From positions 12,558 to 75,931 of the forward strand of contig NZ_JAKFHA010000040.1 in NCBI RefSeq assembly GCF_021502675.1: a stretch of DNA of 63,374 nucleotides. Direction: 5' to 3'. Below, one piece after another: positions 1 to 63,374 of the stretch (the stretch's first letter is position 1; every line of letters begins with the position of its first letter). Origin of the DNA: Yinghuangia soli (GTDB lineage: Bacteria > Actinomycetota > Actinomycetes > Streptomycetales > Streptomycetaceae). The notes under the pieces were generated by a model. The model searched no databases. It saw only the letters and a list, made by a program, of their open reading frames with translations, and was not told the origin of the DNA. A program made the position numbers and the translations under genes.

Positions 1-22
1 CCCACACGTCTTCCTATTCCCG

Positions 23-72
<50 letters not shown>

Positions 73-114
73 CGGGCGCCCCCCACGTCGTTGTGTCCCG
101 GGTTCGGTCGCGCT

Positions 115-987
115 TCAGCTCGGCGAGGGGGTCGGGGGGTGGCCTCCGCAGAGGGTGGTCAGTTGGTTGGCGACATCGGTCAGGTGGGTGGCGAGGGTGC
201 GGACCTCGGCGCGGGGGGCGTCGGGGCGTAGGAGGTGGAGTTCTACCTCGTAGCGCGGTCTGCCGTCGTGGCCGAAGACCGGGGCTGCCATGTAGGAGAC
301 CGGGAGGGTCTCGGCGTTCTGGAGTTCGCCGGAGAGGTAGCCGCGGCCGATGCGGCGGAGGAAGGCGGACATCTGGGGCAGGTCGCTGCGGCCGGTCAGT
401 GCCGACATGGTGCGGATCGCCTCGGTCACCTGCTCCATTGCGTCGTCGAGGCGCCAGATGCCGACGCCTTCGGCGCGCACGGTGGCCAGGAAGCGGTCGA
501 GGTGTTCGCGGGCGGCCGGGTCGGGGGTGCGGGCCAGCCATTCGCGGCGTTCGGCGGGGGTCCGGAAGGCCATCACGACGGCGCCGAACGGCGGGAAGAT
601 CGGGAGGCGGGTGCGGTCGGCCGGGCCGGGGCGGCCGCGGCCGGACGAGGCGACGACGCTGGTGTGGTCGGCGGCGACCCGGCTGAGCGAGGCGGCGAGG
701 CCGGTGGCGGCGCTGAGTTCGCGCAGCAGGTCCTGGGCGCCGTCGACCACGGGTACGCGCGCCAGGACTGCGCCGGCGATCGGGACCAGGCCCGCACCGG
801 CGCGGTAGGCGCGGTCCTCGCCGCGCTCCGCCCAGCCGTGGTGCTCGAGTGCGCCGAGGACGGCTGCGCACGTCGCGCGGTTGAGGCCGAGGCGCTCGCT
901 GATCTCGGAGAGTGCCGCCCCGTCCTCCGCGTCGAGGAGCAGTTCCACGATCGCGATGACCCGGTCGGTGGGCGGTGACGTCGACAT
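115..987 (-). CDS. IclR-family transcriptional regulator
   Basis: This 290-residue protein has an N-terminal winged helix-turn-helix at about residues 8-65 (ALSEISERLGLNRATCAAVL) and a C-terminal effector-binding GAF-like domain. That is the normal IclR size and layout. It is transcribed away from the cupin-P450 pair at 1091-2790, and the 103-bp gap between them contains a perfect palindrome. IclR proteins usually control the adjacent catabolic operon in response to a small aromatic or carboxylic ligand, so it probably regulates that pair and itself. The C-terminal tail is short and proline/serine rich. The ligand cannot be told from sequence. Confidence 0.9.
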   Translation of the reverse strand: MSTSPPTDRVIAIVELLLDAEDGAALSEISERLGLNRATCAAVLGALEHHGWAERGEDRAYRAGAGLVPIAGAVLARVPVVDGAQDLLRELSAATGLAASLSRVAADHTSVVASSGRGRPGPADRTRLPIFPPFGAVVMAFRTPAERREWLARTPDPAAREHLDRFLATVRAEGVGIWRLDDAMEQVTEAIRTMSALTGRSDLPQMSAFLRRIGRGYLSGELQNAETLPVSYMAAPVFGHDGRPRYEVELHLLRPDAPRAEVRTLATHLTDVANQLTTLCGGHPPTPSPS

Positions 988-1021
988 TGCTCTTGTCCCT
1001 CCTCGGCGGCGCCGCTATGTT

Positions 1022-1059
1022 CGCCGAATAGATGGCGATAGTACGCCGAATATTCGGCG
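1022..1059. promoter_or_regulatory. Putative IclR operator: palindrome plus half site
   Basis: A perfect 16-bp palindrome CGCCGAATATTCGGCG lies at 1044-1059, and its left half CGCCGAATA recurs at 1022-1030. Both sit between the divergent starts at 987 and 1091. The AT-containing core is conspicuous in this GC-rich DNA. Its position suits autoregulation plus control of the cupin-P450 operon. Confidence 0.6.
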
Positions 1060-1090
1060 CCTGCCAAGGCCGAACCCGAAGGAGCACGCC

Positions 1091-1552
1091 ATGACAGCCA
1101 CCGCCGCGGGGCCCGAACTGTCGGTCCACATCGGGTCGGACGACCTGCCGTTCGTGGAACTGGGCGGCGGCAACAAGCTCAAGGTCATCTGCGTCAAGGC
1201 GCAGGAGGGGCTGTGGATCGTGGAGAACGTCTTCCAGCCCGGCTTCGCCGTGCAGACCCACCGGCACACCGGCCCGGTCTACGCGTACACCGTGTCCGGG
1301 GCGTGGAAGTACACCGAGTACGACTACGTCAATCGCGCTGGTTCGTTCCTGTTCGAGCCCGCCGGATCGGTGCACACCCTGACGTGTGTCGAGCCCGACA
1401 CGCGCGTGTGGTTCCAGATGTACGGCGCCAACCTCAACCTCGACGCGGACGGCAATATCGAGTCCGTGACCGACGGCCCGGCTTCGCTCGAGTCCTACTA
1501 CCGGCTGTGCGAGATGCAAGGGCACGGCCGTCCGAACGTCCTGGTCGCCTGA
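1091..1552 (+). CDS. Cupin protein, 2,4'-dihydroxyacetophenone dioxygenase-like
   Basis: This is a 153-residue single-domain cupin. The first cupin motif is visible as QTHRHTGPVYAYTVSG and the second ends in EPAGSVHTL, giving the histidines expected to hold a catalytic Fe(II). The sequence resembles the 2,4'-dihydroxyacetophenone dioxygenase/ChrR-like cupins, which cleave C-C bonds in aromatic ketones or diketones. The ATG at 1091 follows an AAGGAGC ribosome site. It is 11 bp upstream of a P450 on the same strand, so the two are very likely co-transcribed and act on one substrate. The substrate is unknown, and a non-oxygenase role is possible. Confidence 0.75.
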   Translation: MTATAAGPELSVHIGSDDLPFVELGGGNKLKVICVKAQEGLWIVENVFQPGFAVQTHRHTGPVYAYTVSGAWKYTEYDYVNRAGSFLFEPAGSVHTLTCVEPDTRVWFQMYGANLNLDADGNIESVTDGPASLESYYRLCEMQGHGRPNVLVA

Positions 1553-1563
1553 GGAGCCGCCGT

Positions 1564-2790
1564 ATGACCGCCACCCCCGACACCGTCCCCGCCGGCGTGC
1601 CCGACATCTACAGCCCGGACTGCTACACGGGCGGCGTCCCGCACGGGATATTCACCGAACTACGCCGCACCAGCCCGGTGTTCTGGCAGGACATGCCCGG
1701 CGAGCCCGGCTACTGGGCGGTGCTCAAGCATGCGGACGTCGAGTACGTCTCGCAGCACCCTGAGCTCTTCTCCGCGGAGCGCGGCGGAATAGTCCTGGAG
1801 GACCTGGACGAGGTACGCCTCGACCAGCTCCGCGGCACTCTGCTCGCGATGGACCCGCCGCAGCACCGCGCGTACCGCAAGCCGCTGGTGAAGTCCTTCA
1901 CGGCACGCGTCGTCAGCGGCATGGAAGGCCGCATCCGGGAGATCTGCCGCGAGATCTTCGCCCGCATCCCGGACGGCGACGTCGAGTTCGTGCACGACGT
2001 CACCTCCAGCCTCCCCACCCAGGTCATCGGCGAGCTCATGGGGCTGCCGGAGGAGGACTGGGCCTACCTCCACCGCCTGGCCGAGCGGACCAACAGCCAG
2101 CAGGACCCCGAGGCCGCCCGCGACGGTTACGGACCCGGCGACGCATCGCGGGAAATGGCGATGTACGCCGTGCAGTTCGCCATGAAGCGGCGCACTGAGG
2201 AGCCCCGCGAGGACCTCACCACGCTCATTCTGGAGTCCGAGTTCGGCGGCAAGATGATGACCGACATCGAATTCGGTTCCTTCTTCATGCAGTTGGTCAC
2301 CGCGGGCAATGACACCACCAAGACCATGCTGTCCGGCGGCCTGCACGCACTGCTCACACACCCGGAGCAATTGGCCGCACTCCGCGCCGACCCGTCCCTC
2401 ATCCCCGGAGCCGTCGAGGAGATCCTGCGCTGGGCCAACCCGCTGCACTACTTCCGGCGTACCGCGACGCAGGACGTCGAGCTGCGCGGCGTGCAGATCA
2501 AGGCGGGCGACAAGGTCGCCATGTATTACTCGTCCGCGAATCGCGACGAGGAAGTATTCGAGGACGCGCAGGCCTTCGACATCTCGCGGCGCCCCAACCC
2601 GCACCTGTCGTTCGGCTTCGCCGAGCACTTCTGCCTGGGCGTGCACATCGCGCGCCTGGAAGGCCGGGTGTTCTTCGAGGAACTGCTTGCGGCGTTCCCC
2701 CGCATCGAGCTCCTCGGCGCGCCCACCCGGCTTCGCTCCAACCTCAACAACGCCCTGACGGCCTTGCCGGTACGCCTGATGCGCAGCTAG
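1564..2790 (+). CDS. Cytochrome P450
   Basis: This is a soluble 408-residue bacterial class I P450. The I-helix oxygen-activation motif is AGNDTT (A247-T252), the K-helix EILR is present, and the haem loop reads FGFAEHFCLG with Cys357 as thiolate ligand. The usual FGxGxH glycine is replaced (FGFAEH). The layout is like the CYP124/125/142-type steroid and branched-lipid P450s, but the substrate cannot be assigned. It starts 11 bp after the cupin gene with GAGGAG as ribosome site. The pair probably forms an IclR-controlled oxidative operon. No ferredoxin gene is adjacent, so electrons must come from elsewhere. Confidence 0.9.
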   Translation: MTATPDTVPAGVPDIYSPDCYTGGVPHGIFTELRRTSPVFWQDMPGEPGYWAVLKHADVEYVSQHPELFSAERGGIVLEDLDEVRLDQLRGTLLAMDPPQHRAYRKPLVKSFTARVVSGMEGRIREICREIFARIPDGDVEFVHDVTSSLPTQVIGELMGLPEEDWAYLHRLAERTNSQQDPEAARDGYGPGDASREMAMYAVQFAMKRRTEEPREDLTTLILESEFGGKMMTDIEFGSFFMQLVTAGNDTTKTMLSGGLHALLTHPEQLAALRADPSLIPGAVEEILRWANPLHYFRRTATQDVELRGVQIKAGDKVAMYYSSANRDEEVFEDAQAFDISRRPNPHLSFGFAEHFCLGVHIARLEGRVFFEELLAAFPRIELLGAPTRLRSNLNNALTALPVRLMRS

Positions 2791-3024
2791 GGAACGCCGG
2801 GCAGGGAACGGGCCAAGTCGGTCAGGGTCTTGGCGAAGAGCTCGGGGTCCAGGGTGTGCATGGCGTGGCCCATCTCCGGAAACGACAGGTAGTCGCAGCG
2901 GTTGCCGGCCGCGGTGACCAGCTCCCGGGCCCGGGAGGCCTGGACGTCGGCGAGGGCACCCAGGAGGCGGCCGGCCGCGTCGATCGTGCGGAAGTGGTGG
3001 GTGAGCAGTACGGGGGTCTTGACC
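2787..3024 (-). pseudogene. Remnant of an alpha/beta-hydrolase (C-terminal part)
   Basis: About 75 codons match the C-terminal third of an alpha/beta-hydrolase, including the region of the catalytic histidine (FPEMGHAMHTLDPELF) and a final helix. No nucleophile elbow or core strands lie upstream, where the reading frame continues only as nonsense. The stop overlaps the P450 stop codon tail to tail. This looks like what remains after a deletion or insertion removed the 5' two thirds. Confidence 0.65.
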
Positions 3025-3185
3025 GCGGGGCCGTACCGGTGCGCAGTCTTGATTTCCCTTCGCGGGACTTCGGCCTTCGGGCTTCCGGGCATGCCTGACA
3101 GGGATTCAACTACGTTCGGTTGGTTGGAGGTTGGCCACATGGCCCAGATTGCGACGCGGCACTTGGGCTCGGCGACCAAAAGCCG

Positions 3186-3221
3186 GCATCGTCCGGACGC
3201 GGTTTCTCGTCCGGACGATGC
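3186..3221 (-). terminator. Terminator hairpin after the response regulator
   Basis: A perfect 13-bp inverted repeat (GCATCGTCCGGAC at 3186-3198, GTCCGGACGATGC at 3209-3221) has a 10-nt loop. It lies 10 nt beyond the stop of the response-regulator gene. There is no U-tract, as is common for actinomycete terminators. Confidence 0.7.
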
Positions 3222-3230
3222 AGTTCGGCG

Positions 3231-3878
3231 TCACTGCTCCCGGAGGTAGGTGAGGACGGCCAGGACGCGGCGATGGCCGGCCTCGTCGGTCAGCAGGCCG
3301 AGCTTGGTGAAGATGTTGCGGATGTGCTTGTGGATCGCGGCTTCGGTGACGTGGAGTTCGGCCGCGATGTCGGCGTTGCGGTGGCCTTGGGCCATGAGTT
3401 GGAGGACGTCGCGTTCTCGGGCGGTGAGCGCGGCGAGAGGGCTGCTGACGCGGGTCCGGCGCATGAGGGTGGTGACGACCTCGGGGTCGAGGACGGTCTC
3501 GCCGCGCGCCACGCGGTCGATGGTGCGTAGGAAGTCCTCGACGGCGCCGACGCGTTCCTTGAGGAGGTAGCCGACCGCACCGGCCCCGTCGGCGAGGAGG
3601 TCGCCGGCGTACTTGGTCTCGACGTGGGCCGACAGGACGAGCATCGGAAAACCGGGGCGGAGGGCGCGGACCTGCATGGCGGCGCGGAGGCCTTCGTCGG
3701 TGTACGTGGGCGGCATGCGCACGTCGACGATGGCGAGGTCCGCGGCGGACTCCTCGATGGTCTCGTGGAGGCCTTCGGCGTCCGGGCGGGCGGCGACGAC
3801 GTCGATGCCCTCGGCGGCGAGCAGGGCGGCGAGCCCTTCACGCAGGAGGGTGTCGTCCTCGGCGATCACGACTCGCAC
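3231..3878 (-). CDS. NarL/LuxR-family response regulator
   Basis: This 215-residue protein has a receiver domain (about 1-120) with acidic pocket E7/D8/D9 and phospho-acceptor Asp52 in IVDVRMPP, followed by a C-terminal LuxR-type helix-turn-helix (LTARERDVLQLMAQGHRNADIA). It is the output half of the system with the kinase just upstream. Its GTG start (3876-3878) lies inside the 3' end of the kinase gene, a 13-bp overlap indicating translational coupling. The nearest likely target is the divergent ABC transporter at 5281-8558. Confidence 0.92.
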   Translation of the reverse strand: MRVVIAEDDTLLREGLAALLAAEGIDVVAARPDAEGLHETIEESAADLAIVDVRMPPTYTDEGLRAAMQVRALRPGFPMLVLSAHVETKYAGDLLADGAGAVGYLLKERVGAVEDFLRTIDRVARGETVLDPEVVTTLMRRTRVSSPLAALTARERDVLQLMAQGHRNADIAAELHVTEAAIHKHIRNIFTKLGLLTDEAGHRRVLAVLTYLREQ

Positions 3879-5143
3879 GGGAGCTCCATCCGGACCGCGG
3901 TCGGGCCGCCGGGCGGGCTGGTGAAGGCGACGGTCCCGCCGAGCGCCTCGATCCGGCTCTCGATGCCGGACAGGCCGGTGCCCTTTGCCGGTTCGGCGCC
4001 GCCGTGTCCGTTGTCGGTCACGGTGGTGATGACGCGCATGTCGCCGTGGTCCTCCGTCCAGGTGAGGTGGATGTCGCACGTGGTCGCGCCGCTGTGCTTG
4101 GCCACGTTGGTGAGTGCCTCGGCGACCGAGAAGTACAGGGCGGCGTCGACGGATGCCGCGGTGGGGGCCGGGGCTTCGATGTGCAGCCGGGTGGGAATCT
4201 GCATGCGGTCGGCCAGCATGCCCAGGGCCGGTACGAGGCCTTCCTCGGCGAGGGCGGGCGGGTAGACGCCGCGGATGATGCGGCGCATTTCGGCGAGCGC
4301 GTCGCGGCTGGCGTCCTGGGCCTTGGCCAGCGTGGTCGCGATATCGCCCTTGCCGGTGGTCAGTTGGCGTTGCGCGGTGCCGATGAACATGGAGACGGCG
4401 ACCAGCCGGTTCTGTGCCGCGTCGTGCAGGTCGCGTTCGATGCGCCGCAGTTCGGCGCTGTGCAGGTCGACTGCGGAGCGGCGGCGCTGTTCTTCCATCC
4501 GGGCGCGGAGGCGGAGTTCCTGGTCGCGGCCGGGGGCGAGGAGGCGTTCGAGGAGCTTCGCGTCGGCGGCGGCGACGGCGGGTACGGCGAACCACCAGGC
4601 GGCCAGCCCGGCAAGGCCGATCAGGCCGGACGCCGCGGCGAGCCACCAGGACGTGATCACGAAGAACTGCTCGGCCGGCTTGCCGTCCGGCATCGCCCAC
4701 CAGTACGCGGGCAAGGCCAGGGCCTGCACGGACAGCACCGGCACGAGGATGCTGACCGCGCCGAGCGGGATCCCGACGACGATCCGCTGGAGAAGGGCGG
4801 CCAGGTCGCGGGGCAGCGTGCCGTCGGCAATGCGGCGGGCAGGGCCCGCCCCGGGTGCGGGAGGAAGGTACGGGGAGCCGATGCGCCGCCCCAGCGCCCG
4901 GCCGACCCGGCCCCGTTCGGCGCCGCACCAGCGCCGCAGCAGCCCGGACGCGGTCCCGGCGAGCAGCAGTCCGACGCCGACCAAGGACAGCGCGGCGACG
5001 AGCACGAGGAACGCGAGGACGAGGAGGCCGTGGAGCCCGGCGAGGCCGCCGCCCAGCAGGTAGCGGGCCGAACGGGCCAGGCGCCGGAGCGGCTTGGCGT
5101 CGTGCGGCCGCCCAACGCTGCCGGCGTCTTCCGGGGAGCTCAC
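3866..5143 (-). CDS. Sensor histidine kinase (HisKA_3 type)
   Basis: This is a 425-residue membrane kinase. Hydrophobic segments lie at about 38-68, 120-150 and 160-188. A HisKA_3 dimerisation helix follows with phospho-accepting His240 in RRIERDLHDAAQNRL, then a HATPase domain ending in the GTGLSGIESRI nucleotide-lid motif. It has no extracellular sensor domain of note, as in intramembrane-sensing kinases that watch cell-envelope stress. It pairs with the overlapping response regulator and is divergent from an ABC ATPase/FtsX-type permease, the arrangement typical of antimicrobial-peptide sensing and detoxification modules. Confidence 0.92.
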   Translation of the reverse strand: MSSPEDAGSVGRPHDAKPLRRLARSARYLLGGGLAGLHGLLVLAFLVLVAALSLVGVGLLLAGTASGLLRRWCGAERGRVGRALGRRIGSPYLPPAPGAGPARRIADGTLPRDLAALLQRIVVGIPLGAVSILVPVLSVQALALPAYWWAMPDGKPAEQFFVITSWWLAAASGLIGLAGLAAWWFAVPAVAAADAKLLERLLAPGRDQELRLRARMEEQRRRSAVDLHSAELRRIERDLHDAAQNRLVAVSMFIGTAQRQLTTGKGDIATTLAKAQDASRDALAEMRRIIRGVYPPALAEEGLVPALGMLADRMQIPTRLHIEAPAPTAASVDAALYFSVAEALTNVAKHSGATTCDIHLTWTEDHGDMRVITTVTDNGHGGAEPAKGTGLSGIESRIEALGGTVAFTSPPGGPTAVRMELPCES

Positions 5144-5280
5144 CGGGCGAGCCTACTTCCCCGCCGCCGTCCGGTCCCGGAGGTATAGCCGGCACCACCA
5201 TGCAGGTGGGAGCCCGTGCCACCCAGGGTCGGGCGTGCAGGGGACTGTGCCGCACGGGCCCCGAATCTACGGTCGAAAGC

Positions 5281-6057
5281 GTGAAGAAGCACAAGGGCGG
5301 ACACCCCGGAAACCACGCCGAGCACGCCGAGCACGCCGTGACGATCAGCGGCCTGAGCAAGAGCTTCGGCACCGACGCCACCCGCTTCTGGGCGCTGGCC
5401 AACATCGATCTCACGGTCGCGCCGCGGACCTTCACCGCGATCATGGGACCGTCCGGATCCGGCAAGACGACCCTGCTGAACTGCCTTCTGGGCCTGGACA
5501 AGCCCGACACCGGCGCGATCCGCATCGGCGGCACCGACATCACCGCGCTGGACGAGGCCGGGTTGGCCGAGATGCGGCGCTCGCACGTCGGCGTCGTGTT
5601 CCAGTCCTACAACCTCATCCCGTCGCTGAGCGTGGCCGACAACATCTCGCTGCCGCTGCGGCTGGCCGGGCGCCCGATCGACATGCGCCGGGTGCGGGAA
5701 CTCGCCGACACGGTCGGCGTCGGGGCCACGCTCGACCGCCGGCCGGCACAGTTGTCCGGCGGCCAGCAGCAGCGCGTCGCGTTCGCGCGGGCGCTGGTCA
5801 CCGATCCGGAGCTGATCGTCGCCGACGAGCCGACGGGGGCGCTGGACACCGCGTCGAGCGACGTCGTCCTCGGCCTGCTCCGGTCGATCGTCAGCGATCT
5901 CGGACAGCGGGTGCTGCTGGTCACGCACGACCCGCGGGCCGCGGCGGTCGCGGACCGCGTGCTGTTCCTGCGGGACGGGCGTTGGCACGGCGAACTCCGC
6001 GGTGCTGCCGAAGGCCGGATCGCCGCGGCCCTGGCAGACCTCGGGCGGCGGTCGTGA
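5281..6057 (+). CDS. ABC transporter ATP-binding protein (LolD/MacB type)
   Basis: This 258-residue ATPase has Walker A GPSGSGKTT (56-64), a Q-loop in VVFQSYNLIP, signature LSGGQQQR, Walker B LIVADEPTGALD and switch His in LVTHD. It belongs to the family that powers FtsX/MacB-like permeases. The GTG at 5281 gives the natural length. A histidine-alanine-glutamate mini-repeat (HAEHAEHA) lies just before the first strand and is unusual. The stop overlaps the permease start (GTGA), so the two are translated together. Confidence 0.93.
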   Translation: MKKHKGGHPGNHAEHAEHAVTISGLSKSFGTDATRFWALANIDLTVAPRTFTAIMGPSGSGKTTLLNCLLGLDKPDTGAIRIGGTDITALDEAGLAEMRRSHVGVVFQSYNLIPSLSVADNISLPLRLAGRPIDMRRVRELADTVGVGATLDRRPAQLSGGQQQRVAFARALVTDPELIVADEPTGALDTASSDVVLGLLRSIVSDLGQRVLLVTHDPRAAAVADRVLFLRDGRWHGELRGAAEGRIAAALADLGRRS

Positions 6058-8558
6058 AGGGGCTCGCGCGGCTGATGCTGCGCGCACGTCGCGGCCAGGT
6101 CGCCGCGCTCGCCGTGACGGTGTTCTTCTCCGCGGTACTGGTGGGGGCGTTCGGCGTCCTCCTGGAGACCGGGGTCCGCGGCAAGGTCGCGACCGGCGAA
6201 TACTCCGGTGCGCCGCTGCTGGTCGCGGCCGAGCAGGCGGTGCCGGTCGACGGCGACGTCGACATGACGGTCCCGGGCCGGGCGCTGCTGCCCGCCGCAC
6301 TGGCGGACGAGATCCGTGCGGCGCTGCCGGGCTCCCGCGTCGTCGCGGACCGCATCGTGCCCGCGGTGCTCGGTGCCCGGTCCGGCGGCGCCGAGCCGGT
6401 GGACGCGCATCCCTGGTCGGCGTTCGCCCTCGGGGACCGCGAACTCGCCGCCGGGCGCGCGCCGGAGGGCCCGGGCGAGATCGTGCTGCCCGGCCATGCC
6501 GCCCGCGCCCGCGGCCTGGAGATCGGGGCCCGGACCGTGCTGGGCTTCGGCGACCAGGCCGTTGCGTACACGCTAGTGGGGACCACCACGGCCGACGACT
6601 CAGGCGTGGACGTCCCGGACGTGTACCTGAGCGACCAGGAGATCGGGACGCTCGGCAACCCCGACCGCAGCGTGGCGGCCATCGGCGTGTGGCCGCAGGC
6701 CGCATCCCGGGCGGACGTCCTCCCCGGCATGCTCGCGCCGGCCCGCGCACGGCTGTGGGACGGCGGCGACCGGGGCCCGGTCGAAGCGGTGTCCCAGGGC
6801 CGCGCGAAGGCGACGCTCGTGTCGGCGGCCGGGGCGCTCGGCGCCCTCGCGTTCATCGTCGCGGTGTTCACGGTCATCGCCCTCACCTCGCTGCAGATCC
6901 GCGAGCGGTCCCGCGAGTTGGCGATGCTCCGGATCGTCGGCGCCACGCCGCGGCAGGTGAAGCGGCTGCTGCGGTCGGAGATCCGGATGGTCGCCGGACT
7001 GGCCGGCGGCCTGGGCGGGCTCGTCGGGCCGTTCGCAGGCGCGGCCCTGATCGGCGTCATCCGGTCGTGGGGCGTGCTCCCCCGGACCCTTGAGCCGGTC
7101 TACGGCCCGCTGCCCTTCGCCGTGGCAATGCTGACCGGCCTCGTCGCCGCGGAGACCGCCACCCGCGTCGCAGTACGCCGGGTCGCCCGCAGCAGCCCGC
7201 TGGGACTGCTCGACGGCGGCGACGCGAACCCCCCGGGTGCGCCGCGGACGGGTCGGCGCACGGCACTCGGTCTGGCGCTCCTCGCGATCGGCATCGTGAT
7301 GGCACTGGCCCCGGCGTACACGTCCAATGTGGATGCGGCCAGCGGACTGCCCGGTATCTCCGGGCTGGTGATGGCGCTGTCGATCGGCCCGCTGAGTCCG
7401 TACGTGGTGCGGGCGGCAGCCGCGGCCGTGCGCCGGCCGGCCATGCGCACGGCCGCCGCCTATATGGCGCTCGGCAGCATCCGCCACCGGGCCGCCCGGG
7501 TCGGCGGGGCGCTGACCCCGATCGTGCTCGGGGTCGCGCTGGGTGCGGTGCAGCTCTCCGGTGCGGCGACGGTCGGCGCGGTGTCGGCCGCGCAGGCGGA
7601 GGCGGGCGCGCGGACCGATCTCACGGTCACCGTGCCGGGTCCCGGCATCGGCGAGCGGACGGCCGAACTCGTGCGCGGCGTAACCGGGGTCGGCTCCGCC
7701 ACCCCGTTCGTGGCGGCGGGCGTCATCGTGCAGCCGCCCGCGGGCAGCGGCAACAGCCCGCAGACCCTGAACGCGCTCGGCATCGCCGGCGACCAGGTGG
7801 AGCAGTACGCCGAACTCGAGCCGACCGGTGGCGACCCGATCCGGCTCCGGGAGGGCGAGGTCGCACTCGGCGTCCTCGGCGCGGCGCAGTTGGGCGCCCG
7901 CGTCGGCGACCGGGTCACCGTCGTGCTCGGCGACGGCCGGGCGCTCACGCGGCAGGTCGGCGTGCTGTACGAACGCGGCCTCGGCTTCGGCGAAGTGCTC
8001 CTGCCGCTTGCCGACCTGCTGCCGGCCACCGCGTCCGGGCGTGCCTCCGGGCTGGCCGTCACGGTCCCCGGCTCCGCCTCGGCGGCACAGGTGGCGGACG
8101 GCATCCGCGACCGCCTGGCGGACGTCCCGGGGGCCGAGGTCACCGGTTCCACCGGCGGCACCGGCGGCGACGCTGCGGGCGGCGAGGAGAAGTTCGGGCT
8201 GCTGATCCTGCTGGTCCTCTTCGGCTACATCGCCATCGCGGTCGCGAACTCCCTGGTCACCGCGACGCTCTCGCGCCGCTCGGAGTTCGCGCTGCTGGCC
8301 GCCGTGGGGGCCACGCCGCGCCAGCGGCGCTCGGTCCTGCGCTGGGAGGCCGCCGTGCTGGCCGCGACCGCGTGCCTGGTCGGCACCGCGTTCGCGCTGC
8401 CCGGGCTGGTCGGCATGACGTACGCGCTGAGCAACGGCGACCGCTTGATGCCCGCGATCGACCCCGTCGCGTTCACCTCGATCGTGGCCTTCACCTTCGT
8501 GCTCGTCTTCTCCGCCACCGCACTCGCCGGCCGGTCCGTCCTGCGCGCGCCGCGCTGA
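6054..8558 (+). CDS. ABC transporter permease, two FtsX domains
   Basis: This 834-residue membrane protein has the duplicated MacB/FtsX layout. An N-terminal helix (about 15-35) is followed by an extracytoplasmic domain, three helices around 255-360, a central pair, a second extracytoplasmic domain and three C-terminal helices from about 720 on. Each FtsX unit carries a conserved cytoplasmic segment (RELAMLRIVGATPRQV and EFALLAAVGATPRQR). With the ATPase it should act as a mechanotransmission-type exporter or peptide-resistance pump. The GTG at 6054 overlaps the ATPase stop by 4 nt. The neighbouring kinase/regulator pair is the likely control. Confidence 0.9.
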   Translation: MKGLARLMLRARRGQVAALAVTVFFSAVLVGAFGVLLETGVRGKVATGEYSGAPLLVAAEQAVPVDGDVDMTVPGRALLPAALADEIRAALPGSRVVADRIVPAVLGARSGGAEPVDAHPWSAFALGDRELAAGRAPEGPGEIVLPGHAARARGLEIGARTVLGFGDQAVAYTLVGTTTADDSGVDVPDVYLSDQEIGTLGNPDRSVAAIGVWPQAASRADVLPGMLAPARARLWDGGDRGPVEAVSQGRAKATLVSAAGALGALAFIVAVFTVIALTSLQIRERSRELAMLRIVGATPRQVKRLLRSEIRMVAGLAGGLGGLVGPFAGAALIGVIRSWGVLPRTLEPVYGPLPFAVAMLTGLVAAETATRVAVRRVARSSPLGLLDGGDANPPGAPRTGRRTALGLALLAIGIVMALAPAYTSNVDAASGLPGISGLVMALSIGPLSPYVVRAAAAAVRRPAMRTAAAYMALGSIRHRAARVGGALTPIVLGVALGAVQLSGAATVGAVSAAQAEAGARTDLTVTVPGPGIGERTAELVRGVTGVGSATPFVAAGVIVQPPAGSGNSPQTLNALGIAGDQVEQYAELEPTGGDPIRLREGEVALGVLGAAQLGARVGDRVTVVLGDGRALTRQVGVLYERGLGFGEVLLPLADLLPATASGRASGLAVTVPGSASAAQVADGIRDRLADVPGAEVTGSTGGTGGDAAGGEEKFGLLILLVLFGYIAIAVANSLVTATLSRRSEFALLAAVGATPRQRRSVLRWEAAVLAATACLVGTAFALPGLVGMTYALSNGDRLMPAIDPVAFTSIVAFTFVLVFSATALAGRSVLRAPR

Positions 8559-8577
8559 CCCGCGCCGAACGCGCGGG
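8559..8577. terminator. Compact bidirectional terminator
   Basis: The 19-bp gap between the convergent permease and phosphatase genes is exactly one hairpin: CCCGCGC, a 5-nt loop CGAAC, then GCGCGGG. Both stop codons abut it, so it can serve both genes. Confidence 0.6.
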
Positions 8578-10272
8578 CTACCCCGGGGGCGTGTACCGGA
8601 CGCGGGCCGCGATGACCGCGACGTCGTCGTCCACGTCCCCGGTGAGCAGTGCGGCGAGGGCGGCGTCCACGAGCGAGTCGAGCGGCAGGTGGCCGGGCAG
8701 CCCGAGTGCGGTGAGGCGCCGCAGCGAGGCATCAATGTCCTCGTCGCGGCGTTCGACCAGGCCGTCGGTGTAGAGCAGCAGGGTGTGGTCGGGGGTGGTG
8801 CACGGCGCCGTGTGCCGGGCGTAGCCGCCCAGCCCGGTGCCCAGCGGCGGCCCGGCGGTGAGCGGCAGCAGTTCGACGCTGCCGGAACCGTCGACGTACG
8901 CCGGCGGCAGGTGCCCGGCGCCCGAGTAGGTGTAGGTGCCGAGGCGGGCGTCGGCCAGGGCCAGCAGGCACGTCGCCGGGCGGATGTCGGCCAGCCGCGA
9001 GGCGCGTTCGTCCATGCGCTCCAGGACGCGGTGCGGCTCGGGGTCCTTGCGGGCCTCCTCGCGGAGCATGGTGGCGTAGTGGCTCATGTCGACGGCGGCG
9101 GAGATGCCGTGCCCCATCACGTCGCCGATCACGAGCAGGGTGCGGCCGTCGTCGAGCGGGATGCTGTCGAACCAGTCGCCCCCGACCAGGGCGCTGCGCT
9201 CGGCGGGCAGGTAGCGCGAGGCGATCCGGATGCCGGGATGCGGTTCGCTCGGCCGGGACAGGAGGGCCTGCTGCAGTTCGCGGGCGATGTGGTGCTCGCG
9301 GGTGTAGCGGTGCGCGTTGTCGATCGCGACCGCGGCCCGGCCGGCCAGGTCCTTGGCGGTGACGACGTCCTCCGGGGTGAACTCCGGGGAGCCGTCCACC
9401 CGCACGAGGACGACGATGCCGACCGTCTCGCCGCGCGCGGTCAGCGGGACGATCAGCCGCGACCGCACGCCGATCGCCCGGTAGACGGGCACCCGCTCGG
9501 CGGTCGTCGCGGCGAGTGCGGGGTCGTCCCCGGGCCGCAGGTCGACCAGGTCGGGGCGCCCGGTCGCCAGGATGCCGGGGATCGGCGTGCCGGGGCCGTA
9601 GTCGTTGTGCGGCCCGGGTTCGCCGTAGGCGCCGATGCCGGCCTGCAGGCAGTCGACGGACACCGTGGCGGCCCGGCGCAGGCGTACCGCGTGCGCGGCG
9701 GGCGGCCGGGTGCCGTCCTCGGGTTCGTGCGGCACCACCTCGACGGTGACCCCGTCGGCGAGCCGCGGTACGAGGAACCTGGCGAGTTCGCGGCAGGTGC
9801 GGTCGACGTCGAGGGTGGTCCCGATGCGGGTGGCGGCCTGGTCCAGCGTGGTCAGCCGCTGCTGGGCCCGCTCCAGTGCGCGCTGCTGCTCCTGCGCGGG
9901 GGTGACCTCCAGCAGGATGCCGATGATGCCGAGGACTTCGCCGTCCTGTTCGACCCGGTGGTACGCGGCATGCCAGAAGCGGCGCTCGGAGGCGGACGTC
10001 GCGCGGGTGTGGCCGCTGGCCATGACCTCGCGGGGCACGCCGTCGGCCAGGACCTCGCGCAGCACGTCGTCGCAGGCGTCGAGTTCGGGCATGACCTCGG
10101 CGACCGTGCGGCCCAGGTGCTCGGCCACCGGGAAGCCATTGATGCGGGCGAGTGCGGGGTTGACGTAGGCGAACCGCAGCCCGGGGTCGAACACGACGAC
10201 GCCGGCGCCGGTGCCGTCCAGCATCTGGCCGAGGATGGCACGGGCCAGCGGCGAGGAGGGGTCGTCGAGCAT
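8578..10272 (-). CDS. PAS-GAF-SpoIIE-type PP2C phosphatase
   Basis: This 564-residue protein has an N-terminal PAS domain (about 10-125, VVVFDPGLRFAYVNPALARI), a GAF domain (about 150-310) and a C-terminal SpoIIE/PP2C phosphatase domain. The phosphatase shows its metal-binding motifs GGDWFD, IGDVMGHG and YTDGLVE. Such proteins dephosphorylate anti-anti-sigma factors in partner-switching cascades. Streptomyces has dozens, many with sensory modules. No anti-sigma or STAS gene is adjacent, so the partner is elsewhere. The ATG at 10272 is chosen because it begins the PAS domain and follows GGACGGGGACG; longer upstream reading lacks domain similarity. Confidence 0.9.
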   Translation of the reverse strand: MLDDPSSPLARAILGQMLDGTGAGVVVFDPGLRFAYVNPALARINGFPVAEHLGRTVAEVMPELDACDDVLREVLADGVPREVMASGHTRATSASERRFWHAAYHRVEQDGEVLGIIGILLEVTPAQEQQRALERAQQRLTTLDQAATRIGTTLDVDRTCRELARFLVPRLADGVTVEVVPHEPEDGTRPPAAHAVRLRRAATVSVDCLQAGIGAYGEPGPHNDYGPGTPIPGILATGRPDLVDLRPGDDPALAATTAERVPVYRAIGVRSRLIVPLTARGETVGIVVLVRVDGSPEFTPEDVVTAKDLAGRAAVAIDNAHRYTREHHIARELQQALLSRPSEPHPGIRIASRYLPAERSALVGGDWFDSIPLDDGRTLLVIGDVMGHGISAAVDMSHYATMLREEARKDPEPHRVLERMDERASRLADIRPATCLLALADARLGTYTYSGAGHLPPAYVDGSGSVELLPLTAGPPLGTGLGGYARHTAPCTTPDHTLLLYTDGLVERRDEDIDASLRRLTALGLPGHLPLDSLVDAALAALLTGDVDDDVAVIAARVRYTPPG

Positions 10273-10334
10273 CTGCGTCCCCGTCCTTCCCGTGCGCGTC
10301 GAGGGCCGACGAGGTGCGCCCCAGCCGAAATGCC

Positions 10335-10455
10335 ATCTTTTTCCATCTTGTTCAATCTTTTTCCATATTCTTCCGCGTCGCACGCCGGACCGCCCGAGCA
10401 CGCGCCGCGCCGTTTGGTTTTGTCTGATTCTGGCGAATATTGCCCGTATTGCCCG
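10335..10455. promoter_or_regulatory. AT-rich divergent promoter region with two kinds of direct repeat
   Basis: The region lies between the phosphatase (start 10272) and SulP (start 10472). It contains ATCTTTTTCCAT twice (10335-10346 and 10355-10366, 20 bp apart, about two helical turns) and an immediate tandem repeat of TATTGCCCG (10438-10455). Both stand out in this GC-rich genome and are probably binding sites or promoter elements for the divergent genes. Confidence 0.45.
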
Positions 10456-10471
10456 AGGGAAGGGGATCAGG

Positions 10472-12187
10472 GTGAAGGCGACAGCGGGCCGGGCCCGTCG
10501 GCCGCTGCCCGCGTGGTCCCGCAACCGGGGGCGAAATCGGGGCCGGAAATGGGGACGGCCGAAGCCTGCCGATGCGTCCGCCGGGTTCGTCACCGGCATG
10601 TTCAGCATCCCCGAGGGCATGGCCTACGCCAGCATCGCGGGGTTCAATCCGGTCGCCGGCCTCTTCGCGGGCGTCGTCCCGACGATCGCCGGCTCGCTGA
10701 CCGGCCGGACCGTGCTCATGGTCACCACGTTGACCAGCGCGATCGCCCTCACCTCGCAGAGCGTCCTGAAGGACGCCGGGCTCGACCCCGCGGACGCCGG
10801 GAACGTGGCCGCGCTCGCCGTGCTGACCGGCGTCGTCATGCTGCTCCTGGGCCTGCTGCGGCTCGGCTCGGTGCTGAGCTTCGTGTCCAACGCGGTGATG
10901 GTCGGCTTCGCCACCGGCATCGCGCTGCAGATCATCACCGGGGTCCTGAAGGACGCCACCGGCTACACCCCGCAAGGCCACAACAAGCTGCGCCAATTGG
11001 GCGACTGGATCTGGCACATCGGCGATTGGCAGCCCACCGCGACGCTGGTCGCCGCGGGGACGGTCGCGGTGTGGGCGGCCGCACGGGCGTTCCGGCGGCT
11101 CAAGCCGGTCGCCCTCCTGATCGCCATGGTCGTCGTGTCGGTGGCCGCCGAGCTCGCGGACGCGGACGTCGAACGCGTCGCGGACATCGCCGCCATCCCC
11201 AGCGCCCTCCCGCACGTCACCGCACCCGACTGGGGCGCCATGCCGCACCTGCTGGGCGGCGCCGTATCGGTCGCGCTCGTGGCCCTCGCGCAGGCCGCGA
11301 GCATCGCCCCGACCGTCCCCAACCCGGACGGCTCCAAGTCGTCCGTCGATGCGGACTTCACCTCGCAGGGCCTGGCCAACGCGGTCGGCGGGTTCTTCCA
11401 GTCCCTCCCGGTCGGCGGATCGCTGTCGCGCACCGGGGTCGCCGTGGACGCCGGGGCCCGCACCCGCTGGGCCGGCGTCTTCTCCGGGATCTCCCTCGCC
11501 CTGGTCGTGGTGCTGTTCGGCGGCCTGGCCGAACGCATCCCCATGCCGGTCATCGGCGGCCTGATCCTGGTCGTCGGCGGCGAACTCGTCTGGGGCAAAC
11601 GCGGCGACATCCTCCTGGTGCTGCGCACCTCGTGGCTGTCCTCCGCCGCGATGGCCGCCACCTTCGCCGCCACCACCCAGCTCCCGCTCCAGCAGGCCAT
11701 CATCCTCGGTGCGGTCCTCTCCCTCCTGCTCTACTGCGCCCAGGCGGCCCGCCAGGCGAGACTCATCGGGCTCACCCGCGACGCGGACGGCTTCTGGACC
11801 GCGGGCCGGCCGCCCGAGCGCATCACCGGCGACTCCGTGACGGTCCTCGCGTACGACGGGGTCAGCCTCTTCGCCGAGATGCCGCGCATCGACGCCGACT
11901 GGCCCGAGGCCAGTGGCGAGCGCAATGTGGTCGTGCTGGTGCTGCGGATGGTGCCGGACGTGCCGTCGTCCCAGATGCTCAAGCTCCTGCGCAGACGCGC
12001 CGACGACCTGGGCGCGCACGGCGGCCGCCTCATCCTCGCGGGCGTCGAGCCGGGACTGGCCGAAGTCCTGCGCAGCACCGGCACCGGCCGGCACCTCGGC
12101 ATCGTCCCGGCCGGTGCCCGGCTGTTCGGCTCGCTGGAGGAAGCGGTCGCCCTCGCGAACGCGTGGCAGGCCGGGCCCCGCGACTAG
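10472..12187 (+). CDS. SulP-family anion transporter with STAS domain
   Basis: This 571-residue polytopic membrane protein opens with the SulP signature region (MFSIPEGMAYASIAGFNPVA), has 10-12 hydrophobic helices up to about residue 430, and ends with a cytoplasmic STAS domain (about 450-560). SulP proteins move sulfate, bicarbonate or dicarboxylates, usually as H+ or Na+ symporters. The basic N-terminus (RNRGRNRGRKWGR) is longer than usual. The GTG at 10472 follows AAGGGG. It is divergent from the SpoIIE-type phosphatase. STAS domains are natural substrates of such phosphatases in other systems, but a link here is only a guess. Confidence 0.9.
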   Translation: MKATAGRARRPLPAWSRNRGRNRGRKWGRPKPADASAGFVTGMFSIPEGMAYASIAGFNPVAGLFAGVVPTIAGSLTGRTVLMVTTLTSAIALTSQSVLKDAGLDPADAGNVAALAVLTGVVMLLLGLLRLGSVLSFVSNAVMVGFATGIALQIITGVLKDATGYTPQGHNKLRQLGDWIWHIGDWQPTATLVAAGTVAVWAAARAFRRLKPVALLIAMVVVSVAAELADADVERVADIAAIPSALPHVTAPDWGAMPHLLGGAVSVALVALAQAASIAPTVPNPDGSKSSVDADFTSQGLANAVGGFFQSLPVGGSLSRTGVAVDAGARTRWAGVFSGISLALVVVLFGGLAERIPMPVIGGLILVVGGELVWGKRGDILLVLRTSWLSSAAMAATFAATTQLPLQQAIILGAVLSLLLYCAQAARQARLIGLTRDADGFWTAGRPPERITGDSVTVLAYDGVSLFAEMPRIDADWPEASGERNVVVLVLRMVPDVPSSQMLKLLRRRADDLGAHGGRLILAGVEPGLAEVLRSTGTGRHLGIVPAGARLFGSLEEAVALANAWQAGPRD

Positions 12188-12197
12188 AGTCGTGATC

Positions 12198-12365
12198 ATG
12201 ATGTACGGACGGGCCGAGGAGGCCGCCGTCGTCGCGCGCCTGCTCGACGATGCCAGGGCAGGGCGCAGCGGGACCCTCGTCGTGCGCGGCGAAGCCGGGA
12301 TCGGCAAATCGCTGTTCCTGGACCGGATCGGCGGGCTGCCCGAGCGCCAGCGGGGCCGCGCCTGA
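12198..12365 (+). pseudogene. N-terminal fragment of a LuxR/AAA-type ATPase regulator
   Basis: Fifty-five codons encode the start of a large ATPase regulator: MYGRAEEAAVVARLLDDA followed by a complete Walker A motif GEAGIGKS. The reading then breaks off after about residue 45 and hits a stop at 12363-12365, exactly where a different gene remnant begins. Full-length relatives (LuxR-type with an AAA domain) have around 900 residues, so this is a truncated remnant. Confidence 0.7.
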
Positions 12366-12532
12366 CGAACGTCCCGGGCGGGCTGCGCACCTTCGAGCAG
12401 CGCGCGCCGGCCGCCGCTTCGGCCGGCGATCTCCGGCCCGTGGTCCACGAGTTCCCTCTTGCCGCGGCGTCCGCCGCGCACGCCTTCCTGGCCGAGGACC
12501 GGGCCGTCGGCACGGTGGTGCTGGTGCCCTGA
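12365..12532 (+). pseudogene. C-terminal fragment of a quinone oxidoreductase-like MDR protein
   Basis: The sequence reads without stops into RPVVHEFPLAAASAAHAFL and ends GTVVLVP, the hallmark C-terminus of zinc-independent NADPH:quinone oxidoreductases. The cofactor-binding core and start are missing. It begins at the very base where the ATPase fragment ends, so the two remnants were joined by a deletion. It is not derived from the intact MDR gene at 41794-42840, whose C-terminus differs. Confidence 0.6.
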
Positions 12533-12870
12533 GCCCCGTGACCGGCGTCCGGCAGCCCCCGAAAATGGCACCAGAAGATCATCATCAAAGCCGCAAAAAT
12601 GATCAGAACCCTATGGCTGCCGCGCACGCCGAACGGGGTGCGCCACTCCGGTGAACGGGTGACCGATCGGCGCGGCGATGAGAAAGCGGGTACCTCGGCC
12701 CGTCGCGAGATCCCGGATCTGCGCAAGGACGAACTGCGAGAAGGCAGCAGCGGTCGACCCGCAGAGCCGACCGCCTCGATGCGGCATTGGCAGGTATTGC
12801 TGTAGCTATGCCAGGCAATCAGGTGAGATCTAACTAGTTGGCACCTTGATCATGACTACCATCCCCTTCC
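12533..12870. other. 338-bp stretch without a recognisable gene
   Basis: This gap holds only short open frames with no family resemblance. It contains a relatively AT-rich patch (about 12570-12610) and presumably the promoter of the monooxygenase gene that starts at 12871. Together with the two gene fragments before it, it looks like decayed DNA at a rearrangement point. Confidence 0.6.
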
Positions 12871-14082
12871 GTGACAGATAGTCAAAGTGTCCGGGATACA
12901 GGCGATTCCACCGATGTGGTCATCCTGGGGGCGGGACCGGCCGGTCTCGTCCTCGCAAATCTCCTGCTGGACGCCGGAGTCGGATGCGTGGTCCTCGAAC
13001 GCGCCGACCGCGAGCACGTGCAGACCCGGGCGCGGGCCGGGTTCCTGGCCGCGAACACCGTGCGCGTGCTGGAACGCCACGGCCTGGCCGACGGACTGCG
13101 CCGCGGCGGCCGGGAGCACAGCGTCTGCGAGTTCCGCACCGGGGACGGCCGCTTCCGCCTCGACTACAGCGGCCTCGGCCGCGGCGAACCGCACACGGTG
13201 TACCCGCAGCAGGAGTTGGTGACCGACCTGCTCACCCGGTTCCTGGCGGCCGGCGGCGATCTCCGCTTCGCGACCGAGGCGGTGGCCGTGCACGATCCGG
13301 ACACCACACAGCCCTGGGTGGAGACGCGCGACGCCGACGGCCGCCCCGGACGCTGGACGGGCAGGTACGTGGCCGGCTGCGACGGCCGGCACGGCGCGGC
13401 CCGGCGTTCGCTGCCGCCCGGCGCGGTCCGCATCCACCGGCGCGACCACGGAGTCTCGTGGCTCGGCCTACTCGCCGAGGCGCCGCCCAGCCTCGACGCG
13501 GTCGGCTACGCCATGCACGAGCGCGGGTTCGCCGGGCACATGGCCCGCACCCCCGAGACCACCCGCTACTACCTCCAATGCGAGCCCGGCACTTCCCCCG
13601 CGTCATGGTCCGAGGAACGCATCTGGGACGAACTCACGGTCCGCATGCGCGCCGCGGACTACGGCGCGCTGCACCACGGCCGCATCGTGCAGAGCACCGT
13701 GGTCGACCTGGAGTCGGACGTCCTCGAACCGCTGCGCCACGGCTCGCTGTTCCTGGCCGGAGATGCGGCGGGCCTGATCAGCCCGTCGGCCGCCAAGGGC
13801 GCGAACCTCGCGGTGCTGGCCGCCGAGATCCTCGCCGAGGCACTGGTGGACGACCTCCGCAACGCCGACCCCGGACCTCTCTCCCGCTACTCGGCCCGCT
13901 GCCTGGCGCACATCTGGCGGGCACAGGAGTTCTCGCTCTGGATGATCCGGCTGCTGCACCGCGCGCCCGGGCAGGACGACGAGGCGCTCTTCCAGGAGCA
14001 ACTCCGTCGCGCGCGCGTCGAATCGCTGCGCACCTCGCGCACCCACCAGGACTGGTTCGCCGACAACTACGTCGGCATCTGA
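12871..14082 (+). CDS. FAD-dependent aromatic monooxygenase (PobA-like)
   Basis: This 403-residue group A flavoprotein hydroxylase has an N-terminal Rossmann motif VVILGAGPAGLVLAN, the shared FAD/NADPH motif GCDGRHGAARR near residue 170 and the second FAD motif FLAGDAAGLISPSAAKG near residue 300. Length and motif order match 4-hydroxybenzoate 3-monooxygenase, and the C-terminal RTHQDWFADNYVG also fits. The likely reaction is ortho-hydroxylation of a phenolic acid with NAD(P)H and O2. An O-methyltransferase follows on the same strand after 106 bp, which suggests hydroxylation then methylation. The start is GTG. Substrate identity is inferred from family only. Confidence 0.85.
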   Translation: MTDSQSVRDTGDSTDVVILGAGPAGLVLANLLLDAGVGCVVLERADREHVQTRARAGFLAANTVRVLERHGLADGLRRGGREHSVCEFRTGDGRFRLDYSGLGRGEPHTVYPQQELVTDLLTRFLAAGGDLRFATEAVAVHDPDTTQPWVETRDADGRPGRWTGRYVAGCDGRHGAARRSLPPGAVRIHRRDHGVSWLGLLAEAPPSLDAVGYAMHERGFAGHMARTPETTRYYLQCEPGTSPASWSEERIWDELTVRMRAADYGALHHGRIVQSTVVDLESDVLEPLRHGSLFLAGDAAGLISPSAAKGANLAVLAAEILAEALVDDLRNADPGPLSRYSARCLAHIWRAQEFSLWMIRLLHRAPGQDDEALFQEQLRRARVESLRTSRTHQDWFADNYVGI

Positions 14083-14188
14083 GCCCGCCCGCTTCCCCGC
14101 ACACCCGTACCGCTTCCCCCGGACTTCCCTCCCCGTCCTGCCGATACCGCGACCTGCCGCGGCGCACCGCCATGAGGATTTCTTCGCC

Positions 14189-15922
14189 ATGACCGCACTC
14201 ACGACCGCCTTCCCGCACCCGCCCGGTCCGCCGATCCCGAACGCGCACACCCGCGACGACGCGGTCCGGCTCGGCGAGGCGGTCGAGTTCGTCCGCCGGC
14301 AGGACTCGGCCGCACTGCTGTCCCTGCTGCTGCCCGGCCTGAACGGCCTGGAGCTGCGCGCGATGGCCGACCGCTGCCGCTTCGCGCATGCCGGGCTGCT
14401 CGTCTTCCCGGCCGATTTACCGGCGCTGTACGCCGAGTTCGCCGCGCTCGGCCTGACCGCCGACGACCCGCAGCCAAGCGTCGTGGTCCGGGACCGCCTC
14501 GCCGCCCGGCACCGGCGCGATGCCGCGGACCTCGACGTGGGGATCCTGCGTCCGGCGGTGGCCGGCCCCGAGGGGGAGCACCGGGCGGTCGAGGTCTTCG
14601 CGCTCGCCGTCCCGGCCGGCTCGGACCTCGCGGACATCGCCGGGCACGAACGCGAACGGGACCACGAGGCGCACCTGGCGTTCGAGGTGGACCGGCCCGA
14701 CCCGCTGGTGCTGCGCGGCATGTGCGCGACCTTCGTACGACACGGCGCGGTCGCGGACGGCGGCGGCTACAACCCGCACGAGGACGGCACGGTCTTCTAC
14801 TTCACCGCCCCGGCCGACTCCAAGGCGGGCTACCGGCGGCTGGAGATCTACGCCCGCGGCGACCACCGCCAAGTGCTCGCCCCGCACTTGGAGGACTACC
14901 AGCAGCGGCAGCCCGCCGAGACCCTCCTCCGCCTGCTGACGGGCGCGTGGACCACCCAAGCGCTGGCCGCGTGCGCGCAATTGCGGCTTGCCGAAGCGCT
15001 GGACACCGCGGACGACGTGGGCCTCGAACCGGCCGTGCTGGCCGAGACGGTGGGCGCCGACCCGCAGAACCTGGCGACGCTGCTGCGCTACCTGGTCATG
15101 CTGGGCGTCGCGGAGGAGGACGGCGGCCGGTTCCGGCTCACCGGTCTGGGCACGCTGCTGCGGGCGGACGCCCGCGGATCCATGCGGCCGCTCGCGCTCA
15201 TGTACGGCGGGCCGTTCTACCAGTCGTTCGCGCTGCTCACCCAGGCCGTGCGGACCGGGCTGACCGGATTCGAGCAGCTCTACGGCGAGAACCACTTCGA
15301 CTACTTCGCCCGCCACCCCGAACTCGCTGTCCGCTTCGACCAGTCCATGGCGGCCAGTGCCCGCATGTTCGACCCGCTGCCCGGGCACCCGGTCATCGCC
15401 CTCGCCGACAGTGCGGCGACCCCCCGGACGGTCGTCGACATCGCGGGCGGCACCGGCGAGTTGCTGCGCTGCCTGCTGACCGCGCGGCCGAACCTGCGCG
15501 GCATGCTCCTCGAACGCCCGCACGTCGTCGAGTCCGCCCGCGGCGCCTTCGCGGCGGCCGGCCTGGCCGACCGCTGCACGTTCCGGTCGGGCGACTTCGC
15601 GGACGTACCGGGCGGCGGCGACGTCTACATCCTGTCCCGCGTCCTGCACGACTGGGACGACGAGAAGTGCGAGGAGATCCTGCGGTATTGCGCCGACGCG
15701 ATGCCTGCGGAGGCCGACCTGCTCATCGTCGAACGCCTGCTGCCCGCCGACGGTTCGCCGTCGCTGGCCACCGCCTGGGACCTCCACATGATGTGCAACG
15801 TCGGCGGCCGCGAGCGCCGCACCGACCACTACGCCCGCCTCCTCGGCAGCGCCGGCCTGCACCTCGTGGACACCGCCCCGCTCCCCCTCGGCGCAAGCGT
15901 CCTGCACGCCCGCAAGCAGTAG
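14189..15922 (+). CDS. VOC-like domain fused to a SAM O-methyltransferase
   Basis: This is a 577-residue two-part protein. Residues about 240-577 are a plant/actinobacterial-type O-methyltransferase with a winged-helix dimerisation part, the SAM motif DIAGGTGEL (from Asp417) and the catalytic-base region VLHDWDDEKCEEIL (His487). Residues about 45-235 are not part of normal O-methyltransferases (about 340 aa). They look like a glyoxalase/VOC fold, with metal-ligand-like positions in HLAFEV (His162) and LEIYAR (Glu219) and a typical GTVFYF strand between them. The domain may bind or pre-process the substrate. The gene follows an aromatic hydroxylase and probably acts on its product. Confidence 0.75.
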   Translation: MTALTTAFPHPPGPPIPNAHTRDDAVRLGEAVEFVRRQDSAALLSLLLPGLNGLELRAMADRCRFAHAGLLVFPADLPALYAEFAALGLTADDPQPSVVVRDRLAARHRRDAADLDVGILRPAVAGPEGEHRAVEVFALAVPAGSDLADIAGHERERDHEAHLAFEVDRPDPLVLRGMCATFVRHGAVADGGGYNPHEDGTVFYFTAPADSKAGYRRLEIYARGDHRQVLAPHLEDYQQRQPAETLLRLLTGAWTTQALAACAQLRLAEALDTADDVGLEPAVLAETVGADPQNLATLLRYLVMLGVAEEDGGRFRLTGLGTLLRADARGSMRPLALMYGGPFYQSFALLTQAVRTGLTGFEQLYGENHFDYFARHPELAVRFDQSMAASARMFDPLPGHPVIALADSAATPRTVVDIAGGTGELLRCLLTARPNLRGMLLERPHVVESARGAFAAAGLADRCTFRSGDFADVPGGGDVYILSRVLHDWDDEKCEEILRYCADAMPAEADLLIVERLLPADGSPSLATAWDLHMMCNVGGRERRTDHYARLLGSAGLHLVDTAPLPLGASVLHARKQ

Positions 15923-15938
15923 TCGGCAACAGGCTTGG

Positions 15939-15965
15939 TGGCCCCGGAAGTTCCTTCCGGGGCCA
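15939..15965. terminator. Bidirectional terminator
   Basis: A perfect 12-bp stem (TGGCCCCGGAAG / CTTCCGGGGCCA) with a TTC loop lies between the convergent O-methyltransferase and class I methyltransferase genes. Confidence 0.8.
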
Positions 15966-15992
15966 TCAGCACCCGCGGTGGAAAGGTGACCG

Positions 15993-16751
15993 TCAGACCT
16001 GCGATGCCGACGGCAGGCGTGCCGTCATGTTGAGGCGCACGAAGTCGAGTACCGGGCTCGGGAGTCGGGCGGCGACGGTGCGGACGACGGACCGGCGGTC
16101 GGCTTCGGAGCGGTCGGCCAGGTAGGGGCCCAGTGCCGCAGCGTCGAGGAAGTCCGCGGCCTCTTCGCGCGTCTCGAAGGCGACGGGGGCGTCGACCAGC
16201 CAGGTGCGGACTCCGGTGAATCCGGATGCGGTAAGGCGGTCGGCGGTGTCTTCCGCGGTCGCGTACAGGTTGCGGGCGGCGGAGTCGATGCCCAAGTCGG
16301 CCAGGATGCCGTGGACTTGAGCAAGGCTGCGGTGTCCGCCGCATTGGATGGCCAGTTGCCCGCCGGGGCGCAGCACGCGGGCTGCCTCGGCGAAGAAGGC
16401 CGCGTGGTCGCGCACCCAGTGCAGGGCTCCGGTGGAGAAGACCACGTCGAAGGCGGAATCTGCGAACGGCAGCGGCTGTTCCAGGTCGACGCGCTCGAGA
16501 ACGGTGCGGTCCTGCCACGCGCCCAGCCGGGTCCGGGCCTGCGCGAGCATGCTGGCCGAGAAGTCCACCGCGGTCACCGACGCCGCGGGGAACCTGCGGA
16601 GAAGCTCCTCGGTCACGCGGCCGCTGCCGCATCCGGCGTCCAGCACGGCCGAGTCGGGCGCGATGTCGAGAGCTTCGACCACACCGGCGCCCCAGGAGAG
16701 TTGGGCATCGCTGCGAGTGTCGTACGCCGAGCCTGTCCAGGTGTCCGTCAT
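15993..16751 (-). CDS. Class I SAM-dependent methyltransferase
   Basis: This 252-residue methyltransferase has motif I VLDAGCGSGRVTEELL near residue 40, the acidic VDFS turn and DVVFSTGALHWV (motif IV). It resembles trans-aconitate/ubiquinone-type small-molecule methyltransferases. It stands alone, oriented like the sigma factor operon but separated from it by a terminator, so it has its own promoter between 16752 and 16892. The substrate is unknown. Confidence 0.85.
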   Translation of the reverse strand: MTDTWTGSAYDTRSDAQLSWGAGVVEALDIAPDSAVLDAGCGSGRVTEELLRRFPAASVTAVDFSASMLAQARTRLGAWQDRTVLERVDLEQPLPFADSAFDVVFSTGALHWVRDHAAFFAEAARVLRPGGQLAIQCGGHRSLAQVHGILADLGIDSAARNLYATAEDTADRLTASGFTGVRTWLVDAPVAFETREEAADFLDAAALGPYLADRSEADRRSVVRTVAARLPSPVLDFVRLNMTARLPSASQV

Positions 16752-16892
16752 GCCGCCCAGGCTCCCGCAGAACCCGGCGGGCCGCAGGGGATTTTCGCCG
16801 GCCTGGTTGGTTGCACCGGTCACAGTCGCCGCGACGCCGCAGACCACACCGACGTCTTCGCCCGCCCGTGCGACAAGCTCGGCGGCACACGT

Positions 16893-16922
16893 CGGCCCCG
16901 ACCGAAGGAGCGGTCGGGGCCG
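16893..16922 (-). terminator. Terminator of the sigma factor operon
   Basis: A perfect 12-bp stem (CGGCCCCGACCG / CGGTCGGGGCCG) with a 6-nt loop begins 13 nt after the sigma factor stop codon. Confidence 0.8.
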
Positions 16923-16935
16923 GCTGCGCGGGGTC

Positions 16936-17883
16936 TCAGTTGCGGCTGAGGGGGTTCGCCTCGTCGATGCGGGAGAGCTTCTCCGGGTTGCGGACGTAGT
17001 AGAGGCCGGAGATGCGGCCGTCCTCGATGCGGGCCGCCATGATGCCGTCCCGGTCGCCGTCCAGGTGCATGACCAGGGCCGGGCTGCCGTTGACCATGGT
17101 GATCTCGGTGACGATTTCCTTGGCGTACTTGGCGGTGCCGCCGATGATGAAGCGGGCCACCTTGTCGGCGCCCAGGATCGGGCGCACCGCCGCCTGCTTG
17201 ATGCCGCCGCCGTCACTGAGCAGCACCACGTCGGGGGCGAGCATGTCCAGCAGGCCCTGGAGGTCGCCGCCGTCGACCGCGCTGCGGAACGACTCCAGGA
17301 CCGCCTGGGACTCGCGCTGCGACACGGTCTGCCGAGGCCGGCGGGCATCGACGTGCTTGCGGGCGCGGTGCGCGATCTGGCGTACCGCGGCAGGGGTCTT
17401 GTCGACGGCCGCGGCGATCTCGTCGTAGTCGACGTCGAAGGCCTCGCGAAGCACGAAGACCGCGCGCTCGGTGGGCGACAGCGTCTCCAGGACGAGCATC
17501 ATCGCCATCGAGACGCTCTCCGCGAGCTCGATGTCCTCGGCGACGTCGGGTGCGGTGAGCAGCGGTTCGGGCAGCCACGGCCCGACGTACGACTCCTTGC
17601 TGCGGCTGAGCGTGCGCAGCCGGTTGAGGGCCTGGCGGGTGGCGATCCGGACCAGGTACGCACGGCGGTCGTGGATCTGCGCGAGGTCGACCTTCACCCA
17701 GCGGAGCCAGGTCTCCTGCAGGACGTCCTCGGCATCCGCGGCCGACCCGAGCATTTCGTACGCCACCGTGAAGAGCAGGTTGCGGTGCGCGACGAACGTC
17801 TCGGTCGCGGGGTCGGACGCCGCCCGGTCGCCGGCGGGCCCGGCGGTGTCCTCGTCGGTCTGCTCGCTGCTCTGCTCGTTCAT
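16936..17883 (-). CDS. sigJ: ECF RNA polymerase sigma factor, SigJ/ECF41 type
   Basis: This 315-residue sigma factor has region 2 (about 28-95), region 4 (about 130-185, LSPTERAVFVLREAFDVDYDEIA) and a C-terminal SnoaL-like domain of about 110 residues. The domain carries the ECF41 motif, here RNPEKLSRI where the consensus is NPDKL. In ECF41 factors this fused domain replaces a separate anti-sigma factor and modulates activity. The gene lies 52 bp after an NAD(P)/FAD oxidoreductase, one of the classic ECF41 partners, and the operon is preceded by a promoter resembling the ECF41 consensus, implying autoregulation. The symbol is by family similarity. Confidence 0.88.
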   Translation of the reverse strand: MNEQSSEQTDEDTAGPAGDRAASDPATETFVAHRNLLFTVAYEMLGSAADAEDVLQETWLRWVKVDLAQIHDRRAYLVRIATRQALNRLRTLSRSKESYVGPWLPEPLLTAPDVAEDIELAESVSMAMMLVLETLSPTERAVFVLREAFDVDYDEIAAAVDKTPAAVRQIAHRARKHVDARRPRQTVSQRESQAVLESFRSAVDGGDLQGLLDMLAPDVVLLSDGGGIKQAAVRPILGADKVARFIIGGTAKYAKEIVTEITMVNGSPALVMHLDGDRDGIMAARIEDGRISGLYYVRNPEKLSRIDEANPLSRN

Positions 17884-17935
17884 GCGCGTCTTCCCTGGGT
17901 GCGTAGGCGGTGGTCCAGTATCACGAAGCGGCTGG

Positions 17936-19168
17936 TCAGGAAGCCCGGGAGGGCACTCCTTCGCGGCCGGCCTGCATCGGCCCGGCCGCCGCGGCGGCTG
18001 TGCCCGCCTGCTTGCCCGCCTGCTTGCCCGCCTGCTTGCCGGCCTGCTTGTCCGCCTTGCGCCCTTCGACGGCCAGCTGCCACACGGTGCTCTTGCAGAC
18101 CAGTTCCTTGAGCGCCGCACCCGGGCGGCCCGCCAGGTGCAGCCGCATGGCGCGGTCGTCCTTGTGCGAGAACTGGAAGATCCCGGCGCGGCGGCCGAGG
18201 CTGATGCACTGCCCGGCGAACTTCACGTGGGCCGGCGCGGGCTGCGCGCCGGCGATCCGGCTCAGCACGGTCTCGGCGGCCTGCGGACCGTACTGGACGG
18301 CGGCCTGGCAGCTCATCCGGGCGTCCAGGCCGGCCGGCGCGGCGGAGTCTCCGGCCGCGACGATGCGCGGGTCGTCCACGCTGGTCAGCGTCTCGTCGGT
18401 ACGCAGGCGGCCCAGCGCGTCGGTGCTCAGCCCGCTGCGCGCGGCCAGGTCCGGCACCCCGAACCCCGCGGTCCAGACGGTCACTTCGGCCGCCACCACC
18501 CGGCCGTCGGCGAGCCGCACGGAGTCGCGCGTCACCTCGGTCACCTTGGTGTCCGGACCGTCGACCACCACGACGCCGAGCGCGGCCAGCCGCTCGGCCA
18601 CCACGCGGCGGCCGCGGCGGTGCAGGTACGGGCCCAGCACACCGCCGCAGACCAGGGTCACCGCGCGGCCCTGCTCGGCGAGTTCGGCGGCGGTCTCGAT
18701 ACCCGAGGGCCCGGCGCCGACGACCGCGACCGGGGCCGCGGCAGGCGCGGCGTCCAGAACCGGGCGCAGCCGCTGCGCCTCTTCGAGACTGGCGATCGGG
18801 TAGGCGAATTCCGCGGCACCGGGCACTTGCGGGTCCGTGCTGCCGCTGCCCACCGCGTAGACCAGATAGTCGTAGCCGAGGGTCTCACCGCCGGCCAGCT
18901 CCACGCGGCGGCCGGCCGCGTCGATCCGCGTCACGCTGCCGACGAGCAGCGCGACGCGGTCGGCCAGCACCTTCTTGTACTCGGTGGTCGCGGCGTGCGT
19001 GCCGCCGGCCAGCTGGTGCAGGCGGATGCGCTCGACGAAGTCGGGGCGCGGGTTGACCAGCGTCACCGCCACGTCGTCGCGCTTGGCCAGGCGGTTGGCG
19101 GCCATGACTCCGGCATAGCCGCCGCCGATGACGACGATGCCGGTCTGCTGCGCGTTGGTGTTCGCCAT
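17936..19168 (-). CDS. NADH dehydrogenase-like FAD oxidoreductase (ECF41 partner)
   Basis: This 410-residue flavoprotein resembles type II NADH dehydrogenases. The FAD-binding motif VVIGGGYAGVMAAN is at about 13-26, the NAD(P) motif VAVVGAGPSGIETA is near 150, and a second FAD contact is VAAGDSAAP near 270. It is the carboxymuconolactone decarboxylase/oxidoreductase/epimerase-type partner that accompanies ECF41 sigma factors, and it is first in the operon. The C-terminus is odd: a low-complexity tail with four KQAG units from a 12-bp tandem DNA repeat, followed by an alanine run. The tail is probably dispensable and of variable length. Confidence 0.87.
   Translation of the reverse strand: MANTNAQQTGIVVIGGGYAGVMAANRLAKRDDVAVTLVNPRPDFVERIRLHQLAGGTHAATTEYKKVLADRVALLVGSVTRIDAAGRRVELAGGETLGYDYLVYAVGSGSTDPQVPGAAEFAYPIASLEEAQRLRPVLDAAPAAAPVAVVGAGPSGIETAAELAEQGRAVTLVCGGVLGPYLHRRGRRVVAERLAALGVVVVDGPDTKVTEVTRDSVRLADGRVVAAEVTVWTAGFGVPDLAARSGLSTDALGRLRTDETLTSVDDPRIVAAGDSAAPAGLDARMSCQAAVQYGPQAAETVLSRIAGAQPAPAHVKFAGQCISLGRRAGIFQFSHKDDRAMRLHLAGRPGAALKELVCKSTVWQLAVEGRKADKQAGKQAGKQAGKQAGTAAAAAGPMQAGREGVPSRAS
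18001..18060. repeat. 12-bp tandem repeat inside the oxidoreductase gene
   Basis: TGCCCGCCTGCT is repeated three times exactly (18001-18036), followed by a one-mismatch copy (18037-18048) and a degenerate copy. Read on the minus strand it encodes (G)KQAG units in the C-terminal tail. In-frame 12-bp units allow length variation without frameshift. Confidence 0.9.
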
Positions 19169-19205
19169 GGTGGCTCCTCGGTCGTTCCCACTCGGTCGCC
19201 ATCAA

Positions 19206-19232
19206 GACACCGCGCCCCCGGCCCCTGTGACA
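19206..19232 (-). promoter_or_regulatory. ECF41-like promoter
   Basis: Upstream of the oxidoreductase on the minus strand, TGTCACA (19232-19226) is followed after 16 nt by TGTC (19209-19206). The known ECF41 promoter consensus is TGTCACA near -35 and CGTC near -10 with similar spacing, so only one base differs. Its place at the head of the oxidoreductase-sigJ operon supports autoregulation. Confidence 0.7.
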
Positions 19233-19246
19233 GGGTGTGACCCGGA

Positions 19247-20146
19247 TCACTCAGGCCGGCTTGCGGCGAAGACCGTGGTGGCGGCGAGGAGGAAGACGTC
19301 CGGGCGGTGCCGGACGCCCTGCGGGGCGTCCGGGTCGGCGAGGACATCGAGGGTGCGGCGGTCGTCCGCGTCGAGGGCGCCGCCGAGGATGTCGCGCAGC
19401 CGCACCAGGTGGGCGTGCAGGAAGGCGCGCACGGACTCGGTCGCGGGGAGGTCCAGCACCTCGGTGAAGCTGCCGGTGCCGGCCAGGCCGGCCGCGGTGA
19501 GCATCGCGGGCCAGTCCTCGACCGCCGCCGTGCTGCCCGGGAGTCCGGCGCGCATCGCGGAGTACCAGTCCTCCGCGGCGGCATCCAGCCGGGCCTGCAG
19601 GCCGGGGCGCCCGATGCCGATGTCGCGCGGCAGGAAGCGCATCGGGAGGCCGCCTTCGGCCACCGCGAGCAGGCCGCCGGGCCGCAGTACCGCGGCGAGT
19701 TCGCGGAGGGCGTCCTGCTGGTCGCCGATGTGGTGCACGGCCTTGCTGCTCCACACCAGGTCGGCCGTACCGACGTCGGACGCGAGGCCGCCGGGCAGTT
19801 CGGCGTGCCGCACCGCGACGCGGCCGCCGAGGCCGAGGCGCTCGGCACGGGCCAGGGCGTGGTCGAGGAGCACCGGCGAACCGTCCGCAGCGACCGCTTC
19901 CGCGGCGCCGAATTCGGCGGCGAACACGCAGGTCATGACGCCGGGGCCGCTGCCGGCATCGACGATCCGGCGGACGTCGCCGCCCGCGCCGTGCAGGGTG
20001 CGCAGCCGGGCCGCGATCGCGCGGAGGACCGGGAGCTGGAGGTCGCCCGCGGCTTCGAGTTGCGCGGCCATGAAGTCCCAGTCGATGTCGGTGCTGCCGT
20101 GGCCGTGCGGTCGGCCGTGGCCCGGGGAAGTGTCGTGTGCAGTCAT
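19247..20146 (-). CDS. Class I SAM-dependent methyltransferase
   Basis: This 299-residue methyltransferase has motif I RIVDAGSGPGVMTCVFAAEF near residue 75, a VAADGS turn and DLVWSSKAVHHIGDQ (motif IV). A short histidine/glycine-rich segment (GHGRPHGHGS) precedes the domain. The C-terminal 80 residues are helical and unlike those of the neighbouring methyltransferase at 15993. It is divergent from an XRE-cupin regulator, and the shared 77-bp gap contains an inverted repeat, so it is likely that regulator's target. The substrate is unknown. Confidence 0.82.
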   Translation of the reverse strand: MTAHDTSPGHGRPHGHGSTDIDWDFMAAQLEAAGDLQLPVLRAIAARLRTLHGAGGDVRRIVDAGSGPGVMTCVFAAEFGAAEAVAADGSPVLLDHALARAERLGLGGRVAVRHAELPGGLASDVGTADLVWSSKAVHHIGDQQDALRELAAVLRPGGLLAVAEGGLPMRFLPRDIGIGRPGLQARLDAAAEDWYSAMRAGLPGSTAAVEDWPAMLTAAGLAGTGSFTEVLDLPATESVRAFLHAHLVRLRDILGGALDADDRRTLDVLADPDAPQGVRHRPDVFLLAATTVFAASRPE

Positions 20147-20176
20147 GCTGCGGAGCGTGCCTGCGCCGCGCGGTAT

Positions 20177-20194
20177 CGGCAACGTTTGTTGCCG
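20177..20194. promoter_or_regulatory. Putative XRE operator
   Basis: The inverted repeat CGGCAAC-GTTT-GTTGCCG has perfect 7-bp arms. It lies centrally between the divergent methyltransferase and XRE-cupin genes and fits a dimeric helix-turn-helix repressor site. Confidence 0.6.
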
Positions 20195-20223
20195 TTTCCG
20201 GGAAGCGGGGGTGGAATGCCCTC

Positions 20224-20808
20224 ATGGACGACCCGAACGAGACCCTGCAGACCGTCCTCGACGACGTCGCCCCGCGGCTCAAGAGGATGCGGGCGCAGCG
20301 CGGCATGACCCTGGCGGCGCTGTCCGAGACCACCGGCATCTCGACGAGCACGCTGTCCCGGCTGGAGTCCGGGCAGCGCCGGCCGAGCCTGGAGCTGCTG
20401 CTGCCGCTGGCCGCCGCGTACCGGGTCCCGCTGGACGACCTGGTCGGGGCGCCCGAGGTCGGCGACCCGCGGGTCCGGCTGGTGGCCCGGCAGATGCCGT
20501 ACGGCGGCCAGGTCGTGCCGCTGACCCGCAGCCCCGGGCCTATCCAGGCGTTCAAGATGGTCTTCGGCGACCGGGGCGAGCCCGACCTGAAGACGCACGA
20601 GGGCTACGAGTGGCTGTACGTGCTGGACGGCCGGCTGCGCCTTCTCCTTGCCGACCACGACCTGGTCCTCGGCCCGGGCGAGGCCGCGGAGTTCGACACG
20701 CGCGTGCCGCACTGGTTCGGCAGCGCCGACGGCCGACCGGTGGAAGTGCTCAGCCTGTTCGGCCGCCAGGGCGAGCGCATGCATGTACGGGCCAAGCCCA
20801 AGAGCTGA
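20224..20808 (+). CDS. XRE-family regulator with C-terminal cupin domain
   Basis: This 194-residue protein has an N-terminal Cro/C1-type helix-turn-helix (about 15-70, LAALSETTGISTSTLSRLES) and a cupin sensor domain (about 110-190, HEGYEWLYVLDGRLRLLL). Such regulators sense a small ligand and control adjacent genes. The divergent methyltransferase and the shared inverted repeat make it the likely local repressor. The ATG at 20224 is placed just before the helix-turn-helix. Confidence 0.88.
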   Translation: MDDPNETLQTVLDDVAPRLKRMRAQRGMTLAALSETTGISTSTLSRLESGQRRPSLELLLPLAAAYRVPLDDLVGAPEVGDPRVRLVARQMPYGGQVVPLTRSPGPIQAFKMVFGDRGEPDLKTHEGYEWLYVLDGRLRLLLADHDLVLGPGEAAEFDTRVPHWFGSADGRPVEVLSLFGRQGERMHVRAKPKS

Positions 20809-20907
20809 ACCGCGGCCGAGCGAACCCCCATGCGGGAAGGGTCCTTTGACCAATTCTTGACGTACTGCCGCGCCCTCCGGCCGAAGCGGAATCACTAGCT
20901 TTCCCTG

Positions 20908-21801
20908 GTGACCTTGCAACAACTGCGCTACCTCGTCGCACTGGCCGAACACGGCAGCATTACGGCCGCCGCGGCGGCGCTGTTCACCGCGCAGACCGCG
21001 GTCGGGCGGGGCATCCAGGCGCTGGAACGCGAGTTGAAGGTCACCCTGCTGGACCGCAGCCAGGGCCGCATCACCCTGACCGCGGAGGGCAAACGCGTCG
21101 TCGCCCTGGCCCGCCGGACCCTGCAGGAAGTCGCCGCGATCGGCGCCCGGCCGCACCCGACTGCCGCCCCGGCGCCGCGGCGCACCGTGCGCGTGGGCAC
21201 CACGGCCTCGGTGGCCATCCACATGATCTCCACGCTCACCCCGCGCTTCGCCGCGCTGATGCCGGACGTCGGGGTGGAGGTGGTGCGCTGCGGCGACCGC
21301 GAGCAGATCTTCGCGGGGGTGCGCGAAGGCACGCTGGACATCGGGCTGGCCAACCTGCCGTGCCCGGGCGACCTGGAGGCGGACCCGGTCGAGCCGTTCG
21401 AGGTGGTCCTGGTCTCGCCGGAGGCGACGGCTCTGCCGGATCCGGTGCCGTGGGAGGCGCTGGACGGACTGCCGATGATCCTCCCGGCCCGGAGCGGCAC
21501 GCGGCGCGCCGACCTGGAGGAGTTCTTCGCGATCGCCGGCGTGCGGCCGAAGGCGGTCGCGGAGATCGACGAACGCGGCGCGTGGCTGGCCGGGGTGACG
21601 TCGGGTCAGGGCTCGCTGTTCTGGTACCGCGACCTGGTCGGCTGCTTCGGGTCCCCGGTCCGGGTCCGGCGGTTCGATCCGCCCATCCACCGCACCATGG
21701 GCCTGGTGACGGCGCGCCGCCCGCAGCCGCCCGAGGTGCGCGCGTTCAGCGTCTTCGCCCGCCAGGCGGACGGCCTGCGGCGCGGCGGCCGGGCCGGCTG
21801 A
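20908..21801 (+). CDS. LysR-family transcriptional regulator
   Basis: This 297-residue protein starts with the LysR winged helix (QLRYLVALAEHGSITAAAAALFTAQTAVGRGIQ; the recognition helix carries TAQTAVGRGIQALE) and continues with a periplasmic-binding-protein-like effector domain (about 92-290). The GTG at 20908 gives the normal LysR N-terminus. It lies 99 bp after the XRE-cupin gene on the same strand. No divergent target gene is adjacent, so its regulon is unclear. Confidence 0.88.
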   Translation: MTLQQLRYLVALAEHGSITAAAAALFTAQTAVGRGIQALERELKVTLLDRSQGRITLTAEGKRVVALARRTLQEVAAIGARPHPTAAPAPRRTVRVGTTASVAIHMISTLTPRFAALMPDVGVEVVRCGDREQIFAGVREGTLDIGLANLPCPGDLEADPVEPFEVVLVSPEATALPDPVPWEALDGLPMILPARSGTRRADLEEFFAIAGVRPKAVAEIDERGAWLAGVTSGQGSLFWYRDLVGCFGSPVRVRRFDPPIHRTMGLVTARRPQPPEVRAFSVFARQADGLRRGGRAG

Positions 21802-21813
21802 CCCCCGGCATGC

Positions 21814-21848
21814 GCGTGTCCCGCCCGGCGCGCTGCCGGACGGGACGC
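21814..21848. terminator. Bidirectional terminator
   Basis: A long imperfect hairpin (GCGTGTCCCGCCCGGC paired with GCCGGACGGGACGCAC, with small mismatches) sits between the convergent LysR and membrane-protein genes. Confidence 0.6.
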
Positions 21849-21864
21849 ACAAGCGCGGAACCGG

Positions 21865-22662
21865 CTACTCGATGACGACGCCGGCGTCCTTGTACTTCTG
21901 CTTGAGCTGGTCGAACTCGGCCTGGGTCAGCGTCGCGACGGACGGACCGGCCAGGTCCTTGAGGTCCTGCAGCGTGGTGTTGCGGGTGAAGCCGAGGCAG
22001 GCGATGCGGCCGGACGTGCCGATCTCCTTGAGGTGCCCGACGTAGCCCTGCTTCGGCGGGAGAGCGTCGCACAGCGCCTGGTCGGAGCTCGGGTAGACCT
22101 CGACGACCTTCCAGTGCGCATTGGTGCCGGTGCACGCGATGGGCAGGATCGGGTCGCGCACGATCGCGGTGGACACGACCGAGTCGATGCAGTCCTTGGC
22201 CTTGAGCATGCCGAGCACCGTGCCGCGCGTGGTGACCGCGGTGGGCGTGGTCGGCGGCGTGGTCTGCGGACGGGTCGTCGGCGGCTTGCTGGTCGGCGGC
22301 GTGCTGGGCGGCTTCGTCGGCGCGGTCGTGACCGCGGTCGGCCCTGTGGAGCCGTCGGTCTTGTCGTCCTTCTCGCCGTCGCCCTTGGTGAGCAGGACGA
22401 CCGCGACCGCGATGCCGGCCAGCACCACGACGACCGCGATGATGCCCGCGATCATCGGGCCGCGCCCGCCACCGGGCGGAGGCGGCCCCATCGGGTAGCC
22501 GCCGTGCGGCGGCCAGCTGCCGCCGGGCGGACCGGGCGGACCGGGCGGCATGCCGCCGCCGGGGGGCGGACCGGGGTTGTTCCACCCACCACCGCTGCCG
22601 CCGGGCGGCCCGGGCACGCCGGGAGGACCATACGGGTACCCACCACCGTTGGGTATCGACAT
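21865..22662 (-). CDS. Proline/glycine-rich membrane-anchored secreted protein
   Basis: This 265-residue protein has a Pro/Gly-rich cytoplasmic N-terminus (1-68), one transmembrane helix (about 70-92), a Thr/Pro-rich linker (about 100-145) and an extracytoplasmic C-terminal domain of about 115 residues with four cysteines (KDCIDS, IACTGTNAHWKV, ALCDAL, IACLGF). The layout recalls LppU/SCO3897-like secreted domains of Streptomyces, in which the cysteines pair. Function is unknown. It is divergent from the iminopeptidase at 22878. Confidence 0.75.
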   Translation of the reverse strand: MSIPNGGGYPYGPPGVPGPPGGSGGGWNNPGPPPGGGMPPGPPGPPGGSWPPHGGYPMGPPPPGGGRGPMIAGIIAVVVVLAGIAVAVVLLTKGDGEKDDKTDGSTGPTAVTTAPTKPPSTPPTSKPPTTRPQTTPPTTPTAVTTRGTVLGMLKAKDCIDSVVSTAIVRDPILPIACTGTNAHWKVVEVYPSSDQALCDALPPKQGYVGHLKEIGTSGRIACLGFTRNTTLQDLKDLAGPSVATLTQAEFDQLKQKYKDAGVVIE

Positions 22663-22877
22663 GCAGGCTCCTGAAGTTCGGTCCGGCCTCTCGATCGAAC
22701 GCCCGGCTCCGGATGGCCGGGTCAGCCAACTGCCCTGTATCCGACGTCAGTTCGGATCTCCGTACGGCAGCAAAGCCGAGAATAGGCCGCGTCAACCCCT
22801 GGCGGGAGCCGAGCTTCCCTCACGTCCGCGAATCGAGACCGCCGCCCTGCGCAGGAGGCTGCGCCTACGGTGACCGG

Positions 22878-23876
22878 ATGGATCCCGCAAACGAACTGCG
22901 CGCCCCCTACGACCCGGTCGAGCCGTACGCCGGCGGCATGCTCGACGTCGGCGACGGCAACCGCATCTCCTGGGAGGTCGGCGGGAACCCGGCCGGGAAG
23001 CCGGCGGTCGCCCTGCACGGCGGCCCCGGATCGGGCCGCGGCACCGGATCGGCACGCTACTTCGACCCGGCCGTCTACCGGATCGTGCGGTTCGACCAGC
23101 GCGGTTGCGGCCGCAGCACCCCGCACGCCGCCGATCCGGGCACGGACATGCGCCACAACACCACCGGGCACCTGGTCGCCGACCTGGAACTGCTGCGCGC
23201 GCACCTGGGCATCGAACGCTGGCTGATGTTCGGCGGCTCGTGGGGCTCGACGCTGCTCCTCGCCTACGCGCAACGGCACCCCGAGCGGGTGGCCGCCGCG
23301 GTGATCGCCGGGGTCACCACGACCCGGCGGGCCGAGATCGACTGGCTGTACCGCGGAGCGGCACGGTTCTTCCCGGCCGCGTGGGCGCGCTTCCGCGACG
23401 CGGTGCCGGAGGCCTCCGGGCACCCGGACGACCTGGCGGCCGGCCTGGTGGCGGCGTACGCCCGGCGCATGGCCGACCCCGATCCGGAGGTGCGCAGCCG
23501 CGCGGCCGCCGCGTGGTGCGCGTGGGAGGACGCCGTCCTCTCGCTCGAACCGCACGGCCCGCCGTCCCCGTACACCGACCGGGTGGGGGACGAGCGGCTC
23601 GCGTTCGTGCGCATCTGCACGCACTACTTCGCCCACGCGGCATGGCTCGACGAGGGGGAACTCCTGCGCGGCGCGGACCGGCTGGCGGGCATCCCGGCCG
23701 TGCTGGTGCACGGCGCCCTGGACATGGCCGGACCGCTGGAGACCGCCTGGGAGCTGTCCCGCGCGTGGCCGGGAGCGCGGCTCGACGTCGTGGGCGGAGT
23801 CGGGCACAAGGGGGGTGCCGAGATGCTGGACCGTATCGTGCGGGCCCTCGACGGGTTCGGTGCGCAGGACTGGTGA
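22878..23876 (+). CDS. pip: Proline iminopeptidase (alpha/beta-hydrolase, S33)
   Basis: This 332-residue S33 peptidase shows the oxyanion-hole motif HGGPGSGRG, the nucleophile elbow GGSWGS (Ser121), VHGALD for the acid and GVGHKGG for the catalytic histidine. It has the RFDQRGCGRSTPH segment and the cap domain typical of Pip. It should release N-terminal proline from short peptides in the cytoplasm. The start is the ATG at 22878, consistent with the conserved LRAPYDPVEPY N-terminus. It is monocistronic. Confidence 0.88.
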   Translation: MDPANELRAPYDPVEPYAGGMLDVGDGNRISWEVGGNPAGKPAVALHGGPGSGRGTGSARYFDPAVYRIVRFDQRGCGRSTPHAADPGTDMRHNTTGHLVADLELLRAHLGIERWLMFGGSWGSTLLLAYAQRHPERVAAAVIAGVTTTRRAEIDWLYRGAARFFPAAWARFRDAVPEASGHPDDLAAGLVAAYARRMADPDPEVRSRAAAAWCAWEDAVLSLEPHGPPSPYTDRVGDERLAFVRICTHYFAHAAWLDEGELLRGADRLAGIPAVLVHGALDMAGPLETAWELSRAWPGARLDVVGGVGHKGGAEMLDRIVRALDGFGAQDW

Positions 23877-24008
23877 CCACCGGAAATTGACCGGAAAAGC
23901 GTGAGATGGAATGCACCTGATCCGGGGTCTATTCGGGCACGTAGATTCTTCCTTGCGGCCCGGGATTCCGGGCCGCACGACGAGAAGTCACCAGCTCAGG
24001 AGCGTTCC

Positions 24009-24512
24009 ATGACCACCGCAGCCGCGCAGCCGCAGTCCTCCGTCCTCGTCCGCGCCCAGGACGCCGAGCAGATCCAGGACGGCGCCACCAGCCTCATCAC
24101 GCTGCTGGCCGACGCGGGCGCCACCGGGGGTGCCCTGACCGCCAACAAGGCGACGTTCAAAAAGGGTTCGCCCGGCGCGCCGGCGCACTTCCACACCAAG
24201 GCCACCGAGATGTTCTTCGTCCTCGAGGGGACCATGCGGATCCTGGTCGACGACGAGGTCCTGACCCTCGGCAAGGGCGACTTCCTCACCGTGCCGCCGA
24301 CCGTGCCGCACGCGTTCGCCCCCGCGCCGGACACCGAGGCGGAGATGCTCGTGGTCTTCACCCCGGGGCTGCACCGCTTCGACTACTACCGCCTGCTCGA
24401 GCGCGTGTACCGCGGCGAGGCGACGGTCCAGGAGATCCGGGACAGCTCGGAGCAGTACGACAACCACTACTTCGAGAGCCCGGTCTGGCAGAAGGCGCTC
24501 GCCGAGCGCTGA
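24009..24512 (+). CDS. Small cupin-domain protein
   Basis: This 167-residue single cupin domain has motif 1 PAHFHTKATEMFFVLEG and motif 2 GDFLTVPPTVPHAF, giving histidine and glutamate positions suited to metal binding. A helical C-terminal tail (YRLLERVYRGEATVQEI) follows. It resembles quercetinase-like and general cupin proteins of unknown function. A GGAG ribosome site precedes the ATG by 6 nt. Catalytic and binding-only roles are both possible. Confidence 0.8.
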   Translation: MTTAAAQPQSSVLVRAQDAEQIQDGATSLITLLADAGATGGALTANKATFKKGSPGAPAHFHTKATEMFFVLEGTMRILVDDEVLTLGKGDFLTVPPTVPHAFAPAPDTEAEMLVVFTPGLHRFDYYRLLERVYRGEATVQEIRDSSEQYDNHYFESPVWQKALAER

Positions 24513-24640
24513 TCCCGTCCTATGGCGTGGATCACATCGGCGCGACCGATGATTGTGCGGCCGGCCTCCGGTCTACATGCACAAGAACGCGGCCTCCGGG
24601 CGCGCGGCACCGGACGCCACACGACGAATGGACGGCAGTC

Positions 24641-24853
24641 ATGAGCGAGACTCCCAAGGGCCCGGCCTCCTACTACCCCTCGATCGAGAAGAAGTACGGA
24701 CGCCCGATCTCCGAGTGGCAGGACATGATCCGCTCGTCGCCGCTGACCAAGCACATGGAACTCGTCGGCTGGCTCAAGGAGGAGCACGGGCTCGGCCACG
24801 GCCATGCCAATGCTCTGGTGGCCGGGACGCTCGCCGAGGACAAGGCCAAGTAG
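24641..24853 (+). CDS. DUF4287 protein
   Basis: This 70-residue protein matches the DUF4287 family, with the conserved YYPSIEKKYGRPISEWQ and the helical end KHMELVGWLKEEHGLGHGHANALV. Members are small, conserved in actinomycetes and of unknown function; many appear downstream of or fused to other short domains. The ATG at 24641 lies 130 bp after the cupin gene. Confidence 0.85.
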   Translation: MSETPKGPASYYPSIEKKYGRPISEWQDMIRSSPLTKHMELVGWLKEEHGLGHGHANALVAGTLAEDKAK

Positions 24854-24943
24854 TCCCGCCCCCGGCGGCGCGGGCCCGCCGGTGCCTGCCGCCGCTGCGA
24901 GGCGGCCGACGGGCCGTTCCGCGCCGGTATGTACGGTGAAGCG

Positions 24944-27900
24944 ATGCGCTACGGGGTTCTGGGTCCGCTGACGGTGTGGGACGGCGACGGCAGGCCGGTC
25001 ACCGTCCCCGAGGCGAAGGTCCGGGCCCTGCTCGCCGACCTCCTCGTCCACGAGGGGCAACCGGTCTCCGCGGACCGGCTGGTCGACGATCTGTGGGGCG
25101 GCGACCTCCCCGGAAATCCGGCCAACGCGCTGCAGGCCAAGGTGTCCCAGCTGCGCCGCGTCCTGGGGCGCGACCGGGTGGTCCGTCAGATACCCGGCTA
25201 CCGGCTGCACCTGGACCCGGCCGAGGACGAAGTGGACGCGGACCGCTTCCGCAGCCTGGTCGCCGCGGCACGGGCCGCGGCGGATCCCGGGACCCGGGCG
25301 GAGCTGCTCACCCGGGCCCTGGAGTTGTGGCGCGGTCCGGCGTACGCCGACTTCGCGGACGAGGAGTTCGTCCGCGCGGCCGCCCACCGGCTGGCCGAGC
25401 AGCATCTGTCGGTCCTCGAGGAGCAGGCCGAAGCCCGCCTGGAGTCGGGCGGCCACACCCTTCTGATCGGCGAGCTGGCCGACCTGGTCGCCCGGCATCC
25501 GCTGCGCGAACGGCTGCGCGCCGTGCAGATGCGGGCGCTGTACCTGGTCGGCCGGCAGAGCGAGGCCCTGGCGTCGTACGCGGACATCCGCGAGCGCCTG
25601 GCCGACGAACTCGGCCTGGACCCGGGCCCCGGACTCGCCGGCCTGCACGACGCGATCCTGCGCCAGGACCCTGCCCTGTCGCACACCGCGCCCGCCGAGG
25701 CCACCCCCGGACCCGCCCCCGCCCCCGTCCGGCAAGCGGACTCCCCCGCACCCGCCCCACACCGCCCTCCGGGCAACCTCCCCGCCGCCCTCACCGCCCT
25801 GGTCGGCCGTACCGAACCACTGTCCCGCATCGACCACTTGCTCGACGGCACCCGCCTGGTCACGCTCACCGGACCGGGCGGCGTCGGCAAGACCAGGCTC
25901 GCGGTCGCGGCCGCCGCGCAGCGCGCGGAAGCCGCGGGCGGCGGCCTGCCGGACGGCGTCTGGCTCGTCGAACTCGCCGGTCAGCGGGGTGATACCGCCG
26001 CACTGGTGGGGGTGGTGTCCGCGGCGCTCGGCATCCGCGACGACTCGCCCGCCGGGCAGCCGGGCCTCGGCACCCCCGCGGCACCCGCGGAGCGGCTCGC
26101 CGCGGCACTGCGCGACCGCCGCCTGCTGCTGGTGCTGGACAACTGCGAGCAGGTGGTCGAGGCGGCCGCCGAACTGGCCGGACTGCTGCTGCGCTGCGCC
26201 CCCGGGCTGCGCGTGCTGGCCACCAGCCAGGAGCCGCTGGGGCTGGACGGCGAGGCGGTCTTCCTCGTGGAGCCGCTCGGCCCGTCCGATGCGGTGCGGC
26301 TGTTCGCGGAACGGGCGGCCGCCGCGGCTCCGGGATTCACGCTCGACGGCGCCGACGACGCGGACCAGGCGGCGGTGGCCGAGATCTGCCGGCGCCTGGA
26401 CGGCATCCCGCTGGCCCTCGAACTCGCCGCCACCCGGGTCCGGGCCCTCGGCGTCGCCGAGTTGGCGGTCCGCCTCGGCGACCGGTTCCGGGTCCTGACC
26501 GCGGGCCGCCGCGGCGCCCCGGCCCGGCAGCAGACGCTGCGCGCGATGATCGACTGGAGCTGGGACCTGCTCGGCGCACCGGAACGCGCCGTGCTGCGCC
26601 GGCTCGCGGTGCATGCCGACGGCTGCACGCTGGCCGCCGCGGAAGCGGTGTGCGCGGGCGGCGAGGTGCCGGGCGGCGAGGTGCTCGACCTGGTCGGCCG
26701 GCTCGTGGACCGCTCGCTGGTGGCCGTGGTGGACGGCCCGCGCGGCCCGCGGTACCGGCTGCTGGAGTCGGTGGCCGCGTATGCGACCGAACGCCTGCAC
26801 GAGACAGGCGACTTCGCCGACACGCAGGACCGCCATCTCGCCTACTACCTGGCACTCGCGGAGGAGGCCGCCCCGCACCTGCACGGACCGGGACAGCAGG
26901 AGTGGCTCGGCCGGCTCGACGCCGAGGCGGCCAACCTGCGGGCCGCGCTGGACACTGCGGTGCACCGCCCCGAGACCGGCGAAGCGGCCCGCCTGGGCGC
27001 CGCCCTGACCTGGTGGTGGCTGCTGCGCGGACGGCTGACCGAGGGCCGCCGCACGATCGCCGCGGTCCTCGACGCCTCCCCCGGCGATGCCGAACTCCGG
27101 GTTATCGGCGATGCGTTCGTGATGCTCACCGGCGACCGGCCGGCAGTGGGCGCCTGTCCCGCGGCGGACATCCCCGACCCGGTCCGGCGCGGCCGGGCCC
27201 TGTGGCTCTTCGCGTACGCGCTGTTCAACGGCGGCGATCCCGCGGGCAGCGAGGTCCTCAACACCGAGGCGCTGGGCCTGTGCACGGACGCCGGCGACGA
27301 GTGGGGCGTCGCCGCGGCGCTCGCGCTCCAGGCCATGCACGCGTTCATCCGCGGCGACCTCGACACCCTGGTGGCGTCCGGGCTGAGCAGCGCGGGCCTC
27401 TTCCACGGCCTGGGCGACCGGTGGGGCGAGTTGCAGACCGTCACGCCGCTGGCCGCGCACGCGGAGATCAAGGGCGACTACCGGGAAGCCACGCGCCGCC
27501 AGCGGGATGCGCTGGGCATCGCCCGAACGCTCGGCCTGGAGACGGAGATCGCCGCGCGGCTCTCCGGACTCGGCCGGCTGGCGCTGCTCACCGGCGACTG
27601 GGAGCGGGCCCGCGAGCTGCACGAAGAAGCACGGCTCCGGGCAGTCGCGCAGGGCTACGTCTACGGCGAGGTGCACGCCGACATGGGGCTCGCGCTCGGC
27701 GCACGGCGCTCCGGGGCGCTCGACGAAGCCCGGACGCGGCTGCAGCGGCTGATCGACCGCTACGGCACCATCTCGTCCGCTTCCGGGCAGCACCTTTACC
27801 AGGCCGAGTCGGGCTTCACCGCGGAGTTGCGCGGCGATGCCGGGCAGGCTCTCGCCCATCAGCTCCGGGGGCTGGAATTCGCCGCGGAGATCGGCGAACC

Positions 27901-28183
27901 GCGGGCCTTCGCGCTTTCCTTCGAAGGCCTCGCGGGTGCCGCCGCGTTGTCGGCCGATGCCCGCCGGGCATCCTTCGGCGCGGCATTGCTCGGTGCCGCG
28001 GACGCGGCCCGGCGCAGTGTCGGCGCTCCGCTGCCGGAGGCCGAACGCGGCGACGTGGACCGCATCACCGCCGCGCTGACCGCACTTCTGGGCCCGGGTG
28101 CGTTCGCGGAGGCTTTCCGGGGCGGCGCGGGACTGCCGCCGGAGAAAGCGGCGGACGCGGCACGGGAGTTCTTCGCGAAGTAG
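24944..28183 (+). CDS. AfsR-like SARP regulator (HTH-BTAD-NB-ARC-TPR)
   Basis: This 1079-residue regulator has an OmpR-type DNA-binding domain (about 1-90, MRYGVLGPLTVWDGDGRPV), a BTAD domain (about 95-240), a P-loop STAND ATPase domain with Walker A GPGGVGKTR near residue 311 and Walker B LLLVLDNCEQV near 395, and a TPR-like C-terminal half. SARPs activate antibiotic clusters through direct repeats near -35. It is the nearest upstream gene on the same strand as the cyclodipeptide synthase operon, so it is a candidate activator. An in-frame ATG at 24929 would add five residues; 24944 matches the family N-terminus. A paralogue lies at 43024. Confidence 0.9.
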   Translation: MRYGVLGPLTVWDGDGRPVTVPEAKVRALLADLLVHEGQPVSADRLVDDLWGGDLPGNPANALQAKVSQLRRVLGRDRVVRQIPGYRLHLDPAEDEVDADRFRSLVAAARAAADPGTRAELLTRALELWRGPAYADFADEEFVRAAAHRLAEQHLSVLEEQAEARLESGGHTLLIGELADLVARHPLRERLRAVQMRALYLVGRQSEALASYADIRERLADELGLDPGPGLAGLHDAILRQDPALSHTAPAEATPGPAPAPVRQADSPAPAPHRPPGNLPAALTALVGRTEPLSRIDHLLDGTRLVTLTGPGGVGKTRLAVAAAAQRAEAAGGGLPDGVWLVELAGQRGDTAALVGVVSAALGIRDDSPAGQPGLGTPAAPAERLAAALRDRRLLLVLDNCEQVVEAAAELAGLLLRCAPGLRVLATSQEPLGLDGEAVFLVEPLGPSDAVRLFAERAAAAAPGFTLDGADDADQAAVAEICRRLDGIPLALELAATRVRALGVAELAVRLGDRFRVLTAGRRGAPARQQTLRAMIDWSWDLLGAPERAVLRRLAVHADGCTLAAAEAVCAGGEVPGGEVLDLVGRLVDRSLVAVVDGPRGPRYRLLESVAAYATERLHETGDFADTQDRHLAYYLALAEEAAPHLHGPGQQEWLGRLDAEAANLRAALDTAVHRPETGEAARLGAALTWWWLLRGRLTEGRRTIAAVLDASPGDAELRVIGDAFVMLTGDRPAVGACPAADIPDPVRRGRALWLFAYALFNGGDPAGSEVLNTEALGLCTDAGDEWGVAAALALQAMHAFIRGDLDTLVASGLSSAGLFHGLGDRWGELQTVTPLAAHAEIKGDYREATRRQRDALGIARTLGLETEIAARLSGLGRLALLTGDWERARELHEEARLRAVAQGYVYGEVHADMGLALGARRSGALDEARTRLQRLIDRYGTISSASGQHLYQAESGFTAELRGDAGQALAHQLRGLEFAAEIGEPRAFALSFEGLAGAAALSADARRASFGAALLGAADAARRSVGAPLPEAERGDVDRITAALTALLGPGAFAEAFRGGAGLPPEKAADAAREFFAK

Positions 28184-28524
28184 CCCGGCGGCGGCGCAGC
28201 GCGCTCGGCGTCCTGTCGGATTGCACGAATCTTGTTCACAATCCCGCCGGCCGGCCCGGCCGGTCACCGAGTGCCGACCACCGGGCACCGGTCCGGCACT
28301 TCGCCCCGGCGCCCCCGACCCGGCGCCCACCAGGCGGTTTGCCCGCGGAAATCCCGCTCCCGGCCGGTCTTGTACGAATCGGGGCCCGCGGCGGCTTGCA
28401 CTTTCCGGGCGTATCCGCTTGCCGTTGACACTCTCCGGAGCCGTACGTTGACTGATCGCGGTGCCGCCACACCAGGAGCACGGGGCTCCGAGGGACTAGC
28501 GGCGCACGCAAAGGACGCTCTCCC
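28184..28524. other. 341-bp region upstream of the cyclodipeptide synthase
   Basis: No coding frame resembles a protein here. The part near the gene contains TTGACA (28425-28430), a good -35 box, and a second TTGACT at 28448-28453, but no clear -10 box at standard spacing. A SARP-assisted promoter with a poor core is therefore possible. GC-rich palindromic stretches (28246-28262) may terminate the regulator transcript. Confidence 0.4.
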
Positions 28525-29265
28525 GTGACGACAGCGACCGATTACTTATCCGGAACACGCGCCACAACGGCCGCTCTTTTCGAGGTCCGGCCCTACACGC
28601 CGCATTGCGGCGTCATCCGCGCCGAAGGCGACCATGCGGTCATCGGCATATCGCCGGGCAACAGCTATTTCTCCGCGCAGCGGATACTCGACCTGGCCCG
28701 GTGGGGGCTCGCCGAATTCGACCGCGTCGACCTCGTCTATACCGACCTGCATGTCGCGGAGATGTACGAGGCGCTCGGCTACGGCAGCGACGACGCCCGC
28801 CGCAAGGCCGTCAAGAATCTCCGCGGTGTGCGGGCCAAGGTGACCGCCGCGGTCGAGACCTCGGGCGGCGGCAGCGGGCGGCTGCGCGGCCATGCGATGT
28901 CGGACTTCACCGAGATCCCGGCGTACCGCGCGATCCACCACCATCTCAAGGAACTCCTGGCGGACGACGAGGACTTCCGGCGTACCTGCGACGCCCTGGT
29001 GGACTCCTTCCTGACCGCGAAGGTGCTCGACGGCCGGGCGGGTACCGCCCGGCAGCGCGAAGTGTGCCTGGAGTACGTGTGCGCCGAGGCGCCGCTCTTC
29101 CTGGACACCCCGGCGATCCTCAAGGTGCCGTCCTCGCTCAACTGCTACCACCAGCTCCTGCCGATGGCCGAACTGCTCTACTCGCGCGGCTCCGGCCTGC
29201 GCGCGTCGCGCAACCAGGGCCACGCGATCGTCACGCCCGCCGAAGGGGAATCCGATGGACGTTGA
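28525..29265 (+). CDS. tRNA-dependent cyclodipeptide synthase, cyclo(Tyr-Tyr) type
   Basis: This 246-residue cyclodipeptide synthase uses two aminoacyl-tRNAs to form a 2,5-diketopiperazine. The catalytic residues known from AlbC are all present at a constant offset of six: Ser43 (GISPGNSYFS), Tyr184 and Glu188 (EYVCAEAP), Tyr208-His209 (LNCYHQ). Asn46 together with Tyr208-His209 places it in the NYH subfamily. It is strikingly like M. tuberculosis Rv2275, the cyclo(Tyr-Tyr) synthase, including VYTDLHVAE, RRKAVKNLRGVRAKV and SGLRASRNQGHAIVTP, but lacks Rv2275's long N-terminal extension. The GTG start follows AAAGGA. It overlaps the downstream P450 by 11 bp, so the two are translated together. 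Confidence 0.95.
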   Translation: MTTATDYLSGTRATTAALFEVRPYTPHCGVIRAEGDHAVIGISPGNSYFSAQRILDLARWGLAEFDRVDLVYTDLHVAEMYEALGYGSDDARRKAVKNLRGVRAKVTAAVETSGGGSGRLRGHAMSDFTEIPAYRAIHHHLKELLADDEDFRRTCDALVDSFLTAKVLDGRAGTARQREVCLEYVCAEAPLFLDTPAILKVPSSLNCYHQLLPMAELLYSRGSGLRASRNQGHAIVTPAEGESDGR

Positions 29266-30439
29266 GACGCTGACCGAGTTCCCGTTCTCCTGGCGCGGCG
29301 ACCGACTGCCGGACGAGATCGAGGAGTTGCGCGCCGAACCGGTCAAACGCGTGCGCACGATCGCGGGCGACGAGGCATGGCTGGTCTCCTCGTACGAGCT
29401 GTGCCGGCAGGTCCTGGAGGATCCGCGGTTCAGCCTGAAGGACACCTCGGCCCCGGGCGTGCCGCGGCAGTACGCGCTGACGATCCCGCCCGAAGTCGTC
29501 AACAACATGGGCAACATCACCGGTGTCGGCCTGCGCAAGGCGGTCCTCAAGGCGATCAACCCCAAGAGCGAGGGCCTTGAGGACTGGATGCGGCAGTACG
29601 CCGCCGAGCTGGTGGACGGCCTGGTCGCGAGCGGCTCGCCGGTCGACCTGCGGCAGCAGTTCTCCAACCCGTACTCGGAGGCGCTGCACTGCCGCATCCT
29701 CGGCGTCCCGTTCGCGGACGCGCCGCGGCTGGCGGCGAGCCTGGACATCGCGTTCATGAACTCGGCCTGCCCGGTCACCGGCGCCAAGCTCAACTGGGAC
29801 CGCGACATGGCCTACATGGTCGAGCGGCTCGACGACCCGGCGACCACCGGGCTGATGGCCGAGATCGCGGCGCTGCGCGCCGACCCGGACTACGCGCACC
29901 TGACCGACGAGATGCTGGCCACCGTCGGCGTGACCTTCTTCGGCGCGGGTGTCATCTCCACGTCGGCGTTCCTGACCATGGCGGTCTTCTCGCTGCTGCA
30001 GCACCCCGAGGTGTGGGCCCAGTTGCGGGAGGACCCGAGCCGAATCCCGGGCGCGGTCGACGAGCTGCTGCGGGTCAACCTGTCCATCGGGGACGGCCTT
30101 CCGCGGCTCGCGCTGGACGATGTGAAGCTGGGCGATGTGCTGGTCCGCAAGGGCGAGTTGGTGCTCGTGCTCGTCGAGGGGGCGAACTTCGACGAGACGG
30201 TGTTCGACGACCCGCACCTGGTGGACATCGGCCGCGCCAACAGCAGTGCGCACCTGTCGTTCGGCGGTGGCCAGCACTATTGCCCGGCCACCGCGCTGGG
30301 CAAGAAGCACGCCGAGATCGCGATCGCGACGCTGCTGGAGCGCACGCCGAAGCTGCGGCTCGCCGTGCCGGTCGAGCAACTGGTGTGGCGCACCGGGTTC
30401 ATGAAGCGCATGCCGGAGCGCCTGCACGTGATGTGGTGA
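29255..30439 (+). CDS. CYP121-like P450, probable cyclodipeptide C-C coupling enzyme
   Basis: This 394-residue P450 is closely related to mycobacterial CYP121 (mycocyclosin synthase, 396 aa). Shared blocks include PPEVVNNMGNI, GVTFFGAGVIST, VGDVLVRKGELVLVLVEG-like text and the ending QLVWRT-x-F...MPERL. The haem loop is FGGGQHYCPA with Cys343, equivalent to Cys345 of CYP121. The I-helix serine in VIST is kept. CYP121 joins the two tyrosine rings of cyclo(Tyr-Tyr), and the overlapping cyclodipeptide synthase makes the same role likely. The position matching substrate-contacting Arg386 is Lys384, and the loop arginine FGRG is FGGG, so substrate fit may differ. Confidence 0.93.
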   Translation: MDVETLTEFPFSWRGDRLPDEIEELRAEPVKRVRTIAGDEAWLVSSYELCRQVLEDPRFSLKDTSAPGVPRQYALTIPPEVVNNMGNITGVGLRKAVLKAINPKSEGLEDWMRQYAAELVDGLVASGSPVDLRQQFSNPYSEALHCRILGVPFADAPRLAASLDIAFMNSACPVTGAKLNWDRDMAYMVERLDDPATTGLMAEIAALRADPDYAHLTDEMLATVGVTFFGAGVISTSAFLTMAVFSLLQHPEVWAQLREDPSRIPGAVDELLRVNLSIGDGLPRLALDDVKLGDVLVRKGELVLVLVEGANFDETVFDDPHLVDIGRANSSAHLSFGGGQHYCPATALGKKHAEIAIATLLERTPKLRLAVPVEQLVWRTGFMKRMPERLHVMW

Positions 30440-30446
30440 CCGCGGT

Positions 30447-30474
30447 GCGGCCCGGGTCCCCCACCCCGGGCCGC
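30447..30474. terminator. Bidirectional terminator
   Basis: A perfect 10-bp stem (GCGGCCCGGG / CCCGGGCCGC) with an 8-nt loop lies between the P450 and the convergent LysR gene and closes the cyclodipeptide operon. Confidence 0.75.
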
Positions 30475-30494
30475 TTCCGCTCGCGGGCGCGGCG

Positions 30495-31400
30495 TCAGGC
30501 GGCCGTACGGACGTGTCCGCGGGCGACCTTGGCGGCCGCCGCGGCGAAGGCGCGCATCGCGGGGGTGGCCTCCTCGGCCCGCCAGACCAGGCCGTACCCG
30601 ACCGGTTCGGCGTCCTGGAACGGCACGAACCTGACGCCGGGACGCGCGTGGTAGTCCGCGGTGTGAGCGGCCGACAGCAGGCCGCCGCGACCCGCGGCGA
30701 CGAGCATGAGCGCCTCCTGCATGTTGGTGACCGCGGGACCGCGCAGGATCGGCCGTCCGGCGGGCGTGTGCCGCGGGGCGTGGTGCTCGGCCAGGTGGTC
30801 CGGGAGTTCGCCGGCCACGGTGAGCAGCGGGATGTCGGCCAGGTCCTCCAGGGTGACCGCGGACCGGGCGGCCAGCGGATGCCCGGCCGCCACCGCGAGC
30901 GCACGGCCGTCGCGCAGCAGCGCGGGCCCCTGCCCGAGGTCGACCTCGCGGACCGGCAGTTCGGTGAACTGCACGTCGTACTCGCCCTTGCGCAGCGGGC
31001 CGTACGGATCGGTCAGCGGCACCTCGCAGATCTCCACCGCGAGCCCGGGATGCGTGCCGCGCAGCGCCTCGGCGGTGGCCAGCACGATCTCGCCGGCCAG
31101 CGGTGTGGAGAACCCGACGTGCAGCACCGCGTCGATGCCGCGCGCGGTGGCCCGGGCCCGATCGACGGCGTCCTCCATGGCCCGGTGCAGCGGCGCGAGG
31201 TCGGCGTGCAGTTGGCGGCCTACCGCGGTGAGCCCGACGCGGCGGCTGGTGCGCACGAACAGGGGCGCGCCGACCAGGCGTTCCATGCGCTGCACGAGCT
31301 GGCTGATCCGGGAGCGGGAGAGCCGCATGCGGTCCGCGGTCCGGCCGAAGTGCAATTCTTCGGCGAGGATGAGGAAGGCCTCCAGCTCGTCGCGTTCCAT
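30495..31400 (-). CDS. LysR-family regulator divergent from the MFS exporter
   Basis: This 301-residue LysR protein has the winged helix at 1-62 (LEAFLILAEELHFGRTADRM, then SRSRISQLVQRMERLVGAPL) and the effector domain at about 90-295. It is divergent from the MFS gene across 157 bp that include a T-N11-A inverted repeat. Such pairs usually control export of the sensed molecule. Its position next to the cyclodipeptide operon suggests that operon's product as ligand, but this is inferred. Confidence 0.9.
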   Translation of the reverse strand: MERDELEAFLILAEELHFGRTADRMRLSRSRISQLVQRMERLVGAPLFVRTSRRVGLTAVGRQLHADLAPLHRAMEDAVDRARATARGIDAVLHVGFSTPLAGEIVLATAEALRGTHPGLAVEICEVPLTDPYGPLRKGEYDVQFTELPVREVDLGQGPALLRDGRALAVAAGHPLAARSAVTLEDLADIPLLTVAGELPDHLAEHHAPRHTPAGRPILRGPAVTNMQEALMLVAAGRGGLLSAAHTADYHARPGVRFVPFQDAEPVGYGLVWRAEEATPAMRAFAAAAAKVARGHVRTAA

Positions 31401-31512
31401 GGTCGTGCTCCCGTCCGCTTCGCGCGTGCCGCGCCGGCCGGCCGGATCGTCCAGCCAGACTGCACGAACGGTGAATTCTTCGGCGTTGTTCCGCCGGTAC
31501 CCCCGCGCCAGG

Positions 31513-31529
31513 GTTGTTGAAGACACAAC
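31513..31529. promoter_or_regulatory. Putative LysR box
   Basis: GTTGT-N7-ACAAC contains the T-N11-A signature of LysR binding sites. It lies 29 nt upstream of the MFS start codon, between the divergent genes. Confidence 0.5.
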
Positions 31530-31557
31530 GACCACGGGAACCGACGAGGCGATGACC

Positions 31558-33039
31558 ATGAGTACTGGACTGTCGGCGCGAACCGAGCGCCCCGAATCCC
31601 TGGGAGCCCGCGGCTGGGGCGTGCTCCTGGTGCTGGCCGGCGCGATCTTCCTGGAGGGCATCGACGTAGCGATGCTCAACGTGGCACTGCCGGCCATCCG
31701 CGAGGACCTGGCGATGTCCACCGGCGAACTGCAGTGGGTCATGAGCGCGTACGTGCTCGGCTACGGCGGTTTCATGCTGCTCGGCGGCCGCGCCGCGGAC
31801 CTCTTCGGCCGCCGCCGGATGTTCGTCTTCTGGCTCGCGGTGTTCCTGGCGTTCTCCGGCCTCGGCGGATTCGCCACCGAGGGCTGGATGCTGATCGTGG
31901 CGCGCTTCGTGACCGGTGTCGCGGCCGCCTTCATGACCCCGGCGGGCCTGTCGATCATCACCACGAGCTTCCCGGAGGGCCCGCGGCGCAACAAGGCGCT
32001 GCTCATCTACTCCGGCACCGCGGCCGGCGGTTTCTCGATCGGCCTGGTGGTCGGCGGCCTGCTGACCTCGGCAGGCTGGCGCTGGGTGTTCTTCGCGCCC
32101 GTGGTGCTCTCCGCGATCATCCTGGCCGCGGCGCTGATCCTGCTGCCCAAGGCCGCGGCCCCGGAGCGCAGCGGCCAGAGCTTCGACCTGCTGGGCGGCC
32201 TGACCGTCACCGCCGCCATCATCCTGATCGTGCTGGGCGTCGAGCGCGCCGCGCACGCCTCGGCGTGGGCCACCGCGGCCACCGTCGGCGGCGGCCTGGT
32301 CCTGCTCGCGGTGTTCGCCGCGGTGGAACGCCGGGCGGCCGATCCGCTGGTCCGGCTCGGTGTGCTGCGCAACGGCAACCTGCTCCGCGCCAACATCTCC
32401 GGACTGCTCTTCTCCGGCGGCTTCTTCGGCTTCCAGTTCATCGTGGTGCTGTATCTGCAGGAGCTGCGGAACTGGTCGACGCTGGAGACCAGCCTCGCGA
32501 TGGTGGTCATCGGCCTGGACGCGATCCTGTCGCCCACGCTGACCCCGAAGCTCGTGGACCGGTTCGGCAACACCAAGGTCGTCTTCGTCGGCCTGCTGAC
32601 CGCCGCCGTCGCGTACGGGACGTTCCTGCCGCTCGGCGCCGACTGGTCGTACCTGGTCATGCTGCCCGGCCTGATCCTGGTCGGCCTGGCGTTCGCGATG
32701 GTCTACGGGCCGCTGACGATCGCCGCGACCGACGGCATCGCCGAGGAGGAGCAGGGCCTGGCCGGCGGACTCCTTTACACATCGCTCCAGTTCGGTGCCG
32801 CACTCGGCCTGTCGACCGCGACCGCGGTGAACATCGCGGCCACCGGCGCCGGTCCGGGCGGGCTGCTGGACGGCTACCGGGCCGCGCTCATCGTGCCGTT
32901 CGTGGCGATGCTGGTCGCCGCTGCGGTGACCGCGACCGGCCTGCGGTCCGCGAAGACCGCCGGTGCCCCGGCCGCTCCGGACGGGCTCGCCGGCCCGGCC
33001 GACCGCACCGCGCGTGCCGACGCTTCCGTCGGCAGCTGA
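31558..33039 (+). CDS. MFS transporter, DHA2/EmrB-QacA type
   Basis: This 493-residue polytopic protein has about 14 hydrophobic segments and the drug:H+ antiporter-2 hallmarks: motif D1 near the first helix (LEGIDVAMLNVALPAI), motif A GGRAADLFGRRRMF and motif C-like GFSIGLVVGGLL. It probably exports a small hydrophobic compound. The ATG at 31558 rather than 31552 is chosen because GAGG then lies 8 nt upstream. It is under probable LysR control and 28 bp before a flavin-type oxidase gene on the same strand. Confidence 0.9.
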   Translation: MSTGLSARTERPESLGARGWGVLLVLAGAIFLEGIDVAMLNVALPAIREDLAMSTGELQWVMSAYVLGYGGFMLLGGRAADLFGRRRMFVFWLAVFLAFSGLGGFATEGWMLIVARFVTGVAAAFMTPAGLSIITTSFPEGPRRNKALLIYSGTAAGGFSIGLVVGGLLTSAGWRWVFFAPVVLSAIILAAALILLPKAAAPERSGQSFDLLGGLTVTAAIILIVLGVERAAHASAWATAATVGGGLVLLAVFAAVERRAADPLVRLGVLRNGNLLRANISGLLFSGGFFGFQFIVVLYLQELRNWSTLETSLAMVVIGLDAILSPTLTPKLVDRFGNTKVVFVGLLTAAVAYGTFLPLGADWSYLVMLPGLILVGLAFAMVYGPLTIAATDGIAEEEQGLAGGLLYTSLQFGAALGLSTATAVNIAATGAGPGGLLDGYRAALIVPFVAMLVAAAVTATGLRSAKTAGAPAAPDGLAGPADRTARADASVGS

Positions 33040-33067
33040 CCTTCCCTTACTTGCCCAGGAGGCCGTG

Positions 33068-33607
33068 ATGACCCGCAAGACCGCCGACTTCGCCGACATC
33101 CGCGACGACTTCTTCGGCTACGTCCGCGAGATCAAGTACGCCACGATGATCACCGTCGACGCCAAGAGCCGCCCGCGGGCCCGGGTGCTCTTCCCGGTCT
33201 GGGAGATCCAGGACGGCCTGCCGCTCGGCTGGCTCGCCGTCTACAAGACCCCGGTCAAGGCCGCGCACCTCGCGAACAACCCGCACACCACGTACTCGTA
33301 CTGGAGCCCCCGGCAGAACGCGGCCTTTGTGGACAGCGTCTCCACCTGGGCCGAGGACGACGAGAGCCGGCACCGCGCCTGGGACCGGTACGTGCAAGGC
33401 GGCCCGCCGGGGGTGGGCTACGACCCGGCCCGCTACTGGCGCGGCGGGCCCGACGACCCGTCGTACCACGTGCTGCGCATCGAGCCGTGGCGCATCCAGC
33501 TGGTCCGCGGCACCGACCTCCGCAACACGATCTGGCAGCCGGTGCGCAGGCCCGCGACGTCCGATCGCACAGCGGCAGGCGACCGGGTCGGCGCCGGAAC
33601 TGGATGA
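33068..33607 (+). CDS. Pyridoxamine 5'-phosphate oxidase-fold flavin protein
   Basis: This 179-residue split-barrel protein has a conserved early strand (IKYATMITVDAKSRPRARVLFPVWE) and the KAAHLANNPHTTYSYW segment typical of the PNPOx/FMN- or F420-binding superfamily. These enzymes transfer electrons to small substrates or act as general reductases. It follows the exporter by 28 bp and is probably in the same transcript. True pyridoxine-phosphate oxidase is unlikely because the PLP-binding C-terminal domain is missing. Confidence 0.8.
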   Translation: MTRKTADFADIRDDFFGYVREIKYATMITVDAKSRPRARVLFPVWEIQDGLPLGWLAVYKTPVKAAHLANNPHTTYSYWSPRQNAAFVDSVSTWAEDDESRHRAWDRYVQGGPPGVGYDPARYWRGGPDDPSYHVLRIEPWRIQLVRGTDLRNTIWQPVRRPATSDRTAAGDRVGAGTG

Positions 33608-33714
33608 TCCACCTCATTCCAGGGCGAGACCTAGGCAAGGACGACGGACAGCAGGAAGGCTGTGACCACCACGCGGTGCCCGCCGGGACATCCCCGGGGG
33701 GCACCGCCGCATAC

Positions 33715-33730
33715 CGGACACTGGTGTCCG
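33715..33730. promoter_or_regulatory. Inverted repeat upstream of XdhC gene
   Basis: CGGACAC-TG-GTGTCCG is a perfect 7-bp inverted repeat ending 28 nt before the XdhC start. It is a candidate operator. Confidence 0.4.
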
Positions 33731-33758
33731 AAAGCGGGCTCGGAAAGGGGCGTCGACG

Positions 33759-34760
33759 ATGCGGGAACTGGCGGCAACCGCGCTGCGGTGGATCTCCGAA
33801 GGCCGGGCCGCGGTGCTGGCCAGACCGGTCACCGAGCAGGGCTTCGGCCCGCGGCACCCGCACGACGCGCTGCTCCTGGCGCCCGGCGGAACCGTCGAAG
33901 GGACCCTCTACCAGGGCGCGTTCGACGCGCACCTGGCCGCCGAGGCGGCCCTCCTCCCGGCCTCGGGAATCTCGCGCGTGGTCCCGGTCGCGATCCACGG
34001 CCAAGGCGCCTCGGACGCCGGGCTCACCTGCGGCGGCCAGGCCGAGGTCCTGCTGCAGCCGCTGGACTCGGTGCCCGCGCAGTGGTGGTCGCTGCTGGCC
34101 GACGGCAAGGGCGCGGCACTCGTCACCGGGCTTGCGGAGGAAGACGCGCGGACCACGTCGATCGTGGTCGCCGCGGACGGCACAGTCCGTGCCGGAGACC
34201 ACGGGGACGCCGCGGCGGTGGACCAGGCGGCCGCACTGCTGCGCCGGCACCGGTCGGGCCGCGACGTCCGCTACACCGACACCGGCCTCACGCTGATCGA
34301 GGTCGTGCCGCCGGTGCCGCACCTGCTGATCGTCGGCGGCGGCGAACTGGCCGCCCTGCTGACGGCCCAGGCCCGCCTTCTCGGCTGGTCCGCGACGACC
34401 ACGCAGGAAGCTTCGGCGGCGCTGGAGTTCGTGGCGGACCACGCGGACGGCGGTTGCCTGGCGATGCTGAGCCACGACACCGCCGTGGACGTCCCGGTGA
34501 TCGGTGCCGCGCTGCGCGCCGGGCTTCCGTACGTCGGCGCGCTGGGCTCGCGGCGCACGACCGCGCGCCGCGCGGAGGGCCTGGCCGCGGCAGGCCTGTC
34601 CGCGGAGCAGATCGCCTCGGTGCACGGCCCGCTCGGCCTGGACCTGGGCGCCCGCACGCCGGCCGAGACGGCTCTTGCGGTGTGTGCGGAGGTGCTGGCC
34701 GCGCTCGACGCGCGGACCGCGCGGTCGCTGCGCGACTCCGATCGGCCGATCAACGCCTGA
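33759..34760 (+). CDS. XdhC/CoxI family protein
   Basis: This 333-residue protein has an N-terminal XdhC_CoxI domain (about 10-75) and a C-terminal Rossmann-like XdhC domain (about 185-325) with PHLLIVGGGELAALLTAQAR and YVGALGSRRTTARRAEGLAAAG. XdhC proteins deliver or sulfurate the molybdenum cofactor for xanthine/CO dehydrogenase-type enzymes. No molybdoenzyme gene is adjacent, so it serves one elsewhere or has another role. It is preceded by a short palindrome. Confidence 0.88.
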   Translation: MRELAATALRWISEGRAAVLARPVTEQGFGPRHPHDALLLAPGGTVEGTLYQGAFDAHLAAEAALLPASGISRVVPVAIHGQGASDAGLTCGGQAEVLLQPLDSVPAQWWSLLADGKGAALVTGLAEEDARTTSIVVAADGTVRAGDHGDAAAVDQAAALLRRHRSGRDVRYTDTGLTLIEVVPPVPHLLIVGGGELAALLTAQARLLGWSATTTQEASAALEFVADHADGGCLAMLSHDTAVDVPVIGAALRAGLPYVGALGSRRTTARRAEGLAAAGLSAEQIASVHGPLGLDLGARTPAETALAVCAEVLAALDARTARSLRDSDRPINA

Positions 34761-34815
34761 ACTACGATCGGGTGCAGGCTGGTTCCGCGTGCGGCGCGCA
34801 TCCGGACCGGGCAGA

Positions 34816-35697
34816 TCACACCACGCGGGCCAGCGCGCCGATTTCCAAGGCGACCCACACCGCCCCGTCCGGACCCACGGCCAGACCGTGCGGTTCGGAG
34901 CCGGGGGTCGGCAGCGGACAGGGCTCCGACTGCTCCCCGTCGACGGCCATGCGGCCGATCCGGTTGCCGGCCCATTCGGAGAACCACAGGGCGCCGTCCG
35001 GACCCGGGGCGATCGCGTGCGGGCGGGCGGCGCGGTCCGCGAGCGGGAATTCGGCGATCCGGCCGTCGACCGTGACGCGTCCGACGGCTCCTGCGCCGAT
35101 CTCGGTGAACCACAGAGCGCCGTCCGACCCCGCGGTGATACCGACGGGCGCGGCACCCGCGGTCGGCAACTTGTGGAGGGACACGGTGCCGTCGAGGGCG
35201 ATGCGGGCCACGGCGTCGGCGGCGTTGAGGGTAAGCCACATCGCCCCGTCCGGCCCGGCGGTGATCGCCGAGGGGAAAGCCCCTTCGACGGGCAGCGCAT
35301 AGCCGCTGATCTCGCCGTCGACGGTGATGCGGCCTACGCGCGAGGTCGCGGTGGCGGTGAACCACAGCGCGCCGTCCGGGCCCGCGGCGATGCCGAACGG
35401 CCCGGCCAGGTCGGGCGGCAGCGCGTAATGCACGGCGTCGCCCGAGGTGGTGATGCGGCCGATGCGGTGGCCGCGGTACTCGGTGAACCACAGGGCGCCG
35501 TCCGGGCCGGGGGTGATGACAGTGGGTCCGGTGTCGGCGCGGTCCAAGGCGAACTCGACCGGCCCGGCGTCCGGGGCGATGCGGCCGATCCGGCCTGCGT
35601 GGACGAGCGTGAACCACATCGCACCGTCGGGGCCTGCGGTGACGGCGTACGGTCCGGCGTCCGCCGAAGAGACGCGGTATTCCTGGACGGTATTCAT
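34816..35697 (-). CDS. vgb: Virginiamycin B (streptogramin B) lyase-like beta-propeller
   Basis: This 293-residue protein has seven repeats of about 42 residues, each with a GPDGA-x-WFT core and an (R)IGRI strand. That is the seven-bladed propeller of Vgb streptogramin lyases, which linearise type B streptogramins by C-O bond cleavage. The length matches characterised Vgb proteins (about 295 aa). It is divergent from a TetR gene, consistent with drug-inducible control. Chromosomal homologues in actinomycetes are common and need not be active on streptogramins. Confidence 0.85.
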   Translation of the reverse strand: MNTVQEYRVSSADAGPYAVTAGPDGAMWFTLVHAGRIGRIAPDAGPVEFALDRADTGPTVITPGPDGALWFTEYRGHRIGRITTSGDAVHYALPPDLAGPFGIAAGPDGALWFTATATSRVGRITVDGEISGYALPVEGAFPSAITAGPDGAMWLTLNAADAVARIALDGTVSLHKLPTAGAAPVGITAGSDGALWFTEIGAGAVGRVTVDGRIAEFPLADRAARPHAIAPGPDGALWFSEWAGNRIGRMAVDGEQSEPCPLPTPGSEPHGLAVGPDGAVWVALEIGALARVV

Positions 35698-35743
35698 ACG
35701 GTGGCTCCTTCACGTCCTTCGTGCAGTGGACGACTCGGATGCT

Positions 35744-35809
35744 ACTAATGCAACTTCTTCGCGTTAAGATGAGCATCACATGCAGGAGGCACTAATGCAA
35801 CTGGGTTGC
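35744..35809. promoter_or_regulatory. Repeated motif in the vgb-tetR intergenic region
   Basis: ACTAATGCAACT occurs twice in direct orientation (35744-35755 and 35791-35802, 47 bp apart). The second copy also starts an inverted repeat GCAAC-TGG-GTTGC (35797-35809). These lie between the divergent vgb and tetR genes and are likely TetR binding sites. Confidence 0.5.
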
Positions 35810-35815
35810 TTTTGA
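35795..35815 (+). CDS. Possible six-codon leader peptide before the TetR gene
   Basis: ATG at 35795 lies 5 nt after a perfect AGGAGG ribosome site and encodes MQLGCF followed by TGA at 35813-35815. The stop overlaps a TTG codon (TTGA) that begins the TetR frame. No better start for TetR is visible upstream in its own frame. A coupled leader is therefore plausible, though a true leaderless or misplaced start cannot be excluded. Confidence 0.4.
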   Translation: MQLGCF

Positions 35816-36453
35816 CCGCGCCCGGCGGCCCGCAGGACGCGGCACCGGGCACTCCCGGGAGCGTCCGCCCGGGCGGTCGCACGGCGCGCACCCGCGAGGC
35901 CGTGCGCGCGGCCACGCTCGCCGAACTGGCCGACAAGGGCTTCGCCGGGCTGACCGTGGAGGGCGTCGCGGCCCGGTCCGGCGTGCACAAGACGACGCTG
36001 TACCGGCGCTGGGGCACCCCGGCCGCGCTGGCCGCGGACGCGCTCGACGTCGCGTCGGCCGAGCCGTGGCCGGTGCCCGACACCGGAAGCCTCCGTGCCG
36101 ACCTGCGCGCGGTGGCCCGGCAAGTGGTCGCGGGCTTCACCGATCCGGGCAGCGGACCGGTGGCCCGGTCGCTGACCGCGGCCGCGCTGCACGACCCGGA
36201 CGCGGGACGGGCGCTGCACGCGTACCTCGCCGCGCGGCATGCCCAGGCCGCGGTGATCGTGAACCGGGCCGCGGACCGCGGGGACGTCCCGGCGGGCACC
36301 GACGGGACCGATGTGGTGCGCTGCGCCGTCGCGCCTTTGTACTACCGGCTGTTCGTCACCGGGGAAGCGGTCGACGAGGCACTCGCGGACCGCTACGCGG
36401 ATGCGGCCGCCACGGCGGCGGCAGCCGGCGTCTTCGCGCCGGAGGCGGACTGA
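35812..36453 (+). CDS. TetR-family transcriptional regulator
   Basis: This protein of about 213 residues has an N-terminal TetR helix-turn-helix (ELADKGFAGLTVEGVAARSG, then VHKTTLYRRWGTPAALAADAL) and an all-helical ligand domain. It lies divergent from the lyase gene and probably represses it and itself. The frame offers only TTG starts at 35806 and 35812 before the helix-turn-helix. 35812 is favoured because it overlaps the stop of a leader ORF with a strong ribosome site. Confidence 0.85.
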   Translation: MTAPGGPQDAAPGTPGSVRPGGRTARTREAVRAATLAELADKGFAGLTVEGVAARSGVHKTTLYRRWGTPAALAADALDVASAEPWPVPDTGSLRADLRAVARQVVAGFTDPGSGPVARSLTAAALHDPDAGRALHAYLAARHAQAAVIVNRAADRGDVPAGTDGTDVVRCAVAPLYYRLFVTGEAVDEALADRYADAAATAAAAGVFAPEAD

Positions 36454-36483
36454 CGCGTCCGACACCCGCCGCCCCGGTCCGGC

Positions 36484-37260
36484 TCAGCCGTCGCCGTACG
36501 TGTCGCGCCAGCGGCGGCGGTGCCGGGCGTCGCCCTGGCCGGTCCCGTTGAGTTCGGCCAGCGCGGACAGGCGGGTGCCGCTGTTCCACAGGCCGAGGAA
36601 GTCGCGGTGGATGGCCCAGATGCCGTTCTTCGCGGCGAACTCCGTGGACGGGCGGGTGAAGCGCGTGGTGGTGACGAAGATGGCGACGTCGGCGCCGAAG
36701 TGCGCCTGGGCGCCGCGGAGATCGCGCAGATCACGGGCCGGGATGCTGCTCGTCGGGGTGTAGCGCTTGCACTGCACGACCATGCTGCGGCCGTCCGGCA
36801 GCCGGCCGCGGACGTCGGCGCCGTTGTCCCCCGAGCCGCCGACCCGCCGGACCTGGGTGCAGCCGTCCCGCCGGCACAGCGCGGCGATGTGCTCCTCGAA
36901 CTGCCGCCCGGTCATCGCGTCGAGGTCGTCGAGAGTGCGGCGGCCCGCGGCCAGCGCATCCGCGGCCCGCCACTCGGCATCGGCCCGGCGCGCCACGCGG
37001 TCGGCCCGCCACAGCACCCAGCCGACGGCGCTCGCCGCACCTGCAAGCCCGACGCCGAGGGCGTAGGGCCACCCCCAGAGCCGGAACGCCACGGCCACCA
37101 GGACGGCCACGCCGCCGGCGAGCGCGGTCAGTCCTTGTGCGGGGCTTCCCGGCGCCCGCGGGCCGCCTGGCCCGGCCGGACCGCCCGGGCTACCCGGACC
37201 GCTTGGACCGCTTGGGCCGTTTGGACCACCCGGAGCGCCGGGTCCGCGAACGACGGCCAT
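36484..37260 (-). CDS. Membrane-anchored Mrr-type restriction endonuclease-like protein
   Basis: This 258-residue protein has a Gly/Pro-rich N-terminus (1-45, GPxGP repeats), two closely spaced transmembrane helices (about 52-90) and a C-terminal Mrr_cat nuclease-fold domain (about 125-235). The core motif is NGADVRG...MVVQCKRY, with the D...QxK residues of the PD-(D/E)xK superfamily. Mrr proteins cut modified DNA, but the membrane-anchored version common in Streptomyces has no proven target. ATG at 37260 is used; the frame is open further upstream but reads as low-complexity noise. Confidence 0.82.
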   Translation of the reverse strand: MAVVRGPGAPGGPNGPSGPSGPGSPGGPAGPGGPRAPGSPAQGLTALAGGVAVLVAVAFRLWGWPYALGVGLAGAASAVGWVLWRADRVARRADAEWRAADALAAGRRTLDDLDAMTGRQFEEHIAALCRRDGCTQVRRVGGSGDNGADVRGRLPDGRSMVVQCKRYTPTSSIPARDLRDLRGAQAHFGADVAIFVTTTRFTRPSTEFAAKNGIWAIHRDFLGLWNSGTRLSALAELNGTGQGDARHRRRWRDTYGDG

Positions 37261-37375
37261 ACCCGCCCCCAACCCGCTCGAGTCCTTCTTGAAGTGTGGG
37301 CACGGGGCGCCGCCGGGCGGAAGTGCGGTGGGCTGAAAAGCCGTTCGGATCGGTGGATGGGAGGTCGGCAGAAGG

Positions 37376-37567
37376 TCAGCCGGGAAACGGACCGAGCGCA
37401 CCGGCCCCGACCGAGGCGCGTACCGCGCCGTTGGGGCCGAGCAAGGACCGCAACGCCGAACGCATGACGCGCAGTTCGGTGCCGTCGACGGTACTGCGGA
37501 CCGGTGTGCGGCCGCCCTGGCCGGAGGTGCGGGCGGCGGAAAGGCCGGCACGTGCGTTTTCGGGCAT
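37376..37567 (-). CDS. Hypothetical 63-residue protein
   Basis: This short frame with ATG at 37567, preceded by GAAGGA, encodes a basic, Gly/Ala-rich peptide with ELRVMRSALRSLLG as its only helical part. No family is recognised. It is the only plausible gene in the 404-bp gap 37261-37664, which otherwise shows nothing. It may be spurious. Confidence 0.35.
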   Translation of the reverse strand: MPENARAGLSAARTSGQGGRTPVRSTVDGTELRVMRSALRSLLGPNGAVRASVGAGALGPFPG

Positions 37568-37664
37568 GGCGAATCCGTCCTTCGGCCGAGGCCGGGTAGC
37601 GCCGGATTACCGGCGGGGGCATGGGAGTTCGAGTGGGGACCTGGGAGCCCGGGTCGTGCTGCGG

Positions 37665-38195
37665 TCAGCGGACCCAGCCCGTGTAGCGGTCGGCACCGCG
37701 GCGGCCTTCGGTGCGGTGCGCGCGGGAGGCGGCGTCGACGGCGAATCCGGTGGCGCGCACGAGCCAGGCGTTGACGGACAGGGCTTCGCGGGCTGCGGCG
37801 TCCTCGACGCGGGTCTTGAGGGCGGCGGGTATACGGAAGTTGATGCGCGCGGTGCCGCCTTCGTCGTACTCGGCACCGGGCGGGAACGGGGGCGCAGGCG
37901 GGGTCTGCGCAGGCTCGGCGTCGGCACCGCTGAAGTCGGCGGCGCCGCCGGCCGGGGGCGCGGTGACGACGAAGGCGGGGTGCAGTCCGCGCAGCCGCAC
38001 CTCGACCGAGCCGGGCGCGAGGTCCCGGGTGATCTCGTCGGCGGCCGCGGAAAGGGCGTCCAGCAGAGTGAGCCGGATCGAGGCCTCGAGGGGGGCGAGC
38101 AGCCGCTCGGCGAGCGCACGGGCGTCCTCTCCCCGAGCCTCGGCAGCGACCGCAAGCTCGTGCCGCAAGTTGTCGACATAGGGCGTGAGGTCCAT
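37665..38195 (-). CDS. HicB-like ribbon-helix-helix protein
   Basis: This 176-residue protein has a helical N-terminal half (about 1-75, MDLTPYVDNLRHELAVAAEA), a Pro-rich linker and a C-terminal ribbon-helix-helix DNA-binding unit (RINFRIPAALKTRVEDAA, then SVNAWLVRA). Streptomyces relatives are annotated as HicB-family antitoxins, but there is no HicA toxin gene next to it. Its own upstream region is full of TGGCACCA-type repeats, which fits an autoregulated ribbon-helix-helix repressor. The ATG at 38195 begins the conserved helical part. Confidence 0.78.
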   Translation of the reverse strand: MDLTPYVDNLRHELAVAAEARGEDARALAERLLAPLEASIRLTLLDALSAAADEITRDLAPGSVEVRLRGLHPAFVVTAPPAGGAADFSGADAEPAQTPPAPPFPPGAEYDEGGTARINFRIPAALKTRVEDAAAREALSVNAWLVRATGFAVDAASRAHRTEGRRGADRYTGWVR

Positions 38196-38205
38196 GACGC
38201 CATCA

Positions 38206-38454
38206 TGGCACCATCTTGGCGCCACTACAACAGCCAGATGGCAGCAATGCGGTGTCAGTGCCCATGCATGGGCCTTGAGCTGCACAGATACCAGTGAGAG
38301 GAAGCCCAGAGTGCGCATGCTTCGGGCGGCTCGCGCCTGTCGTGATGCCACCAGCGGCGCCGGTGGCACTAATGATGGCACCAACGACGCCACTCCGGCG
38401 CCGGGCGTCGCAACCGGCTCCCGGCGGGCGGTCCGGTGCGCCGGTGATGCCACC
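38206..38454. promoter_or_regulatory. Operator-like array of TGGCACCA-type repeats
   Basis: Upstream of the ribbon-helix-helix gene are TGGCACCA (38206-38213), TGGCGCCA (38217-38224), TGGCAGCA (38239-38246), TGCCACCA (38346-38353, reverse copy), TGGCACTA (38364-38371), TGGCACCA (38376-38383) and GATGCCACC (38446-38454). The first and the 38376 copies are each followed by a CGCCACT. They form two clusters about 150 bp apart in the 334-bp divergent gap (38196-38529), which has no gene. Ribbon-helix-helix proteins typically bind such short tandem palindromes. Confidence 0.55.
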
Positions 38455-38529
38455 GCAGCGCGGAAGGTACGTTCGAGGCGTACCTCGTGCGGCCGTTCGG
38501 GCCGCCGGATCGAAGGAGCGTTGCGTCCC

Positions 38530-38832
38530 ATGGCCCGTATCCCCGCTTCCGCCGTCGCCGCCGCAGGCCTGATCGGCGGCTACGCAACCGCCCGCTACAC
38601 GAAGAAGCGCCCGCTGGGCGGCGTGGTGCTCGCCGGTGCGGGCGCGGTCGCCGCGAAGGACTGGGCGGGCCGGGCCGGCATGCCCACCGCCGCGGCGCTG
38701 ACCGGCCTGTACACGCTGGCATTCGGGGTCTCGCACCCGCTGGCGAAGAAGATCGGCGCATGGCCTGCGGTGTTCACGGTCGCCGGGACTGTCGCGGCGG
38801 CGTCGTACGCCTTGGCCGACCGCGCCAAGTAG
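38530..38832 (+). CDS. Small hydrophobic membrane protein
   Basis: This 100-residue protein has three probable membrane segments (about 6-20, 28-42 and 75-95) and a basic loop (RYTKKRP). An AAGGAG site lies about 12 nt upstream of the ATG. Short homologous-looking proteins are widespread in Streptomyces with no known function. It is divergent from the HicB-like gene and may be under its repeat array. Confidence 0.7.
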   Translation: MARIPASAVAAAGLIGGYATARYTKKRPLGGVVLAGAGAVAAKDWAGRAGMPTAAALTGLYTLAFGVSHPLAKKIGAWPAVFTVAGTVAAASYALADRAK

Positions 38833-38923
38833 GCGGCGGGGCGGGCTCCCCGAGTCCGCCGGGCCGTTCCGCATTCGCGTATCAGGCTTGTTCGTCCGGC
38901 AGCCTGGCAGTCCGCAAGCCCCG

Positions 38924-39628
38924 TCAGTCGATCAGGCGGACCGCAGTGCGCAGTTCAGGCGCCTGCTCCTTCAAGTGGCCGACCAGTTCGTCCGCGGCGG
39001 CGTGCAGGGCGTCCAGCGGCATGGGCGCCAGGCGTTCGAAGAGGAAGAGCGCCGCCGACGTGGTCTCCGTGATGCGGGTCCGGGTGCACTGCCGGTGGTT
39101 CCAGCGCCGGCAGGTGACGCCGAGGTCGTCGCGCCAGACGACTTCGCCGAGGGCGGGGTGCTCGATGGCCGGAGCGCCGTCGGCGACCGTCTCGAAGTCC
39201 TCGGTGCCGTCGGCCCGGACGAGGCGTGCAGCACCGGTGTAACCGGCCAAGTCCTCGCCACCGATGGGCAGCCGGTGCGCCACGCTGACCGCGTTGTAGA
39301 GGTCGACGATGCGGTTGACCTCGGGCAGTCCGGCGGCGGCGCGGCGGATGAGGGCCTCCGCGCTGTTGCGCGTCCGGCTGGGCTTGGCGCCGAAGGCGGT
39401 GTACGCCTCGCGCCAGGCGGCGATGTGCGGGTCGGCCGCGACGTCGAGGTCCGCGGCTCCGTCGGCGGCGGACTTCAGCAGGCCGCGCGACCAGGCGTCG
39501 GTCGGTCCCGCGGGCAGGTTGTCGGCGGCCACGACCAGCACCGCGAAGTCCGGGCGCAGGGCGCGCACGGCCGGGTCCACCTGGACGTCGGCGGCGATCT
39601 GCGCGAGGTCGAAAGCGGGCGCGGGCAT
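38924..39628 (-). CDS. B3/B4 domain protein
   Basis: This 234-residue protein is made of the B3/B4 domain known from phenylalanyl-tRNA synthetase beta subunit, here standing alone. Landmarks are FGAKPSRTRNSAEALIRRA, VNRIVDLYNAVSVAHRLPIGGED and VWRDDLGVTCRRWNHRQCTRT. Stand-alone versions are suspected to act on or bind aminoacyl-tRNA or free amino acids, but without proof. It is divergent from an XRE-cupin regulator across 120 bp with an inverted repeat. Confidence 0.82.
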   Translation of the reverse strand: MPAPAFDLAQIAADVQVDPAVRALRPDFAVLVVAADNLPAGPTDAWSRGLLKSAADGAADLDVAADPHIAAWREAYTAFGAKPSRTRNSAEALIRRAAAGLPEVNRIVDLYNAVSVAHRLPIGGEDLAGYTGAARLVRADGTEDFETVADGAPAIEHPALGEVVWRDDLGVTCRRWNHRQCTRTRITETTSAALFLFERLAPMPLDALHAAADELVGHLKEQAPELRTAVRLID

Positions 39629-39642
39629 GCGGGAACCCTTCG

Positions 39643-39684
39643 TCGGTCGGTTTGATGAACTTCACGGTACCATCGACCGACCGA
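39643..39684. promoter_or_regulatory. Inverted repeat between B3/B4 and XRE-cupin genes
   Basis: TCGGTCGGTTTGATG (39643-39657) and CATCGACCGACCGA (39671-39684) form a 14-bp imperfect inverted repeat (one extra base) around a 13-nt AT-richer spacer. It is placed to control both divergent genes. Confidence 0.55.
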
Positions 39685-39748
39685 TCACACCGCCGACCGT
39701 TTCGGATGCGGACCGGCCGGCACACCTCAGGACAGGCGGGGCACGGAC

Positions 39749-40327
39749 ATGGACGACAAGGCGGTCGTCGAGGCGGTCGCGGCCCGGGTGCGCGCGCTGC
39801 GCCGCGACCGGGGCTGGAGCCTCGACACGCTCTCCGCCCGCGCCCAGGTCAGCAAGGGCGTCCTGGTGTCGCTCGAGAACGGCCGGTCGAATCCCAACCT
39901 GGCCACGCTGGTCCGGCTCTGCGATGCGTTCGGCGAGCCGCTGACCACCCTGCTCAGCGCGCCCGAGCAGCCGCTTCTCCAAGCCGTCGGCCCGGACGGC
40001 CATTCGGTGCTGTGGACCGGCGAGGGCGGCGGCGCCGGGACGCTGCTGACCGGGGTGTCCCGACCGGCCGGTGCCGAGCTGTGGCATTGGCGGCTGGCGC
40101 CGGGCGAACTGCACCGCAGCGAGGCGCACATGGCCGGCACCGTCGAACTGCTGCACGTCCTGCGCGGCACGCTGACCGTCACGGTCGGCGACCGCGAGGC
40201 GGTCGTCCCGGCCGGGCACGCCCTGCGGATGGCGGGCGACCGCCCGCACGCGTACGCCAACCGCGGGACGGAACCGACCGAATACACGGGCGTGGTCCTG
40301 GTCCCGGGCCCGCAGACCCCGGCCTGA
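39749..40327 (+). CDS. XRE-family regulator with cupin domain
   Basis: This 192-residue protein has an N-terminal helix-turn-helix (about 10-65, LDTLSARAQVSKGVLVSLENG) and a C-terminal cupin (about 100-185, VELLHVLRGTLTVTVGDREAVVPAGHA). It has the same architecture as the regulator at 20224 but a clearly different sequence. The divergent B3/B4 gene and the shared inverted repeat suggest it controls that gene in response to an amino-acid-like ligand. Confidence 0.88.
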   Translation: MDDKAVVEAVAARVRALRRDRGWSLDTLSARAQVSKGVLVSLENGRSNPNLATLVRLCDAFGEPLTTLLSAPEQPLLQAVGPDGHSVLWTGEGGGAGTLLTGVSRPAGAELWHWRLAPGELHRSEAHMAGTVELLHVLRGTLTVTVGDREAVVPAGHALRMAGDRPHAYANRGTEPTEYTGVVLVPGPQTPA

Positions 40328-40407
40328 ACCCTGCGGCGAGCGGGCCCTGCCGTACCCGGGCGCGCGCGGGGCCGGCGGCACGGGCGTGGCACCGACCGCC
40401 TTTGCGG

Positions 40408-41085
40408 TCAGCCGGACTTCAGAATCCCGGCGAGCAACTCCCGCATGCCGGCCGCGATATCGGCGCGGGACGGGGGTGCCGACCAGCCTGATCCGGCGAT
40501 GGCGTCGAACATCATGCCCTCGCACCAGGCGACCAGGGAGCGGCCCTGCCGGACGGGGTCCTGGGCGCCCATCGCGGCGAGCAGGCCCACTGCTGCTTCG
40601 CGGAAGGCCCGCCCGGCTTCGTCGTAGGCGCCGCGGAGTTCGGCGCGGCGGGTCGCTTCCAGGGCGAGTTCGTAGCGGGCGATCTTCTGGTCGCGCCCGT
40701 CGCGGATGGCCGCGTCGACGATGCCGGCGAGCAGGTCCACGACGGCATCGGGGTCGCTGGGCAGCAGTGCGGCGAGGTCCGACGGCGAGGCGGCCGGCCC
40801 ACCCGCCGGGCCGCCGGCCGGAGGCTGGATGCCGGCCGCTTCGGCCGCGTCCGAGCCCATGGCGTCCGCGAATTCGCCGGCTTCCCGCATGGTCATGCGG
40901 GCCAGAGCCACTTCGAGCAGCGCGGCGCGGGTGCGGGCGTAGTAGGACGTCGACCCGGACGGGAGCCCGGCTGCCTCGTCGACGGCGCGGTGCGTGAGTC
41001 CGCGCATGCCGCGTTCGACGAGCAGGTGGACGGCGGTGTCGCCGATGAGGTCCAGGCGAGCGCCTTTGCCGGTGGTCACGGCCAC
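40408..41085 (-). CDS. TetR-family transcriptional regulator
   Basis: This 225-residue protein has a helix-turn-helix in the N-terminal 60 residues (HRAVDEAAGLPSGSTSYYART) and a helical C-terminal domain with a Gly/Pro-rich insert. The start is GTG at 41085 (or GTG at 41079). It is the third gene of a minus-strand run after a medium-chain reductase and a flavodoxin-type reductase, and is a likely regulator of that run. Confidence 0.85.
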   Translation of the reverse strand: MAVTTGKGARLDLIGDTAVHLLVERGMRGLTHRAVDEAAGLPSGSTSYYARTRAALLEVALARMTMREAGEFADAMGSDAAEAAGIQPPAGGPAGGPAASPSDLAALLPSDPDAVVDLLAGIVDAAIRDGRDQKIARYELALEATRRAELRGAYDEAGRAFREAAVGLLAAMGAQDPVRQGRSLVAWCEGMMFDAIAGSGWSAPPSRADIAAGMRELLAGILKSG

Positions 41086-41178
41086 ACCCTAGCCATTCCC
41101 CCCTACAGGTGTAGAGATTTTGGACTGCGGCCGGCCCTGGGAAGCTCCTCCCGAGGGCCGGCCCGCGGGCCTGCCGGC

Positions 41179-41787
41179 TCACACGGCTGCGGTGATCCCC
41201 ATGAACTCCGCTACTGCCACGTCCGCTTCGGCCAGGACGCGGGGTCCGGAGGCCTGCGTGTCGTGGATCAGCCGCACCGCGGCGTCCCGGATGCCGCAGA
41301 ATTCCGAGATGCCGACCCGCAAGGTGCGGTCGAGGACGTCGTCCCAGCCCTTGGCGGCGAAGTGGTCCCGGTCGTAGCCGGCGAGGCCCACCCAGAGCAT
41401 CCGCTTGCGGCCCAGGCGGGGCCTGCTGCGGCCGTACGCGAAGCCGTATCCCCACACCCGGTCCACCCAGCCTTTGAGCACCGCGGGCAGTCCGAACCAC
41501 CACACGGGGAAGACCGCGACGATGGTGTCCGCGGCGTCGATGCGCCTTTGGTGGGAGCGGACTTCGGCGGAGTACCGCTTGTCGCGGTCGCTCCAGTCGG
41601 GCTCGTCCTCGGGGCCGAGGCGCGGGTCGAAGTCCTCGGCGTACAGGTCCAGTACGTCGACCTCGTGACCCGCGGCGGCCAGGCGCTCGGCGGTCTGCCG
41701 GGCGACGGCGGCGGTGAGGGCGTCGGTCCGCGGGTGGGCGACGACCAGGAGCACCCGGCCGGTCTTGGCTTCGTCGGTGGCGGTCAT
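41179..41787 (-). CDS. Flavodoxin-like NAD(P)H:quinone reductase
   Basis: This 202-residue protein resembles the NQO1/KefF/MdaB flavodoxin-fold reductases. It has LLVVAHPRTDALTAAVARQ at the FMN-phosphate loop, IVAVFPVWWFGLPAVLKGWVDRV (the FPLWW-type FMN/active-site loop) and VGLAGY. It would reduce quinones by two electrons using NAD(P)H. It begins 6 bp after the medium-chain reductase stop, so they are co-translated, possibly as a carbonyl and quinone detoxification pair. Confidence 0.88.
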   Translation of the reverse strand: MTATDEAKTGRVLLVVAHPRTDALTAAVARQTAERLAAAGHEVDVLDLYAEDFDPRLGPEDEPDWSDRDKRYSAEVRSHQRRIDAADTIVAVFPVWWFGLPAVLKGWVDRVWGYGFAYGRSRPRLGRKRMLWVGLAGYDRDHFAAKGWDDVLDRTLRVGISEFCGIRDAAVRLIHDTQASGPRVLAEADVAVAEFMGITAAV

Positions 41788-41793
41788 GGCCGG

Positions 41794-42840
41794 TCACGCC
41801 CCGATCCGGACGAGCATCTTGCCGGTGTTGGCGCCGCGCATCATGCCGAGGAACGCCTCGGGCGCGTTCTCGATCCCGTCCACGACGGTGTGCTCGCTGC
41901 GCAGTGTGCCGTCCGCGAGCCATCCGGCCGCCTTGCCGATCCACTCCGGGAACAGCGGGAAGTAGCTGCTGACCAGGATGCCGCGCAGGGTGAGTTCCTT
42001 GGCGGCGGCCTGGAAGAGGTTGTCCGGGCCCGGTACGGGGGCGGTGGCGTTGTAGGCGCTGATCGCGCCGACCATGGCGATGCGGCCGCCCGGGCGGAGG
42101 GATTCGATGGCGGCGCGGAGGTGGTCGCCGCCCACGTTGTCGACGTAGACGTCGATGCCGTCGGGTGCGGCTGCGGCCAGTTGCCCTTCGAGGTCGCCGG
42201 CCCGGTAGTCGATGGCCGCGTCGTAGCCGAAGGCCGCGACGAGCCGGGCGCCCTTCGCCGGGCCGCCCGCGGATCCGATGACGGTGCGGGCACCGAGGCG
42301 GTGCGCGATCTGCCCGGCGACGCTGCCGACGGCGCCGGCCGCGGCGGAGATGAAGACGACGTCGCCTTCCTGGACCGGTGCGGCCTTGGTGAGGGCGGCG
42401 TAGGCGGTCAGGCCGGTGGTGCCCAGGGCGCCGAGGTAGGCCTCGGCGGGGGCGAGGGCGGTGTCGACGACGGTCGCCGCGGCGGCGTCGACCACGGCGT
42501 ACTCGCGCCACCCGAGGAAGTGCGCGACGGTCGTGCCGACCGGCAGCGAGGCGTCCCGGGAGGCGACCACTTCGCCGACCGCGCTGCCGTCCAGGGCGGT
42601 GCCGAGTGCGAAGGGCGGCAGGTAGGACGGCACGTCGTCCATGCGGCCGCGCATGTAGGGGTCGACGGACATCCAGGTGTTGCGCACCAGTACCTGCCCG
42701 GCACCGAGCTCGGGGATCGCCGCGCGGACCAGCTCGAAAGCATCGGCTGTGGGCTCGCCGAGGGGGCGGGCGGCGAGGCGGATCTCCGCGGAGGTGGCGG
42801 GGAGGTGGGCGGTGGTGATGGGGGCGGCAGTGTTCGTCAT
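41794..42840 (-). CDS. NADP-dependent zinc-free medium-chain reductase (CurA/PTGR-like)
   Basis: This 348-residue MDR enzyme lacks the catalytic-zinc ligands. Landmarks are NTWMSVDPYMRGRM, GTTGLTAYAAL and the nucleotide-binding FISAAAGAVGSVAGQIA. These match leukotriene B4 12-hydroxydehydrogenase/curcumin reductase-type alkenal reductases. It is first in a minus-strand run with the flavodoxin-like reductase and a TetR gene, and divergent from a SARP regulator. Confidence 0.88.
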   Translation of the reverse strand: MTNTAAPITTAHLPATSAEIRLAARPLGEPTADAFELVRAAIPELGAGQVLVRNTWMSVDPYMRGRMDDVPSYLPPFALGTALDGSAVGEVVASRDASLPVGTTVAHFLGWREYAVVDAAAATVVDTALAPAEAYLGALGTTGLTAYAALTKAAPVQEGDVVFISAAAGAVGSVAGQIAHRLGARTVIGSAGGPAKGARLVAAFGYDAAIDYRAGDLEGQLAAAAPDGIDVYVDNVGGDHLRAAIESLRPGGRIAMVGAISAYNATAPVPGPDNLFQAAAKELTLRGILVSSYFPLFPEWIGKAAGWLADGTLRSEHTVVDGIENAPEAFLGMMRGANTGKMLVRIGA

Positions 42841-43023
42841 GGCAGGCTCCTCGGCTTCGGTCGGGCGGTCGGGCGGCGGGCTTCCCTGCCGACGACCTGA
42901 ACGATGCCGAGGGCCCCTGACGGTTTCCCGACGGTTCTCGCACGCCCCGCGCACAACGCCGCCTCCCCCATCCCTGCCACTCCCCGTCCGGCCCCGCATC
43001 ACCTGCGGGTTAGCGTGGGCGGC

Positions 43024-46000
43024 ATGCGATTCGACGTGCTGGGACCCGTGGCGGTACACACGGACGCCGGTGTCCCGGTGGCCGTCCCCGGCGCCAAAGT
43101 GCGCGCGCTGCTCGCCGATCTCCTCGTGCACCACGGCAGCCCCGTCTCCGCCGACCGGCTGGTCGAGGACCTCTGGGGCGACACCGTCCCCGGCAATCCG
43201 GCCAACACCCTCCAGACGAAGATCTCCCAGCTGCGCCGGGCCCTGGACGGCGCCGAGCCGGGCGCCCGCGGCCTGGTCGCCCGGCTGCCCGCGGGCTACC
43301 GCCTGCAGGCCGAGGACGACGCCGTCGACGCGGCCCGCTTCACCGCGCTGCTCGGCCGGGCCCGGTACGAGTCCGACCCGGGAACCCGTATCGGCCTCCT
43401 CGTGGACGCTCTGGCGCTGTGGCGCGGACCGGCCTTCGCCGATTTCCAGGACGCCGATTTCGCCCGCGCCGCCGCCGCCAAGCTCGCCGAGCAGCGCCTG
43501 ACCGCGCAGGAGGATCTCGCCGAGCTGCGCCTCGCCCGCGGCGAGCACGGCCTCGTCGCCGGCGAACTGGCCGACCTGGCCGCCGAGCACCCCCTGCGCG
43601 AACGCCTGCGCGCCGCGCACATGCAGGCGCTCTACCGGGCCGGGCGCCCGAGCGAGGCGCTCGCCGCCTTCCAGGACCTGCGCACCCGCCTCGCGGACGA
43701 CCTCGGACTCGACCCCGGGCCCGAGATCACCGCACTCCACCAGGCCATCCTGCGGCAGGACCCGGATCTGGCCGCACTTCCCCGGACGACCGCAGCAAGC
43801 ACGCCGACCGCCGAAGCCGCCCCCGCGGCGTCAAGCCCGGCTGCCCCGCCCGTGCCCCGGCCGCGCACCAACCTCCCCGCCCGGACCGCCGAGCCCATCG
43901 GACGCGACGAGCAGACCGACCGCGTCTGCGCGCGGCTCGCCGGCACCCGGCTGCTGACGCTGACCGGCCCCGGGGGCGTGGGCAAGACCAGCCTGGCGCT
44001 GGCCGCCGCGCGTCGGCTGGCCGACCATCCGACCGGCGCCGAAGACCCCTTCCCGGACGGCGTCCACCTGGTCGAACTGGCCGCCGAACGCGCGGGCGCC
44101 GACGCGCCGGTGGCCGCCGCGATCGCCGCCGCGCTCGGCCTCCGCGACGAGGCGGCCGACCGCAGCAGCGCGACGGAGCGCCTGGCCGCCGCCCTGGCAT
44201 CGCGGCGCCTGCTCCTCGTCCTCGACAACTGCGAGCACGTCGTCGACGAGGCCGCCGCCCTCACCGCCCGACTGCTGCGCGCGACCCACGGCGTCCGCAT
44301 CCTGTGCACGAGCCAGGAGCCGCTCGCCGTCGCGGGCGAGGAGATCGAGGCCGTCGCCCCGCTCGACGAGGCCGATGCGGTACGCCTGTTCACCGAGCGG
44401 GCCGCAGCCGCCGCGCCCGGGTTCACGCTCGGCCCCGGCGACGCGGAGACCGCCGCAGCGATCTGCCGCCGCCTGGACAACCTGCCGCTGGCCGTCGAAC
44501 TGGCCGCCGCACGCGTCCGCGTGCTGGGCGTCGCCGGGCTGGCCGACCGGCTCGACGACCGCTTCCGGGTCCTGGCCGCCGGCCGCCGCGACGCACCGTC
44601 CCGGCAGCGCACGCTCCGCGCGATGATCGACTGGAGCTGGGAACCGCTGACCGCCCCCGAGCGCGCGGTGCTGCGCCGCCTGGCGGTGTTCCGCAACGGC
44701 TGCACACTGGCCGCCGCCGAAGCCGTATGCGGCCCCCGGCCCCACAGCGAACCGAACGACGCATATTGGCAGTTCGCTCCGGACGCACCCGACGTCCTGG
44801 ACATCGTGACGCGCCTCGCCGACCGCTCCCTCGTCACCGTCGTCCAAGGCGCCGCAGGCCCGCGCTACCGGCTCCTCGAATCGGTCGCCGCGTACGGCCG
44901 CGAGCGCCTCGCCGAGGCCGGCGAGACCGCCGAGTCCACCGCCCGGCACCGCGCCTGCTTCACCGCGTTCGCCGAGCGCGCCGAACCCCACCTGGTCACC
45001 CGCGAGCAACGCACGTGGCTGTCCCGGCTGGACGACGACGCCGCCAACCTGCGCGCCGCCCTCGAATCCGGCACCGCCCCCGCGAACGCCGAGGCCCATG
45101 CCGAAGAAGCCCATGCCACGCAGGCCCCCGCCGCCGAAGCCCTGCGCTTGGCCAATGCCCTCTCCTGGTACTGGATGCTGCGCGGACGCCTCGCCGAAGC
45201 CTGCCGGTCCCTGGACGCGGCCCTCACCGCCGCCGCCCCGACGCTCCCCGGCCGCGCCGACGCGCAGGCCCGGCGCGCCGCGTTCGGCCTGCTGCGCGGC
45301 GACGGAACCGGTAGCGGCACCGTCGTCCCGGACGCCGCGCCGCGGGCCGCCTGGATGCTCGCCTTCGCCCGGGTCGGCTTCGGCAGCACCGCCGACGTCG
45401 CCCCCGAACTCGACCGGCTGCTCTCCGCGTTCAAGGCGAACGGCGACCGCTGGGGCGAGGCGGCGACGTACGGCACCCGCGCTTCGAAGGCGATCTACGA
45501 CGGCGACCTGCCCGCGCTGCGCGCGAACGCCGCCGCCGCTGCCGACCTGTTCGCGGAACTCGGCGACCGCTGGGGGCATTTGCGCGCCACCGAGCAGCTC
45601 GGCATCCTCGCCGAGATCGGCGGCGACTACACCGAGGCCGCCCGCCTCCACCGCCAGGCGGTACGCAGCGCCGAAGACCTCCACCTGTGGGTCGACGTCT
45701 CCTTCCGGCTCGCCCGGCTGGGCCGGACGGCCCTGCTTTCCGGGGACATCGGGCAGGCCGACGACTTCCACGCCCGGGCCCTGGACCTGGCCCGCGGCCA
45801 ATCCCACAAGCCGGCCGAGCAGTTCGCCGCGACGGGCCTGGCGATCGGCGCCCGGCGCCGCGGCGACCTGGACCTGGCCCGCGACCTGCTGACCCCGTGG
45901 GTGGCCTGGAACCGGAGCCGGGGCGTCGCGGCCGGCGAGGCACTCGTGCTGGCCCAACTGGGCCTGGTCGCCGAGCAGCAGGGCGATGCCGCCGCGGCCC

Positions 46001-46392
46001 TGGCCTTGCACCTGGAAGGCCACGCCGCCGCCGAGCGCACCGGCGACCCGCGCGCGGTCGCGTACGCCCTGGAAGGCCTCGCAGGTGCCCGCGCCGCCGC
46101 AGGCACGGCGGGCGACGCCGAAGCCGCGGCCCAGGCCGCCTCTCTGCTGGGCACCGCCGAGGCCCTCCGCGCCTCCGTGGGCAGCCCGCTCCCCGCAGGC
46201 GAACGCGAGGACGCCGACCGGGCCGCCGCGGCCGCGCGCGCCACGCTCGGCGAAGCCGCCTGCGACGCCGCCCACCGGTCCGGGCTGAGCCGCACCGCCG
46301 AAGACCAGGTCGCCGCAGTCCGCGCCGCCACCGGGACCGGCGGCTCACCCGGGGACACGTCCTCCGAAGCCCTCACGGCCGCGGCCCCATGA
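43024..46392 (+). CDS. AfsR-like SARP regulator (HTH-BTAD-NB-ARC-TPR), second copy
   Basis: This 1122-residue regulator has the same domain order as the one at 24944: DNA-binding domain (1-90, MRFDVLGPVAVHTDAGVPV), BTAD (about 98-250), STAND ATPase with Walker A GPGGVGKTS near residue 316 and Walker B LLVLDNCEHV near 400, then TPR-like repeats. The two copies are recognisably paralogous along their length. It is divergent from the oxidoreductase run (183 bp). No biosynthetic genes lie immediately downstream, so its target is open. Confidence 0.9.
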   Translation: MRFDVLGPVAVHTDAGVPVAVPGAKVRALLADLLVHHGSPVSADRLVEDLWGDTVPGNPANTLQTKISQLRRALDGAEPGARGLVARLPAGYRLQAEDDAVDAARFTALLGRARYESDPGTRIGLLVDALALWRGPAFADFQDADFARAAAAKLAEQRLTAQEDLAELRLARGEHGLVAGELADLAAEHPLRERLRAAHMQALYRAGRPSEALAAFQDLRTRLADDLGLDPGPEITALHQAILRQDPDLAALPRTTAASTPTAEAAPAASSPAAPPVPRPRTNLPARTAEPIGRDEQTDRVCARLAGTRLLTLTGPGGVGKTSLALAAARRLADHPTGAEDPFPDGVHLVELAAERAGADAPVAAAIAAALGLRDEAADRSSATERLAAALASRRLLLVLDNCEHVVDEAAALTARLLRATHGVRILCTSQEPLAVAGEEIEAVAPLDEADAVRLFTERAAAAAPGFTLGPGDAETAAAICRRLDNLPLAVELAAARVRVLGVAGLADRLDDRFRVLAAGRRDAPSRQRTLRAMIDWSWEPLTAPERAVLRRLAVFRNGCTLAAAEAVCGPRPHSEPNDAYWQFAPDAPDVLDIVTRLADRSLVTVVQGAAGPRYRLLESVAAYGRERLAEAGETAESTARHRACFTAFAERAEPHLVTREQRTWLSRLDDDAANLRAALESGTAPANAEAHAEEAHATQAPAAEALRLANALSWYWMLRGRLAEACRSLDAALTAAAPTLPGRADAQARRAAFGLLRGDGTGSGTVVPDAAPRAAWMLAFARVGFGSTADVAPELDRLLSAFKANGDRWGEAATYGTRASKAIYDGDLPALRANAAAAADLFAELGDRWGHLRATEQLGILAEIGGDYTEAARLHRQAVRSAEDLHLWVDVSFRLARLGRTALLSGDIGQADDFHARALDLARGQSHKPAEQFAATGLAIGARRRGDLDLARDLLTPWVAWNRSRGVAAGEALVLAQLGLVAEQQGDAAAALALHLEGHAAAERTGDPRAVAYALEGLAGARAAAGTAGDAEAAAQAASLLGTAEALRASVGSPLPAGEREDADRAAAAARATLGEAACDAAHRSGLSRTAEDQVAAVRAATGTGGSPGDTSSEALTAAAP

Positions 46393-46570
46393 GCCCCACT
46401 GTCCCCGCTGTTCCCGCCCGACCCGCCCGATCGGTCCGCCCCGCAGCGCACGCCGACCGGAAAACCCTGCTGCCCGCGCGCCGACCGCAGGCCACAATGT
46501 GTCCCCGCGCAGCCCGGGCACAGGCAGCGCGGGCGCAGACATCGACGATTTCCGGAAGGGGGCCGGGCGC

Positions 46571-49030
46571 GTGACCGATGCGACGACGAACCTGCTGTGG
46601 CACGCCGGCCGGGCACTCGGCGCGGACATCCTGGCCCGCCTCGAGACACCTGCTCCGCAGCCGCACGCAGCCGCGGAGCCGCTGCCACCCGCGGTGCTGG
46701 AGGACGCCCTGCGGCACGGCGACGCGCAGCGGGTCATCGGCACGTTCCACGGCGCCGCGGCCACCGCGCGCACCGGCAAGGGCACCGCGCCCGACCCCGG
46801 CACGCTGCTCCGCTTGCTGGAGCGGGACGACCCGGAGACCAACGAGGTCCTGTTCCGGCAGTCCGGCTGGCCCGCGCTCCGCCAGGCCGTCCTCGGCCAG
46901 CAGCGCCACGCACCGCATCCGGCCCCGCACACCGACCCGGCCGCGGACCCGGCCGCCACCGAGACCCCGGTACCGCTCGCCCCGAGCCTGCGGGACCGGA
47001 TATTCGCCGTCGGCGGCCTGGAAGACCTGCAGGCCGCACTGTCCGCAGCCGACCCCGACCTGGTGTTCTGGGCGCTGGCCGGCACCCGGTCCGGCGGCGC
47101 GCACGGCGGCCCGATGGCCCGGGTACGCGCCTGCGTGACGCTCGACGACGCCGGCCGCACGGCCCAACTCCGCCACATCCTCAAGAACTTCCCGATCGAG
47201 TTGCCCGCCGGCGCACCGCCCGAGGCGTACGAGCAGTTGCACGCCAGGCGCCCGCGCGCCCTGATCCGGCAGTACCTGGACGAGGCCTACGGCGACGTGG
47301 CCCTGTGCGCCAAGCTCGCCCGCGCCCGCAAGGCCTCGAACGGCCGGGCCCTGGTCCGCGACGTCCTCGTACCGCCGTGGGCGATGCTCGCCGCCCGGCA
47401 CGCCGAGACCCCGCTGCCCTGGGGCGCCGCCGTCGCCCTCCTCGAAGACACCCGCTGCCCGGCCGAGTTGCGCACCGCGCTCTTGCGAACCCACCCGCGC
47501 GCCGTGCAGATGGTGCCCACCCCGGGCCCCGAGGTGCTGGCCGTCTGCGCCGACCTCGGCGAGGACCAACTGACGAAGAAGGTGCTGCTGCAAGGCGTCG
47601 CCGCCGGGTCGGTCGACGCGGCGCAGCTGGTATACGCCTGCCGCCCCGCCCGGCTCGCCCTGACCTCACTGGTCCACGGCGGCATCGAGGCCGTGGCCAC
47701 GCAAGCCGAAGCGATCGAGACTGTCCGGCACTTGCTGGCCTCGGGCACAGCCGACCGGCCCGAAAGCTGGCGCGACCTGTACGCGGCGCTCCCCACCTTC
47801 CCCGGCTCACCCGCCGAGCTGCTCACCGCCTCACCCCGCCCCGACGACGCCGCCCCGACCGACGAACTCCCCATCCTGAGTGGCCAGTCCGCGTGGGCCT
47901 ACGCGGTACTGCTCGGCATCGCCGGCCCCGAGTCCACCACCCCCGCACTCCGATTCCTCGACGACGCCCGGCTCGCCCCGCTCGCCGGCACCCGCGAAAT
48001 CCCGCACCACCTGGCCGGCCACATCCTCAGGCACAGCGGACCCGTGGCCCGCCGCGTCCTCGCCGGCAACCCCGACGTGCGCCCGGACCTGCTCGAGCAG
48101 TTGGTCATCGGCGGGGACCAGGCCATCGCCTCCGCCGCCTACCGCAACCCGCGCTGCCCCTTCGCCCTGCGCCAGTACATCCTGTCCCTGGACGGCATCG
48201 ACGACGGCCTGCGCGCCGAACTCCTCCGCTCCTACCGCGATCAGGACCTGTGGCCGCTGCTCGCCTCGCCGGACGCCGAGCTGCTGCGGCACGTCGTCCA
48301 GGCCCGCCGGCACGACCCGTACGCACAGTGGGCCGCCCTGCGTGCCGCGCACCGGCTGGCCGAACTGCACGGCGTGTCCGCGCTGGAAGGCCTGCCCTCG
48401 GTGCCGGAGATCGACGCCGCCCGGCAGCACGGCAGCATCGCCCCGCTCACCGAGGCCTTGCAGACCTGCGACCTGGAGTGGGCCAAGGCTCTGGTCGAAG
48501 CCACCGGGATCCCGTACCGGCGGACCCCCGAGGGCATCGTCGCCGCGCTCGCCGACCCCGGGCTCGACTGGCGGGCCGTCGCGGCCGCCGGCCGGCACCG
48601 CGACGCGTCCGACCAGATCGGCCACGTCCTCAAGCAACGCCCCGACTACCCCGTGGAGTTGGCACTGCAGCAGATCCCCCCGCAACGCACCTCGGAGCGC
48701 GCGCATCCGGTCGCGGACAGCCGACTGGGCGAACTCCACCGGTCCTACGTCACGGCCGCGCTGCCCGGCACCCCGGTGGTCTGGGCCGACGGCGTACGCC
48801 TGCTGCGCGCCGGGACCCTCACCACCGCCGAGTTTCTCGCCGCGAGTCCGGCCTACACGGTCGTGCAGTGCGCGGCGTCGTACCCGCCGCTGGCCCGCGA
48901 AGTGGCGCGCTACCTGCGCACCGAGCTCGGCGACTCGGTCGACGCCTGGGTCGTGGCCGCCCGCATGCTCGGCCACGGAGTCCTCCCCACCCTCCCCGAA
49001 GTCACCGCCACCGCGAAGGCGGCCGTGTGA
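46571..49030 (+). CDS. Large alpha-solenoid-like protein, member 1 of a local paralogue family
   Basis: This 819-residue, Leu/Ala-rich, probably all-helical protein has no catalytic motif. Short units resembling leucine-rich-variant/HEAT repeats recur (AGNPDVRPDLLEQLV, AYRNPRCPFALRQYIL). A shared block starts at Trp270 (WAMLAARHAETPLP, then DTRCPAELRTALL), and the C-terminus has WVVAARMLGHGVLPTLPEV. The same blocks occur in the next two genes. Starts are often difficult here; the GTG at 46571 follows GGAAGGGGG. The stop overlaps the next start (GTGA). Function is unknown. Its placement with MoxR/VWA genes suggests a scaffold or target-recognition subunit. Confidence 0.8.
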   Translation: MTDATTNLLWHAGRALGADILARLETPAPQPHAAAEPLPPAVLEDALRHGDAQRVIGTFHGAAATARTGKGTAPDPGTLLRLLERDDPETNEVLFRQSGWPALRQAVLGQQRHAPHPAPHTDPAADPAATETPVPLAPSLRDRIFAVGGLEDLQAALSAADPDLVFWALAGTRSGGAHGGPMARVRACVTLDDAGRTAQLRHILKNFPIELPAGAPPEAYEQLHARRPRALIRQYLDEAYGDVALCAKLARARKASNGRALVRDVLVPPWAMLAARHAETPLPWGAAVALLEDTRCPAELRTALLRTHPRAVQMVPTPGPEVLAVCADLGEDQLTKKVLLQGVAAGSVDAAQLVYACRPARLALTSLVHGGIEAVATQAEAIETVRHLLASGTADRPESWRDLYAALPTFPGSPAELLTASPRPDDAAPTDELPILSGQSAWAYAVLLGIAGPESTTPALRFLDDARLAPLAGTREIPHHLAGHILRHSGPVARRVLAGNPDVRPDLLEQLVIGGDQAIASAAYRNPRCPFALRQYILSLDGIDDGLRAELLRSYRDQDLWPLLASPDAELLRHVVQARRHDPYAQWAALRAAHRLAELHGVSALEGLPSVPEIDAARQHGSIAPLTEALQTCDLEWAKALVEATGIPYRRTPEGIVAALADPGLDWRAVAAAGRHRDASDQIGHVLKQRPDYPVELALQQIPPQRTSERAHPVADSRLGELHRSYVTAALPGTPVVWADGVRLLRAGTLTTAEFLAASPAYTVVQCAASYPPLAREVARYLRTELGDSVDAWVVAARMLGHGVLPTLPEVTATAKAAV

Positions 49031-50955
49031 CCGCCGACACCCATCCGCTGCTGCGGTACGCCGACCCGGCCACACGCGATGCGGCCGCCGAACGGCTCCG
49101 GCTCGCACCCGGCCCCGAGCCCGAACCGCCCGTCCCGGTCGACCCGGAAGGCGTGATCGCCCGCCTGCGCTCCGGCCGCGGCAAGGATCCGCGGTACGTG
49201 CTCGACGGCGTCACCGTCACCGACTGGGACATGATCGTCCGCGAGCACCGCAAGGCGCCGCTGCCCGACGTGATAGCCGCCGGCCTGGTCGCCCGCGACG
49301 ACTGCCCGCGCGAGGCCGTCCTCGAACTGGTGGTGGCGCGTACCGTCAGCCGGCGCGGCCTGGCCACCGGAACGCTCGCCAACGCCCTGCTCCGCGGCAT
49401 CCTGACGCCGCACGACGTCATGTTCGAGGCGGCACCCGGCTGGTCCGCGCTGCGTGTGCTGGAGAAGTACGCGGTCAAGCACGGCGACTGGCTGCGCCCG
49501 GTACGCCGTGTGCTCACGGACGCCGCCGAGCTCCTGCCCGGTGACGACCCGGCGGCCTGGCAATGGCTGCTGACGCACGGCCCGCGCTTCCCCGGCACCT
49601 ACCCGGAACTCTGCGCATACGCCCGGACCCTGGCCCGCGCCGGAGCCTCCGCGGCCACCGCACCGGCCCCGGACGCGACCGGTGACGCCCAGGCCACCGT
49701 CGACTGGGACTTCGGCAACCCGGCAGGCCTGCTGTCCCGGATCCGCCCCTCGCTCGCCGCGAAGATCATCGGGATGCTCCCGGAGACCGCGGTCATCGCC
49801 TTCCTGGAGACCCCCGACCTGCCGCCGTCCGTCATCGTGCCCGCGCTGCGCCGTGCACCCGCGATGCGGAGCCGCATCCTCCGGAGTGCCGATCTGGGCC
49901 GGGCCGGAGTCGAGGCGCTGCTGGCGCTGCGCGACTCCGACGTGAACGGCGCACTCCTGGAAATCGCCCCGCAGCGCGCCGACATCACGCTGGCGATCCA
50001 CCGCGCCACGCGCCGCGACCAGCCGCGGAACGTGCCGCTCGGCGCCGCCGCCCGGCGCTTCCTGGTCAACCACCACGACCCGGCACGGGAGAACATCGCC
50101 ACCGCCGTCCACGGGCACTATCCGCAGCTGATCCAGGCCGCGTTCCGGCAGCTCGGCGAACGCCTCGGCACTGCACGGGCGTTGCGCGGCTTCCTGAGCC
50201 TGTGGGAGTGCCAGGGACCGGACGGCGTACGGGCCGCGGCGGCCGACCCGCGCCTCGGACTCGGCCCGGAGACGCGCCGGATCGTGCAGGCCGCGCTCGA
50301 CGCCGCGGACCGCTCGAACGACGGGGTGAACGACCCGGCCGGCGCCGCCGGATCGGCACTGCTGCGTGCCGAAGTCGCCCGCCACGAGCACCCCACCGCG
50401 CTGATCGAGGCCATGCGCGAGGACCCGCGCCTCGCCGGGCAGCCGCTGCCGCCCGAGTTCTGGCCGGTCGCGGTCACCGCGCACGCCCGCGACCCGCTGC
50501 CTGCCCCCGCCCTCGCGCGCCTGGCCGCCCAGCCCGGCTGCCCCGAGGCCCTGGGACTGGCCGCCTGCCAGGCGCTGCCCGAACTGGCCCGCACCCTCGG
50601 CGGCCGGTCGCGGCCGTACGCCCTCACCGCCATACGCGATCCGCTGCACCTGGCCTCGGTGACCTGGCAGACCCCGCGCAACGCCTGGTACTTCGACGCG
50701 ATCGACAGCTCGCTGCTCAGCGCCGAGGAGTTCGTCGAACTCGCCCATCCCGTCACGACGATGCTGGACGCGCTGGACAACATCCGGGCGATACTGCCGC
50801 ACGCCAACGAGGCCGCCGAGCGGCACATCGCCAAGCTGCTGCACACCGCGCTCGGCGACGATCCGGAGGCCTGGACCGTCACCGCCCACCTCATGCCCGA
50901 CTTCGTCGGCACCCTCCCCGAACTCCTCGCCACCGTCGAGGCGGTCACCCGTTGA
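49027..50955 (+). CDS. Alpha-solenoid-like protein, member 2
   Basis: This 642-residue relative of member 1 has the common block starting at Trp67 (WDMIVREHRKAPLP, then RDDCPREAVLELV) and the C-terminal signature WTVTAHLMPDFVGTLPEL. It is helical, with no membrane segments or enzyme motifs. The GTG start overlaps the previous stop by 4 nt and its own stop overlaps the next start (TTGA), so the three proteins are made in a coupled manner and probably in fixed ratio. Confidence 0.8.
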   Translation: MTADTHPLLRYADPATRDAAAERLRLAPGPEPEPPVPVDPEGVIARLRSGRGKDPRYVLDGVTVTDWDMIVREHRKAPLPDVIAAGLVARDDCPREAVLELVVARTVSRRGLATGTLANALLRGILTPHDVMFEAAPGWSALRVLEKYAVKHGDWLRPVRRVLTDAAELLPGDDPAAWQWLLTHGPRFPGTYPELCAYARTLARAGASAATAPAPDATGDAQATVDWDFGNPAGLLSRIRPSLAAKIIGMLPETAVIAFLETPDLPPSVIVPALRRAPAMRSRILRSADLGRAGVEALLALRDSDVNGALLEIAPQRADITLAIHRATRRDQPRNVPLGAAARRFLVNHHDPARENIATAVHGHYPQLIQAAFRQLGERLGTARALRGFLSLWECQGPDGVRAAAADPRLGLGPETRRIVQAALDAADRSNDGVNDPAGAAGSALLRAEVARHEHPTALIEAMREDPRLAGQPLPPEFWPVAVTAHARDPLPAPALARLAAQPGCPEALGLAACQALPELARTLGGRSRPYALTAIRDPLHLASVTWQTPRNAWYFDAIDSSLLSAEEFVELAHPVTTMLDALDNIRAILPHANEAAERHIAKLLHTALGDDPEAWTVTAHLMPDFVGTLPELLATVEAVTR

Positions 50956-53351
50956 CCCGGGCCGACCAGGAACTCGCCGCGTTCCTGGCGTACGCCTCCG
51001 CCGAGGACACCGCCGCCACGCTGCCCCGCCTGTCCACGGCCACCCGCCTCGGCCTGCTGCGGTACGGCGGCACCCCGTCCCCGGCCTTGGCCGCTTGGGC
51101 CACCGGCCACGGGACGCCGGACGAACACGCCGCCCTGGCCCGCAACTCTGCTGCGGGCCGCGACACCCTCGCCCGTCTCGCGGCCGTCGCCGACGGCCCG
51201 GCCCAGGCCCTCGTCTACGTCCACCCGCAGACCACCGCCGGCCTGCGCCGGACCATGCTGGACGCCGATCCGCTGCCCGCCGCGCTGCGCGACCTGGTGC
51301 TCGGCACCCCGCGCTCCCGCCGCGTCCTCGGCCCCGCGCTGTCCTGCCGGCACCCCGAACTCGCCGCGCACGCACGTGCGCACATCCGCGGACCCGGCGG
51401 CAGCACACCCGCCGAGACCCCGCGCGAGCTGTACGAGTGGCTGTCCCGCACCTCGGGCGACAGCGCGCGCTCGCGACGCCGGGCCCGCGGGCGCCTCGCC
51501 GCCTTCCCCGTCCACACGTGGGGTGCCGACGCGTGGGCGGAACTGACCGCGCTGCACAGCGCCGGCCTCCTCGACGAACGCGCCTGCACCGCGCTGGTCG
51601 AACTCCCGGAATGCCCGCTGCCCACCGCGCTGGCGCTGGTCCGGACCCGCATGCCGGACGGCGGTACCGGCTACGTCGTGGCCGCCGGCCTCCGGGCAGG
51701 CACCTTCACCGCCCGCGAACTGGTCCGCGAAACCCCGTACGCGGCCCACCTGCTGCGCACTCTGGAAACCGCCGAGCGGGCGTACGAGAACGAGATCCGG
51801 CCGCACGACCTCGCCGAGATCCACCGCGAGCTGACCGACCTCGCACACCGGGACATCGGCGCCGAACCGGCCGTCTGGCGCGCACTCCTGGAGCTGCTCC
51901 ACGACGAGTTCACCGGCCCACTCCCCGAACTCGCGGCTGCCGCCCGCCGACTTGCCGAGACCGCCCCGCGAGTCCCGCGGCGTCCCTGGCCGGTCCCCGG
52001 CGAATCCTCCTCGTCCCCGTTCGCCCACCTGCTGCGCTTCGCCGACCAGGCTGCGGTACCCGGGATCGTCGCCGCCCTGGACCCGCACGACCTCGCCGAG
52101 TTCGCCCACTACGAAGTCCCGCACGGCCCGACCGACGCCATGACCGATGCGTTCCTCGACCGCGCCGGCCCGGCCCTCGCCGAACTCTTCCTGCACCGCC
52201 AGTGGTTCCGCGGGAATGTCCTGCACCAGGTCGTACGCCGCGACGACCCCGACCTGAACGCCGCTCTGGTGACCGGTCGCGGTATCCCCGCCGCGGCCTG
52301 GATCGCGATCGCCTCCGGACGCCCGCACACCCCGGGCCGCAGCACCCCCGTCCCGCTCGCCGCCGGCACGGCCGCCGCACTGCGCGACCGGGTCGGCGAC
52401 AAGATCGGCAACTTGCGCTTCGCGGTCCGGACCCGCGACCCCGACCTGATCTCCGAAGCCCTGCACCTCGCCGATCCCGGCCTGTCCCCCGGCCATCAGG
52501 TGATCGGCTGCCGGCGCCTGCTGGAACTGGGCCGCGCCGACGACGTCCGCGCCCTGGCCAGGCCGCACGGCCCCCTCGACCCGCTGCTCGCGACCCGGAT
52601 CCGCAACACCCCTGCCGCCGCGGACCCGGCCGCACCGACGGACCCGGCCACACCGACGGCATCGACCGCATCGACCGCGCTGGCCGAGACGCTGGCCCGC
52701 ACCGAGCGCGACCTCCTCCGGCACGAACTGGCGCACGGCGCCCACGACCAGACCGGCGGCCTCCTGGACGACGAGGACCTCCCCTGGGCCGAGGTCGCCG
52801 CCGCCGTCCGCCGCGCCGAACTCCCCTGGCAGGTCGCCTTCGCCCTGGCCCGGCGGCCCGACCTGCCCCCCGACGTCGCCGTTGCGATGCTCGAACACGG
52901 CGCCCCGGACGCGTACGCCGCCCCCACCCTGGCCCAGAGCTCCCGGCCCGCCGCGCTCACCGCGCTGCGCCGGCTGCCCGCCGTCCCCGCGGTGAACGCG
53001 GTCGGCCCACTGGAGGAAAGCCGCGCCTGGCCCCTGCACTGCGTCGCCGAAGGCCTGATCAGTGCCGCCGAACTGTACGCGCAGGGCCGCCCGGCGCGGT
53101 CCGTGCTCCTGCTCGGCCGGGCCTTCCCGGACCGGCTCGCCGGGCTCCGTGCGATCCTCGGAGCGGAGATCTCCCGGCACTGCGCCGGATCCTCGGACAC
53201 CTGGGCGGTCGCCGCCGCCCTCCTGGGCGGGTTTCCCGGTACCGTCCCCGACCTGCTCGGGGTCGCCGCGGCGGCCGCCGCACCCGCAGCGGCCGGCACC
53301 GGTGCCGCGCCCGTCCGTCCTGCCCGCCCCGTGGGAGACGGCGGAACCTGA
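50952..53351 (+). CDS. Alpha-solenoid-like protein, member 3
   Basis: This 799-residue protein starts with a TTG inside the preceding stop (TTGA). It carries repeat-like units (ARNSAAGRDTLARLA, VHPQTTAGLRRTML), the common block around Trp195 (WAELTALHSAGLL, then PECPLPTALALV) and the C-terminal signature WAVAAALLGGFPGTVPDL. A low-complexity PTDPATPTAS segment lies at about 556-575. There are no catalytic motifs. It is the last of the coupled trio; an 83-bp gap with an inverted repeat separates it from the VWA gene. Confidence 0.78.
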   Translation: MTRADQELAAFLAYASAEDTAATLPRLSTATRLGLLRYGGTPSPALAAWATGHGTPDEHAALARNSAAGRDTLARLAAVADGPAQALVYVHPQTTAGLRRTMLDADPLPAALRDLVLGTPRSRRVLGPALSCRHPELAAHARAHIRGPGGSTPAETPRELYEWLSRTSGDSARSRRRARGRLAAFPVHTWGADAWAELTALHSAGLLDERACTALVELPECPLPTALALVRTRMPDGGTGYVVAAGLRAGTFTARELVRETPYAAHLLRTLETAERAYENEIRPHDLAEIHRELTDLAHRDIGAEPAVWRALLELLHDEFTGPLPELAAAARRLAETAPRVPRRPWPVPGESSSSPFAHLLRFADQAAVPGIVAALDPHDLAEFAHYEVPHGPTDAMTDAFLDRAGPALAELFLHRQWFRGNVLHQVVRRDDPDLNAALVTGRGIPAAAWIAIASGRPHTPGRSTPVPLAAGTAAALRDRVGDKIGNLRFAVRTRDPDLISEALHLADPGLSPGHQVIGCRRLLELGRADDVRALARPHGPLDPLLATRIRNTPAAADPAAPTDPATPTASTASTALAETLARTERDLLRHELAHGAHDQTGGLLDDEDLPWAEVAAAVRRAELPWQVAFALARRPDLPPDVAVAMLEHGAPDAYAAPTLAQSSRPAALTALRRLPAVPAVNAVGPLEESRAWPLHCVAEGLISAAELYAQGRPARSVLLLGRAFPDRLAGLRAILGAEISRHCAGSSDTWAVAAALLGGFPGTVPDLLGVAAAAAAPAAAGTGAAPVRPARPVGDGGT

Positions 53352-53355
53352 CCGG

Positions 53356-53384
53356 ACCGTCCACGCGTCAATTGCTTGGACGGT
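53356..53384. promoter_or_regulatory. Inverted repeat between solenoid trio and VWA gene
   Basis: ACCGTCCA (53356-53363) and TGGACGGT (53377-53384) form perfect 8-bp arms around 13 nt. The repeat begins 5 nt after the stop of member 3. It may be a weak terminator or an operator for an internal promoter of the VWA gene. Confidence 0.4.
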
Positions 53385-53434
53385 TGTCAGCTCCGCCTGG
53401 AACCATCGAACCTGTCCGAAGGGAGGTGATCGAA

Positions 53435-54883
53435 ATGGCCTACGGATCGACCAAAACCCCTAAGCCCCTGGTCGTCGAACTGACCGACCGCCGGGCCCTC
53501 GAAGCCTGGCAGCCGGCCGACGACGAGGTCGTCGCGAAAGCCCGCGAGCTCAAAGAGCAAGCACTGCTCGACTTCGGCATGCAGGCCAGCGTCATCGCCT
53601 CGTGGCTCTACACCAAGTGCCACCACCAGATACCGACCACCGCGATCGACACCGCGGCGGTCATGGCGTCCGGCGACGGCACCTGCCTGCTGCTCTACAA
53701 CCCCGACTTCTTCGTCGCGCTCGGCCTGGACGGCGTCAAGTTCGTGCTGTTCCACGAGGCCCGGCACCTGATCCAGCGCCACCTGTTCGCGGACGCCGAA
53801 CTGCGCGCCGACCCGGTGTTCACCCTGGCCGCCGAGGTCACCATCAACCACGTCGCGATGAAGCGCCTGGGCCGCTCCGAGCTGCCCCTGGTGCGGCGTA
53901 CCGACCCGGAGACCGGCGAGGTCACCGAGGAGCCGACCGGCGTCGACCCGCGCAAGATCCATGCACTGTACGTCGCCGACCTGGACGAGCAGGGCCTCGA
54001 ACCGCTCCCGTACGACGACTTCATCCTCACCGACGCCCTGGTCTACGCCGAGCTCAAGCGCATGAAGGACCCGCCGGTCCCGCCCCCGCTGTGCGTGCAC
54101 CTGGTGCTCGGCGACGGCACCGGCGAGAACGACGGGCTGGACCCGGAAACCGTGGCCCGCATCTCGTCCGAGGTGCTGCGCGGCGTCCTGCTGTCCGCCC
54201 GGCGCGGCATGCGGCTGGCCCGCGAGGAACTGCTCGAACTGCTCAAGCGCACCGACGGCGCCACCGATGCGGCCACCAAGATGTGGGGCGACCTCGGCGC
54301 CGGATTCCTGCGCGGCGAGACCCAGAAGACCCGCCGAGTCGACTGGTGGCAGCAATGGCTGATCGACGTGCTGTCCTCCAAGCTGCGCGACGGCGAGCGC
54401 CTGGTCTACCCGAAGAAGCGCGGTGCGCTGCTGGCCACGCTCGGGCACGACCCGATGCTCGCCCGGCGCGGCCAGGAGCGCACGAAGGTCGTGGTGGTCG
54501 CGTACGACACCTCCGGGTCGATGCCCGGGCACGTCATCGAGTGGCTCACCGAACTGGTCGGGCACACCGACGGCGTCGAGGCGCACTGGCTGAGCTTCGA
54601 CGGCGCGCTCATGCCGTTCAAGCCCGGCGAGCGCGTCTACGGCGGCGGCGGGACCGACTTCCAGCAGGTCGCCGACTACGTGGAGGGCCGCCTCTCGGTG
54701 GCCGGGCACCGCTTCGACGAGAGCGTCGACGCGGTCCTCATGCTCACCGACGGCTACGCCCCCGCGATCACCCCCGCCGAACCGGACAAGTGGATCTGGC
54801 TCATCACCGAAGGCGGCGACGAGTGGCCCGAGCGCCACGACCCGCCGATGGCCTGCCACCGCGTCACCACCGGAGACCGCTGA
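53435..54883 (+). CDS. DUF2201 metallopeptidase-like domain plus VWA-like domain protein
   Basis: This 482-residue protein has an N-terminal half that is a putative zinc metallopeptidase domain of the DUF2201 type with HEARH at residues 107-111. The C-terminal half is a VWA-like domain with a complete MIDAS: DTSGS (358-362), the GGGGTDF threonine and TDG in LMLTDGY. Such proteins pair with MoxR-type AAA ATPases, which remodel them. That partner is the next gene. A very strong ribosome site, GGGAGGTGAT, precedes the ATG, suggesting high expression. Its place after the three solenoid proteins suggests that they feed into or regulate this VWA/AAA pair. Confidence 0.88.
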   Translation: MAYGSTKTPKPLVVELTDRRALEAWQPADDEVVAKARELKEQALLDFGMQASVIASWLYTKCHHQIPTTAIDTAAVMASGDGTCLLLYNPDFFVALGLDGVKFVLFHEARHLIQRHLFADAELRADPVFTLAAEVTINHVAMKRLGRSELPLVRRTDPETGEVTEEPTGVDPRKIHALYVADLDEQGLEPLPYDDFILTDALVYAELKRMKDPPVPPPLCVHLVLGDGTGENDGLDPETVARISSEVLRGVLLSARRGMRLAREELLELLKRTDGATDAATKMWGDLGAGFLRGETQKTRRVDWWQQWLIDVLSSKLRDGERLVYPKKRGALLATLGHDPMLARRGQERTKVVVVAYDTSGSMPGHVIEWLTELVGHTDGVEAHWLSFDGALMPFKPGERVYGGGGTDFQQVADYVEGRLSVAGHRFDESVDAVLMLTDGYAPAITPAEPDKWIWLITEGGDEWPERHDPPMACHRVTTGDR

Positions 54884-54909
54884 ACCGGCAGCCGGACACC
54901 CGACCCCGA

Positions 54910-54935
54910 GCGGGCCGCGGATCACCGCGGCCCGC
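54910..54935. terminator. Strong hairpin between VWA and AAA genes
   Basis: A perfect 11-bp stem (GCGGGCCGCGG / CCGCGGCCCGC) with an ATCA tetraloop lies 27 nt after the VWA stop and 78 nt before the AAA start. It could act as a partial terminator or an mRNA processing or stability element that sets different levels of the two proteins. Confidence 0.6.
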
Positions 54936-55013
54936 CCTCGTACCGCAGCCCGCACGCGTGCCGCAGCCCGATCCCGCACCCGTACCGCCGAACTCCTGTT
55001 TGCGGAAGGACCC

Positions 55014-56885
55014 ATGACCATCACCGCCGACACCCCGCAGACCGGGGGCCGGACCGCGCGCCCGGTCTGGAAGGCCACCGCGACCTTCCCCGAGCCGCCG
55101 AAGGGCTGGAAGGGCGCCTCCAAGCTCGAGGAGTTCATCGACGCGATGATCGACCTCGGCCAGACCGGGCAGATCTTCGGCGAGCACGGCATCGGCAAGA
55201 CCGCCACCTTCTTCACCCACATCCCGGACAAATACCCGGACACCGCCCTGGTGTTCGTGCCGGCCGCCAACCTCACGCCGGACGACCTCCTCGTCAACAC
55301 CCCGGTCCGCGACCCGCGGACGAACGACCTGGTGCTGCGCCAGCTGATCATGCGGCAACTGCGCCCGGGCACCCCGTTCGTCCTGCTCATCGACGACGCG
55401 CTGCAGGCCGGCGAGACCATCCAGTCGCAGCTGATGCAGGTGGCCTGCAACTGGACGCTGGGCGAGTTCGACCTGCGTGAACTGGGCTGCATCGGGGTCT
55501 TCCTGACCGACAACGAGTCCCTCACCGAGACCGCGACGCGGCGCAGCGACCTGGCCATCCTGGACCGGATGGTCACCGTCAAGATCACCGCGACCGACAC
55601 GTCGTGGCGCATCAAGCTGGCCGAGCGCTTCCCGCACCACGACCTGTCCGGCGTCTTCAAGATCTGGACCGGGCTGTCCCCCGCGCTGCGCCAGCTCCTG
55701 TCGCCGCGCACCCTGGAGCACATCCTCGACTGCGCCCTTGCCGGCTTCCCGCTCGAATGGGGCCTGCCGCTGCTCAACGGCGACCGCCTGCGGCTCGTCG
55801 AGGCGCTCAAGGACGGCACCCCGGGCCCGGACCGCACCGACGAGACCCTGGACCGCATCGCCACCGCGCTCGGCGTCCGCAACCCCGAGCACACCCCCGA
55901 CGCGGTCCGCCGCGTGGTGCGCGAGGCCGTCGCGCGCCGCTGGGCCGTCCTCATCCAGGGCCCTCCCGGCTGCGGCAAGACCGAGGTGGTCCGCGAGGTC
56001 GTCCGCGAGGAACTCGGCCACGACCCCATCTACTTCTCGCTGCCGGTCACCAACGTCGAGGACCTCTGCGCACCCGTCCCGACCGTCGACGGCTCGCTCG
56101 ACAACCTGCTCGCGCAGCGCTTCACCGCGCCCGGCGACAAGGTCATCGTGTGGGACGAGTACAACCGGCCCAAGGACAAGTCGGCGTTCGCCAAGCTCAT
56201 GGAGATCACCCAGGAGTGGTCCATCGCGGGCCGCCGGATCCCCGGGCTGCGCGCCCAGATCGCCCTCCAGAACCCGCCGTACCACCTGGGCCGCAAGATG
56301 CTCGTGGCGCGCAACAACATTGCGCAGGCCACCCGCTTCACCGCATCGCTCCAGGTGCGGCCCGAGGACATCCCGGCCAACGAGTGGCTCATCGCCACCT
56401 ACGGGCCGATCGCCGAGACCGTCCTCGAATGGTGGAAGGCGGACATCGACGACGAGGGCCGCGAGTGGATCACCAAGCGGACCCTGGAACGCCTCATCAA
56501 GCTGCACCGGCGCGGCATGGACCTGGAGATGGCCAAGGTCTACCTCGGCGACGGCGAGTACGCACCGGTGCCGCTCAACGCGCTCGAATCGCGGCTCGCC
56601 GACAAGCCGCGCACCGGGCTGGGCGACATCGCCGCGAACCTCGAGGCGTGGGAGCAGCGGCTGCGGGCCGGCAACGAGGTCTCCGGTGAGGGCACGAACG
56701 ACACCGACGTGGTCCACCAGGTCCTCGCCAACGCCGAACTCTCGCAGCTGCGCGAGCACATCGACACGGTCGCGCGCCTGCTGGCCTGCCTGCCGCCCAA
56801 GCTGAAGTCCAGCTACCTGGTGGGGCAGTCGGAGGAGAAGCAGCGCTTCTGGATCGACGCGTTCGCCCGCATGCCGCGCAACTAG
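55014..56885 (+). CDS. Tandem MoxR-like AAA ATPase
   Basis: This 623-residue protein has two AAA+ modules. Module 1 has Walker A GEHGIGKT (56-63), Walker B LLIDDA and sensor-1 FLTDNES. Module 2 has Walker A GPPGCGKT (316-323), Walker B VIVWDEYN and sensor-1 ALQNPP, as in MoxR/dynein-like ATPases. A helical C-terminal part follows. MoxR ATPases act as chaperones for VWA proteins, and the VWA gene is directly upstream. Walker B of module 1 has Asp-Asp instead of Asp-Glu, so that module may bind more than hydrolyse ATP. The ATG at 55014 follows GGAAGGA. Confidence 0.88.
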   Translation: MTITADTPQTGGRTARPVWKATATFPEPPKGWKGASKLEEFIDAMIDLGQTGQIFGEHGIGKTATFFTHIPDKYPDTALVFVPAANLTPDDLLVNTPVRDPRTNDLVLRQLIMRQLRPGTPFVLLIDDALQAGETIQSQLMQVACNWTLGEFDLRELGCIGVFLTDNESLTETATRRSDLAILDRMVTVKITATDTSWRIKLAERFPHHDLSGVFKIWTGLSPALRQLLSPRTLEHILDCALAGFPLEWGLPLLNGDRLRLVEALKDGTPGPDRTDETLDRIATALGVRNPEHTPDAVRRVVREAVARRWAVLIQGPPGCGKTEVVREVVREELGHDPIYFSLPVTNVEDLCAPVPTVDGSLDNLLAQRFTAPGDKVIVWDEYNRPKDKSAFAKLMEITQEWSIAGRRIPGLRAQIALQNPPYHLGRKMLVARNNIAQATRFTASLQVRPEDIPANEWLIATYGPIAETVLEWWKADIDDEGREWITKRTLERLIKLHRRGMDLEMAKVYLGDGEYAPVPLNALESRLADKPRTGLGDIAANLEAWEQRLRAGNEVSGEGTNDTDVVHQVLANAELSQLREHIDTVARLLACLPPKLKSSYLVGQSEEKQRFWIDAFARMPRN

Positions 56886-56914
56886 CAAGCGAGCACAGGC
56901 ACTCCGCACGAAAC

Positions 56915-56958
56915 ACAGCGGCGGCAGACCGCCCCAAGGGCCAGTCTGCCGCCGCTGT
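56915..56958. terminator. Bidirectional terminator
   Basis: A perfect 15-bp stem (ACAGCGGCGGCAGAC / GTCTGCCGCCGCTGT) with a 14-nt loop fills the gap between the convergent AAA gene and solenoid member 4. Confidence 0.85.
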
Positions 56959-56964
56959 CGTACG

Positions 56965-58830
56965 TCAGCCTCCGGGACGGTACGCGGCAGCCGCCGCGAG
57001 CCCCACCAACTCCGGCAGCGTCCCCTCGAATTCGGGCAGCAGCTGGACGAACACCGCCCACGTCTCGGCATCGGCGCCGAGCTGCGGAAGCACCTGCCGG
57101 GCCAGCTCCGCGCGGTACTCCTCGGCACAGCCGTCGGGGCTCGCGGTGAGGACCGCCTCCAACGCCTGGCGCGCAGGCCTCCCGTGCGCCACCAGGTCGG
57201 CCGGGGTGACCGCACGCAGCCAGCCGTCGTGGCCCGGGTCGGCGGTCGACGCGCGGATGCGCTCGGCCGGGGCCAGCTCGTACAGGCCCGGCTCGGCGGG
57301 CGGCACGGCCTTCTTGGGCCGGTGCCACTTCGCCCGCGCCTCGGCCAGCACCGAAGGCGACTCCTCGGCGAAGGCCCGCTGCATCACCGCGAGCACCGGC
57401 CCGGTGAACCGCTCCGGCACGGACGTCACCACTCCCTGAGCCGCGGCCATGCCCTCGCGCTCCCACACGCTCAGCACGATGTCCGCCAGATCGATGCGGC
57501 GCAGCGTGCCGTGCTGCGCGAGCCCCAGGCACACCAGCGCCGAGTCGCCGCTGAACATCAGCGTGCTGGGCTCCAGATGATGCGGATTCCCGATCGCCAA
57601 CTCGCGCAGCACCGGGTCCATCGGCCGCCGCGGCCGCCCCTCCGGCGCCGCCCCGGCAAAGATCTCGCGACGCAGCGCAGCCGACGTCCCCGCCTTGTTC
57701 CAGGCCAGGATCCGGTCCAGTTCCACATCGTCGTACGCCATGATCCGCCGCGCCTCCGCATCGCGCAGATGCTGGTGCGCGGCGATCTTGCGCAGCAACT
57801 GCGGATGCCGCGTCCTGTGCGCGAGGGCAAGCATCCCCGCCCGAACCGGGACATCACCCGGAATCAGATCGGAAGCACTCTCGTGGTCCAGATGCGGCAG
57901 CAGCACCTCGAGCGCGTCCTCCGGCATGCGGCGCAGCAGGAACAGCAGTGAGGGCCGGGCCTTGCCGGCCGGCACCACGGCCGCATCCGGCGCCGGGTCG
58001 GCTGCCACTTCGTCGAGCAGCGCACACAACGACACTTCGGCCCCGGGCAACCGCTCGGCGAGCCGGGCCCACCGATGCGGATCAGCGCCCACCGTGGCCT
58101 CCAGCAGCGGACGGATATGCGCATCGGTCTGCTCCGCATCCCGGAAACACGCCGAATGCCGGCGCGACAACCGCGCGAGGAGTTTCACCGCGGCAATCGC
58201 CGGCCGGATCCGCCCATAGATGTCCTCAGGGGCCAACGCCCCGCGCTCCAAGGCGTAATAAGCCAGTTCCGACAGAGACTCGTGCTGCGCCGGCCACGGC
58301 TCATCGATGCGATGCATCAGCAAAGTGAGCTGACGCGGCGAAGACCGCCAATGCCGCGACACGTACACGCGCGCACTATGCGCCAATACAGGGTCCGCAG
58401 CCAGCAATTCCAGCGCCCGCTCAGGCGCGCACTCCGGCTTTTGGAGTTCAGCCGCGGCCGCATCGAGCCGATCGGTTTCCGCACTCCGGGGCAGCGGCTT
58501 GCGCTCCTCCGCCTGCCACCCGGGCTGCGGATCGTCAGGCGGCGAGAACACCGCCCGCACCACCGGCGACCCACCCGCCGCTATCAGCACCCGGACCTGT
58601 TCAGCCGTCAGACACGGGTTCCCGGCCAGCCCCGCCAGGTCCGCCGCCCCGCATTCCTCGGCCGCCACCTGCACGAACGCATCCGGCAGCACCACCCCGT
58701 CCCGCATCCGCGCTGCCAACCGCCCGGCCCCGAGCGCAGCCGCAACCCGCCCGAAGACCTTCGCCGCATCCCCCGCCTCCCGCTCCGCCAACGCGGCCAG
58801 CAACAGATGGACAGGTGGTTCGAAGCTCAT
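56965..58830 (-). CDS. Alpha-solenoid-like protein, member 4 (opposite strand)
   Basis: This 621-residue, mainly helical protein has repeat-like units (AGNPCLTAEQVRVLIAA, AIGNPHHLEPSTLMF). The C-terminal signature WAVFVQLLPEFEGTLPEL is the same as in members 1-3. Near residue 530 it has PAERIRASTADPGH...TPADLVAHGRPA, which is also found in the neighbouring remnant. It faces the AAA gene across a shared terminator. The ATG at 58830 follows GGGGGAGAC. No catalytic residues are evident. It probably belongs to the same system as the plus-strand genes. Confidence 0.78.
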   Translation of the reverse strand: MSFEPPVHLLLAALAEREAGDAAKVFGRVAAALGAGRLAARMRDGVVLPDAFVQVAAEECGAADLAGLAGNPCLTAEQVRVLIAAGGSPVVRAVFSPPDDPQPGWQAEERKPLPRSAETDRLDAAAAELQKPECAPERALELLAADPVLAHSARVYVSRHWRSSPRQLTLLMHRIDEPWPAQHESLSELAYYALERGALAPEDIYGRIRPAIAAVKLLARLSRRHSACFRDAEQTDAHIRPLLEATVGADPHRWARLAERLPGAEVSLCALLDEVAADPAPDAAVVPAGKARPSLLFLLRRMPEDALEVLLPHLDHESASDLIPGDVPVRAGMLALAHRTRHPQLLRKIAAHQHLRDAEARRIMAYDDVELDRILAWNKAGTSAALRREIFAGAAPEGRPRRPMDPVLRELAIGNPHHLEPSTLMFSGDSALVCLGLAQHGTLRRIDLADIVLSVWEREGMAAAQGVVTSVPERFTGPVLAVMQRAFAEESPSVLAEARAKWHRPKKAVPPAEPGLYELAPAERIRASTADPGHDGWLRAVTPADLVAHGRPARQALEAVLTASPDGCAEEYRAELARQVLPQLGADAETWAVFVQLLPEFEGTLPELVGLAAAAAYRPGG

Positions 58831-59031
58831 GTCTCCCCCGGACTCCGCAGCCGACGACCAGGCACAGTATTCCGCCCGCCCACGACACCGCGCCGAGCCG
58901 TGAACCCCGTGATCAGGCCTGCCGTGCCACCGTGGCGGCCAGGGCCGCCAAGTCGTGTCTGTCGGATCTTGGTGCCGCTCGCGGTGTTCGGTGCCGGGCG
59001 CCGTGGGCGCTCGGGAGGGCCACCAGGCCCG

Positions 59032-59412
59032 GTACAAGACCCTGCAGACACGGCCTGGTTCCGGCAGCGTCCCACCGAAGTCCGGGAGCAGTGGCACGCA
59101 TACCGCCCAAGCCTCCGGGTCCGTACCGAGTCCCGGGATCACCTGCCGCGCGATCCCGGCCGGTAGCCGGCCGCGGCGCGCTCGTCGCGATCGGCTTCAG
59201 GCACGGCCGCCAGCGCAGCCGTCGCACTTCGTCCGCGCCCGACGAGGTCGGCCGGAGCGACCCCGTACAGCCGATCGCCCATCCCCTCGAAGTCCCACGC
59301 GATCGCACGGATGCGCTCTGCAGCCGGGACTTCCCCGTCGGCCCGCCATTTCGGCTCCGGCGGCACCTTGGTGCGCTGCGAGTTCGCGTAGGCCCGTACC
59401 AGCGCGCGCCGG
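59032..59412 (-). pseudogene. Degenerate remnant of a fifth solenoid family member
   Basis: Only the last 125 or so codons of a member-4-like gene remain, starting right at the HerA-like gene's stop codon. The first part (59140-59412) reads PAERIRAIAWDFEGMGDRL...APADLVGRGRSA. A frameshift near 59140 moves the rest into another frame: WAVCVPLLPDFGGTLPEP. After that the similarity ends without a proper stop. The fragment lies in tandem with, and in the same orientation as, member 4. Confidence 0.75.
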
Positions 59413-61035
59413 TCAGCGGCGGCGTTTGGCGGTGCCGAAGAGGTTGCGGGTGATTTCGCGGACGGCGGTGTTGAGCATGCCCTTCACCGCGGAGTTCTTG
59501 AGCACCGTCTCGACGACCGTCGGTTCCGGCTTCGGCTGCCGCGCGGGCGGACGCTGGGCCTTCGCCTCGGCCTTCGCCTGGGCCTCGGCGTCCGCCTGGG
59601 CCTGGGCCTGGGCGGCTTCCGCGGCGGCGGTCTCGGCGGCGGCCGTCTGGGCGGCGGTGAGCTTCTCGTAGGCGGACTCGCGGTCGACCGCGGTGCCGTA
59701 GCGGCCCAGCAACGGGGAGGCGTTGACGACGGCCTGCAGCGCCGCCGGGTCGATCTGGGCCATCAGGGACTCGGGCGCGCGCAGCCGGGTCCAGGCCACC
59801 GGGGTCGGGGCGCCCTTCTCGGACAGGACCGTGACGGCCGCCTCGCCGGTGCCCATCTGGGTCAGCACCTCGGCCAGGTCGTACGAGGAGTTCGGGAAGG
59901 TCGAGACGGTCGCCTTGAGCGCCTTGGCGTCCTCGGGGGTGAAGGCGCGCAGTGCGTGCTGGACGCGGTTGCCGAGTTGGGCGAGCACGTCGCCGGGGAC
60001 GTCCTTGGGGGTCTGGGTGACGAAGAAGATGCCGACGCCCTTGGACCGGATCAGCCGCACGGTCTGGGTGATGGCGGTGAGGAACGCCTTGGACGCGCCG
60101 GTGAACAGCAGGTGCGCCTCGTCGAAGAAGAACACCAGCTTGGGCCGGTCCAGGTCGCCGACCTCGGGCAGGTCCGCGAACAGGTCGGCGAGCAGCCACA
60201 TGAGGAACGTGGAGAACAGCTGCGGCTTGTCCTGCACGGCCGGGAGTTCGAGGACCGAGACGAGGCCGCGGCCGTCCGCCGCGGTGCGCATCAGCTCGGT
60301 CGTGTCGAACTCGGGCTCGCCGAAGAAGACGTCGCCGCCGCTGTTCTCCAGCGTGATCAGCGAGCGCAGGATGACGCCCGCGGTGGCGGAGGAGAGGCCG
60401 CCGATGTTCTTCAGCTCCTCCTTGCCCTCGTCGGAGGTGAGGAACTGGATGACCGCGCGCAGGTCCTTCAGGTCCAGGAGTTCGAGGCCGCGCTGGTCGG
60501 CGAAGTGGAAGACCAGGCCGAGCGAGGACTCCTGGGTCTCGTTCAGGTCGAGGATCTTGGCGAGCAGGGTGGGGCCGAACGCGGTGATGGTGGCGCGGAT
60601 CGGGATGCCCGGGCCGAGGCCGCCCAGCGAGTAGAACTCGCACGGGTAGCCCTTCGGCTGCCAGTCCTGGCCGACGTCCTTCGCCCGCGAGGCGACCTTG
60701 TCGTTGGCCTCGCCGGGCTGCGAGATGCCCGACACATCGCCCTTGATGTCGGCGAGGAACACCGGCACGCCCTGCGCGGAGAGCTGCTCGGCGATCAGCT
60801 GCAGGGTCTTGGTCTTGCCGGTGCCGGTCGCGCCGGCCACCAGGCCGTGCCGGTTGAGCATGCCGAGCGGGATGCGGATCTGCGCATCGGGGTGTCCGGT
60901 GCCGTCCACGACGAGGGCGCCGAGGTCGAGAGCGGGGCCGGTGAAGGCGTATCCCGCGGCGATCGCGGCGACGACGTCGTCCGTGCCGCCGCTTTTTGCG
61001 CCCGTCTTGCCGTCGGTGCCGCCCTGGGCCGCCAT
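59413..61035 (-). CDS. HerA-like ATPase (DUF853, YjgR type)
   Basis: This 540-residue ATPase of the HerA/FtsK superfamily has Walker A GATGTGKTK (68-76), Walker B KLVFFFDEAHLL and a VTQTPKDVP segment near residue 345. A long Ala/Gln/Glu coiled-coil-like stretch (about 455-500) precedes a basic C-terminus. DUF853 proteins are conserved in Streptomyces and E. coli (YjgR) with no settled function. The GGAGGAG site precedes ATG 61035. It is divergent from the VapB-like gene and appears to be a core-genome anchor beside the solenoid/MoxR region. Confidence 0.9.
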   Translation of the reverse strand: MAAQGGTDGKTGAKSGGTDDVVAAIAAGYAFTGPALDLGALVVDGTGHPDAQIRIPLGMLNRHGLVAGATGTGKTKTLQLIAEQLSAQGVPVFLADIKGDVSGISQPGEANDKVASRAKDVGQDWQPKGYPCEFYSLGGLGPGIPIRATITAFGPTLLAKILDLNETQESSLGLVFHFADQRGLELLDLKDLRAVIQFLTSDEGKEELKNIGGLSSATAGVILRSLITLENSGGDVFFGEPEFDTTELMRTAADGRGLVSVLELPAVQDKPQLFSTFLMWLLADLFADLPEVGDLDRPKLVFFFDEAHLLFTGASKAFLTAITQTVRLIRSKGVGIFFVTQTPKDVPGDVLAQLGNRVQHALRAFTPEDAKALKATVSTFPNSSYDLAEVLTQMGTGEAAVTVLSEKGAPTPVAWTRLRAPESLMAQIDPAALQAVVNASPLLGRYGTAVDRESAYEKLTAAQTAAAETAAAEAAQAQAQADAEAQAKAEAKAQRPPARQPKPEPTVVETVLKNSAVKGMLNTAVREITRNLFGTAKRRR

Positions 61036-61186
61036 GGTTCTCCTCCAGCGTCGCCAGCCATTCGTACCATTGGGAGAGAAATATCCCATTTGTTCATTCA
61101 CTTGGGGCACACGACGCGCCCGTCCGAGACGAGGAAGAGGCCATGGCGGGGACCGCAGGAAGCCGGGCCCCGGTAGGCTGACCCCT

Positions 61187-61483
61187 GTGATCTTCAAGCG
61201 GATCGGTGACGGCAAGCCGTACCCGGACCACGGGAGGTCGGGTGCCCGCCAGTGGGCCGACATCGCCCCGCGGCCGGTGCGTCTGGACCAGCTCATCACG
61301 ACCAAACGCCAGCTCGACCTGGACACGCTCCTGGCCGAGGACTCGACTTTCTACGGCGACCTGTTCGCGCATGTCGTGAAGTGGCAGGGCGACCTCTATT
61401 TGGAGGACGGGCTGCACCGGGCGGTCCGGGCCGCCCTGCAACAGCGCCAGGTGCTGCACGCCCGCGTGCTCGATCTGGGCTGA
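61187..61483 (+). CDS. Small VapB-like/ParB-like conserved actinomycete protein
   Basis: This 98-residue protein starts with a GTG: VIFKRIGDGKPYPDHG, then RPVRLDQLITTKRQLDLDTLL and YLEDGLHRAVRAALQQRQ. It is highly conserved among Streptomyces, where it is often labelled a VapB-type antitoxin. The DG-x-HR element recalls ParB-like nuclease folds. No toxin gene is adjacent, so the antitoxin label is doubtful. Confidence 0.8.
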   Translation: MIFKRIGDGKPYPDHGRSGARQWADIAPRPVRLDQLITTKRQLDLDTLLAEDSTFYGDLFAHVVKWQGDLYLEDGLHRAVRAALQQRQVLHARVLDLG

Positions 61484-61728
61484 CACCGGGCCGACGCAGC
61501 GCCGGCCGGGCCTCCGGCACGTCCCGCGGACCGGCCCGGCGCCACCCGTCCGGGCTCGCCCGGACGGCGCAGCACAGGCGGGTCGGACCGGACGCGTCCC
61601 CGCGCGGATTCGCGCAGGTCGGCATTAGTCTCGGCAGCACGGCGACCGGGACCGATGCCGGGTTCCGGTGCGCGCAGACCGCCCTGTCCACACGTGGCCG
61701 GGGGTGCGAGGAGGATGGGGGCGCGTCG

Positions 61729-62382
61729 ATGAGCATGCTCACTCCCCGCGGCATGCGGGGGCAGTACAAGATCACCGGCAAGCTGTACCCGCGGATGACC
61801 CGGCGGCGGCGGAAGTGGCCGATCGTGGTCGCCTGCCTGGTCGCCCTCGCGGTGCTCAGCACCGGGGCGTGGGCGGTGTACCACTTCACCGCGGACGACA
61901 AGAACACCACGGCGAGCAAGAACTGCAAGCCGCAGCCGTCCGGTTCCCCCGGCGCCCCCAACACCCAGCCCGTGTCGCAGACCGGCGCGCCCGCGAACCT
62001 GCCCGCGCCCGCGACGATCACGGTCAACGTCTACAACGGCACCGACCGGGCCGGACTCGCCAAGGCGGTCGCCGACGAGCTCAAGAAGCGCGGCTTCGTG
62101 ATCGGCAAGGTCGCCAACGACCCGCTGCGGCAGGCCAACGCCCCCGTCATGGAGGCCGCCGTGCAGTTCCGCGCCGGCGTCCCCGGCAAGACCCCCTCGA
62201 CCGTCGTCGCCGCACACGTGGCCGGCACCCCCGCCCCGCCGGTCGAGGACACCCGCACGGACGCCACCGTCGACCTCGTCCTCGGCGCCGGCTTCCAGGC
62301 CCTGGCCACCCCCGAGGCGGCCGCCGCGGCCCTCGCCCCGCCCCCGCCGCCGTCCCAGGCCCCGCTCCCGGCCGGCTGCTGA
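61729..62382 (+). CDS. LytR_C domain membrane protein
   Basis: This 217-residue protein has a short cytoplasmic N-terminus with a basic RRRRKW just before the only transmembrane helix (about 36-56), a Ser/Pro linker and an extracellular LytR C-terminal domain (about 100-190: ITVNVYNGTDRAGLAKAVADEL, in which VYNGT is the hallmark). The tail is Ala/Pro rich and ends in Cys. LytR_C domains accompany cell-wall polymer ligases but occur alone in actinomycetes. ATG 61729 is chosen by the conserved MLTPRGMRGQYKITG start. The 245-bp gap upstream shows no gene. Confidence 0.85.
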   Translation: MSMLTPRGMRGQYKITGKLYPRMTRRRRKWPIVVACLVALAVLSTGAWAVYHFTADDKNTTASKNCKPQPSGSPGAPNTQPVSQTGAPANLPAPATITVNVYNGTDRAGLAKAVADELKKRGFVIGKVANDPLRQANAPVMEAAVQFRAGVPGKTPSTVVAAHVAGTPAPPVEDTRTDATVDLVLGAGFQALATPEAAAAALAPPPPPSQAPLPAGC

Positions 62383-62460
62383 CCGCCCCCGCACCCCTTC
62401 CGGCCCCGGCCGCCCGCATCAGGGCGACCGGGGCCCGGCATTTCGGGGAAGGAACCCGGT

Positions 62461-62895
62461 ATGGGGTACCGGATCCTCGCCGACGCGGCCATGACCGCGC
62501 ACTTCGCCTTCCTCGCGTACGTCGTCCTCGGCGGCTTCGCCGCCTGGCGGTGGCCCCGCATGCTCTGGCCGCACCTCGCCGCCGCCCTGTGGGGCCTCAT
62601 CGTCATCACCGGCAGCATCGAATGCCCGCTGACCGCCGCCGAGAACTGGGCCCGCGAACGCGCCGGCGAGAACCGCATGGCCACCACCGGCTTCATCGAC
62701 CACTACATCGAGGGCGTCCTCTACCCGGAGCGGTTCACCACGCTCCTGCAACTCCTCGCCGCGGCCTGCGTCCTGGCCTCCTGGACCGTCCCCCTGCACC
62801 GCCGCCGCACCCGGAAAGCCCTCGGACCCCCGAAAACACCGAAACCGGACCGGCCCGCAAGGGACCGACCCGGCTTCGACACTGCAGAGCGGTAG
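62461..62895 (+). CDS. DUF2784 membrane protein
   Basis: This 144-residue protein has three transmembrane helices (about 8-30, 36-56 and 92-112) and the DUF2784 features ADAAMTAHFAFLAYVVLGGF and ECPLTAAENWAR. Function is unknown. It lies 78 bp after the LytR_C gene. Its last codons and stop run into the 3' end of the truncated tRNA-Ser sequence, so the C-terminal tail may have been altered by integration at that site. Confidence 0.85.
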   Translation: MGYRILADAAMTAHFAFLAYVVLGGFAAWRWPRMLWPHLAAALWGLIVITGSIECPLTAAENWARERAGENRMATTGFIDHYIEGVLYPERFTTLLQLLAAACVLASWTVPLHRRRTRKALGPPKTPKPDRPARDRPGFDTAER

Positions 62896-62946
62896 CGGTG
62901 GGATTTGAACCCACGGAGGAGTTGCCCCCTCACACGCTTTCGAGTT
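62890..62946 (-). other. 3' half of a tRNA-Ser (CGA-type anticodon loop): attachment-site scar
   Basis: Read on the minus strand there is an anticodon-loop right half (CTCGAAA), stem GCGTGT, a long variable arm (GAGGGGGCAACTCCTC), a perfect T arm (GTGGG-TTCAAAT-CCCAC) and acceptor strand CGCTACC. The 5' half of the tRNA (GGTAGCG onward, D arm, anticodon 5' stem) is absent. Duplicated 3' tRNA halves are the usual far-end att sites of actinomycete integrative elements. The orientation puts the element at higher coordinates. Confidence 0.75.
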
Positions 62947-63073
62947 CCCCACCCAAGATCATCCGGGCTAGGGCACTCCGTTCACGACCGTCCGCCGCTG
63001 TCCGTCCACCCGTCACGCCAGCGCGTCCACCTACGGCCCGCGCAGGGACGAACGCTCCCGGACGGTCATGAAT

Positions 63074-63092
63074 GAGACGGAAACTGAGACGG
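63074..63092. repeat. Direct repeat, possible integrase arm sites
   Basis: GAGACGG-AAACT-GAGACGG is a 12-bp-spaced direct repeat about 130 bp from the tRNA scar. Short direct repeats near att sites often bind the arm domain of tyrosine integrases. No integrase gene is inside the window. Confidence 0.4.
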
Positions 63093-63139
63093 ACGGACCC
63101 ATGGCCATCGCGGCACCCCACAGGTCCACGCCGCCCAAG

Positions 63140-63249
63140 AGGCTGAAACACAGGGGGACAGGCCCCCGTACCCCCTGTCCCGTCCATCCCTGCAGGTCAG
63201 AACCATGGTGGGACAGGCGGGACAGGGGGACACCCCCGTGTTTCAGCCT
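63140..63249. repeat. Long inverted repeat with GGGACAGG motifs
   Basis: AGGCTGAAACACAGGGGG (63140-63157) is mirrored with one mismatch by CCCCCGTGTTTCAGCCT (63233-63249). Inside are further inverted ACAGGGGG/CCCCCTGT copies and repeats of GGGACAGG. The outer arm ends 1-2 bp before the IS-like sequence. No coding function was seen between 62950 and 63250. Confidence 0.65.
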
Positions 63250-63250
63250 A

Positions 63251-63374
63251 GAGGTTGTCTCGTAACCCGTTCGGCCGTGTCGCGTTGGTTGGGTATGGCG
63301 GTTGTTTCTGCGGCGGATCGTGAACTGGTGCCTGTGTTCACGGGGTTGACGTATGCGCAGTTCCGCGCGTTGGT
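63251..63374 (+). mobile_element. Left end of an IS element (IS5-type), cut by the window edge
   Basis: From GAGGTTGTCTCGTAAC onward the sequence has the look of an IS terminal repeat followed at once by a transposase start. Base use changes abruptly, with many T/A third positions compared with the GC-rich neighbours. The right end lies outside the window. Confidence 0.6.
63277..63374 (+). CDS. Transposase, N-terminal part (truncated by window end)
   Basis: The open frame with GTG at 63277 (or ATG at 63295) reads VSRWLGMAVVSAADRELVPV, then FTGLTYAQFRALV, up to the last base. This resembles the helix-turn-helix N-terminus of IS5-family DDE transposases of Streptomyces. Only about 32 codons are visible, so the family call is provisional. 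Confidence 0.55.
   Translation, partial: MSRWLGMAVVSAADRELVPVFTGLTYAQFRAL

Follow-up and report, generated by a model that had tools for sequence, protein, structure and literature searches.

A repeat-protein family beside a DUF2201-type VWA protein and a two-module MoxR-like ATPase in Yinghuangia soli

Why should a single VWA-MoxR gene pair be flanked by several large repeat proteins that share a conserved end? The question is raised by a stretch of 63,374 nucleotides of Yinghuangia soli (the window, by which we mean the whole stretch that was analysed), whose host has a 9.7 Mb actinobacterial genome. The genes concerned, with positions counted within the window, are as follows.

46571..49030, + strand: G1, repeat-family protein of 819 aa, two units; C-terminal WVVAARMLGHGVLPTLPEV
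49027..50955, + strand: G2, repeat-family protein of 642 aa; C-terminal WTVTAHLMPDFVGTLPEL
50952..53351, + strand: G3, repeat-family protein of 799 aa, two units; C-terminal WAVAAALLGGFPGTVPDL
53435..54883, + strand: DUF2201-type protein of 482 aa, with an N-terminal HExxH (HEARH) and a C-terminal VWA domain with full MIDAS
55014..56885, + strand: MoxR-like ATPase of 623 aa, two AAA modules, P-loops at residues 56-63 and 316-323
56965..58830, - strand: G6, facing repeat-family protein of 621 aa; C-terminal WAVFVQLLPEFEGTLPEL
about 59056..59409, - strand: remnant covering the 3' end of what was a G6-like gene, split over two frames; C-terminal WAVCVPLLPDFGGTLPEP
59413..61035, - strand: HerA-like ATPase (HerA_C, E 4e-195), by association only, start uncertain

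This is the layout given in a preliminary description (three coupled genes, one facing gene and one remnant around the VWA and MoxR genes), and it is confirmed in the sequence, together with all five C-terminal strings quoted there for G1, G2, G3, G6 and the remnant. A W..L...H...PLP...CP block, also attributed to the first three proteins, is exact in G1 and G2, but the first copy in G3 has the W, L, H and CP without PLP. Since G1/G2 and G2/G3 overlap by 4 bases, the three genes are probably co-translated. Spacers of 83 bp (G3-VWA), 130 bp (VWA-MoxR) and 79 bp (MoxR-G6, convergent) separate the others. Two starts are matters of choice: that of the VWA gene, for which the gene caller offers 53426, and that of G6, where 58830 was picked over the gene caller's 58707 for its likeness to the orthologue in Yinghuangia seranimata, the closest named relative found (VWA protein 90% identical, locus L030). 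Terminator-like sites at the locus showed no excess over shuffles, and no promoter-like site was found there.

By sequence comparison, G1, G2, G3, G6 and the frameshifted remnant form one protein family, built on a repeated unit of about 280 residues that ends in a conserved signature, EAWAVxxLLPxFxGTxPEL. Their relatedness goes beyond composition. BLAST links G3 to G2 (E 2e-12), G6 (3e-9) and G1 (9e-9), with E-values calculated for a nominal database of 3000 residues. Thirty single-unit proteins (about 280 residues), encoded in other genera directly upstream of the VWA gene, gave a profile that, searched among the proteins of 60 loci, matches G1 at 5e-12, G2 and G3 at 6e-19 and G6 at 9e-13, and none of 1996 reversed or shuffled proteins reached E <10 with either family profile (A1, A6). 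Within the long proteins, one half is homologous to the other (hhalign, 99.6%, E 9e-24, rows of alignment A2), and the remnant, once its two frames are joined by hand, is 54% identical to G6 over 92 residues (BLAST).

The family extends well beyond the window. At E 1e-3 the host genome has 27 family genes (17 regions plus the window), 23 of them outside the window and six in a row on contig C56, versus one place that matches the VWA protein. Counted as match stretches, the short-unit profile gives 50 (E up to 10) and the long profile 40 (E up to 0.01). The local expansion put forward in the preliminary description is thus real in so far as four members and a remnant lie beside the pair, but it is genome-wide in extent. 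Three Yinghuangia genomes have at least 35, 44 and 21 family match stretches, four genomes of an Embleya-like genus at least 12-24, and ten other VWA-positive genomes at least 1-10, all of these being stretches and not genes. Of the 27 family genes of the host, one (L134) has a stop within the match and may be broken.

The term 'solenoid', used at the outset for these proteins, is retained here as a working name only, because Pfam yields only weak matches to LRV (PF01816): with E 0.1 as the limit, 3 of the 27 members match (best E 2.4e-4), the match in G3 being one short stretch of 15.6 bits against a cut-off of 21.6, and the other 24 have no match at that threshold. A solenoid fold is what we infer for the repeat proteins; searches of solved structures gave nothing useful for the family.

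The conserved end stands out at two scales. In alignment A1, which has 22 short proteins out of the 55 found at VWA-positive loci (two with tails cut), the invariant residues include W, E and L within EAWAVLAQLLPTFxGTxPEL and an upstream W......A......PG...W.......CP series. Among the 27 paralogues, identity is 35-52% over the last 52 well-filled alignment columns and 19-26% over the rest; in the 23 where the pattern located the signature close to the C-terminus, 9-31 residues follow it. Across VWA-positive loci, the same pattern places it at that end in 46 of 55 family members. The nine misses comprise five Catenulispora-type proteins without the signature, two G1-type variants, one shifted end and one protein in which the signature is present but ahead of a long tail. 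A universal C-terminal tag, considered for the signature, is weakened by the five Catenulispora-type members.

The key residues of the core pair are strictly conserved. The preliminary description recognised a HEARH-metallopeptidase/VWA protein with a full MIDAS, and both the HExxH and the D-x-S-x-S...T...D residues are invariant in all 34 aligned VWA rows, every one of which stops shortly past the VWA domain. DUF2201_N scores 30.8 bits in the window protein against a curated cut-off of 23.2 and is found in 34/34 rows at E 0.01, the VWA-like DUF2201 model in 10/34 at the same threshold. The two-module architecture ascribed to the ATPase also stands: both P-loops are invariant in 33/33 rows, as is Walker B (DD in module 1, DE in module 2), and the two AAA modules match each other (hhalign, 93.5%, E 2e-7). 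The underlying alignments hold 32 of 54 (A3) and 33 of 57 (A4) usable rows, each with the window row added. Against solved sequences, the ATPase profile has 11 weak matches, all over a short P-loop stretch, the best being AFG2 homologues (3e-6), with midasin in 4 of the 11 (6e-6); for the VWA protein, solved-structure searches gave nothing useful.

Is the repeat family a true neighbour of this pair? In 59 VWA loci, which come from one contig scan with a single protein and therefore represent close relatives only (Y. seranimata included), a profile of the host's 27 members picks out 55 of 949 proteins. None of the 55 is encoded more than three genes away from VWA, and at least one accompanies it in 50 loci. 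Neither outcome that the preliminary description named as refuting, solenoid proteins unrelated beyond composition or solenoid and VWA/AAA genes being rare neighbours, was thus obtained. Of the members, 42 lie directly upstream of the VWA gene, seven further upstream and six downstream; the MoxR-like ATPase is present in 58 of the 59 loci and is the next gene after VWA in 54. The nine loci without a member (one cut at a contig end, two from Embleya, one from Actinomadura, five from Streptomyces or Kitasatospora) yielded none in six-frame searches either. The genera with the family beside the pair presumably span several actinobacterial orders. Members measure about 250-300 residues in the majority of Streptomyces and Pseudonocardia-like loci; those of Yinghuangia, Nonomuraea, Micromonospora, Virgisporangium, Actinomadura alba and Catenulispora loci are longer, at 520-920 residues (one of 476). 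Most loci outside the host have a single, shorter member. The initial interpretation thus survives in its view of one paralogous repeated-unit family that neighbours the VWA/MoxR pair, but not in that of a purely local expansion.

Co-occurrence gives a similar picture. Among 150 genomes of the host's family, the VWA protein is found in 21 and the repeat family in 36: in 21/21 VWA-positive versus 15/129 VWA-negative genomes (Fisher 2.5e-16, uncorrected for relatedness; the overlap was counted by hand, and the 21 include the host, a trivial match). With the short-unit profile the counts are 20/21 and 6/129, and in a hand-picked set of 28 genomes 17/17 and 2/11. A set of 394 genomes of the class holds six strong VWA matches and a seventh, weak one (1.6e-4, G390); five of the six strong genomes also have a family match at 2e-14 or better, G109 of this set has an equally strong family match without VWA, and six further VWA-less genomes have weaker ones (1e-10 to 2e-5). 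These searches took the best 7 (150 genomes), 16 (short unit) and 6 (394 genomes) candidates per genome, so that absences are no proof.

What do family members look like where the VWA protein is missing? Thirteen of the 15 VWA-negative, family-positive genomes were viewed (all but G079 and G148), and G084 was added from the short-unit search. Seven have a longer relative of about 1070-1240 residues (one split by the gene caller) with another C-terminus, G040, G069, G101 and G109 have a single-unit leftover of the core locus, and G035 and G147 have isolated members, that of G035 with its signature intact. In the five leftovers of lost VWA-MoxR loci (including G084), the signature end is lost or altered in four; G040 keeps it despite the loss of VWA. 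The acidic position of the signature, E in 22/22 aligned single-unit members of VWA-positive loci, is still E in G040 but D in G109 and A in G069, while G101 and G084 have lost the end or give no match for it (Fisher 3e-4, a small comparison confounded by general decay).

The genes of the locus evolve at two speeds. In two further Yinghuangia genomes, the order and strand of G1, G2, G3, VWA, MoxR and G6 are conserved. Across the three genomes, the repeat-protein orthologues are 42-57% identical (dN 0.38-0.57) and those of VWA and MoxR 90-94% (dN 0.04-0.07); HerA is 85% identical in the one relative that has it. The dN/dS ratio is 0.44-0.87 for the repeat proteins versus 0.08-0.22 for VWA, MoxR and HerA. 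We do not claim positive selection, the repeat-protein ratios being below 1 and mis-paired unrelated proteins giving 1.0-1.6 in the same computation. In a tree of 65 C-terminal regions, from which eight members were omitted as very long, split or degenerate, G1, G2, G3 and G6 fall into separate supported clades (the bootstrap had not settled), each made of the orthologues of that slot plus one or two orphans. By spacing, Y. seranimata has no room for the remnant at this place: its HerA-G6 gap is 160 bp versus 582 here.

The explanation that we prefer, and hold to be rather probable, is that the fast-diverging repeat proteins are clients or adaptors of a single VWA-MoxR remodelling machine, which recognises them by their shared C-terminal end. 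In its favour count the neighbourhood, the co-occurrence, the single VWA match against 27 family genes, the better conserved end, the faster divergence of the repeat proteins, the invariant MIDAS and HExxH residues, and the altered signature ends in four of the five leftovers. The two-module ATPase would be the motor, and the VWA protein would couple it to substrates through its MIDAS site, its HExxH domain possibly cleaving them. In MoxR-VWA pairs, as the main text of a published survey presents them, the VWA site captures a substrate for ATP-driven remodelling (PMC7159879), and on this pattern the repeat proteins would be a dedicated third component, variable in the body and alike in the C-terminal end, which the VWA protein would read. 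In Yinghuangia, this component would have been multiplied to about 27 genes on one motor, four of them in old fixed slots. That the C-terminal end is the best conserved part of the 27 paralogues is as expected of a shared docking element; it would dock on the VWA protein, perhaps with an acidic residue on the MIDAS metal. The MIDAS of midasin binds an acidic residue of its clients; by analogy, the MIDAS of the VWA protein might take the signature's acidic residue as a ligand.

A simple tag is nevertheless disfavoured by three observations: the Catenulispora-type members without the signature, the signature-like motif that also closes the inner unit in G1-G3, and the intact signatures of genomes G035 and G040 without VWA. 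Because of the first, the signature cannot be the sole link to VWA; because of the second, it may be a structural cap. The nine VWA loci with no member and the VWA-negative genomes with relatives, seven of them with another C-terminus, also speak against the preferred explanation.

Several known systems resemble this one in part. The VMAP-ternary MoxR-vWA systems likewise cluster MoxR, VWA and a fast-evolving third protein, and are common in actinobacteria (Kaur et al. 2020, PMC7159879). As the main text of that study describes them, they differ in their order (VMAP-MoxR-vWA, against repeat protein-VWA-MoxR here, 49 of 55 members preceding VWA), in the effector domains behind the vWA (no fused effector is seen here), and in that each set has its own three components, whereas here one motor serves many third components; the N-terminal HExxH domain on the VWA protein and the two AAA modules are further differences (PMC7159879). 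The words DUF2201, LRV and solenoid are absent from that main text, and no match to VMAP-C by Pfam name was obtained with the window proteins (E 1) or the 27 members (E 0.1), the presence of the model in the library not being ascertained. Among DUF2201 proteins (PF13203/PF09967), the likeness is DUF2201_N, common to all rows, and the difference is the pairing with a two-module ATPase and a repeat family; by title, none of the papers holding the word DUF2201 concerns such a system. The midasin/dynein-midasin branch of MoxR proteins likewise combines several AAA modules per chain (six in midasin, against two here) with a MIDAS domain, but the VWA domain is here on a separate polypeptide, the sequence match is very weak, and AFG2 homologues score slightly better. 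To LRV proteins the likeness is limited to the weak matches given above. E. coli yehL/M/P we take to have a like layout. The literature on MoxR/vWA/conflict, DUF2201, VMAP and LRV offers no description of the system among the matches listed, in agreement with the opinion first expressed on the novelty of this layout, and a third component of this kind appears to be undescribed for MoxR-VWA machines.

Two other scenarios deserve consideration. In the first, the repeat proteins are diversified receptors that sense invaders and hand them to one VWA-MoxR-metallopeptidase executor, for containment or suicide. Fast divergence, many dispersed paralogues, a remnant, a lineage-restricted expansion, patchy presence (VWA in 21 of 150 genomes) and decayed loci are all conflict-like, and the published ternary systems have been proposed, in the main text of the survey, as conflict systems (PMC7159879). 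The pace of divergence, the birth and loss of genes and their patchy distribution point towards a conflict role but do not prove it. Against it, a PADLOC search with E 1 as the threshold returned no match for G1-G3 or VWA; G6 had one weak match (E 0.027), and the ATPase matched only around its P-loop; Pfam scans of the window proteins and the 27 members found no effector domain; VWA relatives were absent from the plasmid, phage and viral-contig sets, and repeat-family relatives from viral contigs, the only set searched for the family; and the dN/dS below 1 counts in the same direction. We regard this scenario as possible, if on the unlikely side. Its fuller form, in which dozens of repeat receptors (old slots and scattered copies) would serve one executor by C-terminal docking of an acidic residue on the MIDAS metal, draws on the analogy with midasin clients and seems to us rather unlikely.

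In the second scenario, which we also treat as tentative and somewhat unlikely, VWA-MoxR is a housekeeping or developmental assembly chaperone that matures repeat scaffolds for hyphal development or stress, the expansion being neutral growth of paralogues. Known MoxR-VWA pairs mature particular complexes, in the account given by the same main text (PMC7159879), and elsewhere the MoxR gene is often followed by further genes, a convergent LRR gene in 29 loci and, in 41, one for a zinc-ribbon short-chain dehydrogenase. However, the repeat proteins diverge much faster than their VWA/MoxR partners, and an essential role is disfavoured by the patchy presence and the decayed loci. Finally, that the repeat proteins are a generic LRV/HEAT-like family without functional tie to the pair, kept close by inherited synteny, is very improbable: relatives do occur without VWA, three members have weak LRV matches, and the 10 orphan neighbours scanned of 34 listed have no common Pfam partner (AbiEii, CAP, MFS, SMI1_KNR4, kinases, chloride channel, TetR, DUF4429, one without match), but members flank the pair on one side or the other at a distance of at most three genes, in genera of several actinobacterial orders, and co-occur with VWA in all 21 genomes.

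On the preferred reading, in which the repeat proteins are clients or adaptors, the locus would add a third component to MoxR-VWA machines in many actinobacteria and offers a rule that can be tested: shared end, variable body, one motor. It also places DUF2201 metallopeptidase-VWA proteins, for which no function is described among the matches listed, in a gene context. The partnership of one machine with a repeat family may be an undescribed kind of molecular machine; if, instead, the receptors and executor were real, a bacterium would hold a large paralogous receptor repertoire.

The genes that often follow MoxR elsewhere were traced as well. In 17 genomes checked, the LRR protein is present in 4/11 VWA-positive and 0/6 VWA-negative genomes, and it was not found in the three Yinghuangia or two Embleya-like genomes checked. 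One decayed VWA-negative locus (L176) does carry the LRR protein, and relatives of the dehydrogenase are encoded elsewhere in the host genome.

Two further genes of the window lie outside the repeat-family members, one upstream of G1 and the other on the far side of the facing member G6:

43015-46392, large gene upstream of G1, putative SARP/AfsR-type regulator with an NTPase domain
59413-61035, HerA-like ATPase gene, far side of G6

The product of the large gene looks like such a regulator when judged by eye. The HerA-like ATPase gene is retained in Y. seranimata and in four Embleya-like genomes (partial in one of these), and is missing from a second Yinghuangia genome.

After the two-module MoxR gene, many loci carry a convergent LRR gene and a gene for a zinc-ribbon short-chain dehydrogenase (L087:13205-15720 and similar sites elsewhere), whereas in Yinghuangia both are absent from this position. 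Among the genomes checked, the LRR protein was found in 4 of 11 VWA-positive ones, versus 0 of 6 VWA-negative ones. It also occurs at a decayed VWA-negative locus, L176, where the VWA gene and most of MoxR are gone. There, at 9351-10680, a repeat-family open frame continues into the final part of the MoxR gene, and this segment looks like a deletion scar.

Three Embleya-like genomes (L031/L146, L079/L147 and L145) have the VWA-MoxR pair without an adjoining repeat-family gene; these same genomes hold 16 to 24 repeat-family match stretches elsewhere (profile-match segments scored under a cap, not gene counts). The largest repeat-family array among the regions viewed is in the Y. soli genome itself (L119, C56:243000-262900), where six consecutive genes of about 400 residues each lie on the same strand within 6426-13842.

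A sister group of longer proteins (about 1070 to 1550 residues) occurs at L170-L175, which belong to VWA-negative genomes of the host's taxonomic family, and also at L161 and L163. Its C-terminus carries a DPxW motif in place of the FxGTxPEL of the short family.
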